Assembly (NCBI RefSeq): GCF_041381155.1
Contig: NC_091144.1
Location: 33,784,980-33,848,979 of the forward strand
DNA length: 64,000 bases
Direction of reading: 5' to 3'
DNA from: Argopecten irradians
Taxonomy: Eukaryota; Mollusca; Bivalvia; Pectinida; Pectinidae
Shown here: positions 1 through 64,000 of the stretch, piece by piece
Position numbering within the stretch: position 1 is the stretch's first letter
Layout: every line of letters begins with the position of its first letter
Position numbers and translations under genes: made by a program
Notes under the pieces: generated by a model
What the model saw: the letters and a program-made list of their open reading frames with translations, nothing else
Database searches by the model: none
Told to the model about the DNA's origin: nothing

Positions 1-736
1 TCTAATCTGAGATTTAAATTTGTCAAACTTTCCAGTCTCGCTATATGAACGCTCCAAATGAAACATAAATGTACCAAATAGGGAAAACATCAACATGAAA
101 ATAATCAAGAAGGTTTTTAATGGAAGGTTGCTTTAAAACAGTTTTTTTTCTTTTATCTGACCTGTTTTTTATGCATTTAATATAAGTATCTTAGTGACTC
201 ATTTTCGGGGAATTCAATACTATAACAGGGCCATGGACTTTATCTAGGGTATTGAAGTGAAGTGACTCATATCTTAAAAAAATAAGAATACACCAAACTC
301 TTTATTCCGCCAATGCCATCAATGATACCAACATCAAATTGCTGAATTAATTATTAATGACCATGTACAGAACTGCTGAAGACATTTGTCAAAGGTTTTT
401 TGAACGATATGAATAAGGACCTCGGATGAATTAAAGAAATTATGTTTTGAGAAACTCAATGAAGATTTTATATCTTCATAATAGGTAAGATTATACATAT
501 ACCTCAAGCTTGTTAGAAACTTTTGACAACTAGATTATCGGTCACATTTTATTCATCAAAACTGTGTGTACTTAAATTGAATTTCAATTTTATAAATTTT
601 TCCGTCAGAAAGCTGCCCCATTTTCTAATACTTGATATCGTACGTACGTAAACATAACTTGGGTCGGAGTGACGTAGGTTGTCCACATTGATGCTGCAAT
701 ATTGCTGAAATAACCGCATTCGTAACTGTTCATGGC
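1..736. other. No recognisable feature
   Basis: AT-rich non-coding sequence. I see no open frame with family resemblance, no tandem repeat and no inverted repeat of note. Confidence 0.5.
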
Positions 737-1077
737 TTAAAGTAAACAGTCGGGCAAGGATGGCTAAAGTTGGTAAAAATGGTGTGAATGTATCCAGAAT
801 TATTTCTTATGAAATAGAAAAATAAAATCTCTTGTCAAAATCTGTCTGCATACGAAGAAATAATTTAAAGTATGGGAATTCTAAAACGTCCTCCCGGCTC
901 ACTATGTCTGTGGTTACATTTCCACGTAGCTTCGCTTTCAATGCTTTCAACTTTTCTTTACTTTAATGGTCAGAACTGGGAAACCAAGCAGAACTTGACC
1001 GTCGTATTAATATGTGAGAACTTGAAGGACAATGAACGCATTTAGACTGGTTTTCTTTGCCCGACTATTCACTTTAA
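737..1077 (-). mobile_element. TTAA-flanked MITE, copy 1
   Basis: A roughly 340-bp non-coding element bounded by TTAA on both sides. Its ends form a short inverted repeat (AGTGAATAGTCGGGCA type, with small changes). The same element occurs in the opposite orientation at 21694-22038, similar along its whole length, including the internal run that reads CGTCCTCCCGGCTCACTATG here. TTAA target duplication plus short inverted ends is typical of piggyBac-related non-autonomous elements; that family assignment is an inference because no transposase is present. Confidence 0.75.
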
Positions 1078-2885
1078 GTACATTATCAGAATATTGACCT
1101 GATTATAGGATAAAATTTCACACAAATCAGTATTTGCATTGATAGAGTAGCTCAGCACAGGGATATTCCTACCAACAACCTTTCAACACTAAAGGCACTG
1201 TTAAGGCGTTTTGGAAGCATTTACTTCGTTTGAATTGGTGAAGGGTTATATATAGGGATGGGACGTTTTCATGGATTTGAGATGGAATGATTTAAGGGTA
1301 TTTTGATGGAATGATTTAAGGTATTTAAATGGAATTGAATATTTCCATATATCCCTAACGAAACGGAATTGGACATATAGAGAATAGAGAGTGTCTTGTC
1401 AAACATGTGTCCCCATATATATAGCATCGACAAATTAGGAATGACATGCTGCATTTTAGCGAAGGTTTAGAAAGACAAAAATGCTTAGCCTCCGGTGAGC
1501 CACTTTTGTCATTCTGTCCCGAGATGAAATCAAATTCCTATCACAATTGTATTTTATTTTCAGAACTTTAAGAGCAACGCATACCACCTTACCTTCTATC
1601 ATTCATGTCCAGTCCAGTCTGTTGAGGTTACTTTGTAAATAATAAGTGTTTTAAGAAGATTAAAAACTAAATTTCAGTGTATCATTACAGTACATGTATT
1701 TAGTTTAAGCAGAATGTTTTGCGTCAATGTTAATCAGGTTGTTGTAGTTTTACAGATTTTATTATTGATTCTTATTAATTGTACACAAGTCTGTCGCGTC
1801 CAGGCAGTCCAGTTGACTGAGTACGAAACACTTTTAAGGTAACTCATTGTTGAAAAAAGTGCAATATATAGAAATAACGAAGCCGAATTTCTGTTTAGCT
1901 TTTATCTATTTATTCACATTCTATCATTGTCCCAAAATCCGTATCTGAGAAGAAAACCCCCATTAGAGAATGAAGACATTTTATCTCTGTAACAGATATT
2001 TTATTTTTAGTCAGCTGATTATATTTAAATGTGGTCTAAATAACTTGAATGTTTGCAAATAAAGAGCGATAGCACCGAGCTTCTGACGGATAAAGATTAC
2101 GTTTGTCAGATCAAAAGAGCGTATGAATCGCTCAATTTTATAATAAGCTTACTTTAAAACGTCATATCCATATAGTGATTACACATGATTCCCCTCCTCA
2201 TATGTATAAAAAATGGCGGCCGCAAACTGTCTGTATGATTGAATTTTGAAGATTGAGTTTTTCCTTATATTTTCGTGTATGTGTTACCTGAGAAGTGCTT
2301 CGCACTTCGAATTCGGCACGAAGGGCGGCGGCCTTATAATTTATGTAATATTCATTTCTTTTGGCTATTATTGCATAGTTTGAAAGTTTTTCACATCGAG
2401 TATTATGATGTCATAACACGAAGGACGTTTTCGCGGAAAACTTTAAAAGCGGCACAGTCATTGACCAAACACAAATGTGGGCTTGGATGTCAATGCGCAT
2501 CTGATTTTATTTTAATGTAAAACTAATTAAAAAAAAAAATACTTAATTAATAACTCACTGAATTATTCAAATTGAATGATAAGCATTATTCTCAATATTT
2601 TTTTAGGTTTATTAAGTCATAGACAAAAACGGACGCTTCGTGTCTATGAAAAATGACTTCATAAACCCAAAACACACTGACAATAGTGCTTAAAAATCCT
2701 TATCATATCAGTTATCTATTATAAAATAAAAATAAAATATTAATAGATTTCTGAGTTCCACATTTTCCTACATATAGGCTATGTCCTTCAGACGACAACA
2801 GAGATAAGGCATTGTTGTTAAAGATAAGCTGTAATAATGCCATTGTTTTATCTTGGAATATCGGTTTGTCGTACTTTGAAACAAA
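1078..2885. other. Upstream region of lectin gene, no gene seen
   Basis: Non-coding AT-rich sequence ahead of the lectin gene. It holds an imperfect palindrome at about 2605-2670 (arms around AGTCATAGACA and its complement). The open stretch at 2275-2520 resembles no family I know. Promoter elements for the lectin gene should lie in the last few hundred bases, but no clear TATA box could be assigned. Confidence 0.4.
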
Positions 2886-2934
2886 ATGGCGTTACTGGCT
2901 GTGGTGGCATTACTTGTATCGGTATTAACATTCT
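2886..2934 (+). CDS. Lectin exon 1 (signal peptide)
   Basis: Starts at the ATG in AACAAAATGG and encodes sixteen mostly hydrophobic residues plus one base of a cysteine codon; the donor is T|GTGAGT. It is shared by both isoforms, since no second signal-peptide exon is visible before the downstream cassette. Confidence 0.8.
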
Positions 2935-5900
2935 GTGAGTATGGACACTACCCTGTCATGGTAATATTTCTGATAATAACCTTGTAATGTGATCATAGTA
3001 ATACTTATGGTCCTGTCACGTTTTTCTGTTTCCGATGTAAGTGGACACTAATGAATAAGGAAAAGTCTCGTTAAGACTATGTAGTTTATGGGATTGTTTT
3101 TATTGTTTTAATATTTGTTGTACTCTCCTTCTCTGTTGGTAATTTCTTTTAATATACTTTATACATATATTAATGTCACATTCATCAGTTTTAATCCCAA
3201 ATGATCAATAATAAAACATCACAGTCACCTTAACATCTAGCTCAACGATGTCATCAGTAAGGCCTAATTATAATCATGTGGACCTTTAATACTTTGTGAT
3301 ATAAGCATTACATTCAATTCCAAATATAAATTTTCCGTCCTTGCATAATACAGAGTTGCCTCCCTTACGAATAGGTATCCGATGTGACGTCATTATTTTG
3401 TGCGCGAATTTCAAGTCGATTTAAAAAAAAATGACGTTACGCTCGCAAACAGAGGACGTCACAATCAATATCTTCCCTCAAGCACAGATAACTCTGAAAT
3501 ATGCATTTTCTATCCTGTTTTCCTCAAATAATTCTTTATTAACTTCTATGGTAACCAGTTTAAAATGAAGGCATGTTTACAAGTATCGACTTTCAACAAC
3601 TGCTGTAAAATAAAGTTATTTATAAATTTCTTTGATATAACTTAATTTCAACTAAATCTACAAATACTATCAATATCGGGTTAGAATCTAACTTGACTTT
3701 TTGTCGATAGTCACGTATAGTGTGGCTTTAGATAAAGTTGATGATGTCTCACTACCCTTGACACATACTTGCTACAGTAATTGTATCGCTATTTTCTATT
3801 TCAATAATTTTGCGGTTATTACGCAAAACGAGAAAATGTTTAAGAATTACAACTGTGCGACAAAAACAATTGATAAAAGCATTAGTTATCGTATTAAGAA
3901 TTACATGTTCGCGGTCTAAACATTATCCTACAATACCAAAGTTCAGACATTAGCGTCTGATGATGCGTGCCAATTAATGTACCATGAATGCTGTTTTGTA
4001 ATATAGAAATAAAATTCCTAATTTACAAATGTCTTTAATTTTGCCCTCTCTGTAGATGATGAAAAACTCTAAAATGATTGTGTAGAACTATTAATGTCTT
4101 TTGTTTTTCCTTTTTTTTTCCTGTAGGTGATTGAAAAAAACTTAAAAGGTTGTAACCTAATAATGGTGGATTTCTCTGTAGGTAAAACTGACTTTCCTGA
4201 CGTTGTAACATATGGTTGATTTCTCTGTAGGCGAAGCTGATTGTCCAGACGGATTTTCCAAACATGGCGGTTCCTGTTATAAAGCTGTACGGATAAAAGC
4301 AACATGGGCTGAAAGTGATGTAAGCTGTTATCGTCCACTACGTAAAATATAAGGAAAATATTTATTTCATTTTCATTGACTACAATCATTTCAAAATATG
4401 TATTGATATCTTTCTATAGTGCACAGTACAGCTCACGCGGATTTTACAATTCTCACTGGCCCGTCACGGGCGTGGGCATCGTGGACCCATGTAGTTACTA
4501 GAGTAGTGTGTTGGGAATCTGTTATCTAATTGTTTGTATTGTTTCCTTCTATCATCAAAATAAAAATCGTATTGGAGTTATCTCCCTTCATTTGAAATTC
4601 GATGAATATAATTGTTTTAGTGTTGTGTCTTCGATGAATATAATTGTTTTAGTGTTGTGTCTTACTGTTTATGACTAACTTGTACCGCTGTGTTTGTTCT
4701 GTAAGGAGAAGATCTACATAGGCAATAACTGATATCTTATCCCATTTTCATTTGTCAATAAAAGTTGAAATCGATTTAATGCAGCTCGATGTCATGCAAT
4801 TCATATATATATTTCAGTTATATATAAATTATAATTCCAACTAACAAACAAATATATGAAGTCTTCAACAGAATTAAACGTATCGCTATAATTATATTGC
4901 ATATTTTATCATTTTCAATATTATCTTAATTAAACATTTTTTTTTCTTCGTGTAGATATGCTTTAAATATGAGATTTCCCCTTTGCAGGTGTATTGTCAT
5001 TCTGCGGGCGCGGACCTTGCAACCATTGAGACAGCAGAAGAGCAGCACTATCTTGAGGGACACCTATCTGCCATTGCAGGTAAGATTAAATGACCGTAAA
5101 AAATCGCCGAATAAAAGCGACTAAAACTTTAGATTTCACCGTTGAAAACAGAAACCAAGCGTTACGCATCTTACTATACATCATAAAACTTATACTTCCT
5201 CTCAAATACAAAATTTAATAGTACCGACAACTACTTAATATATACACACGTATATAAAAAACTGCAAAATTAATCTTGTTGATCTAATTCAAAATACCCA
5301 AATTACCGTTCGTAAACAATAATTGCTTGTGCGTGGGAAAAAACTAAAACATCATGGCGGATATATGTAATAGGTTGAAAAAAGTTGTGTAATGCTTGAC
5401 TTCTGTTTTCAATTATTATAGTGAAATATTAAAGCATTTATCGCTTTAAAGGCCCACAACCTTTCCAGAGCAAAATTTAAAGGTTTCTTAAAACATTAAC
5501 AACATAAGAAAATACATGTCGAAGGCCTAAGATGAGGAAGGCCTAAGATCAGGTAACATCACCATACAAATGCAAGATTTCCTGCGTAATATATTATAAC
5601 AGTGAAGATTCATTTCGCTGTTTTGCAGTCTGGCGCAGTAATATTCAACTACCGCGCGGTATATAGGACGACGGCTGGAAATATCAGAAATACCTTATTT
5701 TATTGCAGATATCTGCTTAATAAGTCATGCAGTTTATTAAATGTGTTATTCATAATATTCTAAATATATATTTGCTCAAACTTACGGGTTTACTTTTATT
5801 TCCTTTCGAGACCGATCGGAAAATGTACTATCATTATACACTCAAATACATTTAAAGCATGATCCCAAAAACTATATCTGAAAGTCATTCTTTTGAAACC

Positions 5901-7668
5901 TGGGCCCAGTTTCATAAACATTCCTTAACTTATAATTCTCCATAGGAGTGCAATACAGATTTTAAGGCTCCTTAAGTTAAGATTGTTATCTTAAAATCTG
6001 TATAATGCTTTCCTATGGGGAATTGAATAAGGGATTCCTTAAATTTAAGGAATGTTCATGAAACTGGGCCCAGAAACTCGGACCATACTTTTATTACTTC
6101 TATATCATGTAAAACTTAGTATAAGCAAAATATTCCCTCCTTCTGTAATGTATTTGCATAGTTAAGTCTTGTCGCTGTTTGTCGGTTTACAATATCCATA
6201 ATATCATTCCGGTAATTAGTATAACACATGTAATACCGAACTGTATCATGGGTAATAAAAACACACAATTACGCCGCCATATTTGTGTCTGTTACCTATG
6301 TCATGCGGTCTCGTGATTTGCAACACCTTCCTTTATAGACCAATGAAACGGTCTACCACGCAATGTTTGCTCAAATTCCCCTTTTTACAAATATTCAATG
6401 CAAGGTTACAAATGATACATGTATGCAGCTCTCTGAAAAGTCATTTACATTGCGATAGATTTACACATGTTCCTATTTCCAACTTCCTATTTCCAACTAA
6501 TTTCCTGTTTATTGTAATATATTGGTATCGATTACGTTTAAACTAGATCGTAATGGTTTATAAATACCCACGAACTGCCGTTTTCTGTCGTATTGGTGAA
6601 GACGTGTTTCTTTCAGGAGCGTTTGACCCTCCACAGTTTTGGATTGGCGGAGAAGATTTCGCTGAGGAGGGTACTTGGGTATGGCTTAAGTCGAAGACAC
6701 CGATAAGCGCTCAGTCTTACTCTAACTGGATAGGCGGGGGTTCGTCACTGCCAATCACGTTTGATGAGAACTGTCTAATGGTGACCAGGGACTCGGGGTA
6801 CAAATGGGAGGACAATAATTGTGACGATCATTATTTCTTCATCTGCGAAAAAGAGTGAGTTACGGATATCATATTTCACCCTACGATGAAAAAAAAATAC
6901 GAAACTACTAAACAGAAAGATAAGAAAGCAAAACATCCTATAAGCTATTATGTAATTTGCATATTACAAAGTTATCTGCCCTTGTGGGTAGATATTGAGT
7001 ATGACGTCATGTGTTGCAGTGGGTAGCGTCATACTTTTTAGACTGGTTCCTGACTCAGTTACCTCCCTTGCACACGCATTGAGCAGAGCGCATCCTGGCG
7101 CAGAATAGAGAATTAGGGAAAGGGAATATGGGTTTTACATACTTTTTTTTAGAGAAAATGAAGCTCACAAAGAAATGACGTCACAATGGATACTTACCCG
7201 AAAGACAGTTAACTTTGTAATATGCAAACGTAAGCAGAATCCTTGGTTTGCGAAGAAGCTGTGTCCTAGATGGATTCACGTGTAACCGCATTAAAGTTTA
7301 AAGAATATTGCATAATAATTTTTTGTACTTTTTTGTGGTTTTTTGTAAGTTTTGAGATTTGTATTATTACCATATAGATCAAATAGCCTGACAGTTGAAA
7401 TTTATCCAAACATGAATTTCATTCTCATTATTACTTCAAACTCGAAATACATTTCAAAACAGTTAATGAATAAAAAATGATTTTAAAAACTATTTCTCTT
7501 TAAATGTTAATCAAATCCGTTCCTTGGCATTTCCGTCAGAAATCGTGAGTTTTCAGGAATATCCGGTGTCCGGATTATCGCGGGTACACTTTATTGCAAT
7601 ATCTTAGAGTATGTTATACATTTTTTTGTTTCAGTGCGTATGCAGACCTTGGAATCATCATAGGATAA
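2886..7668 (+). CDS. Secreted single-domain C-type lectin, isoform A
   Basis: Five coding exons, each with GT-AG borders and matching phase: 2886-2934, 4231-4319, 4989-5079, 6617-6854 and 7635-7668, giving 166 residues. Residues 1-16 form a hydrophobic signal peptide (MALLAVVALLVSVLTF), so the product should be secreted. The rest is one C-type lectin domain: CPDGF and SCY near the start, YCHSAGADLATIET in the second helix region, a FWIGG core strand, ENC, then NNCDD and FFICEK carrying the last cysteines. Such proteins bind carbohydrates and act in molluscan innate immunity (family knowledge). The usual EPN or QPD sugar-specificity triplet is absent from the long loop, and WND reads WED, so classical calcium-dependent sugar binding is doubtful. 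Exons 4 and 5 have a second, divergent copy downstream (see 9825-12348). The ATG was chosen because it begins the signal peptide. Confidence 0.88.
3341..3505. mobile_element. Foldback MITE family A, copy 1
   Basis: Inverted-repeat element of about 165 bp. The left end reads TTGCATAATACAGAGTTGCC and the right end is its approximate complement (AACTCTGAAATATGCA). Internal GACGTCA/TGACGTT motifs and GCTCGCAAACA recur in the related copies at 6956-7227, 8537-8707 and 10802-10959. It has no coding capacity and lies in lectin intron 1. Confidence 0.7.
4023..4256 (+). repeat. Tandemly repeated 3' splice-site region
   Basis: The pyrimidine tract, CTGTAG acceptor and first bases of lectin exon 2 occur four times in decaying form. 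AG-like ends fall just before 4056, 4127, 4182 and the true exon start 4231 (spacings 71, 55 and 49 bases). The copy at 4182 matches the first ~20 bases of the real exon at most positions (GTAAAACTGACTTTCCTGAC against GCGAAGCTGATTGTCCAGAC). Use of the 4182 site would keep phase but meet a stop twelve codons on. Confidence 0.6.
4231..4319 (+). CDS. Lectin exon 2 (start of CTLD)
   Basis: Acceptor CTCTGTAG, donor GAT|GTAAGC. Encodes EADCPDGFSKHGGSCYKAV and on to WAESD, the first strand and disulphide of the C-type lectin domain. Enters in phase 1 and leaves in phase 0. Confidence 0.85.
4989..5079 (+). CDS. Lectin exon 3 (CTLD helix 2)
   Basis: Acceptor TTTGCAG, donor GCAG|GTAAGA. Encodes VYCHSAGADLATIET and on to HLSAIA, the conserved 'C...GA.LA.I' segment of C-type lectins. 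It ends in phase 1 and can join either copy of exon 4. Confidence 0.87.
5900..6073. mobile_element. Foldback MITE with GGGCCCAG ends
   Basis: Near-perfect inverted repeat of about 174 bp. Left end CTGGGCCCAGTTTCATAAAC; right end the complement of the same run with one difference. The arms extend through ATTCCTTAA, and the inner arms pair again around CTCCATAGGA/TCCTATGGGG. No coding capacity. It sits in lectin intron 3. Confidence 0.8.
6617..6854 (+). CDS. Lectin exon 4a (alternative CTLD C-half)
   Basis: Acceptor TTTCAG|GAGCG, donor GA|GTGAGT. Enters in phase 1 and leaves in phase 2, so it cannot be followed by exon 4b without a frameshift. Encodes GAFDPPQFWIGGEDFAEEG, a TWVWLKSK run, the loop ending TFDENC, then WEDNNCDDHYFFICEK. 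Compared with 4b the framework is nearly the same, while the loop between SNW and ENC differs in sequence and length. Reading past the donor meets TGA at once. Confidence 0.88.
6956..7227. mobile_element. Foldback MITE family A, copy 2
   Basis: About 272 bp. Ends TTTGCATATTACAAAGTTAT and its complement AACTTTGTAATATGCAAA. Carries the family signature TTGTGGGTAGATATTGAG near the left end and AATGACGTCACAATGGATAC near the right. Longer than its relatives because of extra internal sequence. Lies in the intron between exons 4a and 5a. Confidence 0.75.
7635..7668 (+). CDS. Lectin exon 5a (last coding exon, isoform A)
   Basis: Acceptor TTTCAG|TGCG. With the two bases carried over from exon 4 it encodes DAYADLGIIIG and TAA. 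Its downstream counterpart 5b encodes DAYIDGGEIIG and TAA, so 8 of 11 residues agree. The short exon is credited because splice site, phase and the duplicate all agree. Confidence 0.82.
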
Positions 7669-7723
7669 AAAAAAACCAAAAAAACCCATAATGCCTGTTA
7701 CTTGACAGGTAATCAAATATGCC

Positions 7724-7729
7724 AATAAA
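7724..7729 (+). terminator. Poly(A) signal of isoform A
   Basis: AATAAA 56 bases after the TAA of exon 5a, a suitable place for the end of a short 3' UTR. Confidence 0.6.
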
Positions 7730-7892
7730 GATCAGTAATGCAATCATATTCTTGTTTTGTTTTGATATAAAAGTGTTCTTTGTCAAAACACTTAAAGCAT
7801 GGCACATCCTTTATAGATCGCATATCACCTAAATATCCGCAAGAACTATATCCTGTTTCACAAATATAGAAAACCGTAGGTGAATTTTGTTT

Positions 7893-8205
7893 AAAGATGC
7901 TCCATCGCCGACAGAGAATAAATGATACTCATCATTTGAACAATAGCTGATTTTTAATTGTGTATATAAGCGTCTAATTAACACAGATATACATAAAGAA
8001 TAATTACTTTTGTTGATAGTGCATGCGCAATCAGTAAGTCATTCCATGTAGAGCTTTTTTTCGGAACGCAATAAATCATTTTAAGGTTTTTTATCTTGAA
8101 GCTCAAACTTTTCAATCGAGTAAGTAACCTTTGTAACTGAAGGAAAACCGTCTGCTCCTGTTTTTGATGAGTATAGATACCATTCGTCAGCGATGGAGCA
8201 TCTTT
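7893..8205. mobile_element. MITE family B, full copy
   Basis: 313 bp with terminal inverted repeats AAAGATGCTCCATCGCCGAC and, at the right end, CGTCAGCGATGGAGCATCTTT-type sequence. No coding capacity. A related copy in the opposite orientation lies at 10106-10429, a half copy at 46338-46569 and small remnants at 8375-8412 and about 20297-20360. Confidence 0.75.
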
Positions 8206-8536
8206 CATATCATGTGACATAATTCATTATAACGGATTATTTTGTTTTATCATTTAATGTAGGTTGTTTTTTCAAACAAGAGATTTTTGAGAACCCCGAG
8301 TGCTTATGCAATGTCATGTACATGGTCACCTATTATGCCTCTTGAAATTCTTAAAATCATGCGAAAAATAGAAAAAGAAAAAGACCTTTCGTCAGCGGTG
8401 TAGTATCTTTAAGTTGATAGTGTAATTTTGATTATTTTGAATTATGATGCTGATAATACAATATACGGATGGTTTTGAGCCCAAAATAACTTATATAACT
8501 TACATCGATTAACCGCAGCAAGTGACCTTTTCTGTA

Positions 8537-8707
8537 TTTGCAAATCACAGAGTTTTCTGCCCTTGCGGGTAGATATCGATTGTGACTTCGTTAATTTGCT
8601 AACGTAAAGTCATACTTTTTAGGGGAAAAAACGACGTGAATTTAGATCACAAAATAATGACATCAAATGGATACCTACCCGCAAGGGAGGCAACTCTGTA
8701 ATATGTA
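8537..8707. mobile_element. Foldback MITE family A, copy 3
   Basis: About 171 bp. The left arm contains TGCCCTTGCGGGTAGATATC; the right arm contains the complement ATACCTACCCGCAAGGGAGG. Lies between lectin exons 5a and 4b and directly abuts the pearl-like element. Confidence 0.78.
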
Positions 8708-8711
8708 AGTC

Positions 8712-9690
8712 GTACAAAAGATCCCAGAGGGATCTTGGCGCCCACCAAAGAATGATCTATGTCTTACAATGGAAAGAGGGATCTTTTCCCTGATTTTCAA
8801 ACTTTTTCAAACACACTACATATAAAATTTGAGACAGATCGCTATAGTACTTTCTAAGAAATAGTGGTAACAAACTTCAAAAACGAAATCCAAGATGGCG
8901 GTCGTTCAGCCATCTTGTTGACCGATTAGTTACAAAATTCAATATCACAACTAGGGCCCTAGGTGAACCTACATATAAAATTTGAGAAAGACCTTTTTGA
9001 GAAATAGCGATAACAAACTTAAACTATCAAAATCTAAGACGGCTGCCAAGCGGCCATCTTGTTGACCGATTGGTCACAGAACACAATATGAAAAACAACA
9101 AGGGCCTTATAGGGACCTACATATGAAATTTGAGACAAATCTCTTCAGTACTTTCTGAGAAATAACAATAACAAACTTTAACTATCAAAATCCAAGATGG
9201 CTGCCTAGCGGCCAACTTGTTGACATATCGGTATCAAAACGCAATATGCACAACTAGGACCCTAGGGGAACCTACATATCAAATTTGAGAAAGATCCCTT
9301 TAGTACTTTCCGAGAAATAGCGGTAACAAGCTTAAACTATCAAAACCCAAGATGGCCGCCTGGTGGCCATCTTGTTGACTGATCGGTCCCAAAATGCAAT
9401 GTGCACAACAAGGGCCCTTTGGGAACCTACATATGAAATTTTAGAAAAATCCCTTCAAATAGCGGTAACAAACTTTAACAATCAAAATCAAAGATGGCCG
9501 CCTAGCAGCCATCTTATTGACCGATCAGTCCCAAAATGCAATATGCACAAATTAGGGTCCTAGGGAAACCTACATATGAAATTTAAGAAAGATCCCTTCA
9601 GTACCTTTTGAGAAATAGCAGTAACAAGAATTGTTAACGGACGGACGAACGGACGACTCATCTGATGATGGTGGGCTAAAAATATACCTG
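8712..9690 (+). mobile_element. Pearl-like (Helentron-type) element with tandem cores
   Basis: Three parts can be seen. A left flank holds GATCCCAGAGGGATCTTGGC. Five tandem copies of a core of about 142-158 bp follow, each with an AAGATGGC...GCCATCTTGTTGACC hairpin and an AATTTGAGA...TTTCTGAGAAATAG run; core starts are near 8889, 9034, 9192, 9347 and 9489. Then comes an (ACGG)n-type tract at about 9637-9656 and a short right end TCTGATGATGGTGGGCTAAA. This order (left flank, tandem ~160-bp cores, ACGG microsatellite, short right flank) is that of the bivalve pearl elements, which have been proposed to be non-autonomous Helentrons. The family name is from memory; the structure is seen directly. 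Confidence 0.7.
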
Positions 9691-9824
9691 TAGCGCAACA
9701 ATGACATTTTTATGGTCATCCATGTATTTCACGTTTTACCCAACAGATCTTACTGTTTGTCATCGCCATAATTTGTCAGGTATTCAACAGATTTTATAAT
9801 GGTATTTGGAATTGAAACTTTCAG

Positions 9825-10053
9825 GAGCGTTCGACCCAGCACGGTTTTGGTTTGGCGGGAATGATTTCGCGGAGGAAGGGACATGGGTGTGGGCCAAATC
9901 AAAGATACAGATTGTGGAGTACACCAACTGGAGGTATAACGCTGTGACTCCTATTGATAAGGACGAGAACTGTCTGGAGCTATCACAAGGGTACGACTGG
10001 CAATGGAATGACAACGACTGTGACGATCGTTATTTCTTCGTCTGCGAAAAGGA
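9825..10053 (+). CDS. Lectin exon 4b (alternative CTLD C-half)
   Basis: Acceptor CTTTCAG|GAGCG, donor GA|GTAAGT. Paralogue of exon 4a, nine bases shorter. Differences cluster between TNW and ENC, the position of the ligand-binding loop; the FAEEGTWVW and CDD.YFF.CEK blocks are conserved. If spliced after 4a it would be read out of frame and reach TGA after about thirteen codons. Confidence 0.85.
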
Positions 10054-12348
10054 GTAAGTATGTGTACGAGTAATAAATGAATGAAATTGTGAAAAAATAT
10101 TGAATTATAAAAAACAAGAGCAGACGATTTAGTATTTTTCTTCAGTTACAAAAGTTACTTACTTTACACCATTACCAACATTGAAAAGTTTGAGCTTCTA
10201 ATTTTACTTCAAGTTAAAGATATGAAAAATAATTAATTGCATCCCGAAAAAATCCCTTGGCACTATATCCTATATGGAATTAAGTACTGATTGCGCATGC
10301 ACCACAGACAAAACAAATTATTTTATATGATTTTTTTGTGTTAATTAGACAGATATATACGCGATAAAACACAAATTATTATTCAAATAATCAATATCAT
10401 TTATGCTCTGTCGGCGATGGAGCATCTTTATAGTGATTAATTTGCTATGTTATTGAGTGAACACAGAGATGAATTAACATAACATTCTATAAAGCAACTA
10501 ATGGAATTAACATAAGATGCTATAAAACAAACAGTAAACTGAAGAACTAACATAAGATCTTATAAATAAACAGAAGAATTAACATACACGTAATTAATAC
10601 CATATGGAACAAACAGCTATCAAGAGAACTAACAAAATAACCTGTAAAATAGAACGATTCTGGTAGAAAAACTAAAACTAAGAAAGGCAAGAAACTTTAA
10701 AAGTGACACATGCGTTAACGATATTTCTGGTTACATTTCTTTAATATATATCAGGCGTTTTGTTTATAGGTAGGTCGTTTATGACGTTACATTATTCCGT
10801 CTTTGCATATTACAGAGTAAGCTTCCTTGCGGGTAGATATTGATTGTTACATCATTATTTTATTGTGAGCGTCGTTTTCTCCGAAAAGTATGACGTTTCG
10901 CTCGCAAACACATGACGTCACAATCGATACCTACCCGCAAGGGCAGATAACTATGTACTGTCGTCGAAAGAGTGAAGGGCAACAGCTTGGACCAGAATAA
11001 ATCAAGATTCTCAGAACAGAAAGAGAATTATAATAATTAGCCAATGAGGACGAGCTGACCGATACGAAACGTGGCAAGGTCAGGTGACCAATACAGAACC
11101 TTAGGGTAAGATTAATAGAATCTTACCTGAGTCTGTAAAGTGGACAGGGATATCTCAACCCAACAGGGATATCTCAACCCGAGTGAAAGATTTTAGCCGG
11201 TCAACCCGAGACTTGCCGAGGGTTGACGGCCAAAATCTCACGAGGGTTGAGATATCCCGGTCCACTTCACAGACCCATGTAAGATTCTATTATTCTCTCA
11301 TACTTAGTAGACAAAATGATGAGATTCCTCTTGGTTTCATCGCGCTATTATCGCCGGAACGTCGTTATGCGTCAAAATTGATGACGTCATATACAATGCG
11401 CGGCACAGTTACGCCGCATGTATTGATGACGTCACGTTATTGTCTAGCGCGTGTGAGCTGTCTCACACCCCTGTGTAAGATAGAGTTATCTTTTCCCTAG
11501 CAACCGCGGGATATCCCTTTGAAGTATGGGAGAGTAAATTAACCAGAACCGAAGGCAAGTTTCCGTAACTAAAGTTTAGCGCTGCTTTGATGACGGCTAT
11601 TGATATGCCATACGCATCCCTAGGCGAGGAATCGCTTCCTTTTTGAAGTCGAAAATAAATCTTTTTGTGTCATATATATATACCAGTGACAACATACAGG
11701 TAAAGAAACGTTAATAAAACCTATATGACAATAACCTTTCCGAAGTCTACTAATGTAAAATTTTGTATTTCATTCCGAAATTGTTCTTTTTAATTCAACT
11801 ATTAATAAGGTTAAAATTCATTTTGTATATATTTACATAAAATAAAACAACAGTGATTTTACACTGTGACAAGTGAGCGTATAACGTAGTGTAGTTCGAT
11901 CACCCGTGGGTCTCCGACGATGGGACCTACAGAACATCAGAGTTAATACCTTGTACAATTGTTTACTTATTTTCAACATTAAGCATTATTGAATTGTTTT
12001 ACATTATCATTTATTAAATCAGAATCTGACGAACTATATGTTACCATGTTATAATTGTATAATCATGTTATTTCATATAATACAATTGTCTGATCATTCT
12101 TATTTCATTCGCTAGTAGAAGATCAAGTAGATCTTATGTAAGCGAATACAAATAGAAATATATATTTAAAATTGCAGTTAAATGTGATTGTTTAATAAAC
12201 TTATATTTTAGAAGATATGTTTAATTATTTAAGACTATGTTTTAATGTATACATGTGTTTTTAATTATAATGGCAATGCATGTTTAACTGCGAGTATCTC
12301 TGCTTTTTGTACAGTGCATACATTGATGGCGGAGAAATCATTGGATAA
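9825..12348 (+). CDS. Lectin alternative 3' cassette (isoform B, exons 4b and 5b)
   Basis: Two exons: 9825-10053 and 12315-12348. Joined to shared exons 1-3 they give a 163-residue secreted lectin. Both copy the phases of exons 4a and 5a exactly (phase 1 in, phase 2 out, then a last exon). Exon 4b encodes GAFDPARFWFGGNDFAEEG, TWVWAKSK, a diverged loop ending DKDENC, and WNDNDCDDRYFFVCEK. Here WND, a calcium-site signature, is intact, unlike 4a. No EPN or QPD triplet is present. No separate exons 1-3 could be found between 7669 and 9825, so the cassette should depend on the upstream exons. Alternatively it is the tail of a duplicated gene whose 5' part was lost; open frames, intact splice sites and a poly(A) signal argue that it is still used. 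Confidence 0.75.
10106..10429. mobile_element. MITE family B, second copy
   Basis: About 324 bp, inverted relative to the copy at 7893-8205. Shared runs include AGTTACAAAAGTTACTTACT, ACTGATTGCGCATGCAC and the terminal CTGTCGGCGATGGAGCATCT. The far end lacks the matching terminal repeat, so this copy looks truncated. Lies in the intron between exons 4b and 5b. Confidence 0.65.
10802..10959. mobile_element. Foldback MITE family A, copy 4
   Basis: About 158 bp. Left TTTGCATATTACAGAGTAAG and TTGCGGGTAGATATTGATTG; right CAATCGATACCTACCCGCAA. GCTCGCAAACA and TGACGTCA are shared with the copy at 3341-3505. Confidence 0.78.
11111..11295. repeat. Inverted repeat around AGATATCCC arms
   Basis: Arms: TTAATAGAATCTTACCTGAG, ...GTGGACAGGGATATCTCAAC on the left and the approximate complement on the right, ending GTAAGATTCTATTATTCTC. 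A short AGGGATATCTCAACCC duplication lies in the left arm. The open frame across it is simply the palindrome read through. Likely a foldback element in lectin intron 4b-5b. Confidence 0.65.
12315..12348 (+). CDS. Lectin exon 5b (last coding exon, isoform B)
   Basis: Acceptor TTGTACAG|TGCA. With two bases from exon 4 it encodes DAYIDGGEIIG and TAA. Same length (34 bases) and phase as exon 5a. Confidence 0.8.
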
Positions 12349-12386
12349 ACCCGCACTCCTCGCTTGTCAGTTAGTTTGAATCCAAC

Positions 12387-12392
12387 AATAAA
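12387..12392 (+). terminator. Poly(A) signal of isoform B
   Basis: AATAAA 38 bases after the TAA of exon 5b. It gives the second cassette its own 3' end. Confidence 0.55.
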
Positions 12393-12499
12393 GGTATAAT
12401 GAAATGGACTTTTTTTCTCCTTTGTCGAAGCCAAAGTCAATATTGTATGCAAGGGGAGGTAACCGTGATATATACTACTTTAATAGCATTATAATTTAT

Positions 12500-12800
12500 C
12501 ATTACACAAATGTACACAGGCAAAATTTCCTAACCCAAAATTGACAAGAATTTCAGGTGAATTTGACCTCAAATTCAGATAAGGACATATCGTCTGTGTA
12601 GACCTCAAATTCAAGTTAGGAAATATTGTCTGAATTTTGGCTGAATTTGGCTGAAAGCTGCATCAAAAGGAAGCCTGTCTTGGCTTGTGTAGATGCCTCT
12701 TGATTATCATGGCTCGTAGTAGATATGGTGGTCTTTAAGTGGATGTGTAGTCCTCAAATTTAAGTTAGGAAATATTGTCTGTGTAGACCTATTAAACCAT
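12500..12800 (+). repeat. Short degenerate direct repeats
   Basis: Segments such as GACCTCAAATTCAAGTTAGG followed by AAATATTGTCTGTGTAGACC recur two or three times (near 12565-12640 and 12750-12795). No coding sign; function unknown. Confidence 0.45.
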
Positions 12801-13215
12801 GTTATCTTTTTACATCTTTTGAAACCCGTGTCTTGCTGATATAAGACGTAGAGATCACTAAAGGACACTGACTTATTGTATTGCACAAGTATGACGATAC
12901 CTTACGAAAGATAAACATCCGTACGTACATTTGTAACAGCAAACAGACTTTCATACATATATGTGCCGTAATTTTCTTATTCACGAAACAAGAAGAGCTT
13001 TTGAAATTGCATAAAACACCAACAATCACCAATATTTTTAAAATTTCCCAACTTATTATGTGTTGGATTTAATTTTACAAGTACAAGTAATAGCTGAAAA
13101 TGATTTGTTTCGCAGTACGGCCAAAAATCATTAAAATTACATCTACAGTAAAGTGGAATGAGTACATACGGTCATACTATAAAGCCAGATAGTGGTCTAG
13201 TTTCATATCACAATT

Positions 13216-13570
13216 TATAGTATTTTCTGTCCACTGGCCGAGACACACCAAAGTCTATAAAAGTGGTAGTTTCTGCTCCTGCTAAGCGCTCAACAAACGG
13301 GGAGTTGGACGACTGGTTCGCCCGTTGTCAGTATAATATGACCGGGTGGGGTGTGTTGCTTGGTGTCTTCGGCGGCATGCTTCAGTGATATAGCACTATA
13401 AAAAAGGGCAATATTTCCACAATACAAGAAGACACAACATGAACATACCGCAGTCTCCCAAAACACCCACATCAAACATACACGTAACTCATCGCATACG
13501 TAGGAGGCCGTCCTTACATGACCATATAGCTGTTAATTGGACGTTAATTAATCAAACAAACAAACAAAAA
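13216..13570 (+). mobile_element. SINE-like interspersed repeat with (CAAA)n-type tail
   Basis: A moderately GC-rich block in AT-rich surroundings, containing GGAGTTGGACGACTGGTTCG and GACCGGGTGGGGTGTGTTGC. It ends AGCTGTTAATTGGACGTTAA then AATCAAACAAACAAACAAA. The tail run GGCTGTTAATAGGATGTTAA recurs, complemented, at 46781-46925. This looks like a common bivalve retroposon of SINE type. The open frame across it has no family match. Confidence 0.5.
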
Positions 13571-13993
13571 AGTAATTAGTAATTGTGAGGTGATTTCTAC
13601 ATGTATATTTCCATCTTAACATACATAAGGCATAAACACAATAATTTTAAAGTGTAGTAACTAACGTTTATAAGGCATCATACATGTTTGTCTGTCCATT
13701 TGAATGATTTCCACAGCTTAATTCATCAAATCTGGTGGTTATCAATAGATATCTTGAGAAAATATAACATGTCAAAATTTTCGTACACATATAATTTTAA
13801 AGTTTTATATCTTATTTAAACTCGTGATATTCTGCATGCATATACATAGCACTTCTTAAGTATACTTGAACAAATCTAAGTTGATAAAAAGTGTGTATGC
13901 ATCGGACCTACTATTAGGTATTGCTGTTGAGCCGCAGATTGTAAATAATATCGACGAATACATTTAGAATTAAAACATTGTTTGTCGATGTTG
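13571..13993. other. No recognisable feature
   Basis: AT-rich non-coding spacer between the SINE-like repeat and the next MITE. No coding or repeat signal seen. Confidence 0.4.
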
Positions 13994-14252
13994 TTAAAGG
14001 GACAATTCATTCTGAGAGAACATTGAAATTTGTACATAAATCGGAAAAAAGTTAAAAAAACTAATGGAAATTAAATCAGTCGGTTTTACTGTGATGTGCC
14101 TGAAAAGCCCATGGTGATGACATGTGTGTGAAATTTTCAAACTCGCTCGCTGTCCGCCATTACAATTTGTTTCGTAAGAAATATAGAACAATACATTTAT
14201 GCTATATGCTTGGTTATGTAAAAGAATTAGCCTGAGTGAATTGTCCCTTTAA
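13994..14252. mobile_element. TTAA-flanked MITE with AGGGACAATTCA ends
   Basis: About 259 bp. Left TTAAAGGGACAATTCATTCT, right GAGTGAATTGTCCCTTTAA. TTAA lies at both borders, suggesting piggyBac-type target duplication. No coding capacity. Confidence 0.75.
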
Positions 14253-14550
14253 ACTTGAAGTAAACATACATAAAAAATACGAACAATGTTTGAGCGTTTT
14301 AGTATCACAAAATGTATGTTTTATAAGTAATAATTCAGAGATCAAGTATAGTGTATGTAAACGTACATAGTTATTGGCATCATTACTTAAGGGCTTTACT
14401 AACTGTATAGCACTAACGCTTGAAACGCTAAACTATGATGGTGCCAATAGCGCTTTCATTAAAATATTTCTATCTCACTTTATGTTTGGGCACTAAATAT
14501 TGTATTTTATCTAATATGTTACAATCTGGAAGTTCGCACATTTACTGCAT

Positions 14551-17001
14551 CTAATCACCGTCGGAAACCACGTGATCCCAGCTTCCGTCATATTCAAACG
14601 GACCTACAGACTCCTGCACACACGTAGACTCGAAAGATGTTCCGAATGTTTCCACCTTGTTGCCGTTCGGAGGCAGAGCTGGCCGAATCCGGACCGCGTT
14701 GGGCGATCCAATACTCGGACATTCTGTAAAATAGTTGAACGGCAACAGGAAGAATGTGTACTGATTTCCAGTTATAGAGTTAGAAGGTACGTCTTCTGTA
14801 TGTGGAATGTGAACTCGACCCATCGTTACCCAGGCAACCAAGTCCTCGTCTACTATTGATTCATTGTTAAAGAGGAATCTATCAAAGTCCACTACAGGTT
14901 TCCAGGGGTCATTCTGGGCATATATAGATGTGGACATTTCTTCTGTGTCCTTAAATTGTGTCACTGCGAGAGGATATTTTGCCCATCTGGCAGCATTTGC
15001 AACTTTAGAATCTTCCAAGAAGAGGTCCGACATCGCAAGGTTGAATATCCTGTACGCACGGTTTGACCCAAACTTACTGGTTGCACGGTTATTATAAATA
15101 ATGTCGAATCTATGTTTTGACGCGTCACCGGTATCAAATATCACATCCTGCTCACGCTTTCTATCTACTTTCTCAAATCCTATATAAGTATGGTTGATGC
15201 CCCTGTACCACTGACTTGGTTTGGTAACCACTGACGTATCTAGTGTGGCATACCTATTCCGGGAGCCATTTATATCTAAATCTACTTTAAAATGAAATAA
15301 ATGTTGATGTAATGTTCCTATCACGAAGTCGTGTATCTTGTATCCAAACGCGGACTCATATGGTAAGGCATATGTGGATTGAATGTATCCGGTCTGTGAT
15401 ACTTTGACCTCTATTGCACCATTTAAGTGAAATATGTAATCAAATATAAAATCGTAACTCCATATACTAACAATAGTCCTAACTACAAGATGGTAGTCTA
15501 CAAGTCCCCCGTAGCTTTTAAATCCTCCTTGCTTGCCACTTTCATAATGCCGTCGAAGAGGAATACCGCCATTGTTTTCAAATATGCAAATAGCATTTTT
15601 AAATTTCCGTGGAGTAGTCGTATCGACAAAGTGATGAGTATCTAAAAACACTGCAGTATCCGGGCAATCAACTCCAGCGACCATCTCAAAAGCTAATCTA
15701 CCCATTAACATACTCGTGTCGTAATGTACAGTTGAACTTTGAGACGGCCCGAACCCCGAATACATAACTACAGCATCCTGTAATGATATTTCGTATGCGA
15801 TACGTTCCTCCTGGAACCGCACGTCAAAGATCTGGAGTCCGGTAGACGATCGTATATGAACGTGGAAGTCCCAATCTATGTATTTTACATGGTTTCCTAC
15901 CACCATATGACGTCTCCCATTTGGTTCGACCAATTTCGGACCTTGCGAAGGCACTGCGTTTGTCTTTCCTCTTTTCACATACGAAGAATATAAATGTTCT
16001 GTGAAGCCCACAGGATCCACTGTAATTTTTGTGATTCTATTGTCTATGTATTTTGTCATCAACTCCTCCACCGAATAGAACAGATAGCCATTGTACAGAA
16101 TCCTACTTATATGCCATTGTGTTGTATCCATAGATTCATGGTTTATTTGTATCTCGAGTCCAAGTGGGTGAAGCGCCGAACCTTCTATGTCACGAAAAGC
16201 CCAGAACCATGTCTTTCTATCGCCACTCTCTAGCCCTCGTGGTGCCGTGTCCTTGAATATTATACAGTCGACGCCGCTTGTACAATTGTGATAGGCTAAG
16301 TCATAACTGTCTCGTAGAAGAAAGTAAAGATCCTCGCTTGCTTGTTCCAAATGTTCGTACAGGACTTTGTATTCTATTTCACTGACGGGGCGTGCGTTAA
16401 ACGGCACACGTGACGTGGTATATGACGGATTTGTGATGAGACGTGCATACGTAGGGCGGGGGATTGGTCCCACGTGATACTCTTCTACACGAGGAGGTCG
16501 AAGATCACCACGAAAGATCACGACCTTTGCAGTTCGGACCGGCTGTCTGCTTCCGCGGTCTAAATTCTTCAATACAGCAGCCTTCAGTGGAAGTAATAAG
16601 TCAATCATGTATATATAACTACTGTTAATGGCTGCATTATCGAACGACACGAGATTTAAATCTTTTCTGGAAATTAAATAATCCCTGACAGTCTCCAATT
16701 CTGCTACTGTCAGTTCGTCAAATATCTCGGGCTTCTCAAGGTTGTTTGGAATGATGGGAAGACCTTTATCACATACCGGTGCCCTTTGGTAAAATATCCC
16801 CAATACTATGACTGCAGCTAACAGCATAACAGCTATACACGTGCTGACGACAGCAATCACCCTGTACACCAAAAGGTACCGGTCGCCATTGACAATGTCG
16901 ATTTCCGCTTCCTCTTCTTCCAAATCGTCCTCATTGTTATTAGCTGTTGCTCCATATTTTACGTCGTGTTCGATCCGGAAGTCCTGACTGTCTTTGGACA
17001 T
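14551..17001 (-). CDS. Copper amine oxidase, membrane-anchored
   Basis: 816 residues in a single uninterrupted coding exon. Copper/topaquinone amine oxidases oxidise primary amines to aldehydes with release of H2O2 and ammonia. Residues 1-42 are an acidic cytoplasmic tail, about 43-71 a single membrane helix, and the rest extracellular, like vertebrate AOC3. N2/N3 regions are followed by the catalytic domain from about 355. Visible catalytic features: probable base Asp428 (VHYD), topaquinone-precursor Tyr516 in WSYDFIFDY, copper ligands His565 and His567 (GTLHQHLFH) and His731 (HIPHTEDVP). Further family blocks are GVDCPDTAVFLD, GIPLRRHY, NGAIEVK, ARWAKYPLAVTQ, QNDPWKPVVDF and EDLVAWVT. The usual Asn just before Tyr is Ser515. 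The start is the in-frame ATG at 17001. The frame stays open upstream only as far as an apparent splice acceptor (CCATTGACAG, ending near 17029), so a 5' exon exists further upstream and an upstream in-frame start cannot be excluded. Stop TAG. Confidence 0.93.
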   Translation of the reverse strand: MSKDSQDFRIEHDVKYGATANNNEDDLEEEEAEIDIVNGDRYLLVYRVIAVVSTCIAVMLLAAVIVLGIFYQRAPVCDKGLPIIPNNLEKPEIFDELTVAELETVRDYLISRKDLNLVSFDNAAINSSYIYMIDLLLPLKAAVLKNLDRGSRQPVRTAKVVIFRGDLRPPRVEEYHVGPIPRPTYARLITNPSYTTSRVPFNARPVSEIEYKVLYEHLEQASEDLYFLLRDSYDLAYHNCTSGVDCIIFKDTAPRGLESGDRKTWFWAFRDIEGSALHPLGLEIQINHESMDTTQWHISRILYNGYLFYSVEELMTKYIDNRITKITVDPVGFTEHLYSSYVKRGKTNAVPSQGPKLVEPNGRRHMVVGNHVKYIDWDFHVHIRSSTGLQIFDVRFQEERIAYEISLQDAVVMYSGFGPSQSSTVHYDTSMLMGRLAFEMVAGVDCPDTAVFLDTHHFVDTTTPRKFKNAICIFENNGGIPLRRHYESGKQGGFKSYGGLVDYHLVVRTIVSIWSYDFIFDYIFHLNGAIEVKVSQTGYIQSTYALPYESAFGYKIHDFVIGTLHQHLFHFKVDLDINGSRNRYATLDTSVVTKPSQWYRGINHTYIGFEKVDRKREQDVIFDTGDASKHRFDIIYNNRATSKFGSNRAYRIFNLAMSDLFLEDSKVANAARWAKYPLAVTQFKDTEEMSTSIYAQNDPWKPVVDFDRFLFNNESIVDEDLVAWVTMGRVHIPHTEDVPSNSITGNQYTFFLLPFNYFTECPSIGSPNAVRIRPALPPNGNKVETFGTSFESTCVQESVGPFEYDGSWDHVVSDGD

Positions 17002-17024
17002 TTTAGGCTTGTGTCGTCTGTCAT
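16959..17024 (-). promoter_or_regulatory. Overlapping upstream ORF in amine oxidase leader
   Basis: An ATG at 17024, just inside the putative acceptor, opens a 21-codon frame that ends in TAA at 16959. It overlaps the main ATG at 17001 in another frame. Such a uORF could lower translation of the oxidase. Whether it lies in the mature leader depends on the unlocated 5' exon. Confidence 0.35.
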
Positions 17025-17280
17025 AGCCTGTCAATGGAAGAAAACAAAATTAATAGTAATACATTATACCGCATGTTTATAACAGTGTCTGTGATTAGTT
17101 GAAATCATTCACATGACAGGGAAATAATACATCGTATTACCCGTATGCGCATGCCCCCCATGGTGACCGCCCATATTTAACATGGAATTATTTCCCCTTC
17201 CGATGGTACAAAAATAATGGACAAAGCGTAAACGAAAATGAACAATCCAATAGTATTGTATATCGTGGTCAGACGAAATC

Positions 17281-17529
17281 CTGGCTATCCACTATTAGAC
17301 TGGCTATCCACTATTATACTTGTTATCCACTTTTAGACTGGCTATCCACTATTTGATTGGCTATCCACTATTCGACAGGCTATCCATTTTCAGACTAGCT
17401 ATCCACTATTAGACTGGCAATCCACTGTTAGACTGGCTATCCACTATCAGACTGGCTATCCGCTATTAGACTGGCTATCCACTATTATATCCACTATTAG
17501 ACTGGCTATCCACTATTAGACTGGCTACC
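17281..17529 (+). repeat. 19-bp minisatellite
   Basis: About thirteen copies of a 19-base unit, TGGCTATCCACTATTAGAC, with point changes and some shortened units. Lies upstream of the oxidase coding exon, probably within its 5' intron. Confidence 0.85.
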
Positions 17530-17611
17530 TGCAGTCTTTTGGATATTAACAACACATTTGCTCGATTTTTTGTCTCTGTGACAACGTATATACGTAGATA
17601 CTTGTATAAGA

Positions 17612-17735
17612 ATTCTGCTGAGAAATAGAAAAGCTTATCAGTAACTAATGGTCTCTTAGAAAATAGAAAAGCTTATCAATAACTAGTGGTCTCTGAGGAA
17701 ATAGAAAAGCTTATCAATAACTAGGGGTCTGGTAG
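17612..17735 (+). repeat. 38-bp tandem triplication
   Basis: Three copies of a unit of about 38 bases containing AAATAGAAAAGCTTATCA and AATAACTAGTGGTCTCT. A diverged single relative lies near 22600-22660 (CTCATCAATAACTAAGAGTC). Confidence 0.7.
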
Positions 17736-20700
17736 CCAGTCTCCTGACCCATGTGTAAACTTATTATCATTCAACATTGGTTTATATTGATAAATTATAG
17801 TGTATAAGCATAAATGTCTAATAACGTATCAGTAGTGGTGGCGGCGGGTGATCTAGGGGGATTGTCTACCAGAGTTCATTGGCATCCCAGGACGAACAAC
17901 TTCCAAGGGTATTAGCCCTGCTGGAGACAACAACGTACCTTTGGATTAGGCCATCACGTGTCAGAGAGCACAAGATCCGGTTGCCATGGTTACGGATTTA
18001 TCTAAAAGAACAAAAGAGAAATATCAAGATAAGGCTGCACCGACTAACACATCAGGATATATTACGATGTACAGTGTTCCTTTTAGTCAACAGTATTCCT
18101 GTGTTGGAAGTTGTAAATGTCAGTTTATGTCAATTATATCATGTATATTTACGTAGTTTTGCAAAAACAGATTGTAATAAATCTAAACCAGGAGCCATGT
18201 TTTCACAAATTTGAACTTTGTTTTCTTTGAGATGTACAAATTTACTGCATTCCCATCTTCAGTGAAGACACGTGTAACGACCAAAATAACCTGCGGGATA
18301 TCATGTCGGAATCCTCGGGAAATAAAAACAAACGTGTGGTTGTGAGGGCGGACTGAGTACAGAGGAATCAAATCTGATCTACAACACGTGCTTGATGGGT
18401 ACGATCAAATAGTTTCCTTTCAAAACCAATATTCCATCAGCATATTATACAAAGTTATACTAGTAACACATGCTTGCTCATCAATATCAGTCTAACGTAA
18501 TGTATAGTTGTAACTAACATCTAGTTGCTTTATAATATAAAACAAAGCAGTTAATATATCGTGTCGGATAAAAATGGTTTACCGTGTTTAGTTAACATTT
18601 GTTATTCCTTGAAGCAATTCCTCCCAATGATTGTTTTTATAACATAATCACCTCGATAAAAGTACTACCCAGTATGGAATAGTTATCAAGGTTTAACTGA
18701 CAGCGTAATATTCATCCTTACCCCCAACGAATTAATCCTCGGTAATGAACAGATGAAATGCATTACTGAAATAGCAATAACATACCTGTATAAACCAAAG
18801 GTTTTTGGGGGGTATGAAACCATGGACGTAAAGGTTTTTAGTTGATATACAGAATATACTTGTGTGTAAACATTCCAGAGACGTCAATCATTCCAACTAG
18901 ATCTGTATACACAATCTTACGCAGTAACTAACGTTACTACAACCATCAATGTGGCAGTAAGTGTTGTTCCAGTAGAAATTCTAGGTCCAGACCACGGGAC
19001 TCCATCATCATTATAAAGTAAGAAACACAGACCTGATTACTGACGAAAATGTAAAGAATCCGTTAAATTAATTTTCTCTACTGTCAGTGGCCATTATACA
19101 GTACACAAGTGATTTTTTTACTAAATATCTTAGTAATTTTACATTTTTAAAAACTTTTCTACAGAAATCAATTGCAAAATTTAAAAACTTCAAAGTTGAC
19201 AACGTAAAATCTAGTTACCTAGCGCTTATTTTGAAATAATAAAAGTATTCATCCATTGCAATGTCTCCTAGTTGTGATCGGGTATATCCAAACAACGTTT
19301 GATGACGTCACCATTCCCTTTTTAGTCTATAGTTAAATGACCTCATAAAAATACATGTCTTCAATTAAAATCGATTTCTCGATGAATATGACACGAAAAT
19401 ATCTTTTTAAAAAAGAATGCAAATATAGTTCTTAGACATTTTTTTGAAATCTTGTTACGATTAAAGGCAAAATGATTTTAGGAATATCAATTAAAAATAT
19501 GTACCATTGGTCACTACTTACATGAGGCTAAAGTTGTAAACGACACATTATATATAATCCTTCAGTGCGTGTGAACATCAAGCGTAGTCCTTTAGCACAA
19601 AAAATGAAACCTGATTTCGTATCACCGAAAAACCACACCAACACATTATAAAATATTATAAGCTTTAGCAAGTATACAGTCCAAACAGACACGCAACATA
19701 CAGTTTAAGTCATACTGTGTGTTATGAAAACACATGCGCAGCCCCTGTACAGCCGTAATATTACACTTGTTGTATCCTGACGCCATCGCAAACGTTTCCA
19801 TACTCCTTTACAAATTAACGAGTTATATTTCTCAATCATCAGTGCAGCACAGTTACGGATGGGAGGAAGCAGCAAGGCCTAGTGTTGACATGCTGACTGA
19901 GGGGGATCCTGTACATACCAGGGTCTGTCTCTGTTAATTAACTAGTAATCAGTGATGCCTTGCCTAAGTATCGACTGATCTGTCTCCGTGTAGTATCACC
20001 AGAAGAGTGACTGTTAAGTAGTGATAACATGTGTTAGGTATGATATATAGCAGATCCTCACCTGATATCTAACAAATCTTCACTAACTATTACCAACTGT
20101 CGAGGAGGTCTCTGATTGATCAGTACCCCATTTTAATTTCTTTTAACATTCAGATACTTTTCTTAATATCAACACTTTCGACCCTCAGCAATGTCGAAGC
20201 ATCACACGCCAATCTTAAAAAGAGCAAAGCTACTTTCAGAAACATAAATTAAAAACGGTTCATCGTTGATAAATGGTATTTTTCCTCTATCACAAACAGT
20301 AGCGGGCGATTTAGTATTTTCTTCAGTTACAAAAGTTACTTACTTTACACTATCATTGAAAAAGGAGGAGTGTCAATTTGGACCCTCTGGTGGCCATGAA
20401 CGATAAGCATTATTTTTTTGTTTACAGATACCTGGGGGCTAAGACATCATGATATGACATATGATTAAGGTCAGGTCGGAGTCCCTTGTGAGTTATGGAG
20501 GGTTAAACATGAGGGGCAATTTTCTGTTTTGTCCAGTTTTGTTGGAACCAAGTTATATTTTTTATTTATGATTTATAATGCATTTATATGTTAGAAATAA
20601 AACAAAATTTGAAAATATAACTGGTGCCATAATAGTCATTTCAGAAAGGTTTTCTGTATGTGCGACTGATTTCAGCTGCATAATCACATTTTCTGCGATA

Positions 20701-21390
20701 GAACAGAAATGGGAATGAATTTACAGTGTAATCGCACTGAATCCTACTGTCGAACACACCCCACAAGACACACATTCACATTAAAAGTCGTTACACAGAT
20801 TATATTCCGGAAAATCAATTTATTAGATCAAATTGAATTTAATCTGGGAAGAGAATCGATATAAACTTGATTTCCAGTCCCGCATATTTGTTTCTTTGTA
20901 CAGTATGAGTGTTAAATGATAGATAAATATTGTTTAAACTAAATATTTTGAAAAGAAACTTGATCCTTGGGGAATCATAAACTGCGTACAGTAAGCCTTT
21001 CCGGATACCACCTGGTGAAGGTGTACAACTATACATGCGGTACAGATTGCTAAGATTTGCAAACTTATTTCGTTCATACATTTGTACCAACGGTTATAAT
21101 ACTGTCTGGTATAGGGCAATACACTCATGCCGACTGAGGCTGTATTGCATGGCTACCCATGACGTCGTGACGTCACGGCGTCAACAAAATTCTATTTCCT
21201 CGGTAAAATTTCACAAACTTGACTGGTTTTACTATAAAAGTTACAAACAACGGAATTTTTTATTGAAAATATCACGTAATTTTTATGAAAAATTTATTTT
21301 CAACCGAGGATTTCTTCGAATTTATTACAAAATGGTAGGATATTATAGTTGTAAAATTGCAATAAAACGTCAAGGTATGAAAGAAAAATA
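17736..21390. other. Intergenic or 5' intron region, no gene supported
   Basis: Possible upstream region of the amine oxidase, whose 5' exon should lie somewhere to the right of 17034 on the minus strand. No convincing exon could be placed. A family-B MITE fragment lies at about 20297-20360. The longer open stretches (17879-18214, 21035-21418) lack any family resemblance. Confidence 0.4.
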
Positions 21391-21535
21391 CTCTTTCATA
21401 AGTGGATATGAAGGATAGGGATATTCTACCCTCAGGATCACAAAATGTTGTAAACCATCGGCAAACCTCGGGTTTTACTACATTTCGTGACCCTTGGGTA
21501 GAATATCCATATCCTTCATATCCACATATGAAAGA
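21391..21535. repeat. Inverted repeat (foldback)
   Basis: About 145 bp. Left CTCTTTCATAAGTGGATATG with GGATATTCTACCCTCAGG; right CTTGGGTAGAATATCC and CATATCCACATATGAAAGAG. The middle is CAAAATGTTGTAAACC paired with GGTTTTACTACATTTC. Likely a small foldback element. Confidence 0.7.
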
Positions 21536-21693
21536 GTCTTATAATATTAAGTTACCTACCGATATATGTCACCTCCTAATGGAAACTTAACTAGCAATAA
21601 CCACGCACTCTACGGTATTGAGATTTAACAGACAAGGAATTGTCAAAAAGTTACATAGATGTTGTAATAGTCAGGAAATAAAACCCTATGTTT

Positions 21694-22038
21694 TTAAAGT
21701 GAATAGTCGGGCAAAGAAAACCAGTCTAAATGCGTTCATTGGCCTTCCAAAAGTTCTCACATATTAATACGACGGTCAAGTTCTGCTTAGTTTCCCAGTT
21801 CTGACCATTAAAGTAAAGAAAAGTTGAAAGCATCGAAAGCGAGGCTGTGTGGAAATGTAACCACGGACATAGTGAGCCGGGAGGACGTTTTAGAATTCCC
21901 ATACTTTAAATTAATTTCTTCGTACGCAGACAGATTTTGACGAGAGATTTTATTTTTCCATTTCATAAGAAATTATACTGGATACATTCACACCATTTTT
22001 ACCGACTTTAGCCATTCTTGCCCGACTGTTCACTTTAA
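21694..22038 (+). mobile_element. TTAA-flanked MITE, copy 2
   Basis: Same family as 737-1077, opposite orientation. TTAA|AGTGAATAGTCGGGCA at the left and TGCCCGACTGTTCACT|TTAA at the right; about 345 bp, no coding capacity. Confidence 0.78.
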
Positions 22039-25000
22039 ACATCATACCGAGGATATTGTTGTCATGGTCACGAGAATCACGTGTGAAAATGTGATGATGA
22101 CAGCATTATCGAGCCATCGATCATAATAATTTCTTTAAAAACTTGTTTTCGTAAACGAGTAAATTCCACGAAGAGTCCCAGGGGGCCTGTATGATAATCT
22201 GCATAGTGTCTTGATTATGGCAAGATACTGTATCAAAGAGGTAGAAGAATTCGATTTTATTTCTTTAAGATGATGCTGTTCATCAGGCTTCTGGGAACAA
22301 AATTCCAGACCAAAATAATTCATCGTGCTACTTATACTGACATAAGGACCAAGATATTAATATCCTTTTTTTCCTATACAACACTAGCGGCACAAACATG
22401 ATGTCGATCACATTGGTCCGACACTCTATCTATAACAAAGGGGAAATTTCATAGGGGAAATGTCCGTCTGAACAGTAGCATGGTCACTAGACTGGCCCCC
22501 AGTCTCTAGAATATGAAACAGATCTCCGAAATCTAGCTTGATATGTTTTGTCTCTGGGAAATGTCTGGTTCTAGAGCTTCAAACCAGGGGGAGATAATCT
22601 AGTATTAGAATTCTGTGGAGAAAACCTCATCAATAACTAAGAGTCTGGTGACCAGTCTGCATGGCCACAAACTCAGTTTCAGTCTTGACTGGTTTATATT
22701 GCACAATTAATGTTACAATCATGCCTCTGTATAAAGCACCTGTCCATTTCCTCTTAAACATCTTGTTCCTGGACAGCAGACTCTAAGTCTTAAGTAGTCG
22801 ATGTGAAATATAATGGGTCGAAGGAAAATATAGCCGATATTTTCCAGATACCATTATGGAAACGTACGTCTGTAGGAAACCCATTATTGCCAACATAGTT
22901 ATGGAGCAAAACCTGAACTCATCAGCGCGGACAATAAAGGTTTAGGCGTTTGTTCCTTTGTTAAGATACACTGAGTATGACACTGGAAATACGCAGATGT
23001 AAAGGATATGCAACATTTGATAAAAGAGACAAGCGTTTTCCATTAATTTGAAAAACGCAAAACTCCATATCGTAAGAGTTAAGGAACACTTTTAGAGGAG
23101 TTGAACGGACGTACACGCATGATTTTCTGAATTTCTCAAAACGTTTCAACACAGGTCATTTCACTTCCTTTCAAACCCAAACTGTCATAACATGAAAAAC
23201 ATAAGAAATACCACTAAATCTATGCCACTCACATGAATCATACTATATTGAACAGTAAAGCAGCTCTCCTTTAACCTCACCTGATCATGTGAGTTTTCTC
23301 CGGGCACTTTCTTTTTCTCTCTTTCTAAGATCCCATCCAGGCTATCGAAAGTGATTTGTATAAGTTATAAACTATTAACTTGTTTCGTAATCTATGTAAA
23401 TTAAATAAAGTTTTTATTTTCCCACAGAGTAATTCCAGCAATCATGTCAGCTATCACACGATGTTGAGTAATTCTTATGACAGTCTGTGTTAATTACCAC
23501 ACTATCATCCTACTTACAAACCACTTATAAACCTGTCCACGTCACTTTGGATTATTGACATGAGTTGCCTGAGAGGAACATCGTCCTATATATTGCGGCT
23601 AAGATTCCGAATCACCACATCATCTCCATCGCGGAGTATTAAGGCCTCGACGTAACATCTCCATCATTTCGTGCACTTCATGTATCTACCATCTGCCAGT
23701 CCTAGTACACCATCAAAAACATCAGACCGGGAGGTTAAAAAGACCTTGCAGATGGGGAATGCTTAAAAGAATACAAGCATAACGTCTTGAATCAATGCTG
23801 ATTTGATTATTTGCGAAGCTTATGTTTCCTGTATGTTTTATTGACTATTGAGTGTATGTAAATAGGGAATGGATGATACTGTTCACTAGTGTGTAAACTC
23901 ACTAGATAAGATGGTTAATTATTTCTTAAACGGGATTAGCTGTGAAAGCTAACATTTCTGTAACAAATATCGCTCATAGACAGTCAATTAGTTTGTCGAT
24001 AAAAAGAGACAAATTCAAAGCTATTATTTCTACAGAAGATATCTAAATGTTTTCGAAGAATAACAAAGTTTGGTTTGACTACAACATTGTATTGTGCCAA
24101 CTTGTCAGATATTATCTACCATGGGAACATAATTTATACCATATACAATGGTTACATATACAATGGTAAAAATTAACATATACCATGGTAACAATAAACA
24201 TACACCATGTACATTCTACCAGTAAATGCAATCATACAAACATGAATAAATGTTTACGGGTAGACTTTAAGATGAGTATGCAAGTTGTGGATTACAAAAT
24301 GGCGAAGTTTTTACAATATGTACTCCTATAGCGTCACTTAGCTAACGTTAAATTATCATATTTGTTAATACATTTCCACAACAACAACAACAACAACAAA
24401 AAAGAGAAATCCATTATCATGGATATTATATATAATTTCCATACCAATTATGTTTACATTATGGTTTCCGGTTTCGATAAAATGAAATATTACAGTTTAT
24501 ACGACTATATGATATTGATGACAATGACACTTATACAATTAATGTTTTAATTCTAGTCGTCCTATTAATTAACTAATTATTTTTATCTCGCCATTACGGT
24601 GAGTAATACACCAGGGTATGGAGCCGACCAGTGTATTAAACTGGTTCAATATGTCGGAAGTGAAGATCGTCAGCTTCAGTAAAACTGCATGACGTAATAA
24701 AAAATAGTGTTTTTTTGTTAAAATGAAAAACGCAATAATAAGAAATTGTTTTTAATTCAGATTAGAAGCTTGATCGTTCAAATAAAATTCATTGAGAGTT
24801 ATAGAAATATTGGAGGGAAAAAGTGAAAGAAAACAATGTCTCATTGTCTCAATATTCATGAAGGCTTTTGTGTGAACAACTTGGTTGCATGATTTAAGAT
24901 CAAACAAAGACAAATATATACTGAAAGTCAAATACTAATCTAGGTCGATTTTACCACATGTGTTAAAAAACGTTTTGTGTGATAAGCATCAAGCAATGCA

Positions 25001-27996
25001 TTTTAATGTTCATAAGAGTGAATTGGACCATTGAAATTATGTTACAGAGCGCGATCAGAAGAGCTTTGTTCATATTTAAGAGAAAAATAACAAATTGAAA
25101 CGTGTAGTAACGTAAACAAACAATGAACATGCACGTTAGAGAATATTGTGGACGAAATGCATTGCATTGATCAACATTTAAAGGGTAAAATTGAATGAGT
25201 GAAAATGATGATACCATGCACCTAAATTATACGTTTGACATCATTTCAGTGATAACCAAAGCATCATGTTGAGAAAGAGAAACCTAAAAAGCATTGGTTA
25301 TGATGATACAATGTAAATAGAATAGTAATTCAGTATGCAAGTTAGGAATTATTGTGGTGATTAATACCCCCAGATGGTGATTCACAACCTGATGGTTCTC
25401 CCATCTGTCGACAGGATCTCTTACACTATACACTAGCCTACCACTTGGCCATAGTTTGCTGTGCACTATAATAATACTAACCACACGCTCAGCGGCAGAC
25501 AGTCCTCTTTATATATAACACACGCTCGGCGTTATTCTGACACGAGATTATCATTTCCTTGTGATTTATTTTGGCATGATGTTAATATTTATACATTTGG
25601 TCATTTTAACAGATAAACTGTTATGCTATCCCTATAGATCGTATCTCTGTACAAGAACAGGAAACGGTAGCACCACTTGTAAGAATACTGCTTCTGTTTA
25701 TATACAAAGACTACACTATAAACAGATAAAAATAACATCGGCTCCGGAGAAACATAGAATATCAAACTAGGAATAGTACTGCACTCTGTATCTTTGATTT
25801 ATAACTTGTCGATGATGGTTGAATGTGATAACATTACATATGGTGAATCATAAACTAGCATTTCAACAGGAATATGTTTGTATTTGCTGTATCAGGATTA
25901 AGATGTAGACTTTTTATTTAACATAAATCATCAAATTTACAGCTATGGTGAGTAACCATGTACCAGATTACACAGAAGGACCCACTCCTCTCGGGGATAT
26001 ACAACACAGTTGCCTGCATGGAGACACCTTTCTGAAAACTCATAAACTTTGATGAATATGGAAGGTCGGTGTCACAAAAGCACAATCATGTTTCTTATGA
26101 GTTCGCGAGCAAAGTTAGTCCTACATGATTTGTTTAATTGAAAGAGTAGGGGTGATCACGAGAATCTTTGGAGCACTGAAAGACAAAAAAACTTAAACAT
26201 AGTTCTATTGAACAAGGTAGGATCTGTGTGGCAATCTCAACACAAACATCGCAAAAAAGCATGCAAACATAAATTTCATATTTTGAATAAAAATCGAAAA
26301 AATCTAAATAATCCTAGCAACGATTTTATTTGCAACATATAGTCAAAATGACGTTATCTTTTATATTTGAGCAATCTTTTAACAATCGAAGATTTATTCT
26401 TATTTTCTAATGACTAGCTGATTAATTGGAAAAATGTGTCTGGTGTTGTAGATTACAGAAGTAATTTCATTCGTTAAGAACTGGGGCATTAGGTGAACAA
26501 AATCACTGTTTTACAAAGTATGGGGCATTATCAGTTTCTGTATAATGTCCTCTTGACCTGCCAATACTTTAAAAGTGACGAGGTCATTATGACGTCAATA
26601 TTTTTTCAGCAGAATCAAATTATTCCTTTAATTTATCCATACAATAAAACGTTTGATTGCTTGTCTTCATATACCAATATCTTATTCGTAGCTCATGTAT
26701 GTAAAAAAGTAATAACATTTTGAAAGTGTAACCAGATTTATAAGTATGTAAACATATTCTCATATAGTTTTCAATGGAAGAATCACAATGAAGAATGTTA
26801 CTTAAGACCCACAGATGTGTCATGTTTAGAGATAATTACACTCAATAAACATGTCTTTGTTATACTGAGATCTCTGAGTCATATAAGAAAATCCGGATTC
26901 TGAAACCTATCTGCTTGTAAACTTTACCAAGAAGCCGACACCACCAAAAGTTCAGACAACACTGTGTGGCATGCTTATCAGACATATCTAGATATATATA
27001 TTATAAACCAACATGGAAGCTTTCACAAATGCACCATGGGAAGTCTGGAAGTAATTATAACGCGACTGTTATTAATTGTTTACGTCACGATAACAGATGG
27101 CACAGGCCGAACACTTCTGGGGAAGTGATAAGCAGGAAGTCGGGATTAAAGCCTGTTACTTCCGGTTGTTTAAAAATCAAATTGAAAAAAAAAATCTTAA
27201 TCGATAAACTTTGTATACTAAGGTTATAATTACAGTTTAGACAGCAGTGATAAATGTTTGTAAAACTTCATCGAGTTCAACTGAACTACTGTAAAAGGTG
27301 GCTTATGAAAGATGGAACTCAACTCAAATTCATAATCTTATCGATAATCGGTATTTGTGGTTTCTAACCATGGGCGTGGCTCACAAAGAAGAACCGGGCT
27401 GTACAGGACGACAAGACATAGAACAGCAGTCGTGTTTGGAGATATCTCATAAATCCTCACTGTAAAGCATTGTCGGTCATTTTTTGCCATGACTGAAACA
27501 TTAGTCATCAAAAAGGTTTTTGGTTACATAAAAGTGTGGCAGGACTTTGCCGAATACTTCTTTACTGCGATACTGTAAATCATTTCATTTTCCAGGCGAC
27601 TTGATTTCGCGTTGTCATGTCTGACAGCTTTTTTACAATGATTTACTTTCGCGATACAAAGTTGAAAATTCTAGTATAATTGTAGTTGAAATATCTTCTC
27701 GGTGCATGGTTCAAATAATATTTTTACACTTATCTCCGCATGTTAAACCCTAACATCTCTATATAATTGAATTACAGCAAGCTTTGTTTACTCAGAGAAA
27801 ATGACACAACCAGGGATCATCCTTATCTCTAGATGACCTTATATTTATTTAAAGCCATTTAAGAATATTTAACACTTTTTAACTTATTTATGAGTAAAGG
27901 TGCGACCTATACATTGAGCACCAAAACCTCAAATAGCCATGGTAACGTTGTGCTTGGTGATCCGGAACAATGTATGGGTCCTATTTATACTTTATC
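22039..27996. other. Non-coding region, no gene supported
   Basis: AT-rich sequence with small local repeats only: CCATATACAATGG-type units around 24150-24210 and a (CAA)n run at about 24379-24400. I found no exon with a recognisable family match on either strand. Confidence 0.4.
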
Positions 27997-28161
27997 ATAT
28001 AGAGATTGAACAGTGTTTTGATTGCGTTAAAGGTGGTATGAACGCAATGGGATACAAACATATTCAATGTAGCGCGTTAGCGCTACATGTAGAATATGTC
28101 TGTATCCCATTGCGTTCATACCACCTTTAACCAAATCAAAACACTGTTCAATCTATATATT
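27997..28161. repeat. Near-perfect long hairpin
   Basis: About 165 bp, arms about 75 bases each and almost no spacer. The centre is ATGTAGCGCGTTAGCGCTAC; outer arms read AGATTGAACAGTGTTTTGAT on the left and the complement on the right. Arms differ at only a few positions, indicating a recent foldback insertion or strong conversion between arms. Confidence 0.85.
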
Positions 28162-29680
28162 TACATAAATAAATCTACCTTTACGTACAATTTAAAACGG
28201 TGATGGTTGTTAAGTTGGGTAACTACGGTAGTCAGGATGACCGAAGATATAGTTCCGATTGTTGAATGTTATAGCTTTAGTTTGGTTTGAAATACAACAA
28301 TGACACTCCTCAATTATTTTCAACATATATTTTTTTTCAGTTTGATAATATATATTAATAATGTCCATTTCGAATAAAAATTGAGATAACCAAGGCGGAA
28401 CGACTACCGGTATGTAGCGTTGTCAGGGTAGTGATGCGGTCCGAAGTGAAGCGAGCCGCCATATTTGATTTTCAACCGAGGAAAGTTACTGTGATAAAGC
28501 CTATTGATGGTATAACCGTTGAGCTGCTGAATGTTTGTCATGTATGTATCGGTCTAAGAACGCGATATACACTAAATTCTTCGCAGTCATTACTTTTATT
28601 TCATTGTACGGAGGATAGACAAGTGTTTGCGTGTGTGTAGGCCTATTTTGAATGCAAAGACGGGGCCATTTAAGCTGATGATACTGTTTCGGATAGGCTA
28701 CCTGTAATGTTTTTTTCTGGAAACCTGTATATGATCTGTTAACCAATTGTTCGCTTAGACGCTCCAAGAATTATTCACCGACAATCAGATGTTCTGTATA
28801 TTTAGATGAGATGAGTGACCGTACACACATGTACATCTGACGTAACTATGGGATTCCCCGAACATTCATAAGGAAAGCCCCCCGGTTGTAGCCCCGAACA
28901 GTGATTCATTTTGTAGTTTATTACCGTTACAATGCTTGAACACATGTTTTGTTTTGATGTCAAATACATATTTAATTGAATCTAATAAAAACTCTTTATT
29001 GTTATTTTAAAATCCGTCAACTTATGACGCAAAATCTTATCGAAGCGTGAACTAGAAGTAGTCCGAACCTGCACTGCGTTTGTATTCATACGTCATTGCG
29101 TTTACGCTAATTTGAACGCAACTCCCCTCCCGTTGATTATATAGGGGCATATGTAAATATATAAAATTATTCACGTGTTCTGTTTTTATTGATTTTACAA
29201 TATAAGGCTGTGTTGGCTTTCTACGGCCAATTGAACTGGATATAGGTTACAAAGCTAGGCGAGAAATAACTTGACTCTAAGGTCAATGGTTAGCTAACAC
29301 AAAGTAACCCAGAGTACAAAGAGGCAAAATCTCCACATGCATTATCTATAATCTAGATTATACACATACTATAAATATATGGCCAAAGGTCATACCTAAG
29401 TTATCAACATCATAATTAACCTCACCGACCGATAGGAGTACACGATTGAAATATCACACAAAGATCAAAGATTACACCGAAAACACAATTTATAATTATT
29501 TCTGCTTCGTAATTGATATCCTGACTCGGTACTGACATTTACAATAGTACACGTAGGTTTGATGTCATGTGTATGAATATTGCATCTGTTTAGTCTATTG
29601 ACATTCCATGTTAGGACCTTCTATTGCAGTGTTTGACCTCAGACGCCATACATCATTTCGATTGTGTTTCACACGATCAG
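28162..29680. other. Non-coding region, no gene supported
   Basis: No recognisable exon. The open frame at 28431-28640 begins in a slightly GC-richer patch but shows no family motif. Confidence 0.4.
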
Positions 29681-29689
29681 GTTTCACAA

Positions 29690-30225
29690 AGGTACGATGT
29701 AACTTAAAATACATTGTACCAAAGGTCAATAAACCTTGTAAAATAAGATGTGGTAACTAAATCGGTTCAAAGATCAATAGACCTTGAAGAATTAGACGTG
29801 ATGATAAATTTTACCATGAAGGTCAACAAATCTTGTAGAATATGATGTAATAAATAAATTGTACCAAAGGTCAATAAACCCATAGAATAAAATGTGAAAA
29901 ATAAATTGTACCATGAAGTTCAACGAACCACGTAGAATAAGATGTGAAAAATAATTGTATCATAAAGGTCAACAAATCTAGTAGAATATGATGTGAAAAA
30001 ATAATTGTACCAAAGGTCAATAAACCTTGTAAGACAAGACGTGATAAATAAACTGTAAAAACATGCCAACGAACCCCGTAGAACAAGACATTATAAATAA
30101 ATTGTACCAAAGGTCAATAAACCTTGTAAAATAAGACGTGAACATTAAATTGTACCATGAAGTTCAACGAACCACATAGAATAAGATCGATGTGATAAAT
30201 AAATCGTGTCACCGATCAACAAACC
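29690..30225 (+). repeat. ~49-bp degenerate minisatellite
   Basis: About eleven diverged copies of a unit of roughly 49 bases, with the core TACCAAAGGTCAATAAACCT followed by TGTAAAATAAGACGTGA. Copies differ by many substitutions, so the array is old. Confidence 0.75.
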
Positions 30226-30657
30226 CCGTAGAATGCAGCGGTGTGACAGAGTCGAACGTGCAGATGTCATCATGACTGCTGCACGTGCAAGCCATCACAT
30301 CCTGGTGTGGGAAATCCACTGCACATCCTACGTATGAGCGGATATTGATTCTGGACAGACGTATGTGTAACGATATTGGCAGACAATGCTATATATAATA
30401 TACAGCACGATTTATGGCAAGTTACGTTATTGTATGAATTCATCGACAGGGTAAATAATTAGCACAACCATTTCTGGTATCAAGAACAGGCCATATATTT
30501 CTAAAGACGTACCGCACGAAGGTATAACAAAGTACGAAGTCGCTCGCATAGCAGAGAAAAGAAATTCAGTACCAGACATAGTCCAAGGTCTGTGCATTGT
30601 CAACTAATAGAAGAATGATATAACATCTCCAATCTAGTGAAGTACAAAACGTGCAGA
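30226..30657. other. No recognisable feature
   Basis: Spacer with a short GC-richer patch (GCACGTGCAAGCCATCACAT); nothing that can be named. Confidence 0.35.
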
Positions 30658-30920
30658 ATCCTCGATACTCCAGGGGTAACTATCACTGACGTTATATACA
30701 ACCCCGGACCATCCTCGATACTCCAGGGGTAACTATCACTGACGTTACATCCACCCCTAGACAATATCATACTAAAACTGAAGGCAGGTCAAAAGAAAAT
30801 ATCTGACCAGTCACATGCCTGCAAACACTTTTTTTTGCAGACTATAATGAGAGAGACGCCAAAACGCCAAAGTATACCGTTATACAATTCTTTTGATGTT
30901 CATCAAAAGACTAAATTACC
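30658..30920. mobile_element. MITE family C, partial copy
   Basis: Begins with two tandem copies (55 bases apart) of CCTCGATACTCCAGGGGTAA, then CACCCCTAGACAAT and an interior containing CAGTCACATGCCTGCA and TTCTTTTGATGTTCATCAAA. The same segments make the full element at 48608-48939 in a CFAP58 intron. Confidence 0.65.
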
Positions 30921-33900
30921 TATTCTGTTCTGTTGCTTCCAGTTTTACTACGAGATGTGATTTTCATTATATACTACAGGATGGCGTAGAGAAGCTAACT
31001 TTATATTATTGCCCTAAAGAAATATTATGATTCAGAGTCTTTTCAAAAAACAAATATGCACATTTCCCCCAAATACACCGGCTGGGCAATATCTAATCGT
31101 TTCGTGCTCGGTCTTCCAAGACCTGTACAGTAGAAGGCAGCAGTAATGGCTGGAATGCTTTTGTATATCATATTTTGTGGTTGTTTCCATTCATCTAGAA
31201 AATATGCCTATAAACGTCTACCGAGGTTTTGGTAGAATTCCTAACCTTTGATTTATACACACATATGTAGTATATATAGGTTGGGGTGTCGTGACATTAA
31301 AGTCCCTGGATTTTTTTATATCAATACTGGAAATATAGGCCACATATCTTCCAGACAGGCCCATTGATCCATTAACCCGTCCGCCATATACAGACTGGCA
31401 TTGACAGCATCAATCGGCCTATCCAACAAGTTGCATCGATTTGCTTCAACCATTGTGAATTTTTGAAACCCATCATCTGAAGCATTTACCAGAAGTAATT
31501 CTATTATCTAAGATGTATTCTTCGTCGATACACCACAGGAGCTTCGCGTTCTGTCAATAATATATAGCATAAATATATAAATATATTTCATTAATTTGTT
31601 CTTTGAAAAATAAACATATTCCCGCAGAGCCATCATGAAATGGTGAATGTACAAGAGGAAAGTCGTTGACTTTTATTTTTTTTTATAAATATACTTCTAT
31701 ATACTATATATGTGTTTTATTTAGCATATCGGGGGTATTTTTTTATATGTAGTCAAACTCCTGTGATATATTCTACACAAATAATGATTTCCCCAAGCCA
31801 GCTGATGTCTTAATTATGCCGTGACAATAACACATTTCTAGCAGTTACTGTGCCATACGTGTTTGTTCAAAGAAGAATTTCCCATGACACCAATGACTAA
31901 TGAAGATACGTCGATCTCTAGCTCACACAAGGGGACGAACCTCCATTTGTCACCATTCATGGGGTCTGTACATGAATCCATGCACCGGCCCCTTGTTGTT
32001 CAGTCCCACCACTGCGGCGCACCCAATGCATGTTACACGTACTTGTACCCAATGCATGTTTCACACACATGTTAAATGCGTGTATGTATTATTGCTGTGA
32101 AATCTATATCCCAACAGCCGGTACGTATCATATCATCACAGTGGATGCAGTGGTAGACTATAGCATGCTTCGTTTCTAGATCCTAAAGTGAAATTGAGTG
32201 TGGAAATGAGAAGTGACATGTTGGCACAGCTACAAACGGGGGAACACGAGCCGTATACAACTATATAGCTAGCATACACGTAATATCTCAAACTCATGTC
32301 GTGAAAAACAAGCAACGTTCTGTTGTATCAAATTATATTATTATATTTCCACTGAACAAAGACCCGATATATCATGGACACTGTACCGACCATTACAACT
32401 GAATGACGGAATCCATCATCCTTTTCATAAAGAAGTGAGCAAATTCAGTATACAAGTTTGTTAATTAGATCTAAGCTTCAATGTTCGGGTGGAATTCTTT
32501 TTTCATTGCATGTATGTAGGACAATATTAGTTTCTGCTTTCGTAGTTACGTGTACATACTCCAATTTAGGATAACAACCGGTATTAATACTAAAGCATAA
32601 TTCTCATGCATGATTTTAACATATGCCGTAGTTCTGACTTTACAAATCAATAAGGTTATAGTATCGTGAGAGAGGAAAATCTTGAAACTCTATGATAAAT
32701 CGATTTAACTCACCTGCGCTAATGCTTTTCGCACCTGTCTGTCCTGTCCTAGTGGTGTATCCGTCAAAACTGGGTATCACATATACACACGTGTACGTCC
32801 GTGTTTCACATATTACTATACACATATGTGATGAAACTTGTGATGTGGTTGATTTCTACAACCATAGGCTCTCCCATTCATCGCGTGGCGTTCGTAACAG
32901 TCGCCAAGAGAGACTGTTCAACAGTATTAGTAGCAGAATAAAATCTAGAATCCCACAAGCCTCGCATCAACGGTCTCAGCGGTGCCCCATGCGGATCGTT
33001 AATGAATACTACGTCAGTATATCATTAAGTATTTGGCATAATTTTCAGGATCTGTTTCATTGTGAAGCGGTTCACAGGCCGGTGTTATTCTATAGAAATA
33101 TGTATACACATCGATTGATCTTGGCGCGCTGGTAAAACATACCCCCTGTATCTCTACCGAACACACACGGTCTGAGATGTTTAGAAAAGATATAAGGTTC
33201 TAAGCTCTGACTGGGCAAGTTTGTGCCCGGCGTAATGGATGTTATAACCATCAACTGTCATTCCAGCCTCCGAAACACGAAGAATCCGGGTTACCATGGC
33301 ACCGGTACCAAACATACCTACGACGTAATACATACTTTTATGTATGTCGTAAAAATGTTTTAAATTTTTCTTACGTTTGGTTATTTGACAACAGGGACCT
33401 GACACGATTTTTTACCAACAGTATATGTATGAATATATTATATTTATTGTAGTATCAAGCTTAAGGGTATGAACTCGACGGTAGAGAAAAACGGGCTCTA
33501 TACACGTGTGACGTATGTCTTATCTTAAAGAGAAATAATTTTTCTTTCCAATGAGTGCTTGATGAACAAAATTGGACAAGTATAGACCAAGTTATGACTT
33601 GATGAATGGGAAATTTATGAAAAATACGCTAGGTTGACATTTCCCTGTCCGGTCGAAACGTCGTCTCGCCTCTAATGGGTACCTTATAAATCAAGCCGAA
33701 ATCACAAAATCTACGCTTGTGGTGGTAAATAGTACCTATAACTGTGTTCATTCACAATCTCCTTCGGAAGTGTCATAAGCACACGACTTGTCTTACTACG
33801 TTTTTACTATAAAAAATAGATGCAAATATGTATTATGTCTCCCACTCTCTACTCTCTACTCCTGCTCCATTTCCTATCTTTCATGCACGTACCGGTGAAC

Positions 33901-34464
33901 GCAGTTATATTATTCGCGAATTATGTTAAACTCTTAAACTTAAACCATGCTTGTTCTACTCTTAAATCTCATAAATTATCAGGAAGATGACATCCGAATC
34001 CAGACAGAATAGAGTTCGTTTCCGTAATTCGTTTTAATATTACTTCAACAGGCAATGCTTGTATAACACGGATCAAGCGTCTGATTAAAGCGTTCTTGCT
34101 ACATGACTGTCTGCACTAAACTGCAAGATGACGTGAATTACTTATGAAACTAATTATAACTACTACGCCACAAGCGGCGTAGCAAAAAGGATAATATGCA
34201 ATTATATATTAAAATAAGTTATGTGAATAAAGTATACTTGATTATGTGTTGAAACAACCTTCTCCTGTGTAAGGATACTCAATGTAATGTAATATTCAGA
34301 TTTTTTTAATAAAAAAATCCCTACCATGAATTTATTAGATACTGGAGACTAGTGCATTGACATCCGTCCGCATCTATCTTTGTTGACAAAAATCACGTCC
34401 AGATCAGAGTCTGTCAACCTTGGTCGCAAATGCATATACATGTAGGCCAATACGTCCCAAAAAT
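30921..34464. other. Non-coding region, no gene supported
   Basis: No recognised gene. A fragment of the 39616-41340 element end (TACTACGTTTTTACTAT, then GATGCAAATATG) lies at about 33797-33832. Frames at 31863-32100, 32692-33135 and 33181-33405 (minus) stay open for 66-147 codons but match nothing I know. A minus-strand consensus donor (GCGCAGGTGAGT) lies near 32715 without a credible partner. Confidence 0.35.
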
Positions 34465-34580
34465 CTGGGCTCCGATTTCTCGAAACAAAAGTGCAGACTG
34501 AAGTCAAAACTGAAGTTTTTCTCCTTATACTCGTATAACTTATGTTAAACTTTAAGTTTGTTTTGAGAAATCGAGGCCAG
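34465..34580. mobile_element. MITE family D, copy 1
   Basis: About 116 bp. Ends GGGCTCCGATTTCTCGAAAC and, at the right, TTGTTTTGAGAAATCGAGGC, an imperfect inverted repeat. A relative is at 53481-53609. Confidence 0.6.
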
Positions 34581-34616
34581 TTTTAACAACTATACTGAAA
34601 ACGAAGAATAGTATAT

Positions 34617-35893
34617 CGCATTTTGACAATGACCAAATATGGAAGGAGCTTTCTGACATTGACCAAATATAGCATAGATCATTTTGACATTGACCAAATA
34701 CAGTATAGACACTCTGACATTGACCCAATATAGCGAGACATTCTGACCATTGACCAAATACAGTAAAGAGCATTCTGACATCGACCAAATATAATATTGT
34801 AGAGCCTTTATACATTAATCAAATATGGTATAGATCGTTCTGACATTGACCAAATATGGTATAGATCGTTCTGACATTGACCAAATATGGTATAGATCGT
34901 TCTGACATTGACCAAATATGGTATATAGATGACCAAAATTCGTTCACATTGACCAAATATGGTATAGATCGTTCTGACATTGACCAAATACAGCATATAA
35001 CATTCTGACATTGACCAAATACAGCATATAACATTCTGACATTGACCAAATACAGCATATAACATTCTGACATTGACCAAATACAGCATATAACATTCTG
35101 ACATTGACCAAATACAGCATATAACATTCTGACATTGACCAAATACAGCATATAACATTCTGACATTGACCAAATACAGCATATAACATTCTGACATTGA
35201 CCAAATACAGCATATAACATTCTGACATTGACCAAATACAGCATATAACATTCTGACATTGACCAAATACAGCATATAACATTCTGACATTGACCAAATA
35301 CAGCATATAACATTCTGACATTGACCAAATACAGCATATAACATTCTGACATTGACCAAATACAATATAATAGAGCATTTTGACATTGACCAGATATGGT
35401 ATATAGCATTCTGATATTAATTAAATACAGTAAATAACATTCTGACATTGACCAAATACAATGAAGAGCATTCTGACATTGACCAGATAAAGTATAGAAC
35501 ATTCTTACATTTATCAATTACAATATTATAGAGCATTTTACCTTTGACCAACTATGGTATAGAGCATTCTGCCATTGACCGTACAGTGAAGAGCGTTCTG
35601 ACATTGATCAAATACAGTGTAGCATTTTAGCATTCTGACATTGATCAAATACAGTGTAGAGCATTCTGACATTGACCGAATACAGTGCGGAGCTTTCTGA
35701 CATTGACCAAATACAGTGTAGAGCATTCTGACATTGATCAAATACAGTGTAGAGCATTCTGACATTGATCAAATACAGTGCGGAGCATTCTGACATTGAC
35801 CAAATACAGAATAGAGCATTCTGACATTGACCAAATACAATGTAGAGCATTCTGGCATTGATTAAATACAGTATAGAACATTCTGACATTGAC
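34617..35893 (+). repeat. 31-bp minisatellite
   Basis: About 41 copies of a 31-base unit (ATTCTGACATTGACCAAATA followed by CAGCATATAAC). The central dozen (about 34980-35360) are almost identical, while both flanks are diverged (AGTGTAGAGC or GGTATAGATCG endings). Since 31 is not a multiple of three and the unit has no minus-strand stop, three overlapping minus frames of 144-232 codons stay open; they are products of the repeat, not genes. Confidence 0.92.
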
Positions 35894-36276
35894 CCTTAGA
35901 CAGACTGTACTTAAACACTCTTTTGTGAATTTGAATCTACTTCCAACATGACATGTACGTGATCGCATAATTAAACACACGTATGGCATAGTGTTCTCGC
36001 CCAGCTCGTATTATTATATAAACCTGGCGAGTTATAAATACATTTTAAAAGTCCTTCTAAGTTCCATGCTAAATCCGAGTTCTAGGTCAGTGGTACATAA
36101 CAGGCCTAACCAGACTACCAGTTTTATACAAAACAGCTGTATCATGATATTACATGTGGCTGTCAAAATAATAAATCTTATTTTACATCGATTGCGAAAC
36201 AAGTTATATATATACAACTTATGCAAATTACGTTCGATGGTCCGGATACAATTGAGTGCGCGAAGAGTCTTTGAGT

Positions 36277-36430
36277 AGGAGGAAACTGGATCCGGAGTAC
36301 CCAGAGAAAAAACACGTGATCAGGCAGGTGACCCCTGACCTTTTCACGTACGTGTCAGGATCGAACTGCAGCCGATTAGGTGAAAGGCGAGAATGAGCGG
36401 CTTAACCACTATATCCTCCGATCACCCTAA
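36277..36430 (-). mobile_element. tRNA-derived SINE
   Basis: On the minus strand it begins GGGTGATCGGAGGATATAGT. A box-A-like TAGTGGTTAAGCCGC (36398-36412) is followed about 44 bases on by a box-B-like AGTTCGATCCTGACA (36354-36368), the spacing of an internal Pol III promoter. The body follows, with CGGATCCAGTTTCC near its end. No intact tRNA fold is expected. Class assignment rests on the two boxes. Confidence 0.6.
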
Positions 36431-36454
36431 GATACAATATACAATAAGAATAAA

Positions 36455-36800
36455 AAATGTTTCGATTTTGAAAATGTATTAGCTATTTTTAGTTTGAAAA
36501 CGTAAAACTGTATTAATTTTGAAAACGTAAAAACTACTTTGATTTTGGAAACGTAAAAGCTATTTTGATTTTGAAACCGTAAAATCTGTTTTGATTTTGA
36601 AAGCGTGAAAACTGTTTTGATTTTTAAAACGTAAAAACTATTTTCATTTTGAAACGTAAAAACTATTTTGATTTTTTGAAAACGTTAAAACTATTATTTT
36701 TATTTTGAAACCGTATATAAAACTGATTTTTGATTTGGAAACGTAAAAAAACTATTATGATTTTGAAAAACGTAAAAACTACTTTTATTTTGAACTTCAT
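36455..36800 (+). repeat. ~26-bp minisatellite
   Basis: About thirteen units resembling TTTTGATTTTGAAAACGTAA followed by AAACTA, with length changes in the A and T runs. Confidence 0.8.
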
Positions 36801-36905
36801 TTTTATCAGTAAAAAATTTTATCAGGTCTTAATTTCTTTCTTGGCACTTTTTGAAAACGGTTTATATCATGATATTATTATAACCAGTCTCTGTGTGACG
36901 TCCAA

Positions 36906-38062
36906 TGACTGCCACCTTGATCAGACAGATGACTAGTACGATGTGTACACTGTCACCTTCATCAGACAGATGACTAGTACGATGTGTACACTATCACCTT
37001 CATCAGACAGATGACTAGTACGATGTGTTACACTGTCACCTTCATCAGACAGATGACTAAGTACGATGTGTACACTGTCACCTTCATCAGACAGATGACT
37101 TGTACGATGTGTACACTGTCACCTTCATCAGACAGATGACTAGTACGATGTGTACACTGTCACCTTCATCAGACAGATGACTAGTACGATGTGTACACTG
37201 TCACCTTCATCAGACAGATGACTAGTACGATGTGTACACTGTCACCTTCATCAGACAGATGACTAGTACGATGTGGTACACTGTCACCTTCATCAGACAG
37301 ATGACTAGTACGATGTGTACACTGTCACCTTCATCAGACAGATGACTAGTACGATGTGTACACTGTCACCTTCATCAGACAGATGACTAGTACGATGTGT
37401 ACACTGTCACCTTCATCAACAGATGATGACTAGTACGATGTGTACACTGTCACCTTCATCAGACAGATGACTAGTACGATGTGTACACTGTCACCTTCAT
37501 CAGACAGATGACTAGTACGATGTGTACACTGTCACCTTCATCAGACAGATGACTAGTACGATGTGTACACTATCACCTTCATCAGACAGATGACTAGTAC
37601 GATGTGTACACTGTCACCTTCATCAGACAGATGACTAGTACGATGTGTTCACTGTCACCTTCATCAGACAGATGACTAGTACGATGTGTACACTGTCACC
37701 TTCATCAGACAGATGACTAGTACGATGTGTACACTGTCACCTTCATCAGACAGATGACTAGTACGATGTGTACACTGTCACCTTCATCAGACAGATGACT
37801 ATAGTACGATGTGTACACTGTCACCTTCATCAGACAGATGACTAGTACGATGTGTACCCTGTCACCTTCATCAGACAGATGACTAGTACAATGTGTACCC
37901 TGTCACCTTCATCAGACAGATGACTAGTACGATGTGTACACTGTCACCTTCATCAGACAGATGACTAGTACAATGTGTACCCTGTCATCATCATCAGACA
38001 GTATAACTAGTAAAATGTGTACCCTGTCGCCGTCATCAGACAGATGACTAGTACGATGTGTA
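36906..38062 (+). repeat. 41-bp minisatellite
   Basis: About 28 copies of a 41-base unit (GTACGATGTGTACACTGTCA followed by CCTTCATCAGACAGATGACTA). Most copies are nearly identical; the right end is diverged (CATCATCATCAGACAG and similar). Scattered one- or two-base insertions may be real or assembly noise. Confidence 0.93.
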
Positions 38063-38292
38063 CATGTGAGTATACAACACTGTATCATTTTATTGTAATG
38101 GACTGAAATATTTAGAACATGTAGAAAAATGTCCGACATTTTCATCACTTGAGGACTTGAACACTAATTGATAAATTCCCATATATAAGACTACACATTC
38201 TCTATCAGAAATGAACCATTCTCCCTTAAAGCCTTTTTGAAATTATGTTGTTTGTACCACTTCCCATGAAGAAGTTTAGCATGAATTAATTT

Positions 38293-38493
38293 GTGTTTAA
38301 ATCACAGGGATATGAGAATTAGTTACAATTGATATTATTATGGAACCACCAGAGTGGTATTGTACTGTGTAGAGTATGGTTTTTACCAATTTTTTATTTA
38401 GACCTCTAAAACGTCTAAAACAGTCTTAAAAGGCACTCTGGTGGGTTCATAATTATGTAAACTGTAACTGATTCTCAGGTCCCTGTGATTTAA
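38293..38493. repeat. Inverted repeat (foldback MITE)
   Basis: About 200 bp. Left TTTAAATCACAGGGATATGA ... GGAACCACCAGAGTGG; right GGCACTCTGGTGGGTTCA ... AGGTCCCTGTGATTTAAAT. Arms of about 65 bases, no coding capacity. Confidence 0.75.
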
Positions 38494-39615
38494 ATAAGAC
38501 ACTGGCCGAATAGTGTTACATTATTGTTAATTAGGTTGAAACTGAAGCCTGGGTTAGTGTCCAACTGATAGCCACTTAAACGATCACTTCAGCTCCAAAG
38601 TATGAGGTCAGATCCAGAAATAACCTAAGCTTATAATTCTTATAATATCGGTTTTCATTACGAGGTTAAGCCCGACAATATTGAAAGGTCAAATGTTATC
38701 TTGGTACCAGTCTGGTATTACCACTCTACAATTTGGGTTTCTGTACCAACAAGAAATAAAAACATACTTTCCAACTTTATCAACCATACAAATGGCACTA
38801 AAATTAAGATCGTATAAAAGATATAGGCTCGGTTACGAGAATTAACAGCATGCCAACCAGGTACTTTCTAACTACATTAAGTGTTTTTTCTTCGGGTACT
38901 CTGGTTTACGAAACCTAAAGGATCCTTATGGTGATTCTGATGTAACATTGAAAAGTGACATATTGGAACATATTATCACTACAACATGGATGCCGGTGAA
39001 GATTTTGATATTTTATAATGACTATGAAGGATTGGTGCACCGACAATCATTTGTACTTGCTGCATCGAAATCAACCAATTTTAACACACGAAGCGATGGG
39101 AAAATATCCCCGAGATGACCGTTATATCAAAACATGATGATCGCAATATCAAAATATGATGACCGTAATATCGAAGTTTGATGACAGATAGGATGACTGT
39201 AATACCCAACAGCGGCCCATACCGATGTTCATGTATTTGTCATCATTCAATGCGACAGAGATAACGGAGAAGGGTAATTGTGCCAAGAATTGTCCATTTG
39301 TCTTTTTTACTCGTTAAAACTATCATTCGCGGGGTTGATGGTAATCTCTGATTTGGAAAAATCCGTACCATTTCCAATTCAGTTGACATTGAGAAACCAG
39401 TTTATGTTGTTAGCATACGTAACCCTGTCGATATATTTACATACAATAACATATGTACATGTACATGTAAATATTTACATCTCCTGCTACACTTATATTT
39501 ATAAATCAAGGATTAAAGGTATAACGAATTTTTATGGGCTAAACATTCTTACGGGACGTGGTTTTACCTTCAAAGTTGGGAAACACATTGAAATTCATAA
39601 ACATATATTTGCATC
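38494..39615. other. Non-coding; short degenerate repeat
   Basis: A run of about three diverged ~30-base units (GATGACCGTAATATC type) lies at 39110-39205. The frame at 39278-39637 is open but has no family resemblance and overlaps the edge of the next element. Confidence 0.4.
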
Positions 39616-41340
39616 TATTTTTGTAGTAAAAACGTAGTAAAAGAAGTCACGTGCTTATATATAATTATACCTCATTCATGCCATTGGTCGAAACATAGAA
39701 TTGTATTATGGGTAACAAGTGATCACGTGATTGTGTGTTTACCTCCAAATATGGCGATAGTTTGCTTGCCATTTTTAAGAAAAATTGATTTCTTTGAAAA
39801 TATTTAGACTCCAAAATGTTATTAATATTACGTGCATATCATTTTGCCTTGAACATATGTACTATTTTGCTATAAATAATGGGCTGAAATGAGTTATAAA
39901 ACCGCCATTTCAACGTATCATCTATAAATGGTATAATGTGAATTGACAAATTCGATCGGTCTAGCCGTCTAATCTAGGATCAGCGAAGATCGGCTACTCC
40001 CGGCTAAATTCGTAGAATTCTAAATTTATATTTACCTGCTTTAAGTTTCAGAACAATTAAATATAACACAAAGAAAATATGATCTCCGTCAAAAGGCCAA
40101 ATTATATGTACATGTTCTAAATCCCAGGCCAGTACACATAATCATGTGATCACTAGTTAGTTACCCATAATGCAATTCCATATTTCGGCCAATGGTATGA
40201 ATGAAGTAGTTTTACTACGTTTTACTACTAAGAATGCGTGTTTTGTATGGCCAAGCGGGTGTTGGTTTCAATTTCCAACATTTGAATTTGCTAAGCAATA
40301 TTATCATATCATTGTTAATTTTCATATTCTTTCCAACCAAATCGTTAAGCTTCCACGTAGCCCATTATTAATGAAGCTTTTGGGATGCAAATACTTGTGA
40401 AGATTATTGTTTACAAGTTAATTGTTTGCTATATATATATATATATATGCATCGCTTCATTCATTCTTTTCAGGCGCACTCGGGCTTGATTTCCCGACTC
40501 TATATTACCTGGAAAATTAAAACTCCTCGCCGAGTAGAGGATGCTCGTAATATACAATGTATAGAGTCGGGGAATCTAGCCCGCTGATCGGTCGAGAATC
40601 CATGCCTGCGCTCTCAATACATTGTACATCATGTACAATATGTACGTTTAAGTTATACATAAATCAGTATCACGTAAAATGACACAGCCTCGGGTTCGGC
40701 AGACAAGACATCGCACCACTCTAATGTATAGAGTATAACGATTCGCGGGGGGTGGGGGGGGGGGAGATTGTATTATATGTAACTAGTGATCACATAATTG
40801 TGTGTTTACTTTGACTTTGATTTCTCTGACCTGGTATTTACATCATGTAGTATATATAATTTTGCCTTTTGACAGAGATCTTATTTTCTTTTTGTTATAT
40901 ATGGGTATCTGTTCTGAAACCGAAGCAGGTAAGTATAAGTATAGAATTCTACGAATTTAGCCGGGAAAAGCCGATCTTCGCTGATCCTAGATTAGACGGC
41001 TAGACCGATCGAATTTTTCAATTCGCATTACATCATTCATAGATAAAACGCGGTTTTATAACTTATTTCAGTCAATTATTTATAGTAAAATAATACAAAT
41101 GTGCAAGTCAAAATGGTATTAATGCAATATCATATATATATATTAATGACATTTTGGAGTCTAAATATTTTCAAAGAAATCATTTTTCCTGAAAATGGCA
41201 AGCAAACTATCACCATATTTGGAAGTAAACACGCAATCACGTGCTCGCTAGTTACCAATAATACAAATCTATATTTCGTCTAATGATATGAATGAGGTAT
41301 AAGCACGTGACTTTTTTTACTACGATTTTACTACAAAAAA
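39600..41340. mobile_element. Head-to-head pair of a long inverted-repeat element
   Basis: Two copies of one non-autonomous element in opposite orientation, making a 1.7-kb palindrome-like structure. The left copy, 39600-40240, has inverted ends of about 110 bases: TAGTAAAAACGTAGTAAAAG ... GGGTAACAAGTGATCACGTG outside, and the complement at 40130-40235. The right copy, about 40765-41340, is inverted and lacks part of its inner end. Shared landmarks: GGTCTAGCCGTCTAATCTAG with GATCAGCGAAGATCGG, and their complements near 40975-41010. Between them lie an (AT)n run (40430-40448) and a poly-G tract (about 40746-40764). Confidence 0.75.
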
Positions 41341-41603
41341 GATGCAAATATGTTGTTTTTATGAAATCCAGTGTGGTTCCTGACCTTGGCGGTAAAACTA
41401 CGTCCTGGGCAGATATAAGATCATAATAAAAATTCGTTTTATATAAGTATTGAAGGGGAGTAAATATCTATAGGGAAAAAACATGGAGGCCGAATAAACG
41501 ACTTCGCTTGGTAAAAATTAGTAGATAGATAAAAAGTGTAAATGACACTTATATGACTCATTTCAGTCCATTGTTTGTAGTAGAATAGCACAATTTACAT
41601 GTC

Positions 41604-41693
41604 AAACCACAGGCGTTTGACTCTGTAGAGATTGGTATTACATACTGTATATAGAGGAAAACATGTCTATAGAGTCAAACGCCTGTGGTCAAA
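41604..41693. repeat. Short hairpin
   Basis: ACCACAGGCGTTTGACTCT at the left and its exact complement at the right, 19-base arms separated by about 52 bases. Possibly the ends of a tiny element. Confidence 0.7.
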
Positions 41694-41999
41694 CTGTATA
41701 TACTTTGATATCTATTTCTTTTTTAAATAAATCAGTATGTTCGAAAACAGGTTCATGTAAGCAAACCATTTGCCGGAAAAATTGGCCTTTTGAGACTTTA
41801 CTTTCTATGTGTCCTATATCTTGTGTTAAGTTCAATGTCGTTGTGCTCAGATGTGCTATACACAGACACTTGGGAATTGGAAGAAATACTTGTACGTAGA
41901 ACTTTACAGTTAACTTTTCTAATATACTTTTGTAGGATTTTTACCGTTTTTATTTAAAATGCTTAATTCCAATGAATATAAAACCTCTATACTCCAGGG

Positions 42000-44900
42000 G
42001 TTCCGAATACTTATTATCTCTAAACCTCTGGACCCTAATAGGGAAGGTGAAGGGCCCTAATATGAGAGGTGGATGGCCCTACTCCGAGAGGTGGAGGACT
42101 TTAATATAAGAGGCGGAGCAGCCTAAAATATGAGAGGTGGATGGTCGTACTCCGAGAGGTGGAGGGCCCTTATATAAGAGGTGGAGCATCCTAATATTAG
42201 AGGTGGATGGCCCTACTCCGAGAGGTGGAGGGCCCTTATATAAAAGGTTGAGCATCCTAATATGAGACGTGGTGGATGGCCTTACTCCGAGAGGTGGAGG
42301 GCTTTTTTATTAAGGTGGAGGCATCCTAATATAGAGTGGAGGCCCTGAGAGGTGAGGATGGCATCCTAATATGAGAGGTTGGCCTACCGAGAGGGGAGGC
42401 CCTTTATTAAGAGGGCGGAGCATCCTAATATGAGATGGTGGATGGACCCTACTCCGAGAGGTGGAGGACTTTTAATATGAGAGGCGGAGCCTCCTAATAT
42501 GAGAGGTGGATGGCCCTACTCGAGAGGTGGGAGGACTTTAATATAAGGAGGTGGAGCCATCCTAATATGAGAGGTGGATGGTCCTACTCCGAGAGGTGGA
42601 GGGCCCTTATATAAGGTGGTGGAAGCATCCTAATTATGAGAGGTGGATGGTCCTAACTCCGAGGAGGGTGAGGGCTTTTATATAAGAGGTGGTTGAGCAT
42701 CCTAATATGAGAGGTGGAGGCCCCTTATATAAGAGGTGGAGCATCCTAATATGAGAGGTGGATGGCCTACTCCGAGAGGTGGAGGGCCCTTATATAAAGG
42801 TGGGAGCATCCCAATAGGAGAAGGTGGATGGATCTAATATGCAGAGGGAGGAGTGATCAGTACGCTTTATGAGGGTGGTGCGACCATGATAGAGGGATGG
42901 AGTACCTTATTATATGAGAGGTGGCTAAGGTGCCCGAATATGAGAGGTGGAGGACCCTAATATGAGAGGTGGAGGACCCTAATATGAGAGGTGGAGGACC
43001 CTAATATGAGAGGTGGAGGACCCTAATATGAGAGGTGGAGGACCCTAATATGAGAGGTGGAGAACCCTAATATGAGAGGTGGAGGACCCTAATATGAGAG
43101 GTGGAGGACCCTAATATGAGAGGTGGAGGACCCTAATATGAGAGGTGGAGACCCTAATATGAGGAGGTGGAGGACCCTAATATGAGAGGTGGAGTACCCT
43201 AATTATGAGAGGTTGGAGGACCCTATATGAGAGGTGGAGAAACCCTTATATGAGAGGTGGAGAACCCTTATATGAGAGGTGGAGGTACCCTTATATGAGA
43301 GGTGGAGGACCCTAATATGAGGAGGTGGAGTACCCTTATATGAGAGGTGGAGGACCCTATATGAGAGGTGGAGGACCCTTATATGAGAGGTGGAGGAACC
43401 CTATATGAGGGGTGGAGGACCCTAATATGAGGGGTGGAGGACCCTAATATGAGAGGTGGAGGACCCTAATATGAGAGGTGGAGGACCCTAATATGAGAGG
43501 TGGAGGACCCCAATATGAGAGGTGCAGGACCCCAATACATCTATGAGAGGTGGAGTACCCTAATATGAGAGGTGGAGGACAATATGAGAGGTGGAGGACC
43601 CTTATATGAGAGGTGGAGACCCAATATGAGAGGTGGAGGACCCTTTATATGAGAGGTGGAGTACCCAATATGAGAGGTGGAGGCCCCCAATATGAGAGGT
43701 GGATACCTATAGGAGGACCCTTATATGAGAGGTGGAGGACCCTAATATGAGAGGTGGAGGACCCTAATATGAGAGGTGGAGGACCCTAATATGAGGGGTG
43801 GAGGACCCTAATATGAGAGGTGGAGGACCCTAATATGAGAGGTGGAGGACCCTTATATGAGAGGTGGAGAACCCTAATATGAGAGGTGGAGAGACCCAAT
43901 ATATGAGAAGGTGGAGGACCCTAATATGAGAGGTGGAGGCCCTAATATGAGAGGTGGACCACCCTAATATGAGAGGTGGAGGACCCACTATGAGAGTGAG
44001 AGAGGACCCTAATATGAGAGGTGGAGAAACCCTTATATGAGAGGTGGAGGACCCTTATATGAGAGGTGGAGGACCCAATATGAGAGGTGGAGGACCCAAA
44101 TATGAGAGGTGGAGGACCCAATATGAGAGGTGGAGGACCCTAATATGAGAGGTGGAGGACCCTTATATGAGAGGTGGAGGACCCAATATGAGAGGTAGTG
44201 GACACGCTATATGAGAGGTGGAGGACCCAATAATATGAGAGGTGGAGGACCCTAATATGAGAGGTGGAGGACCCAATATGAGAGGTGTGGATCACCAAAA
44301 TATGAGACAGGTGGGAGAACCCTAATATGAGAGGTGGAGGTTACCCAATATGAGACGTGGAGGACCCTAATATGAGAGGTGGAGGACCCTAATATGAGAG
44401 GTAGTGGACCACGCTATGAGAGGTGAGGACCCTAATATGAGAGGTGGAGTACCCTATATGAGAGGTGGAGGACCCAATATGAGAGGTGGAGGACCCTAAT
44501 ATGAGAGGTGGAGGACCCTAATATGAGAGGTGGAGGACCCTAATATGAGAGGTGGAGGACCCTAATATGAGAGGTGGAGGACCCTAATATGAGAGGTGGA
44601 GGACCCTAATATGAGAGGTGGAGGACCCTAATATGAGAGGTGGAGGACCCTAATATGAGAGGTGGAGGACCCTAATATGAGAGGTGAGAGGACCCAATAT
44701 GAGAGGTGGAGGACCCTAATATGAGAGGTGGGACCCAATATGAGAGGTGGAGGACCCTTATCCGATGAGAGGTGGAGGACTTTTTATATGAGAGGTGGAG
44801 CATCCTAATATGAGAGGTGGATGGCCCTAATATGAGAGGTGGAGGACCCTAATATGAGAGGTGGAGGATCCTTATATGAGAGGTGGTGGACCCTACTCCG

Positions 44901-46340
44901 AGAGGTGGAGGGACCTTAATATGAGAGGTGGAGGACCTAATATGAGAGGTGGAGGACCCTATATGAGAGGTGGAGGACCCTAATATGAGAGGTAGTAAGA
45001 GGTGAGAGGTGGAGACCCTAATATGAGAGGTGGATGGCCCTACTCCGAGAGGTGGAGGACTTTAATATAAGAGGCGGAGCATCCTAATATGAGAGGTGGA
45101 TGGCCCTACTCCGAGAGGTGGAGGGCCCTTATATGAGAGGTGGAGGGCCCTTATATAAGAGGTTGAGCATCCTAATATTAGAGGTGGATGGCCCTAATAT
45201 GAGAGGTGGAGGACCCTAATATGAGAGGTGGAGGACCCTAATATGAGAGGTGGAGGACCCTAATATGAGAGGTGGAGGACCCTAATATGAGAGGTGGAGG
45301 ACCCTAATATGAGAGGTGGAGGACCCTAATATGAGAGGTGGAGGACCCTAATATGAGAGGTGGAGGACCCTAATATGAGAGGTGGAGGCCCTAATATGAG
45401 AGGTGGAGCACCCTAATATGAGAGGTGGAGGACCCTTATATGAGAGGTGGAGGCTTTAATATGAGAGGTGGAGGGAGCCCTAATATGAGAGGTGGAGGAC
45501 CCTAATATGAGAGGTGGAGGGGACCCTTATATGAGAGGTGGAGGGACCCTTATATGAGAGGTGGAGCACCCTAATATGAGAGGTGGAGGACCCCTACTAT
45601 ATGAGAGGTGGAGGACCCTAATATGAGGGGTGGAGGACCCTAATATGAGAGGTGGAGGACCCTAATATGAGAGGTGGAGGACCCTAATATGAGAGGTGGA
45701 GGACCCTAATATGAGAGTGGTTGAGCAACCCTAATATGAGAGGTGGATGGCCCTAATATGAGAGGTGGAGGGACTTTTTATATAAGAGGTGGAGGAGAAC
45801 CCTAATATGAGAGGTGGAGGACCCTAATATGAGAGGTGGAGGACCCTAATATGAGAGGTGGAGGACCCTAATATGAGAGGTGGAGGACCCTAATATGAGA
45901 GGTGGAGGACCCTAATATGAGAGGTGGAGGACCCTAATATGAGAGGTGGAGGACCCTAATATGAGAGGTGGATGGTCCTACTCCGAGAGGTGGAGGGCTT
46001 TTATATAAGAGGTTGGAGCTCCTAATATGAGAGGTGGAGGACCCTAATATGAGAGGTGGAGACCCTAATATGAGAGGTGGAGGGACCCTTTTATGAGAGG
46101 TGGAGGACCCTAATATGAGAGGTGGAGGACCCTAATATGAGAGGTGGAGTACCCTGATATGAGAGGTGGGGGTACCCTAATATGAGAGGTGGAGTACCCT
46201 AATATGAGAGGTGGAGTACCCTAATATGAGAGGTGGAGGACCCTAATATGAGAGGTGGAGGACCCTAATATGAGAGGTGGAGGACCCTAAATATGAGAGG
46301 TGGAGGACCCCAATATGAGGGTGGAGGACCCTAATATGCA
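42000..46340 (+). repeat. 22-bp satellite array with 66-bp higher-order zones
   Basis: Around 200 copies of a 22-base unit, GGTGGAGGACCCTAATATGA plus GA. In the outer zone (about 42060-42830) and at islands near 44800-45190 and 45955-46020 the units follow an ordered three-monomer pattern of 66 bases: GATGGCCCTACTCCGA, GAGGGCCCTTATATAA and GAGCATCCTAATATGA types. The centre is made of the single monomer. Frequent one-base insertions and losses suggest either fast slippage or consensus errors in assembly. Confidence 0.93.
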
Positions 46341-46569
46341 TGCACAATCAGTACTTAATTTCATATAGGGCATAGCGTAATGGATTTTTTTGGGGGAATC
46401 AATTAATAATTTTTAATACTTTCATCTTGAAGTAAAATAAGCGCAAACTATTCATTGATGATATTGGTGTTAAGTAAGGAACTTTTGTTACAGAAGAGAA
46501 ATACAAATATGTCTTCTCCTGTTTATGATAGAGAAAAAGTATGATTCGTCAGAGGTGGTGCATCTTTCA
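46338..46569 (+). mobile_element. MITE family B, half copy
   Basis: Starts at GCACAATCAGTACTTAATTT next to the 22-bp array and ends TCGTCAGAGGTGGTGCATCT, matching one half of the element at 7893-8205. The array seems to have replaced or interrupted the other half. Confidence 0.55.
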
Positions 46570-46780
46570 GGACTGTGTTGTCTCAGCCAGGGGACAGAAT
46601 CAAGAGCCTTCCTCACAAGGACAAACACTCAAATTTAGGCTAAAAGTGATCAAAGTGGTGTTTGTGACGGTTTTCTCTTTGAAATAGAAGTCAAGTATCA
46701 AATGAACCAGAACTGGGAAATATATATGGTTTGGTTGTATAGTTATTTGCATGTTGCATTTTTGGACAGATTAGTCAACA

Positions 46781-46925
46781 GTTTATTAGTTTAACATCCT
46801 ATTAACAGCCAGGGTCAGGTAAGGACGTGCCAGGTTTGTTGGTGGAAGAAAGCCTGAGTACATGGAGAAAGCCACCGACCATCTGTCAGTACCTGGCAAC
46901 TGCCCCACACAGGATTCAAACTGTG
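46781..46925 (-). mobile_element. SINE-like repeat, partial
   Basis: On the plus strand it reads GTTTATTAGTTTAACATCCT, CAGCCAGGGTCAGGTAAGGA, CGTGCCAGG and ends CAGGATTCAAACTGTGC. The minus strand therefore starts with a box-B-like AGTTTGAATCC and ends with the GGATGTTAAAC-type tail seen at 13216-13570. A shorter relative lies at about 52092-52165 in a CFAP58 intron. Confidence 0.5.
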
Positions 46926-46976
46926 CTTTTTTCATTCAGTGTGAAGTGATAAAATAGATAACATGCACATTTTATG

Positions 46977-47002
46977 TTTATTTTTGCATTAAAGAATTTA
47001 TT
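46977..47002 (-). terminator. Poly(A) signals of CFAP58
   Basis: Two minus-strand AATAAA hexamers (46997-47002 and 46977-46982), about 410-440 bases past the CFAP58 stop, a plausible 3' UTR length. Confidence 0.45.
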
Positions 47003-47413
47003 AAGCAGATTTCATACTAAAGCATACAAAATCAGTAACATATCACAGACATTAATCCTTCATACTAAAATTGGACTTAAAATGAAAGTTTTCAACTCTT
47101 GTATTTTTCTTCCGATTTAATTCAGCACTTGTTCCAAAACGGTAAACTAAAAACCGTAAAAAAAAAATTCAGTATTATAAAAATTATACAGAATAAATAC
47201 ATGTTAACATGTAATGGTATTTCAAATTTGTATCGATATCATTCATATTAAAATTGTTCTGAAACAAATTATCTTCAGTCATATTTTCCTTCATATTATT
47301 CAACACTTGTTCCGAAACAGAAAATAATATGTGAAGAAATGTAAAATTCCTGCAGTGGTAGACATCACTGAGTGTAGAAAGTTCAGATTGAAATATGAGG
47401 GTATCTAGGCCTG

Positions 47414-50400
47414 TCATGCAGCCGTCTTTGTGGACTTGAGGTTGAAGCCGCCTCCCGTGAACCGAGGCCCTTCTGTCCGTTGGGGCTGTATTATAGGACC
47501 ACCAGCCTGATTTATGGCCCTCTCTCGTTCCCTGAGTAAAAAAACACAAAAGTTTAGTAAGTATTTCACATTTCTGAAATTTTCAGATTATATATCGATC
47601 ATCTTCTCACACAAAATTTTGTATTCATGAAAAAACAGCAAATGAAATTAATTGATTCATAACTCTGTCATTTGTAATATTTTTCTAATTAACATCAATG
47701 GATTTAATATCTTTCCCCATGAATCACGTACAGAATGTCATATGACTTAAATTCCAATACCTCAATCAATACCCCATTTAAATTAAAGACTTTTTTTTTA
47801 AAAATTGTCATTATTAAAGCTTAAGATCTTGGGAAAATAACAGATTTTTTTCTTATGTACTTTTAATTAATGAGGCTACTGTAAATAAAATCTGATCTCA
47901 TAGGAGCAGAACTAGACCTGGCCCCGGTTGTTCAAAGGATGATGAGCTTAATCAATGACATTCTAGCTAATATGATTAGCAAAATTTTCTTTTCTCATTT
48001 GCTACAATTGTGATTACATGTATGTTTTCAATAAACTCAGCAAGTAAGAAAAAAAATTGAGTGCTGAACAATCGTATAAAATTTTGCAAAAATTTGCATT
48101 ACCAGAAATTCTTTTATCTTGATTTGAAAATTGTCGTTTAACTGTGATTAGCCTAAATACCTTTTGAGCAACCATGCGCTGAAATTTAGAATTCCTCTTG
48201 AAAGAAAATAATATTTTAAATTATTCTTCCAATTAACATGTGACATCAAACTAATCTCTAGAGAACAAACTTACTTTGTTTGTTGTTCTTTCTTTTTCTG
48301 CATGAAGTATTTTTTCTTCACTTCCACCAACTCCCTTGCTATTCTTTCGATCTCGTACTTGTATTCGTTCACCTGCGACTCGTACATATTCAGCTCCGAA
48401 GACATCGACTGAAATTTTCACAAGAAAAAAAGTTATTAACCATTTTAAGTATTTTCATTATGAAATAATGATTGAAAAATGTGTAAGAGTTCCATTTTGG
48501 CATTTTAACGGCATTGCAACAAATGAATTTCATACTCGGGAATAAGAACTGTAGTCAGTGATCTTCCTTAAACTTTGTATTTTGTATTTCATCATTTTTA
48601 ACTTTAGGTCATCCTCGATACTTCAGTGGTTACTATCACTGTCGTAATAGCCACCTCTGGACCATATTATAGAAGAACTGTAAGCAACATAAGACGCAGG
48701 TAATTTAAATTAAATTTGGTCCTTTGATGGACATCAAAAGAATTGAATATTGGTACACTATGCTTGACTGCGTGACTTTGAAATCAGGCATCATTTTCTC
48801 TGTAATCTTCAAAGAAAGTCTCTGCAGGCATGTGATTGGCCAGTTTTTTTTCTCTTGAGCTGCCTTCAAATTAACTACTAGATTGTCTAGGGGTGGATAT
48901 TATGTCAGTGATAGTAACCCCTGCAACTTTAAGGATGACTTTGTGTTTGAGTCTTTGCTGCAGTGGTTAACCATGGTTGATTTTAGTCGTTATTTCTTTT
49001 TTACTTACCTTCATTTGTTTCGTCTTTTCTTTGAGTGTTTGTTGGTAGATCTGTAACTGTTCAGCCACCTCTGGTCCAGGCTGTCTCGCCAGAATATGTT
49101 TCAGCTCCAAATACAGTTTCTCCTTCTCCTGAATGAGAAGTTCTTTCTCCACAACCTCCTCCGTCTTGGAGATGAGACGTTTCTGGAGGGTGTGTATTTT
49201 CTGGATCATCTCATACGTACTTGGGTCACTTCCTTCCAGTTTTCTCCATCTATGAATATTCATGGGGTTCTCAAGCTCCTCCTCCAAGGCCTTGCAGCGA
49301 GTCCTCTCACGCAGAAGTTCTGTCTGGATGTGATGGACCTCTCGCCTATAACACCAAGAACAAAATTGTTACTTCAGAATACGTCATATAAACAACATTG
49401 GAATAATCTACATACAAATATGTTTAATTGGAATAATCTACATTGGAATAATATACATACAAAATATGTTTAATTTTACACAATCTTCTCTCCGATAGTT
49501 ATTTGCTGGGGAAATGTTCGTACATTTGACAAATATCTAATAAGTAATAAGCTACGTATATACAGGTTACCTTTTCATTTTATTCCTGGGTATTTATGTT
49601 TGCGGAGATAAAACTTGGCCTTGAATATTGCAAAATTAATCCCCCACAAACAAAAGCAACTCATTCACGCCTAAAGATACATGTAGACTTTTCTACTTCA
49701 TGAACTGGAACAGTTCATTGTAAAATTCTGGGGGTGTGTGGGTTAAGTTTCTTACCTAAGGTCCTCAACATTGGCCACGCTCTTATTGAGGATAGTTTTC
49801 TCGCGGCGGAGTTTCTTGATCTCGAGTTTAAGGACCCTGATGTCCTCAAGCCTCTGGTTGTACTGAATCTCTCCCTTGTTCAGGGTCGATTGTTGAATCT
49901 TGATCTTCTCGTAAAGCAGAGCAAGCTCATCGTTACGCCTCACGAGCTGTGTTCCTAGGATGTCACGCTCACTGATCACCTATAAATAGACAAAATAAAA
50001 TACTAAAATAGAACCATATTTTACATGTATGTAGAAACAACAAAAAGGTACCATACAGTATTAAAAAGTGCATTAAAATTTGTTAATGTAATTTTTTTTT
50101 ATAACTTTAGTTGTTTTTTTTTTGGCTTATAAGTATCATATTTTTTTAAGCAAACAAATAAAGATGATCTATCTTTATGCAGAGCAAATAATTACTATCA
50201 TAATAGCTTTTAAACAATATAATCCATTTATACTACTACTAAAGGGAGATAACTCACTTGATCCAGCTCTTTCTTTTGCCTGACTCTCTCAGCATCTGCC
50301 TCGGCAATGATCTTGAGTAGTTTCCTCTCCTCTGCCTCCTGGGCGTCAATGTAAGCCTTACTTTCAGCAGCTTGCTGTTTCATTTTGTTGAGATCGCCTT

Positions 50401-53400
50401 TAAGGGTGTCCTTTTCCTTCTCGACACGCTGGTGCTCCAGATGTTCCTTGACCAAAGCCGCCTCCTTGGCCTGAATCTCTTCCTTCAGTTGATCGATCTG
50501 GTGATTCATTATCTTCAGTTTCCTCTTCATCTCAGTGATTTCATCCTAACACAAAGCAATTTACTTATTTATCTATTTTAACATTGAACATCTAGTAATT
50601 GATTGATTTGCCTGCTGCCCAATCCAAATTGAATCTTTTGATTTAACAAAATATTTTTGAAATTGAAATGAAATTGATTAAATGATTTCTACCTATAAAG
50701 AGTTTATACATGTATACCTATTTTATTTCTATTACTTTTAGATTAAATATTTTGATGTATTTTGTTACCTACATATATCTGGGTTTTTTTTTAAAGTATT
50801 TATTGATCCATACATTTAACAAAACAAAACGGTGAGCTTATTTCATAAGATATTTTCATACTCAGCCTTACAACTTAAAAGTTTTGAAATTATATGCCAT
50901 TTGAATTTTTTTGAAATTTACATTCTAAAAATTAAATAAAAAACTTTAAGCATGATACAATTTACATTGATCAATGATTATTAGTAATTAACCTCAGGTT
51001 TTAAAGATTTAATTCTAATAACCCAATAATTGACAAAATAAATAAATCAAAATCAAAATATCCAAAAAAGAAATTCAATTTATTATTTGCTTACCTGTGA
51101 CTCGATCAGATTCTTGCTGTACAAGTTTCTGTCACTCCTAACGGCCTCGTACAAGTTCTGCTGCTGTTTCAATTTCGTCTCAGCTTCTGCAATCTTTTTC
51201 TTGTAGTCGAAAATCTGCATTTCTCTAACCTTGACATCTTCCATATGGCCGAGCACCTACAGATAATGTATGGTGATTAGTTTAGCAATTAATTGATACT
51301 ATTGAAATTTCACAGTTAGAGATTGTCAAAATGTTTCCCTCTTTCTTTTTTTTGTTGCAAAAGTCATATTGAAAAATTGTATGTACAAGGTTAGCAACAT
51401 CATTTTATCTTCAACATTTGAATGAAATCCTGATGCCAAATCAAAAAAATATTCTGTGATGATAATTTTTGTTATACATTAAACATTACCTTGAATTAAT
51501 TTTGCTAAAACTACATACTGCATAAATGGTGAAAGCATACAGTTTATTATTATGCAATTTGTTGAAGTGCTAATTTATCAAAAAATTCATGTTGCAGAAT
51601 TAATATTTTAATTAAAAATTTTTTTTACGATTCTATTTTTAGCAACTGACCTTTTGAGTGAGGTCACTGGCTTCATTGATATAGCGGTCACGTTCCTTCT
51701 CTAACTGGTAGATGATCTTCCTCTGTTTCTGAGCCTCTTCCTTGTAATTCTGAATATCCTGTTCCAGGTTTTTCTTGGACTGTTCATGGAGTTTCACAAG
51801 GTGGAGCTGTTTCTGAGTGGAGCTGATAGCCTTCAACATGTTCTGTTCAAACAAAATGTAAACTTTAAAATGATCTTCCTCGCATAAATAATCTCATGTG
51901 TATAAATTATCTTCCCCGCAAAATATCTTTCTCGCATTAATGATCCCACATGAATCATAAATTATTTTTCTCACATAAATGATCTTCCCTGCATAAATCA
52001 TCTTCCCAGCATAAATTATCTTTCCAGCATAAATTATCTTCTCTTGCAGCATAAATTATCTTCTCTTGATCTGGGTGCACTTATACATGCATAACATAAT
52101 TATTAACAGCCAGGGTTATTTAAGAACATGCCAGGTTTGGGAAGGGGAGGAAAGCCAGAGTATCCTGAGAAAAATCTTGTGAAGATAGTGAAGAGCCAGT
52201 TTACCTTGTTGAGGATGTCCTTCTCTCGGACAAGGTCATCAATCTGCTTCTTATCCAACTCAGCCTGTTTCTTGGAAGCTTCCAGCTCTGAAGATCAATT
52301 TTAAAATTTTTGATGAAATAACAATTCAAATTACATCAGATTCTAAAATATTTTCTATGAATAGATTCTATAATAATACCATTATGAAAATATATCATTC
52401 GATGTAAACTCAGAAAATAAAAAAAAAAAAAAAAAAAAAAAATCACCTTCTCCTGTGGATTGTTTTATATAAAGGTTAAGTATTTTTCTTTAAAATGAAG
52501 CCAATTGACGGATCGCCAGCTGTCAATCAAATTTCATGTGACTTTGCATTTTGTATTGTGTGTGCTACGATGTTTGCTCAGATATTGAATAGAAACACTG
52601 TATGATGATGCGTTTGCGAGCACGAGGCGTGGCTATATTACACCTGGCGATCGGTCAATAAACTCTCATCCAAGTAATATATACTAGATGAATTTACTTT
52701 AGAACCAAACATGGACTCTAGAAATTTTATTGGGATAAAATACATGTAATGACTTTAATTTATTGCATACAGGGATAAGTCTTTAAAATAAAATAAAGGA
52801 AATCACCGTTACAATTAATTTGTCTCACCTCTCTCCAGTCCAATGATCTGACTTTTCAGCGTCTCTTTCTGTTGTTCCACATCACCCTTCTGGTCCTCTA
52901 CATTCCTAAGTTTACGCTGGATTGTCTCACGAATCTTGTTCAGTCGCTGCGTTTCTTGTTTCAGCTGATTCACCTCATCCTCCTTTTGCTGTGAATCGAA
53001 ATAAAAAGGAAACGTCAATTACACGATAAACAACTAAATTAAAAATGTAACAAAAATTGTGCTATAAAATGCAAGTTGTTATTAAATTCAAATATTTTTA
53101 AACAACATTTTACCACTGTATACTACATTGTGTATTGTTAAAATGTTACTGGAAATTTTGTGCTATAAGTTCAATTACAGTAGTCAACTGTGATAATCAT
53201 TTGGATATATAATATAGGTACATGTAGATTTCATAGAAAGAAATGTGTTTTTAAACTAATATTATTTCCGTGTGTGAAAATAAAATGAGTAACACAACTA
53301 ATAAAGAAAACATATAGAAAAGGTTAATATTATCTAAATGTTATGTATTTTATCTCCACTTGATCTGAATTTTCTCAAATTATCTCCCCCTAGGCAGTTC

Positions 53401-56400
53401 TCAAGCCTTAAACTATCAGTATAAAATGTTAAAATATATGGCATTTAACTGAAGAAAAAAAAACAAAGTTATCGAGACCACACCCTGACTTCTCAAAACA
53501 AACTTAAGTCAAAAACGAACTAAGTCACAAATTTTCACATAAGTTACATAAGGAGAACAACTTAAACTTAACTTAGGTCAGTACGTTTGCTTCGAGAAAT
53601 TGGGAGCAGTTTATAACCAGCATTAAGTGAGAACTATTGACCTACCTTCAGTTCAGATACTCTATTCTGATTTTCGGCTGTGAGTTGATCGGTAGTGATC
53701 AGTTGACCTTCATATTCACCCTGGAGCTTCTGGAACCTTGTGTTGAGGATGTCGCAATCCTTGATGGCTCGCTCGTTCAGAATCTAACATTACAGAAACA
53801 AATCAGTTTATTATCTTGATCAATGCTTCATAAAAACCCCTATAAATAGGCACAATAGTCATCATTGTGACTAAACGTTGTTATTAAATACATACTGCCC
53901 TAAGGAATGAGAATCACGAAACAATCTTAAGTCAGAAACTCTCTTAATTTTAGAAGAATTCAAGTTTGAAAAAAGATTCTACCATTTACCGACTTGACAC
54001 TTTTTATAGAAAATATCTTACCCTTTGTTCCTTCAGTTGCTGTTCAAGCTTGCCAATGTCTTCCTTGTAGCGACCAATCTGTGTTTGCATGGTCTTGATT
54101 TCACTTGATTTGGAGTCCAGATCGGCCTTTGCCTGTTTCAGCTCACGCTCGGTCTTGTCCTTTTTACGAGACTCGCGTTGAGCTTCGTTGTTGCGAACCT
54201 GGATGTCTTGATTCAGCTGTAAATTAAATCCAAAAAAATTGCATTGTTTTACCTAAAGTGCATTTTCGGGTTGGTATAAAGGGCCACATTTTCAATCGAA
54301 AATAGCCATTTATTTTTCCCAATTAAAAGTTAAATTTCCCAATTGATGTTTCAGATTTAGAGTTTATGTGTAGATTTGAAACAATTTTATATTAGTACAG
54401 AATCAATCCACATATACAAATTATTTCCTTTGAGAAATAATAGAGTTACAGTATCCATATAAGACACCAAATTTTATAACCATAAAACTTAAAATTCCAA
54501 ATTCAAAATGACTCGAGAGCCCATTTTTCAAACTTAAAAGAGAAAAGGCTAAGCATCACTTGAATTCTAGACTTAACATTTATGATTTAATTTCTCTATC
54601 AACACTTCAGTTTATAACTCATATTTAATGTATTCTTTCACCAACCTCCTGGATTTTCTCCTCACACTCGGCCCGGTCCTGCTCTAGTTTCTGTTGTTGG
54701 GCAGAAGCTTGTGCAAGGTTTTCACGCAACTTCACAATCTCATTCAGCTGCTCATCTCGTTCCTTGGTCAAGTCCTCTTTAATCTTCAGTAGCTCGTTTA
54801 CACTACAAAAAAAAAAGTATATCATAATTGCTTCAATAATTAATAAGTTTTTATTTTTCTATCAGCCTCTATTAAATTTTGTATAAATATATAGACCCGG
54901 TAAATGAAATGATAGCTTTATACAGATCATCATAATTATTTAAAAAATTATCAAGTACTCTAATTATAAAGTCATAAAAATGAATTATGGTAATCATATT
55001 CAAAAATTTATAATTTGAAATATCAGGAGTTTATTGTCAGATGGGAAAGATAAATAATATCAATAATCATCACAATTTAATTATCATTTGAAATGCATTT
55101 ATCTGAATTAATTAGTCCTTTAAATTGTTAAAGGAAAAATCAAACATGAAAAATATGCCTCAATAAGGAAAATTATCTTATTTATATGACATGTTGCATA
55201 CCTGTGCTCTTGTCCCATGGTTAGACCGGCTCCCTGTTCCACAAGCTTGCTGAGGTTGGCAATTTCCATTTTCAGAGACTGTATTGTCTCCCTTGCTCGT
55301 GTTTCTTTCTCGTGAGCAGCATCAACCATTTTCCATGCTTTCTCGATTTCCTGTAGTGAACATATAAGATCTATATGAGATTTGGTCTTTCTTACACAAT
55401 TACAAAAAAAAAAAAAAAAAAAAGTTTTCAAATTTGAGTTCTGAAGTTAAATTGAAAAAAAAACATGACAATAATAGTATATCTATATAAATGATAAAAA
55501 TGAATAAATCCAGAAACATAAAAGAAAGAGCTGAGAGACTGACAACAATTGGTAGTTCCTATATGTGACTTGGAGTTTATATAATATAACATTCCTTAAT
55601 TTTAATTTTCGTAAGGAGTACTGCTACAATTTTCTGAAGAATGTCATGCATGTATGGTTTTCAAAGAAAAAAAATGTAATATTAAAACATAGATTTACCT
55701 TTTTCAGTGAGGTGATGGTGTTCTGATCCTCCTGAGATAGTTTTAAGGCTGTTGCAACTTTTGCGGAGTTGGCAACAATTTCTGCATTTAATTCTCGACA
55801 TTTTTGCATTAACCGTTTCTCACTCTCATGAGATTTCTTCAAAGCTTTGTGTAGCTTTTCATATTCGGACCTAAACTTCTCCAAGCTGCGGTCACCAGTG
55901 AGTTGTTGAAGAACCTGTCACAAAAAAATTTCAATCATAATCAATATTGTTGCCAATTTTATATTATAACAATTTAATGCAATTTGTCAAATAGAAAATT
56001 TAACAGCTATATACTGTAGTCTCATCTGAACACATCAGCTTATATGAAAAAAAAAATATGCTTCCAAATTTAGCCCATCATGCTTACAAATCAGGAAACA
56101 ACAGAACAGCCATACTGTTCAACCAGTGGGAAATGATAACAGATACATCAATGTTGTAGTTTATAATATGGCGGTATGTTAATATCTTTTATAATAAGTC
56201 CAGCTTTGACGTGATAAACAATCATACTCATTGACAACAATTTATCTCAACATTTTTCCTTAATATCTTCATTAAGGGTGCATGTGTTTTTTACCTCCTG
56301 GAAGTCCTTTTCCAGTGACTCAAAAGCACTGTCATCTATTCCAGTTTTTTCCTTATCCTTCTTTTCCTGAAAAATGAATTCATACAATGTTTTAAAAGAT

Positions 56401-56865
56401 AGCAATAACACAAAGTCGTGACATACAATAACCAGTAACTGAATTCAGTAAAGAATCATGGCATGAAGTTAAAATACATTGTGCTTACTTTATAGTGCCA
56501 TATAATGTATGATTCTATAACCAGATTATCTCCCCCTATTTTGAAATTTCATAGGAGCCAGAGAGAATATTAAAGGATCATTACATTGTGATATTGATAC
56601 ACCTGACAATTTTTCGTGATTCGATTTTATTTAAATGACAAAATGATGTATACTTATGTATAGTTTGATGTTGTTAGAGACTGTTGCCTATCCCGTTACC
56701 ATCTGACAGCTGACATGGCCTAGCTGACCGGTGCTTTAAAATTAATGCTATCCAATAACCGACGTGTAGTTTGCTTCTAAACAGCATAAACGAATGTGAC
56801 CGAAATTGAACTTAAGTGAATTAAGCATGATCATCTCAAATTCAAGATCATCTTACCTCAGACAT
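47414..56865 (-). CDS. CFAP58: Cilia- and flagella-associated protein 58
   Basis: Sixteen coding exons, all GT-AG and phase-consistent, give 877 residues (human about 872). In gene order: 56857-56865, 56295-56366, 55699-55914, 55202-55350, 54646-54802, 54022-54216, 53646-53783, 52829-52988, 52205-52287, 51651-51842, 51095-51256, 50258-50545, 49756-49979, 49009-49345, 48275-48408, 47414-47531. The product is almost all coiled coil, an axonemal protein of motile cilia and sperm flagella whose loss causes malformed sperm tails in mammals. Near-identical blocks with the human protein include CRELNAEIVANSAKVATALK, NLYEAVRSDRNLYSKNL, ERDILGTQLVRRNDELALLY, LEEELENP, KRLISKTEEVVEKELL, LARQPGPE and the C-terminal FTGGGF. 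Start MSE and the tiny first exon rest on the splice site and on in-frame fit. The exon 5 donor GAG|GTTGGT is weak but is the only one that keeps the aligned length. No truncation or frameshift seen. Confidence 0.95.
48608..48939. mobile_element. MITE family C, full copy
   Basis: About 332 bp in the CFAP58 intron between exons 14 and 15. Left GTCATCCTCGATACTTCAGT and GTTACTATCACTGTCG; right complement TCAGTGATAGTAACCCC and AAGGATGAC. The interior has CTTTGATGGACATCAAAAGA and GGCATGTGATTGGCCAG. Partial copy at 30658-30920. Confidence 0.7.
51880..52070 (+). repeat. ~17-bp degenerate tandem repeat
   Basis: About ten units like CAGCATAAATTATCTTC in the CFAP58 intron between exons 9 and 10. Confidence 0.7.
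53481..53609. mobile_element. MITE family D, copy 2
   Basis: About 129 bp in the CFAP58 intron between exons 6 and 7 (minus strand order: 7 and 8). Ends CTGACTTCTCAAAACAAACT and GTTTGCTTCGAGAAATTGGG; inner arms CTTAAGTC/ACTTAGGTC. Related to 34465-34580. Confidence 0.55.
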
Positions 56866-57294
56866 TGTGCATTTGTTGTTATATCCAAGACCCTGTAATG
56901 TATTGTTATTGGGTTTGTCTGTCTGTGTGTCATGTATACAATCGTTGTCAATGGAAACAGTAGTTCAGCACTAACCCGTTCAGCACTAAATGATATATTT
57001 AACAATTTGATTGTGAATAAAAAATTATCGATTGGTCTCTTGTACATTTCAATAAGAATCGTTATTATTTCATTGAAAACGTGATTTCTAAATCATTTAT
57101 TATTTTATATAGATGTAGAAAAAAAATAGACGTGTATCAAGCGAGACAACTCCTACACAGAAAACGCGTACGTAGAAAAAGCATTTGAATGACTCAGAGT
57201 ATGAGGTCATGAACCCTATGCGGAAATGGTGGTAAATTAATAAGAAAAGTTATATCAACATCATGTTTAGCTAATTTTAAGTTACACAAGTGAG
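56866..57294. promoter_or_regulatory. Divergent promoter region, CFAP58 / SH3PXD2
   Basis: The 429 bases between the two start codons, which face away from each other, must hold the 5' ends and probably a shared promoter. An RFX X-box-like site GTTGTCAATGGAAAC lies at 56944-56958, about 80 bases upstream of the CFAP58 ATG. No CpG-rich island or clear TATA box is seen. Confidence 0.55.
56944..56958 (+). promoter_or_regulatory. Candidate RFX X-box
   Basis: GTTGTC-AAT-GGAAAC fits the loose X-box form RYYNYY-N(1-3)-RRNRAC, with one change per half-site from GTTGCC and GGTAAC. RFX factors drive many ciliary genes. The loose consensus can occur by chance in a region of this size. Confidence 0.4.
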
Positions 57295-57375
57295 ATGCAG
57301 AGGAAAGAAGGTCGATTTATTGCCGATGTATCGGTGCCAGACGTCGAGAAGCGGCGGATACCAAGCAAACATTAT
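57295..57375 (+). CDS. SH3PXD2 (TKS-like) scaffold, first coding exon
   Basis: 27 codons starting at ATG and ending at donor TAT|GTAAGT. The peptide contains VSVPDVEKRRIPSKHY, which matches the start of the PX domain of SH3PXD2A/TKS5 (VVDVEKRRNPSKHY in human, from memory). TKS proteins bind phosphoinositides through PX, carry several SH3 domains, are Src substrates, and organise invadopodia and NADPH-oxidase activity. An in-frame TAG 27 bases upstream (57268) supports this ATG. The rest of the gene lies beyond the window, past a satellite-filled intron of at least 6.6 kb. The short match makes the family likely, but the exact orthologue (A or B) cannot be told. Confidence 0.75.
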
Positions 57376-57929
57376 GTAAGTTTACAGAAATGGCAGTTAA
57401 TTAACGTTGTTGACTAAGTCTATGACACAACACCTGTCAAAGGTAAACTAATCATTCAAATAACACGTTAGGTGAGAGATATTTAGAATATTTATTAAAA
57501 GTCCTACAGAATTTTTCCACATAAATTGTAAGATTTTTGTTGCTTTAGGTCATGATTTTACTAATTTAACGTTACAAATTATAAAAATCTAAGAAGTTTA
57601 AATAAGTAAATTAAAGTTAATTAGACTGTCAACTTAACGACATAATATATCCTAGAGGTACAATTCAATGTATCGTTTTTTTGCGCGCATAAAAAAGTCA
57701 GACTTTGCGAAATATGATATTAAAAGGAAGTCAAACTAATCATACATGTAATCCACATACAAAATGTATATGTATATGTACATATGTAGCAGGATTAGGG
57801 GATGCTGGTGAGGAGTACCGGGAGTGCGGATGTACTATTACACATTCAGCCAATGCTGATGATCAAGTTATATTTAATTAATGTGTTTTTAAACCGTCTC
57901 AATCTGGTCACATGTCATAACGACAACCA
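57376..57929 (+). other. SH3PXD2 intron 1, unique part
   Basis: AT-rich intronic sequence between the donor and the satellite. No exon or element recognised. Confidence 0.5.
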
Positions 57930-60900
57930 CCCTCTGATCTCTGAGTCTGATAATAGGGATATGCCACTCTCCCATCTCTGATAATTATGTTAAGGATGTC
58001 ACCCTCTCATCTCATGATCCTTATGTTAGGGCTGCAACCTTCCTATTTCTGATTACAATTAATGTTAGGAAATCCACACTCACATTTGCTACATGTATAT
58101 CAATGTTAGGAGTGTCACCCTCCCATCTCCTATACTAATGCTAGGGATGTCACACTCCCATCTCCTATACTAATGTAAGGGATGTCACCCTCCCATCTCC
58201 TATACTAATGTTAGGGATGTCACCCTCCCATCTCCTATACTAATGTTAGGGATGTCACCCTCCCATCTCCTATACTAATGTTAGGGATGTCACCCTCCCA
58301 TCTCCTATACTAATGTTAGGGATGTCACCCTCCCATCTCCTATACTAATGTTAGGGATGTCACCCTCCCATCTCCTATACTAATGTTGGGGATGTCACCC
58401 TCCCATCTCCTATACTAATGTTAGTAGGGATGTCACCCTCCCATCTCCTATACTAATGTTAGTAGGGATGTCACCCTCCCATCTCCTATACTAATGTTAG
58501 GGATGTCACCCTCCCATCTCCTATACTAATGTTAGGGATGTCACCCTCCCATCTCCTATACTAATGTTAGGGATGTCACCTCCCATCTCCTATACTAATG
58601 TTAGGGATGTCACCCTCCCATCTCCTATACTAATGTTAGAGATGTCACCCTCCCATCTCCTATACTAATGTTAGGGATGTCACCCTCCCATCTCCTATAC
58701 TAATGTTAGAGATGTCACCCTCCCATCTCCTATACTAATGTTAGGGATGTCACCCTCCCATCTCCTATACTAATGTTAGGGATGTCCACCTCCCATCTCC
58801 TATACTAATGTTAGGGATGTCACCCTCCCATCTCCTATACTAATGTTAGGGATGTCACCCTCCCATCTCCTATACTAATGTTAGGGATGTCACCCTCCCA
58901 TCTCCTATACTAATGTTAGGGATGTCACCCTCCCATCTCCTATACTAATGTTAGGGATGTCACCCTCCCATCTCCTATACTAATGTTAGGGATGTCACCC
59001 TCCCATCTCCTATACTAATGTTAGGGATGTCACCCTCCCATCTCCTATACTAATGTTAGGGATGTCACCCTCCCATCTCCTATACTAATGTTAGGGATGT
59101 CACCCTCCCATCTCCTATACTAATGTTAGGGATGTCACCCTCCCATCTCCTATACTAATGTTAGGGATGTCACCCTCCCATCTCCTATACTAATGTTAGG
59201 GATGTCACCCTCCCATCTCCTATACTAATGTTAGGGATGTCACCCTCCCATCTCCCTATACTAATGTTAGGGATGTCACCCTCCCATCTCCTATACTAAT
59301 GTTAGGGATGTCACCCTCCCATCTCCTATACTAATGTTAGGGATGTCACCCTCCCATCTCCTATACCAATGTTAGGGATGTCACCCTCCCATCTCCTATA
59401 CTAATGTTAGGGATGTCACCCTCCCATCTCCTATACTAATGTTAGGGATGTCACCCTCCCATCTCCTATACTAATGTTAGGGATGTCACCCTCCCATCTC
59501 CTATACTAATGTTAGGGATGTCACCCTCCCATCTCCTATACTAATGTTAGGGATGTCACCCTCCCATCTCCTATACTAATGTTAGGGATGTCACCCTCCC
59601 ATCTCCTATACTAATGTTAGGGATGTCACTCTCCCATCTCCTATACCAATGTTAGGGATGTCACCCTCCCATCTCCTATACTAATGTTAGGGATGTCACC
59701 CTCCCATCTCCTATACTAATGTTAGGGATGTCACCCTCCCATCTCCTATACTAATGTTAGGGATGTCACCCTCCCATCTCCTATACTAATGTTAGGGATG
59801 TCACCCTCCCATCTCCTATACTAATGTTAGGGATGTCACCCTCCCATCTCCTATACTAATTAATGTTAGGGATGTCACCCTCCCATCTCCTATACTAATG
59901 TTAGGGATGTCACCCTCCCATCTCCTATACTAATGTTAGGGATGTCACCCTCCCATCTCCTATATTAATGTTAGGGATGTCACCCTCCCATCTCCTATAC
60001 TAATGTTAGTGATGTGTCACCCTCCCATCTCCTATACTAATGTTAGGGATGCCACCCTCCCATCTCCTATACTAATGTTAGGGATGTCACCCTCCCATCA
60101 CCTATACTAATGTTAGGGATGTCACCCTCCCATCTCCTATACTAATGTTAGGGATGTCACCCTCCCATCTCCTATACTAATGTTAGGGATGTCACACCCT
60201 CCCATCTCCTATACTAATGTTAGGGATGTCACCCTCCCATCTCCTATACTAATGTTAGGGATGTCACCCTCCCATCTCCTATACTAATGTTAGGGATGTC
60301 ACCCTCCCATCTCCTATACTAATGTTAGGGATGTCACCCTCCCATCTCCTATACTAATGTTAGGGATGTCACCCTCCCATCTCCTATACTAATGTTAGGG
60401 ATGTCACCCTCCCATCTCCTATACTAATGTTAGGGATGTCACCCTCCCATCTCCTATACTAATGTTAGGGATGTCACCCTCCCATCTCCTATACTAATGT
60501 TAGGGATGTCACCCTCCCATCCTCTCCTATACTAATGTTAGGGATGTCACCCTCCCATCTCCTATACTAATGTTAGGGATGTCACCCTCCCATCTCCTAT
60601 ATACTAATGTTAGGGATGTCACCCTCCCATCTCCTATACTAATGTTAGGGATGTCACCCTCCCATCTCCTATACTAATGTTAGGGATGTCACCCTCCCAT
60701 CTCCTATACTAATGTTAGGGATGTCACCCTCCCATCTCCTATACTAATGTTAGGGATGTCACCCTCCCATCTCCTATACTAATGTTAGTAGGGATGTCAC
60801 CCTCCCATCTCCTATACTAATGTTAGGGATGTCACCCTCCCATCTCCTATACTAATGTTAGGGATGTCACCCTCCCATCTCCTATACTAATGTTAGGGAT

Positions 60901-63900
60901 GTCACCCTCCCATCTCCTATACTAATGTTAGGGATGTCACCCTCCCATCTCCTATACTAATGTTAGGGATGTCACTCTCCCATCTCCTATACTAAATGTT
61001 AGGGATGTCACCCTCCCATCTCCTATACTAATGTTAGGGATGTCACCCTCCCATCTCCTATACTAATGTTAGGGATGTCACCCTCCCATCTCCTATACTA
61101 ATGTTAGGGATGTCACCCTCCCATCTCCTATACTAATGTTAGGGATGTCACCCTCCCATCTCCTATACTAATGTTAGGGATGTCACCCTCCCATCTCCTA
61201 TACTAATGTTAGGGATGTCACCCTCCCATCTCCTATACTAATGTTAGGGATGTCACCCTCCCATCTCCTATACTAATGTTAGGGATGTCACCCTCCCATC
61301 CCATCTCCTATACTAATGTTAGAGATGTCACCCTCCCATCTCCTATACTAATGTTAGTAGGGATGTCACCCTCCCATCTCCTATACTAATGTTAGGGATG
61401 TCACCCTCCCATCTCCTATACTAATGTTAGGGATGTCACCCTCCCATCTCCTATACTTATGTTAGGGATGTCACCCTCCCATCTCCTATACTAATGTTAG
61501 GGATGTCACCCTCCCATCTCCTATACTTATGTTAGGGATGTCACCCTCCCATCTCCTATACTAATGTTAGGGATGTCACCCTCCCATCTCCTATACTAAT
61601 GTTAGGGATGTCACCCTCCCATCTCCTATACTAATGTTAGGGATGTCACCCTCCCATCTCCTATACTAATGTTAGGGATGTCACCCTCCCATCTCCTATA
61701 CTAATGTTAGGGATGTCACCCTCCCATCTCCTATACTAATGTTAGGGATGTCACCCTCCCATCTCCTATACTAATGTTAGGGATGTCACCCTCCCATCTC
61801 CTATACTAATGTTAGGGATGTCACCCTCCCATCTCCTATACTAATGTTAGGGATGTCACCCTCCCATCTCCTATACTAATGTTAGGGATGTCACCCTCCC
61901 ATCTCCTATACTAATGTTAGGGATGTCACCCTCCCATCTCCTATACTAATGTTAGGGATGTCACCCTCCCATCTCCTATACTAATGTTAGGGATGTCACC
62001 CTCCCATCTCCTATACTAATGTTAGGGATGTCACCCTCCCATCTCCTATACTAATGTTAGGGATGTCACCCTCCCATCTCCTATACTAATGTTAGGGATG
62101 TCACCCTCCCATCTCCTATACTAATGTTAGAGATGTCACCCTCCCATCTCCTATACTAATGTTAGGGATGTCACCCTCCCATCTCCTATACTAATGTTAG
62201 GGATGTCACCCTCCCATCTCCTATACTAATGTTAGGGATGTCACCCTCCCATCTCCTATACTAATGTTAGAGATGTCACCCTCCCATCTCCTATACTAAT
62301 GTTAGGGATGTCACCCTCCCATCTCCTATACTAATGTTAGGGATGTCACCCTCCCATCTCCTATACTAATGTTAGGGATGTCACCCTCCCATCTCCTATA
62401 CTAATGTTAGGGATGTCACCCTCCCATCTCCTATACTAATGTTAGGGATGTCACCCTCCCATCTCCTATACTAATGTTAGGGATGTCACCCTCCCATCTC
62501 CTATACTAATGTTAGGGATGTCACCCTCCCATCTCCTATACTAATGTTAGGGATGTCACCCTCCCATCTCCTATACTAATGTTAGGGATGTCACCCTCCC
62601 ATCTCCTATACTAATGTTAGGGATGTCACCCTCCCATCTCCTATACTAATGTTAGGGATGTCACCCTCCCATCTCCTATACTAATGTTAGGGATGTCACT
62701 CTCCCATCTCCCATCTCCTATACTAATGTTAGGGATGTCACCCTCCCATCTCCTATACTAATGTTAGGGATGTCACCCTCCCATCTCCTATACTAATGTT
62801 AGGGATGTCACCCTCCCATCTCCTATACTAATGTTAGGGATGTCACTCTCCCATCTCCTATACTAATGTTAGGGATGTCACCCTCACCCATCTCCTATAC
62901 TAATGTTAGGTATGTCACCCTCCCATCTCCTATACCAATGTTATGGATGTCACCCTCCCATCTCCTATACTAATGTTAGGGATGTCACCCTCCCATCTCC
63001 TATACTAATGTTAGGGATGTCACCCTCCCATCTCCTATACTAATGTTAGGGATGTCACCCTCCCATCTCCTATACTAATGTTAGGGATGTCACCCTCCCA
63101 TCTCCTATACTAATGTTAGGGATGTCACCCTCCCATCTCCTATACTAATGTTAGGGATGTCACCCTCCCATCTCCTATACTAATGTTAGGGATGTCACCC
63201 TCCCATCTCCTATACTAATGTTAGGGATGTCACCCTCCCATCTCCTATACTAATGTTAGGGATGTCACCCTCCCATCTCCTATACTAATGTTAGGGATGT
63301 CACCCTCCCATCTCCTATACTAATGTTAGGGATGTCACCCTCCCATCTCCTATACTAATGTTAGGGATGTCACCCTCCCATCTCCTATACTAATGTTAGG
63401 GATGTCACCCTCCCATCTCCTATACTAATGTTAGGGATGTCACCCTCCCATCTCCTATACTAATGTTAGGGATGTCACCCTCCCATCTCCTATACTAATG
63501 TTAGGGATGTCACCCTCCCATCTCCTATACTAATGTTAGGGATGTCACCCTCCCATCTCCTATACTAATGTTAGGGATGTCACCCTCCCATCTCCTATAC
63601 TAATGTTAGGGATGTCACCCTCCCATCTCCCTATACTAATGTTAGGGATGTCACCCTCCCCATCTCCTATACTAATGTTAGGGATGTCACCCTCCCATCT
63701 CCTATACTAATGTTAGGGATGTCACCCTCCCATCTCCTATACTAATGTTAGGGATGTCACCCTCCCATCTCCTATACTAATGTTAGGGATGTCACCCTCC
63801 CATCTCCTATACTAATGTTAGGGATGTCACCCTCCCATCTCCTATACTAATGTTAGGGATGTCACCCTCCCATCTCCTATACTAATGTTAGGGATGTCAC

Positions 63901-64000
63901 CCTCCCATCTCCTATACTAATGTTAGGGATGTCACCCTCCCATCTCCTATACTAATTTAGGGATGTCACCCTCCCATCTCCTATACTAATGTTAGGGATG
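57930..64000 (+). repeat. 35-bp satellite array, runs off the window
   Basis: About 170 copies of a 35-base unit (ATGTCACCCTCCCATCTCCT followed by ATACTAATGTTAGGG), inside intron 1 of the SH3PXD2-like gene. The first units (57930-58130) are strongly diverged; inner units are nearly identical with rare changes (TTAGTAGGG insertions, TTAGAG, CCAATG). The array is still perfect at the last base, so its true length is unknown. Each unit carries a single TTAGGG hexamer. Confidence 0.97.

Follow-up and report, generated by a model that had tools for sequence, protein, structure and literature searches.

A 64,000-nucleotide stretch of Argopecten irradians DNA (the window) contains a lectin locus that raises the question of whether one gene, with a single set of exons for its signal peptide and N-terminal half, can finish its protein in two different ways. 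Quite probably, to judge from the sequence, this is one gene for a secreted C-type lectin, in which exons 4 and 5 were anciently duplicated in tandem, both copies having been kept as alternative endings. An earlier sequence-only reading had placed three shared exons ahead of two cassettes, 4a-5a and 4b-5b; all of its exon coordinates and junctions were reproduced, with GT/AG at every internal border of the seven exons (Table 1).

Table 1. Features of the lectin locus, in window coordinates
Feature	Position	Strand	Remarks
Exon 1	2886-2934 (49 nt)	+	start codon plus the greater part of the signal peptide; phase-1 exit; GT donor, hydrophobic N-terminus
Exon 2	4231-4319 (89 nt)	+	lectin domain, region of the N-terminal cysteine pair
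Exon 3	4989-5079 (91 nt)	+	opening half of the lectin domain, with Cys49; last common exon; strongest donor of the gene
Exon 4a	6617-6854 (238 nt)	+	second domain half, with loop version a
Repeat arm	6965-7038	no strand	possible pairing with 10884-10957 would loop out 4b along with 5a and the 5a poly(A) signal
Exon 5a	7635-7668 (34 nt)	+	tail of 11 residues, then TAA
Candidate proximal poly(A) signal, AATAAA	7724-7729	+	56 nt beyond the 5a stop; T-rich stretch follows
Left arm of long repeat-derived inverted pair	7892-8168	no strand	brackets 4b; inverted-repeat search
Repeat arm	8547-8708	no strand	pairs with 10803-10956, exon 4b lying between
Exon 4b	9825-10053 (229 nt)	+	second domain half, with loop version b; acceptor weak
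Right arm of the same long pair	10107-10430	no strand	brackets 4b with 7892-8168; inverted-repeat search
Partner arm of 6965-7038	10884-10957	no strand	this repeat copy is in addition a partner of 8547-8708
Exon 5b	12315-12348 (34 nt)	+	tail of 11 residues, then TAA
Candidate distal poly(A) signal, AATAAA	12387-12392	+	39 nt beyond the 5b stop; T-rich stretch follows

The reading frames bear out this arrangement as described. Both copies of exon 4 have a phase-1 entry and a phase-2 exit, and the three combinations put forward as valid are indeed open to one TAA each, over 501 nt for 1-2-3-4a-5a, 501 nt for 1-2-3-4a-5b and 492 nt for 1-2-3-4b-5b. Joining 4a to 4b shifts the frame, giving ...CEK-ESVRPSTVLVWRE-stop, so that the break expected about thirteen codons in falls after 13 codons. 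Other conceivable messages fare no better: a 4b-5a join keeps the frame but runs against the genomic order, splicing exon 3 directly to 5a meets a stop, direct splicing to 5b is stop-free over the 263 nt read and leaves the product without a complete lectin domain, and retention of the intron 3' of either 4a or 4b leads to an immediate stop (CEKE-stop). Exons 4a and 4b are also homologous neighbours of similar length and identical phases, as expected of a mutually exclusive cluster, and the exons may be spliced as listed, with 4a and 4b predicted to exclude one another. The frame lock between them does not point to any special design: it follows from the phases of the ancestral introns, and exon lengths that are no multiple of three are reported for 377 (60%) of human mutually exclusive exon clusters (PMC5740500).

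Both endings carry a stop with a candidate poly(A) signal close by, as alternative last exons do. An AATAAA does lie near each stop, in line with the sequence-only reading, but 27 such hexamers occur in the first 20 kb, making either signal alone weak evidence. With a signal for each cassette, the choice would be as much one of alternative polyadenylation as of mutually exclusive splicing. In the proposed scheme, every product would take its signal peptide and first domain half from exons 1-3. A message ending at the proximal site past 5a could carry only 4a-5a, and one reaching the distal site would have exon 3 spliced to 4a or 4b and then to 5b, a joining of 4a to 4b destroying the frame. 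Either ending would complete one common fold, each with a loop of its own, and the products would therefore have a common scaffold and differ in their likely contact surface. We infer that both endings are transcribed, that the loop alters binding, and that the default ending is 4a, 4b being a conditional one.

The domain assignment is equally strong for both endings. On the profile Pfam PF00059, whose gathering cut-off is 22.6 bits, isoforms 4a-5a and 4b-5b score 67.2 and 67.6 bits (E about 2e-18 for both isoforms scanned). The core cysteines are distributed over exon 2 (C21/C32), exon 3 (C49) and exon 4b (C126/C142/C150), the last three recurring in the same columns of 4a. The final cysteine of a C-type lectin domain pairs with the one at the place of Cys49, and because this partner lies in exon 3 rather than in 4b, 4b depends on exon 3 or an equivalent. 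Among single-domain solved chains, the closest to isoform b is mosGCTL-3 (9ta0, 5.5e-20) and the closest to isoform a is DC-SIGNR (1xph, 3.5e-15), followed by mosGCTL-3 (1.5e-13); both chains are outscored by multi-domain receptors, and within the C-type lectin fold they are distant relatives. The earlier description of the product as a receptor goes too far: neither isoform has a hydrophobic segment besides the signal peptide (best 19-residue mean hydropathy after residue 20, 0.66 and 0.47), so that the product looks secreted. The proposal of two binding faces fared better only in that the loops do differ. In an alignment to rat MBP-A, which has EPN, neither isoform carries an EPN/QPD sugar motif in the long loop, so that two sugar-binding faces are at most inferred; the WND position reads W-N-D in 4b and W-E-D in 4a. 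Two faces also presuppose that 4b is used, an assumption tempered by its weak acceptor and by the inverted repeats that bracket it.

How long the two cassettes have been kept is indicated by their divergence, by which they are an old tandem duplication. Over 87 codons, dS is 1.95 and dN 0.335 (ratio 0.17), and synonymous change is near saturation (dS about 1.5-2.2, with dN about 0.34); Biopython gives a dS of 1.83 (NG86) and 2.23 (ML) for all codons, and of 1.55 and 1.52, respectively, for exon 4 alone. Ten of 15 four-fold sites differ, 45 of the 79 aligned residue columns of 4a and 4b are identical, and the cassette introns show no alignment besides splice signals and repeats. The excess of synonymous over nonsynonymous change is significant (Fisher p = 6.7e-8, on rounded counts). 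When neutral drift of exon 4a was simulated with substitutions only (4000 copies), 9% of the copies were stop-free at d = 0.3, 4% at d = 0.6 and ~2% at d = 1.0 and 1.5. Recent gene conversion between the cassettes is ruled out by synonymous differences of 0.66 and 0.76 per site in the conserved blocks.

This constraint is unevenly distributed, in agreement with the claim that the framework was kept while the loop diverged: the dN/dS ratio is 0.07 5' of the loop versus about 1.03 within it, and dN is 0.27 after the loop and 0.31 in the tail, synonymous differences being saturated in both. As read from these comparisons, the lectin framework is constrained between the cassettes and the loop is without constraint. 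Positive selection on the loop is not claimed, as the ratio is near 1 over 19 codons of uncertain alignment, where drift and diversification are inseparable; loops are in any case variable across the C-type lectin domain family.

The window was also searched for further exons and copies. An exon 1-3 protein search found each exon once, with all other matches at E >= 1.3, and thus no second exon 1-3 set in the window. Between 7669 and 9824 no signal-peptide exon belonging to 4b was found: the interval has 46 ATGs and one hydrophobic frame, which lacks a phase-1 donor scoring as high as the real exon 1 donor. No third copy of exon 4 was found either, the best extra tblastn match (17 residues at 20516-20566, E 0.61) being taken as chance. 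Scanning the window against Rfam yielded 0 matches at the gathering score. An amine oxidase gene lies on the opposite strand at 14.5-17 kb. Outside the window, 2 stretches in viral contigs matched the pattern and no related locus was confirmed among them, and 71 pattern matches in prokaryote contigs yielded 22 loci, bacterial or archaeal by title, at 26-41% identity, which were not used. Because the duplicates are old and constrained, their introns do not align and only one exon 1-3 set is present in the window, 4b-5b has stayed a coding sequence, and its likeliest role is that of an alternative 3' ending. Taken as a whole, the sequence-only reading of two C-halves to choose from behind a single signal peptide and N-half is supported by the frames, the single exon 1-3 set and the cassette comparison, and was overstated in its claims of design, receptor and binding faces.

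Past purifying selection on 4b is, however, no proof of present use, as it may have been exerted on a whole gene next door from which exons 1-3 were later lost. On this account 4b-5b would be the orphaned tail of a former tandem duplicate, dead or dying, its front exons lost for instance through the repeat insertions that now fill 6855-9824. The repeats 5' of 4b and its weak acceptor speak for such a history, and the selection read from dN/dS may indeed be past; the idea is nonetheless unlikely, in that 4b, its splice borders, 5b and the stop are all intact, no remnants of exons 1-3 were found in the interval upstream of 4b, and 4a-5a and 4b-5b are equal on the domain profile. A still smaller probability, placing it among the very improbable readings, attaches to the use of 4b-5b with unseen 5' exons, whether outside the window, trans-spliced, or belonging to a second gene whose exons 1-3 were lost by misassembly. 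C-type lectin genes are reported to be abundant in bivalve genomes (PMC10140915), but the window is without any N, phase-matching exons 1-3 lie on the same strand 4.7-7 kb upstream of 4b, and the amine oxidase gene limits the room downstream.

The splice signals and repeats around 4b bear on whether it is used at all. Its acceptor scores lowest among the six tested and, by the weights applied, falls in the top 22.7% of 3393 AG sites, as against the top 4.5% for that of 4a. The window has seven inverted pairs, four of which enclose exon 4b, and the long pair (7892-8168/10107-10430) has a predicted duplex of -189.3 kcal/mol, a stability matched by 0/193 random window pairs. Such repeats, as modelled, would favour skipping of 4b, and 4a-5a might then be the sole working product, with 4b mostly skipped or emerging as a circular or truncated by-product of inverted-repeat looping. 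This has the slimmest chance of the readings considered: the duplexes are predicted only, the arms can fold on themselves (predicted, -41.3 and -37.4), and long-term constraint on 4b speaks for its use in protein. It is enticing to speculate, though quite unlikely to prove correct, that the repeat-derived duplexes looping out 4b, two of them together with the proximal poly(A) site, act as a switch between the two ancient cassettes, domesticated repeats thereby governing a serpin-1-like swap of the ligand loop in a C-type lectin.

As to the favoured reading of one gene with two endings, the matches listed for the lectin and alternative-exon literature, mostly open-access, include no C-type lectin whose domain exons are duplicated and used as alternatives. 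Partial precedents exist among molluscs. Perlucin of Haliotis laevigata is likewise a mollusc C-type lectin, with splice variants at its C-terminus (PMC4019660), and oyster sperm bindin, an F-type lectin, is a bivalve lectin partly diversified by alternative splicing, but splicing there sets the number of F-type domains, in another fold and another role (PMC5712786). Mollusc TEP genes are immune genes diversified through tandem, mutually exclusive exons (12 in BgTEP2, 6 in CfTEP); they encode thioester proteins rather than small lectins, and the cited description does not present these exons as 3' cassettes with poly(A) sites of their own (PMC7016707). The cassette design resembles the TEP genes and matches arthropod serpin-1, as in Manduca serpin-1 and PpSerpin-1 of Pteromalus, where a constant N-terminal body is joined to alternative C-terminal exons coding the specificity loop. 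For PpSerpin-1, 21 C-terminal forms are reported by isoform-specific RT-PCR, and its alternative exons show faster nonsynonymous change than the constitutive ones (PMC10513286). The serpins differ in their fold, their many copies and their proven transcripts, whereas the present lectin has two copies known from sequence alone. If both endings are used, the same front half of the protein would carry different binding loops, as in some insect and mollusc immune genes; a small secreted lectin would join serpins, TEPs and Dscam as invertebrate proteins diversified by exon choice, and would offer a minimal system with two states, allowing a direct comparison of loop, expression and function.

Seven plus-strand exons, all GT/AG-bordered, can be read as a single gene. 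Exons 1–3 encode a signal peptide plus the N-terminal half of a C-type lectin domain; behind them stand two cassettes, a and b, each pairing an exon 4 of 238 or 229 nt with an exon 5 of 34 nt that closes with TAA. The sequence-only reading, which had proposed two frame-locked, mutually exclusive 3′ cassettes, placed the exon borders correctly to the base; the three messages that it allowed in genomic order (4a-5a, 4a-5b and 4b-5b) are all open, and the 4a-to-4b junction that it had called frame-breaking reads ESVRPSTVLVWRE and then TGA. Direct joining of exon 3 to 5a meets an early stop, and joining to 5b leaves no complete lectin domain. The two isoforms 4a-5a (isoform a) and 4b-5b (isoform b) match the PF00059 profile at 67.2 and 67.6 bits, respectively.

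Judged from their codons, cassettes a and b are homologous as coding sequence and have been maintained by selection. Their 87 aligned codons give a dS of 1.95 and a dN of 0.335 (Biopython NG86, 1.83 and 0.34; maximum likelihood, 2.23 and 0.36); by the latter two estimators, dS is 1.55 and 1.52 for exon 4 only, and 2.4 and 3.3 for the framework only. Differences at codon positions 1, 2 and 3 number 26, 23 and 43 (p = 0.023 vs equal). The dN/dS ratio is 0.07 upstream of the loop around the NW to ENC motifs and about 1.03 within it, and downstream, where synonymous sites are saturated, dN is 0.27; nonsynonymous differences thus cluster in the loop (loop vs framework, Fisher p = 6e-7 on rounded counts). 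Between the cassettes, matches are confined to exon 4, its splice signals and repeats, and ungapped 22-base flanks share 12 bases upstream and 9 downstream between 4a and 4b, and 12 and 3 between 5a and 5b. The introns have ceased to align. The cassette duplication is, on this evidence as a whole, old and not a recent copy.

It is possible on sequence that cassette b is instead the remnant of a full second gene whose exons 1–3 were lost recently. The protein of exons 1–3 matches each exon once in the whole window, which contains no N bases, and the remaining matches have E of at least 1.3. One of the 46 ATGs between the cassettes (7669–9824) opens a hydrophobic frame, for which no phase-1 donor reaches the strength of the weakest in the lectin gene. 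The last cysteine of a C-type lectin domain requires an N-terminal cysteine as partner; exon 4b lacks this residue (C49, in exon 3) and therefore requires exons 1–3 or similar. The sole candidate 5′ partner found for exon 4b is the shared exons 1–3.

Each cassette carries its own stop and AATAAA, so that the choice of ending is partly a choice of message end point. Cleavage downstream of 5a would lock the message to 4a-5a, and with read-through either 4a or 4b could be spliced to exon 3 and on to 5b. Ranked by weight scores among 3631 GTs and 3393 AGs, the exon 3 donor leads the gene's five donors (top 0.14% of GTs) and the 5b acceptor its six acceptors (top 0.24% of AGs); the 4a acceptor is moderate (top 4.5%), and that of 4b comes last (top 22.7%). 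The simplest reading would make 4a the default, with 4b taken up under special conditions.

Retention of the intron after exon 4a or 4b (6853–6858, 10052–10057) would add one Glu before an immediate stop, a TGA or TAA overlapping the donor, leaving a nearly full domain without its tail. An AATAAA at 10072–10077, 19 nt beyond the 4b donor and with no clear T-rich stretch downstream, could end such a 4b message. Upstream of the exon 2 acceptor lie imperfect copies of its region (4045–4240), decoys whose exon 2 starts (4056, 4127 and 4182) each lead to an early stop.

Inverted pairs (E up to 1e-8, arms < 4.5 kb apart) number seven in the whole 64 kb; five lie inside the lectin gene and four bracket exon 4b, three of these four deriving from one repeat family and hence not being independent. 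Positions bracketed at least twice make up 5.6% of the window. The inner part of the longest pair (7880–8110 vs 10195–10440) has a predicted duplex energy of −189.3 kcal/mol, matched by none of 193 pairs drawn at random from the window, the lowest of which was −164.2; its arms are also predicted to self-fold (−41.3 and −37.4). Pairing of the arms at 6965 and 7146 with their partners would put 4b in a loop together with 5a and its poly(A) signal. A palindromic MITE-like repeat has four copies, all within the lectin gene (3333–3507, 6956–7228, 8531–8709 and 10796–10960), three containing TGACGTCA; the rest of the window yields no other copy with E up to 0.1. A tandem array of ~155-nt units (8796–9628) lies between the cassettes. 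Gene style and repeats together suggest a mollusc host.

Features of the lectin gene and of the surrounding window
Feature	Position	Strand	Remark
Exons 1, 2, 3	2886–2934, 4231–4319, 4989–5079	+	common to all lectin messages
Exons 4a, 5a	6617–6854, 7635–7668	+	cassette a
Exons 4b, 5b	9825–10053, 12315–12348	+	cassette b
AATAAA, ending a	7724	+	T-rich sequence follows
AATAAA, ending b	12387	+	T-rich sequence follows
Longest inverted pair	7892–8168 with 10107–10430		brackets exon 4b
Inverted pair	6965–7038 with 10884–10957		predicted duplex −99.6
Inverted pair	7146–7228 with 10802–10887		
Copper amine oxidase	14554–17049	−	uninterrupted 832-residue frame, stop to stop; hydrophobic N-terminal segment
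19-nt minisatellite	17281–17527		adjoins amine oxidase gene
Repetitive stretch	34808–35517		open in three overlapping minus-strand frames
Large inverted repeat	39554–41405		arms ~580 nt, 82% identity
CFAP58-like coiled-coil coding stretch	50231–50545	−	

Aligned to rat MBP-A, both isoforms retain the ENC-block Glu, and 4b retains W-N-D where 4a has W-E-D; EPN or QPD occurs in neither. In line with the sequence-only reading, the loop clearly differs (12 vs 11 residues from NW to ENC, with 4b two residues shorter before NW), but canonical calcium-dependent sugar binding is predicted for neither isoform, as both lack EPN or QPD. The nearest single-domain solved chains are DC-SIGNR for isoform a and mosquito mosGCTL-3 for isoform b. 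A soluble lectin is likelier than the receptor first envisaged, because no 19-residue stretch past the signal peptide has the hydrophobicity expected of a membrane segment.

C-type lectin-like domains with 26–41% identity also occur in records from bacteria and archaea (L001–L022), many being metagenome bins; two (L003 and L012) share one bin, labelled proteobacterium. The literature searched, largely without subscription papers, yielded no C-type lectin with such 3′ cassettes. Diversity through splicing is described for oyster bindin lectins (PMC5712786) and exon choice in immune genes for mollusc TEPs (PMC7016707), and the layout of the lectin gene, in which alternative 3′ exons add the specificity loop to an invariant body, is shared by arthropod serpin-1 genes (PMC10513286).
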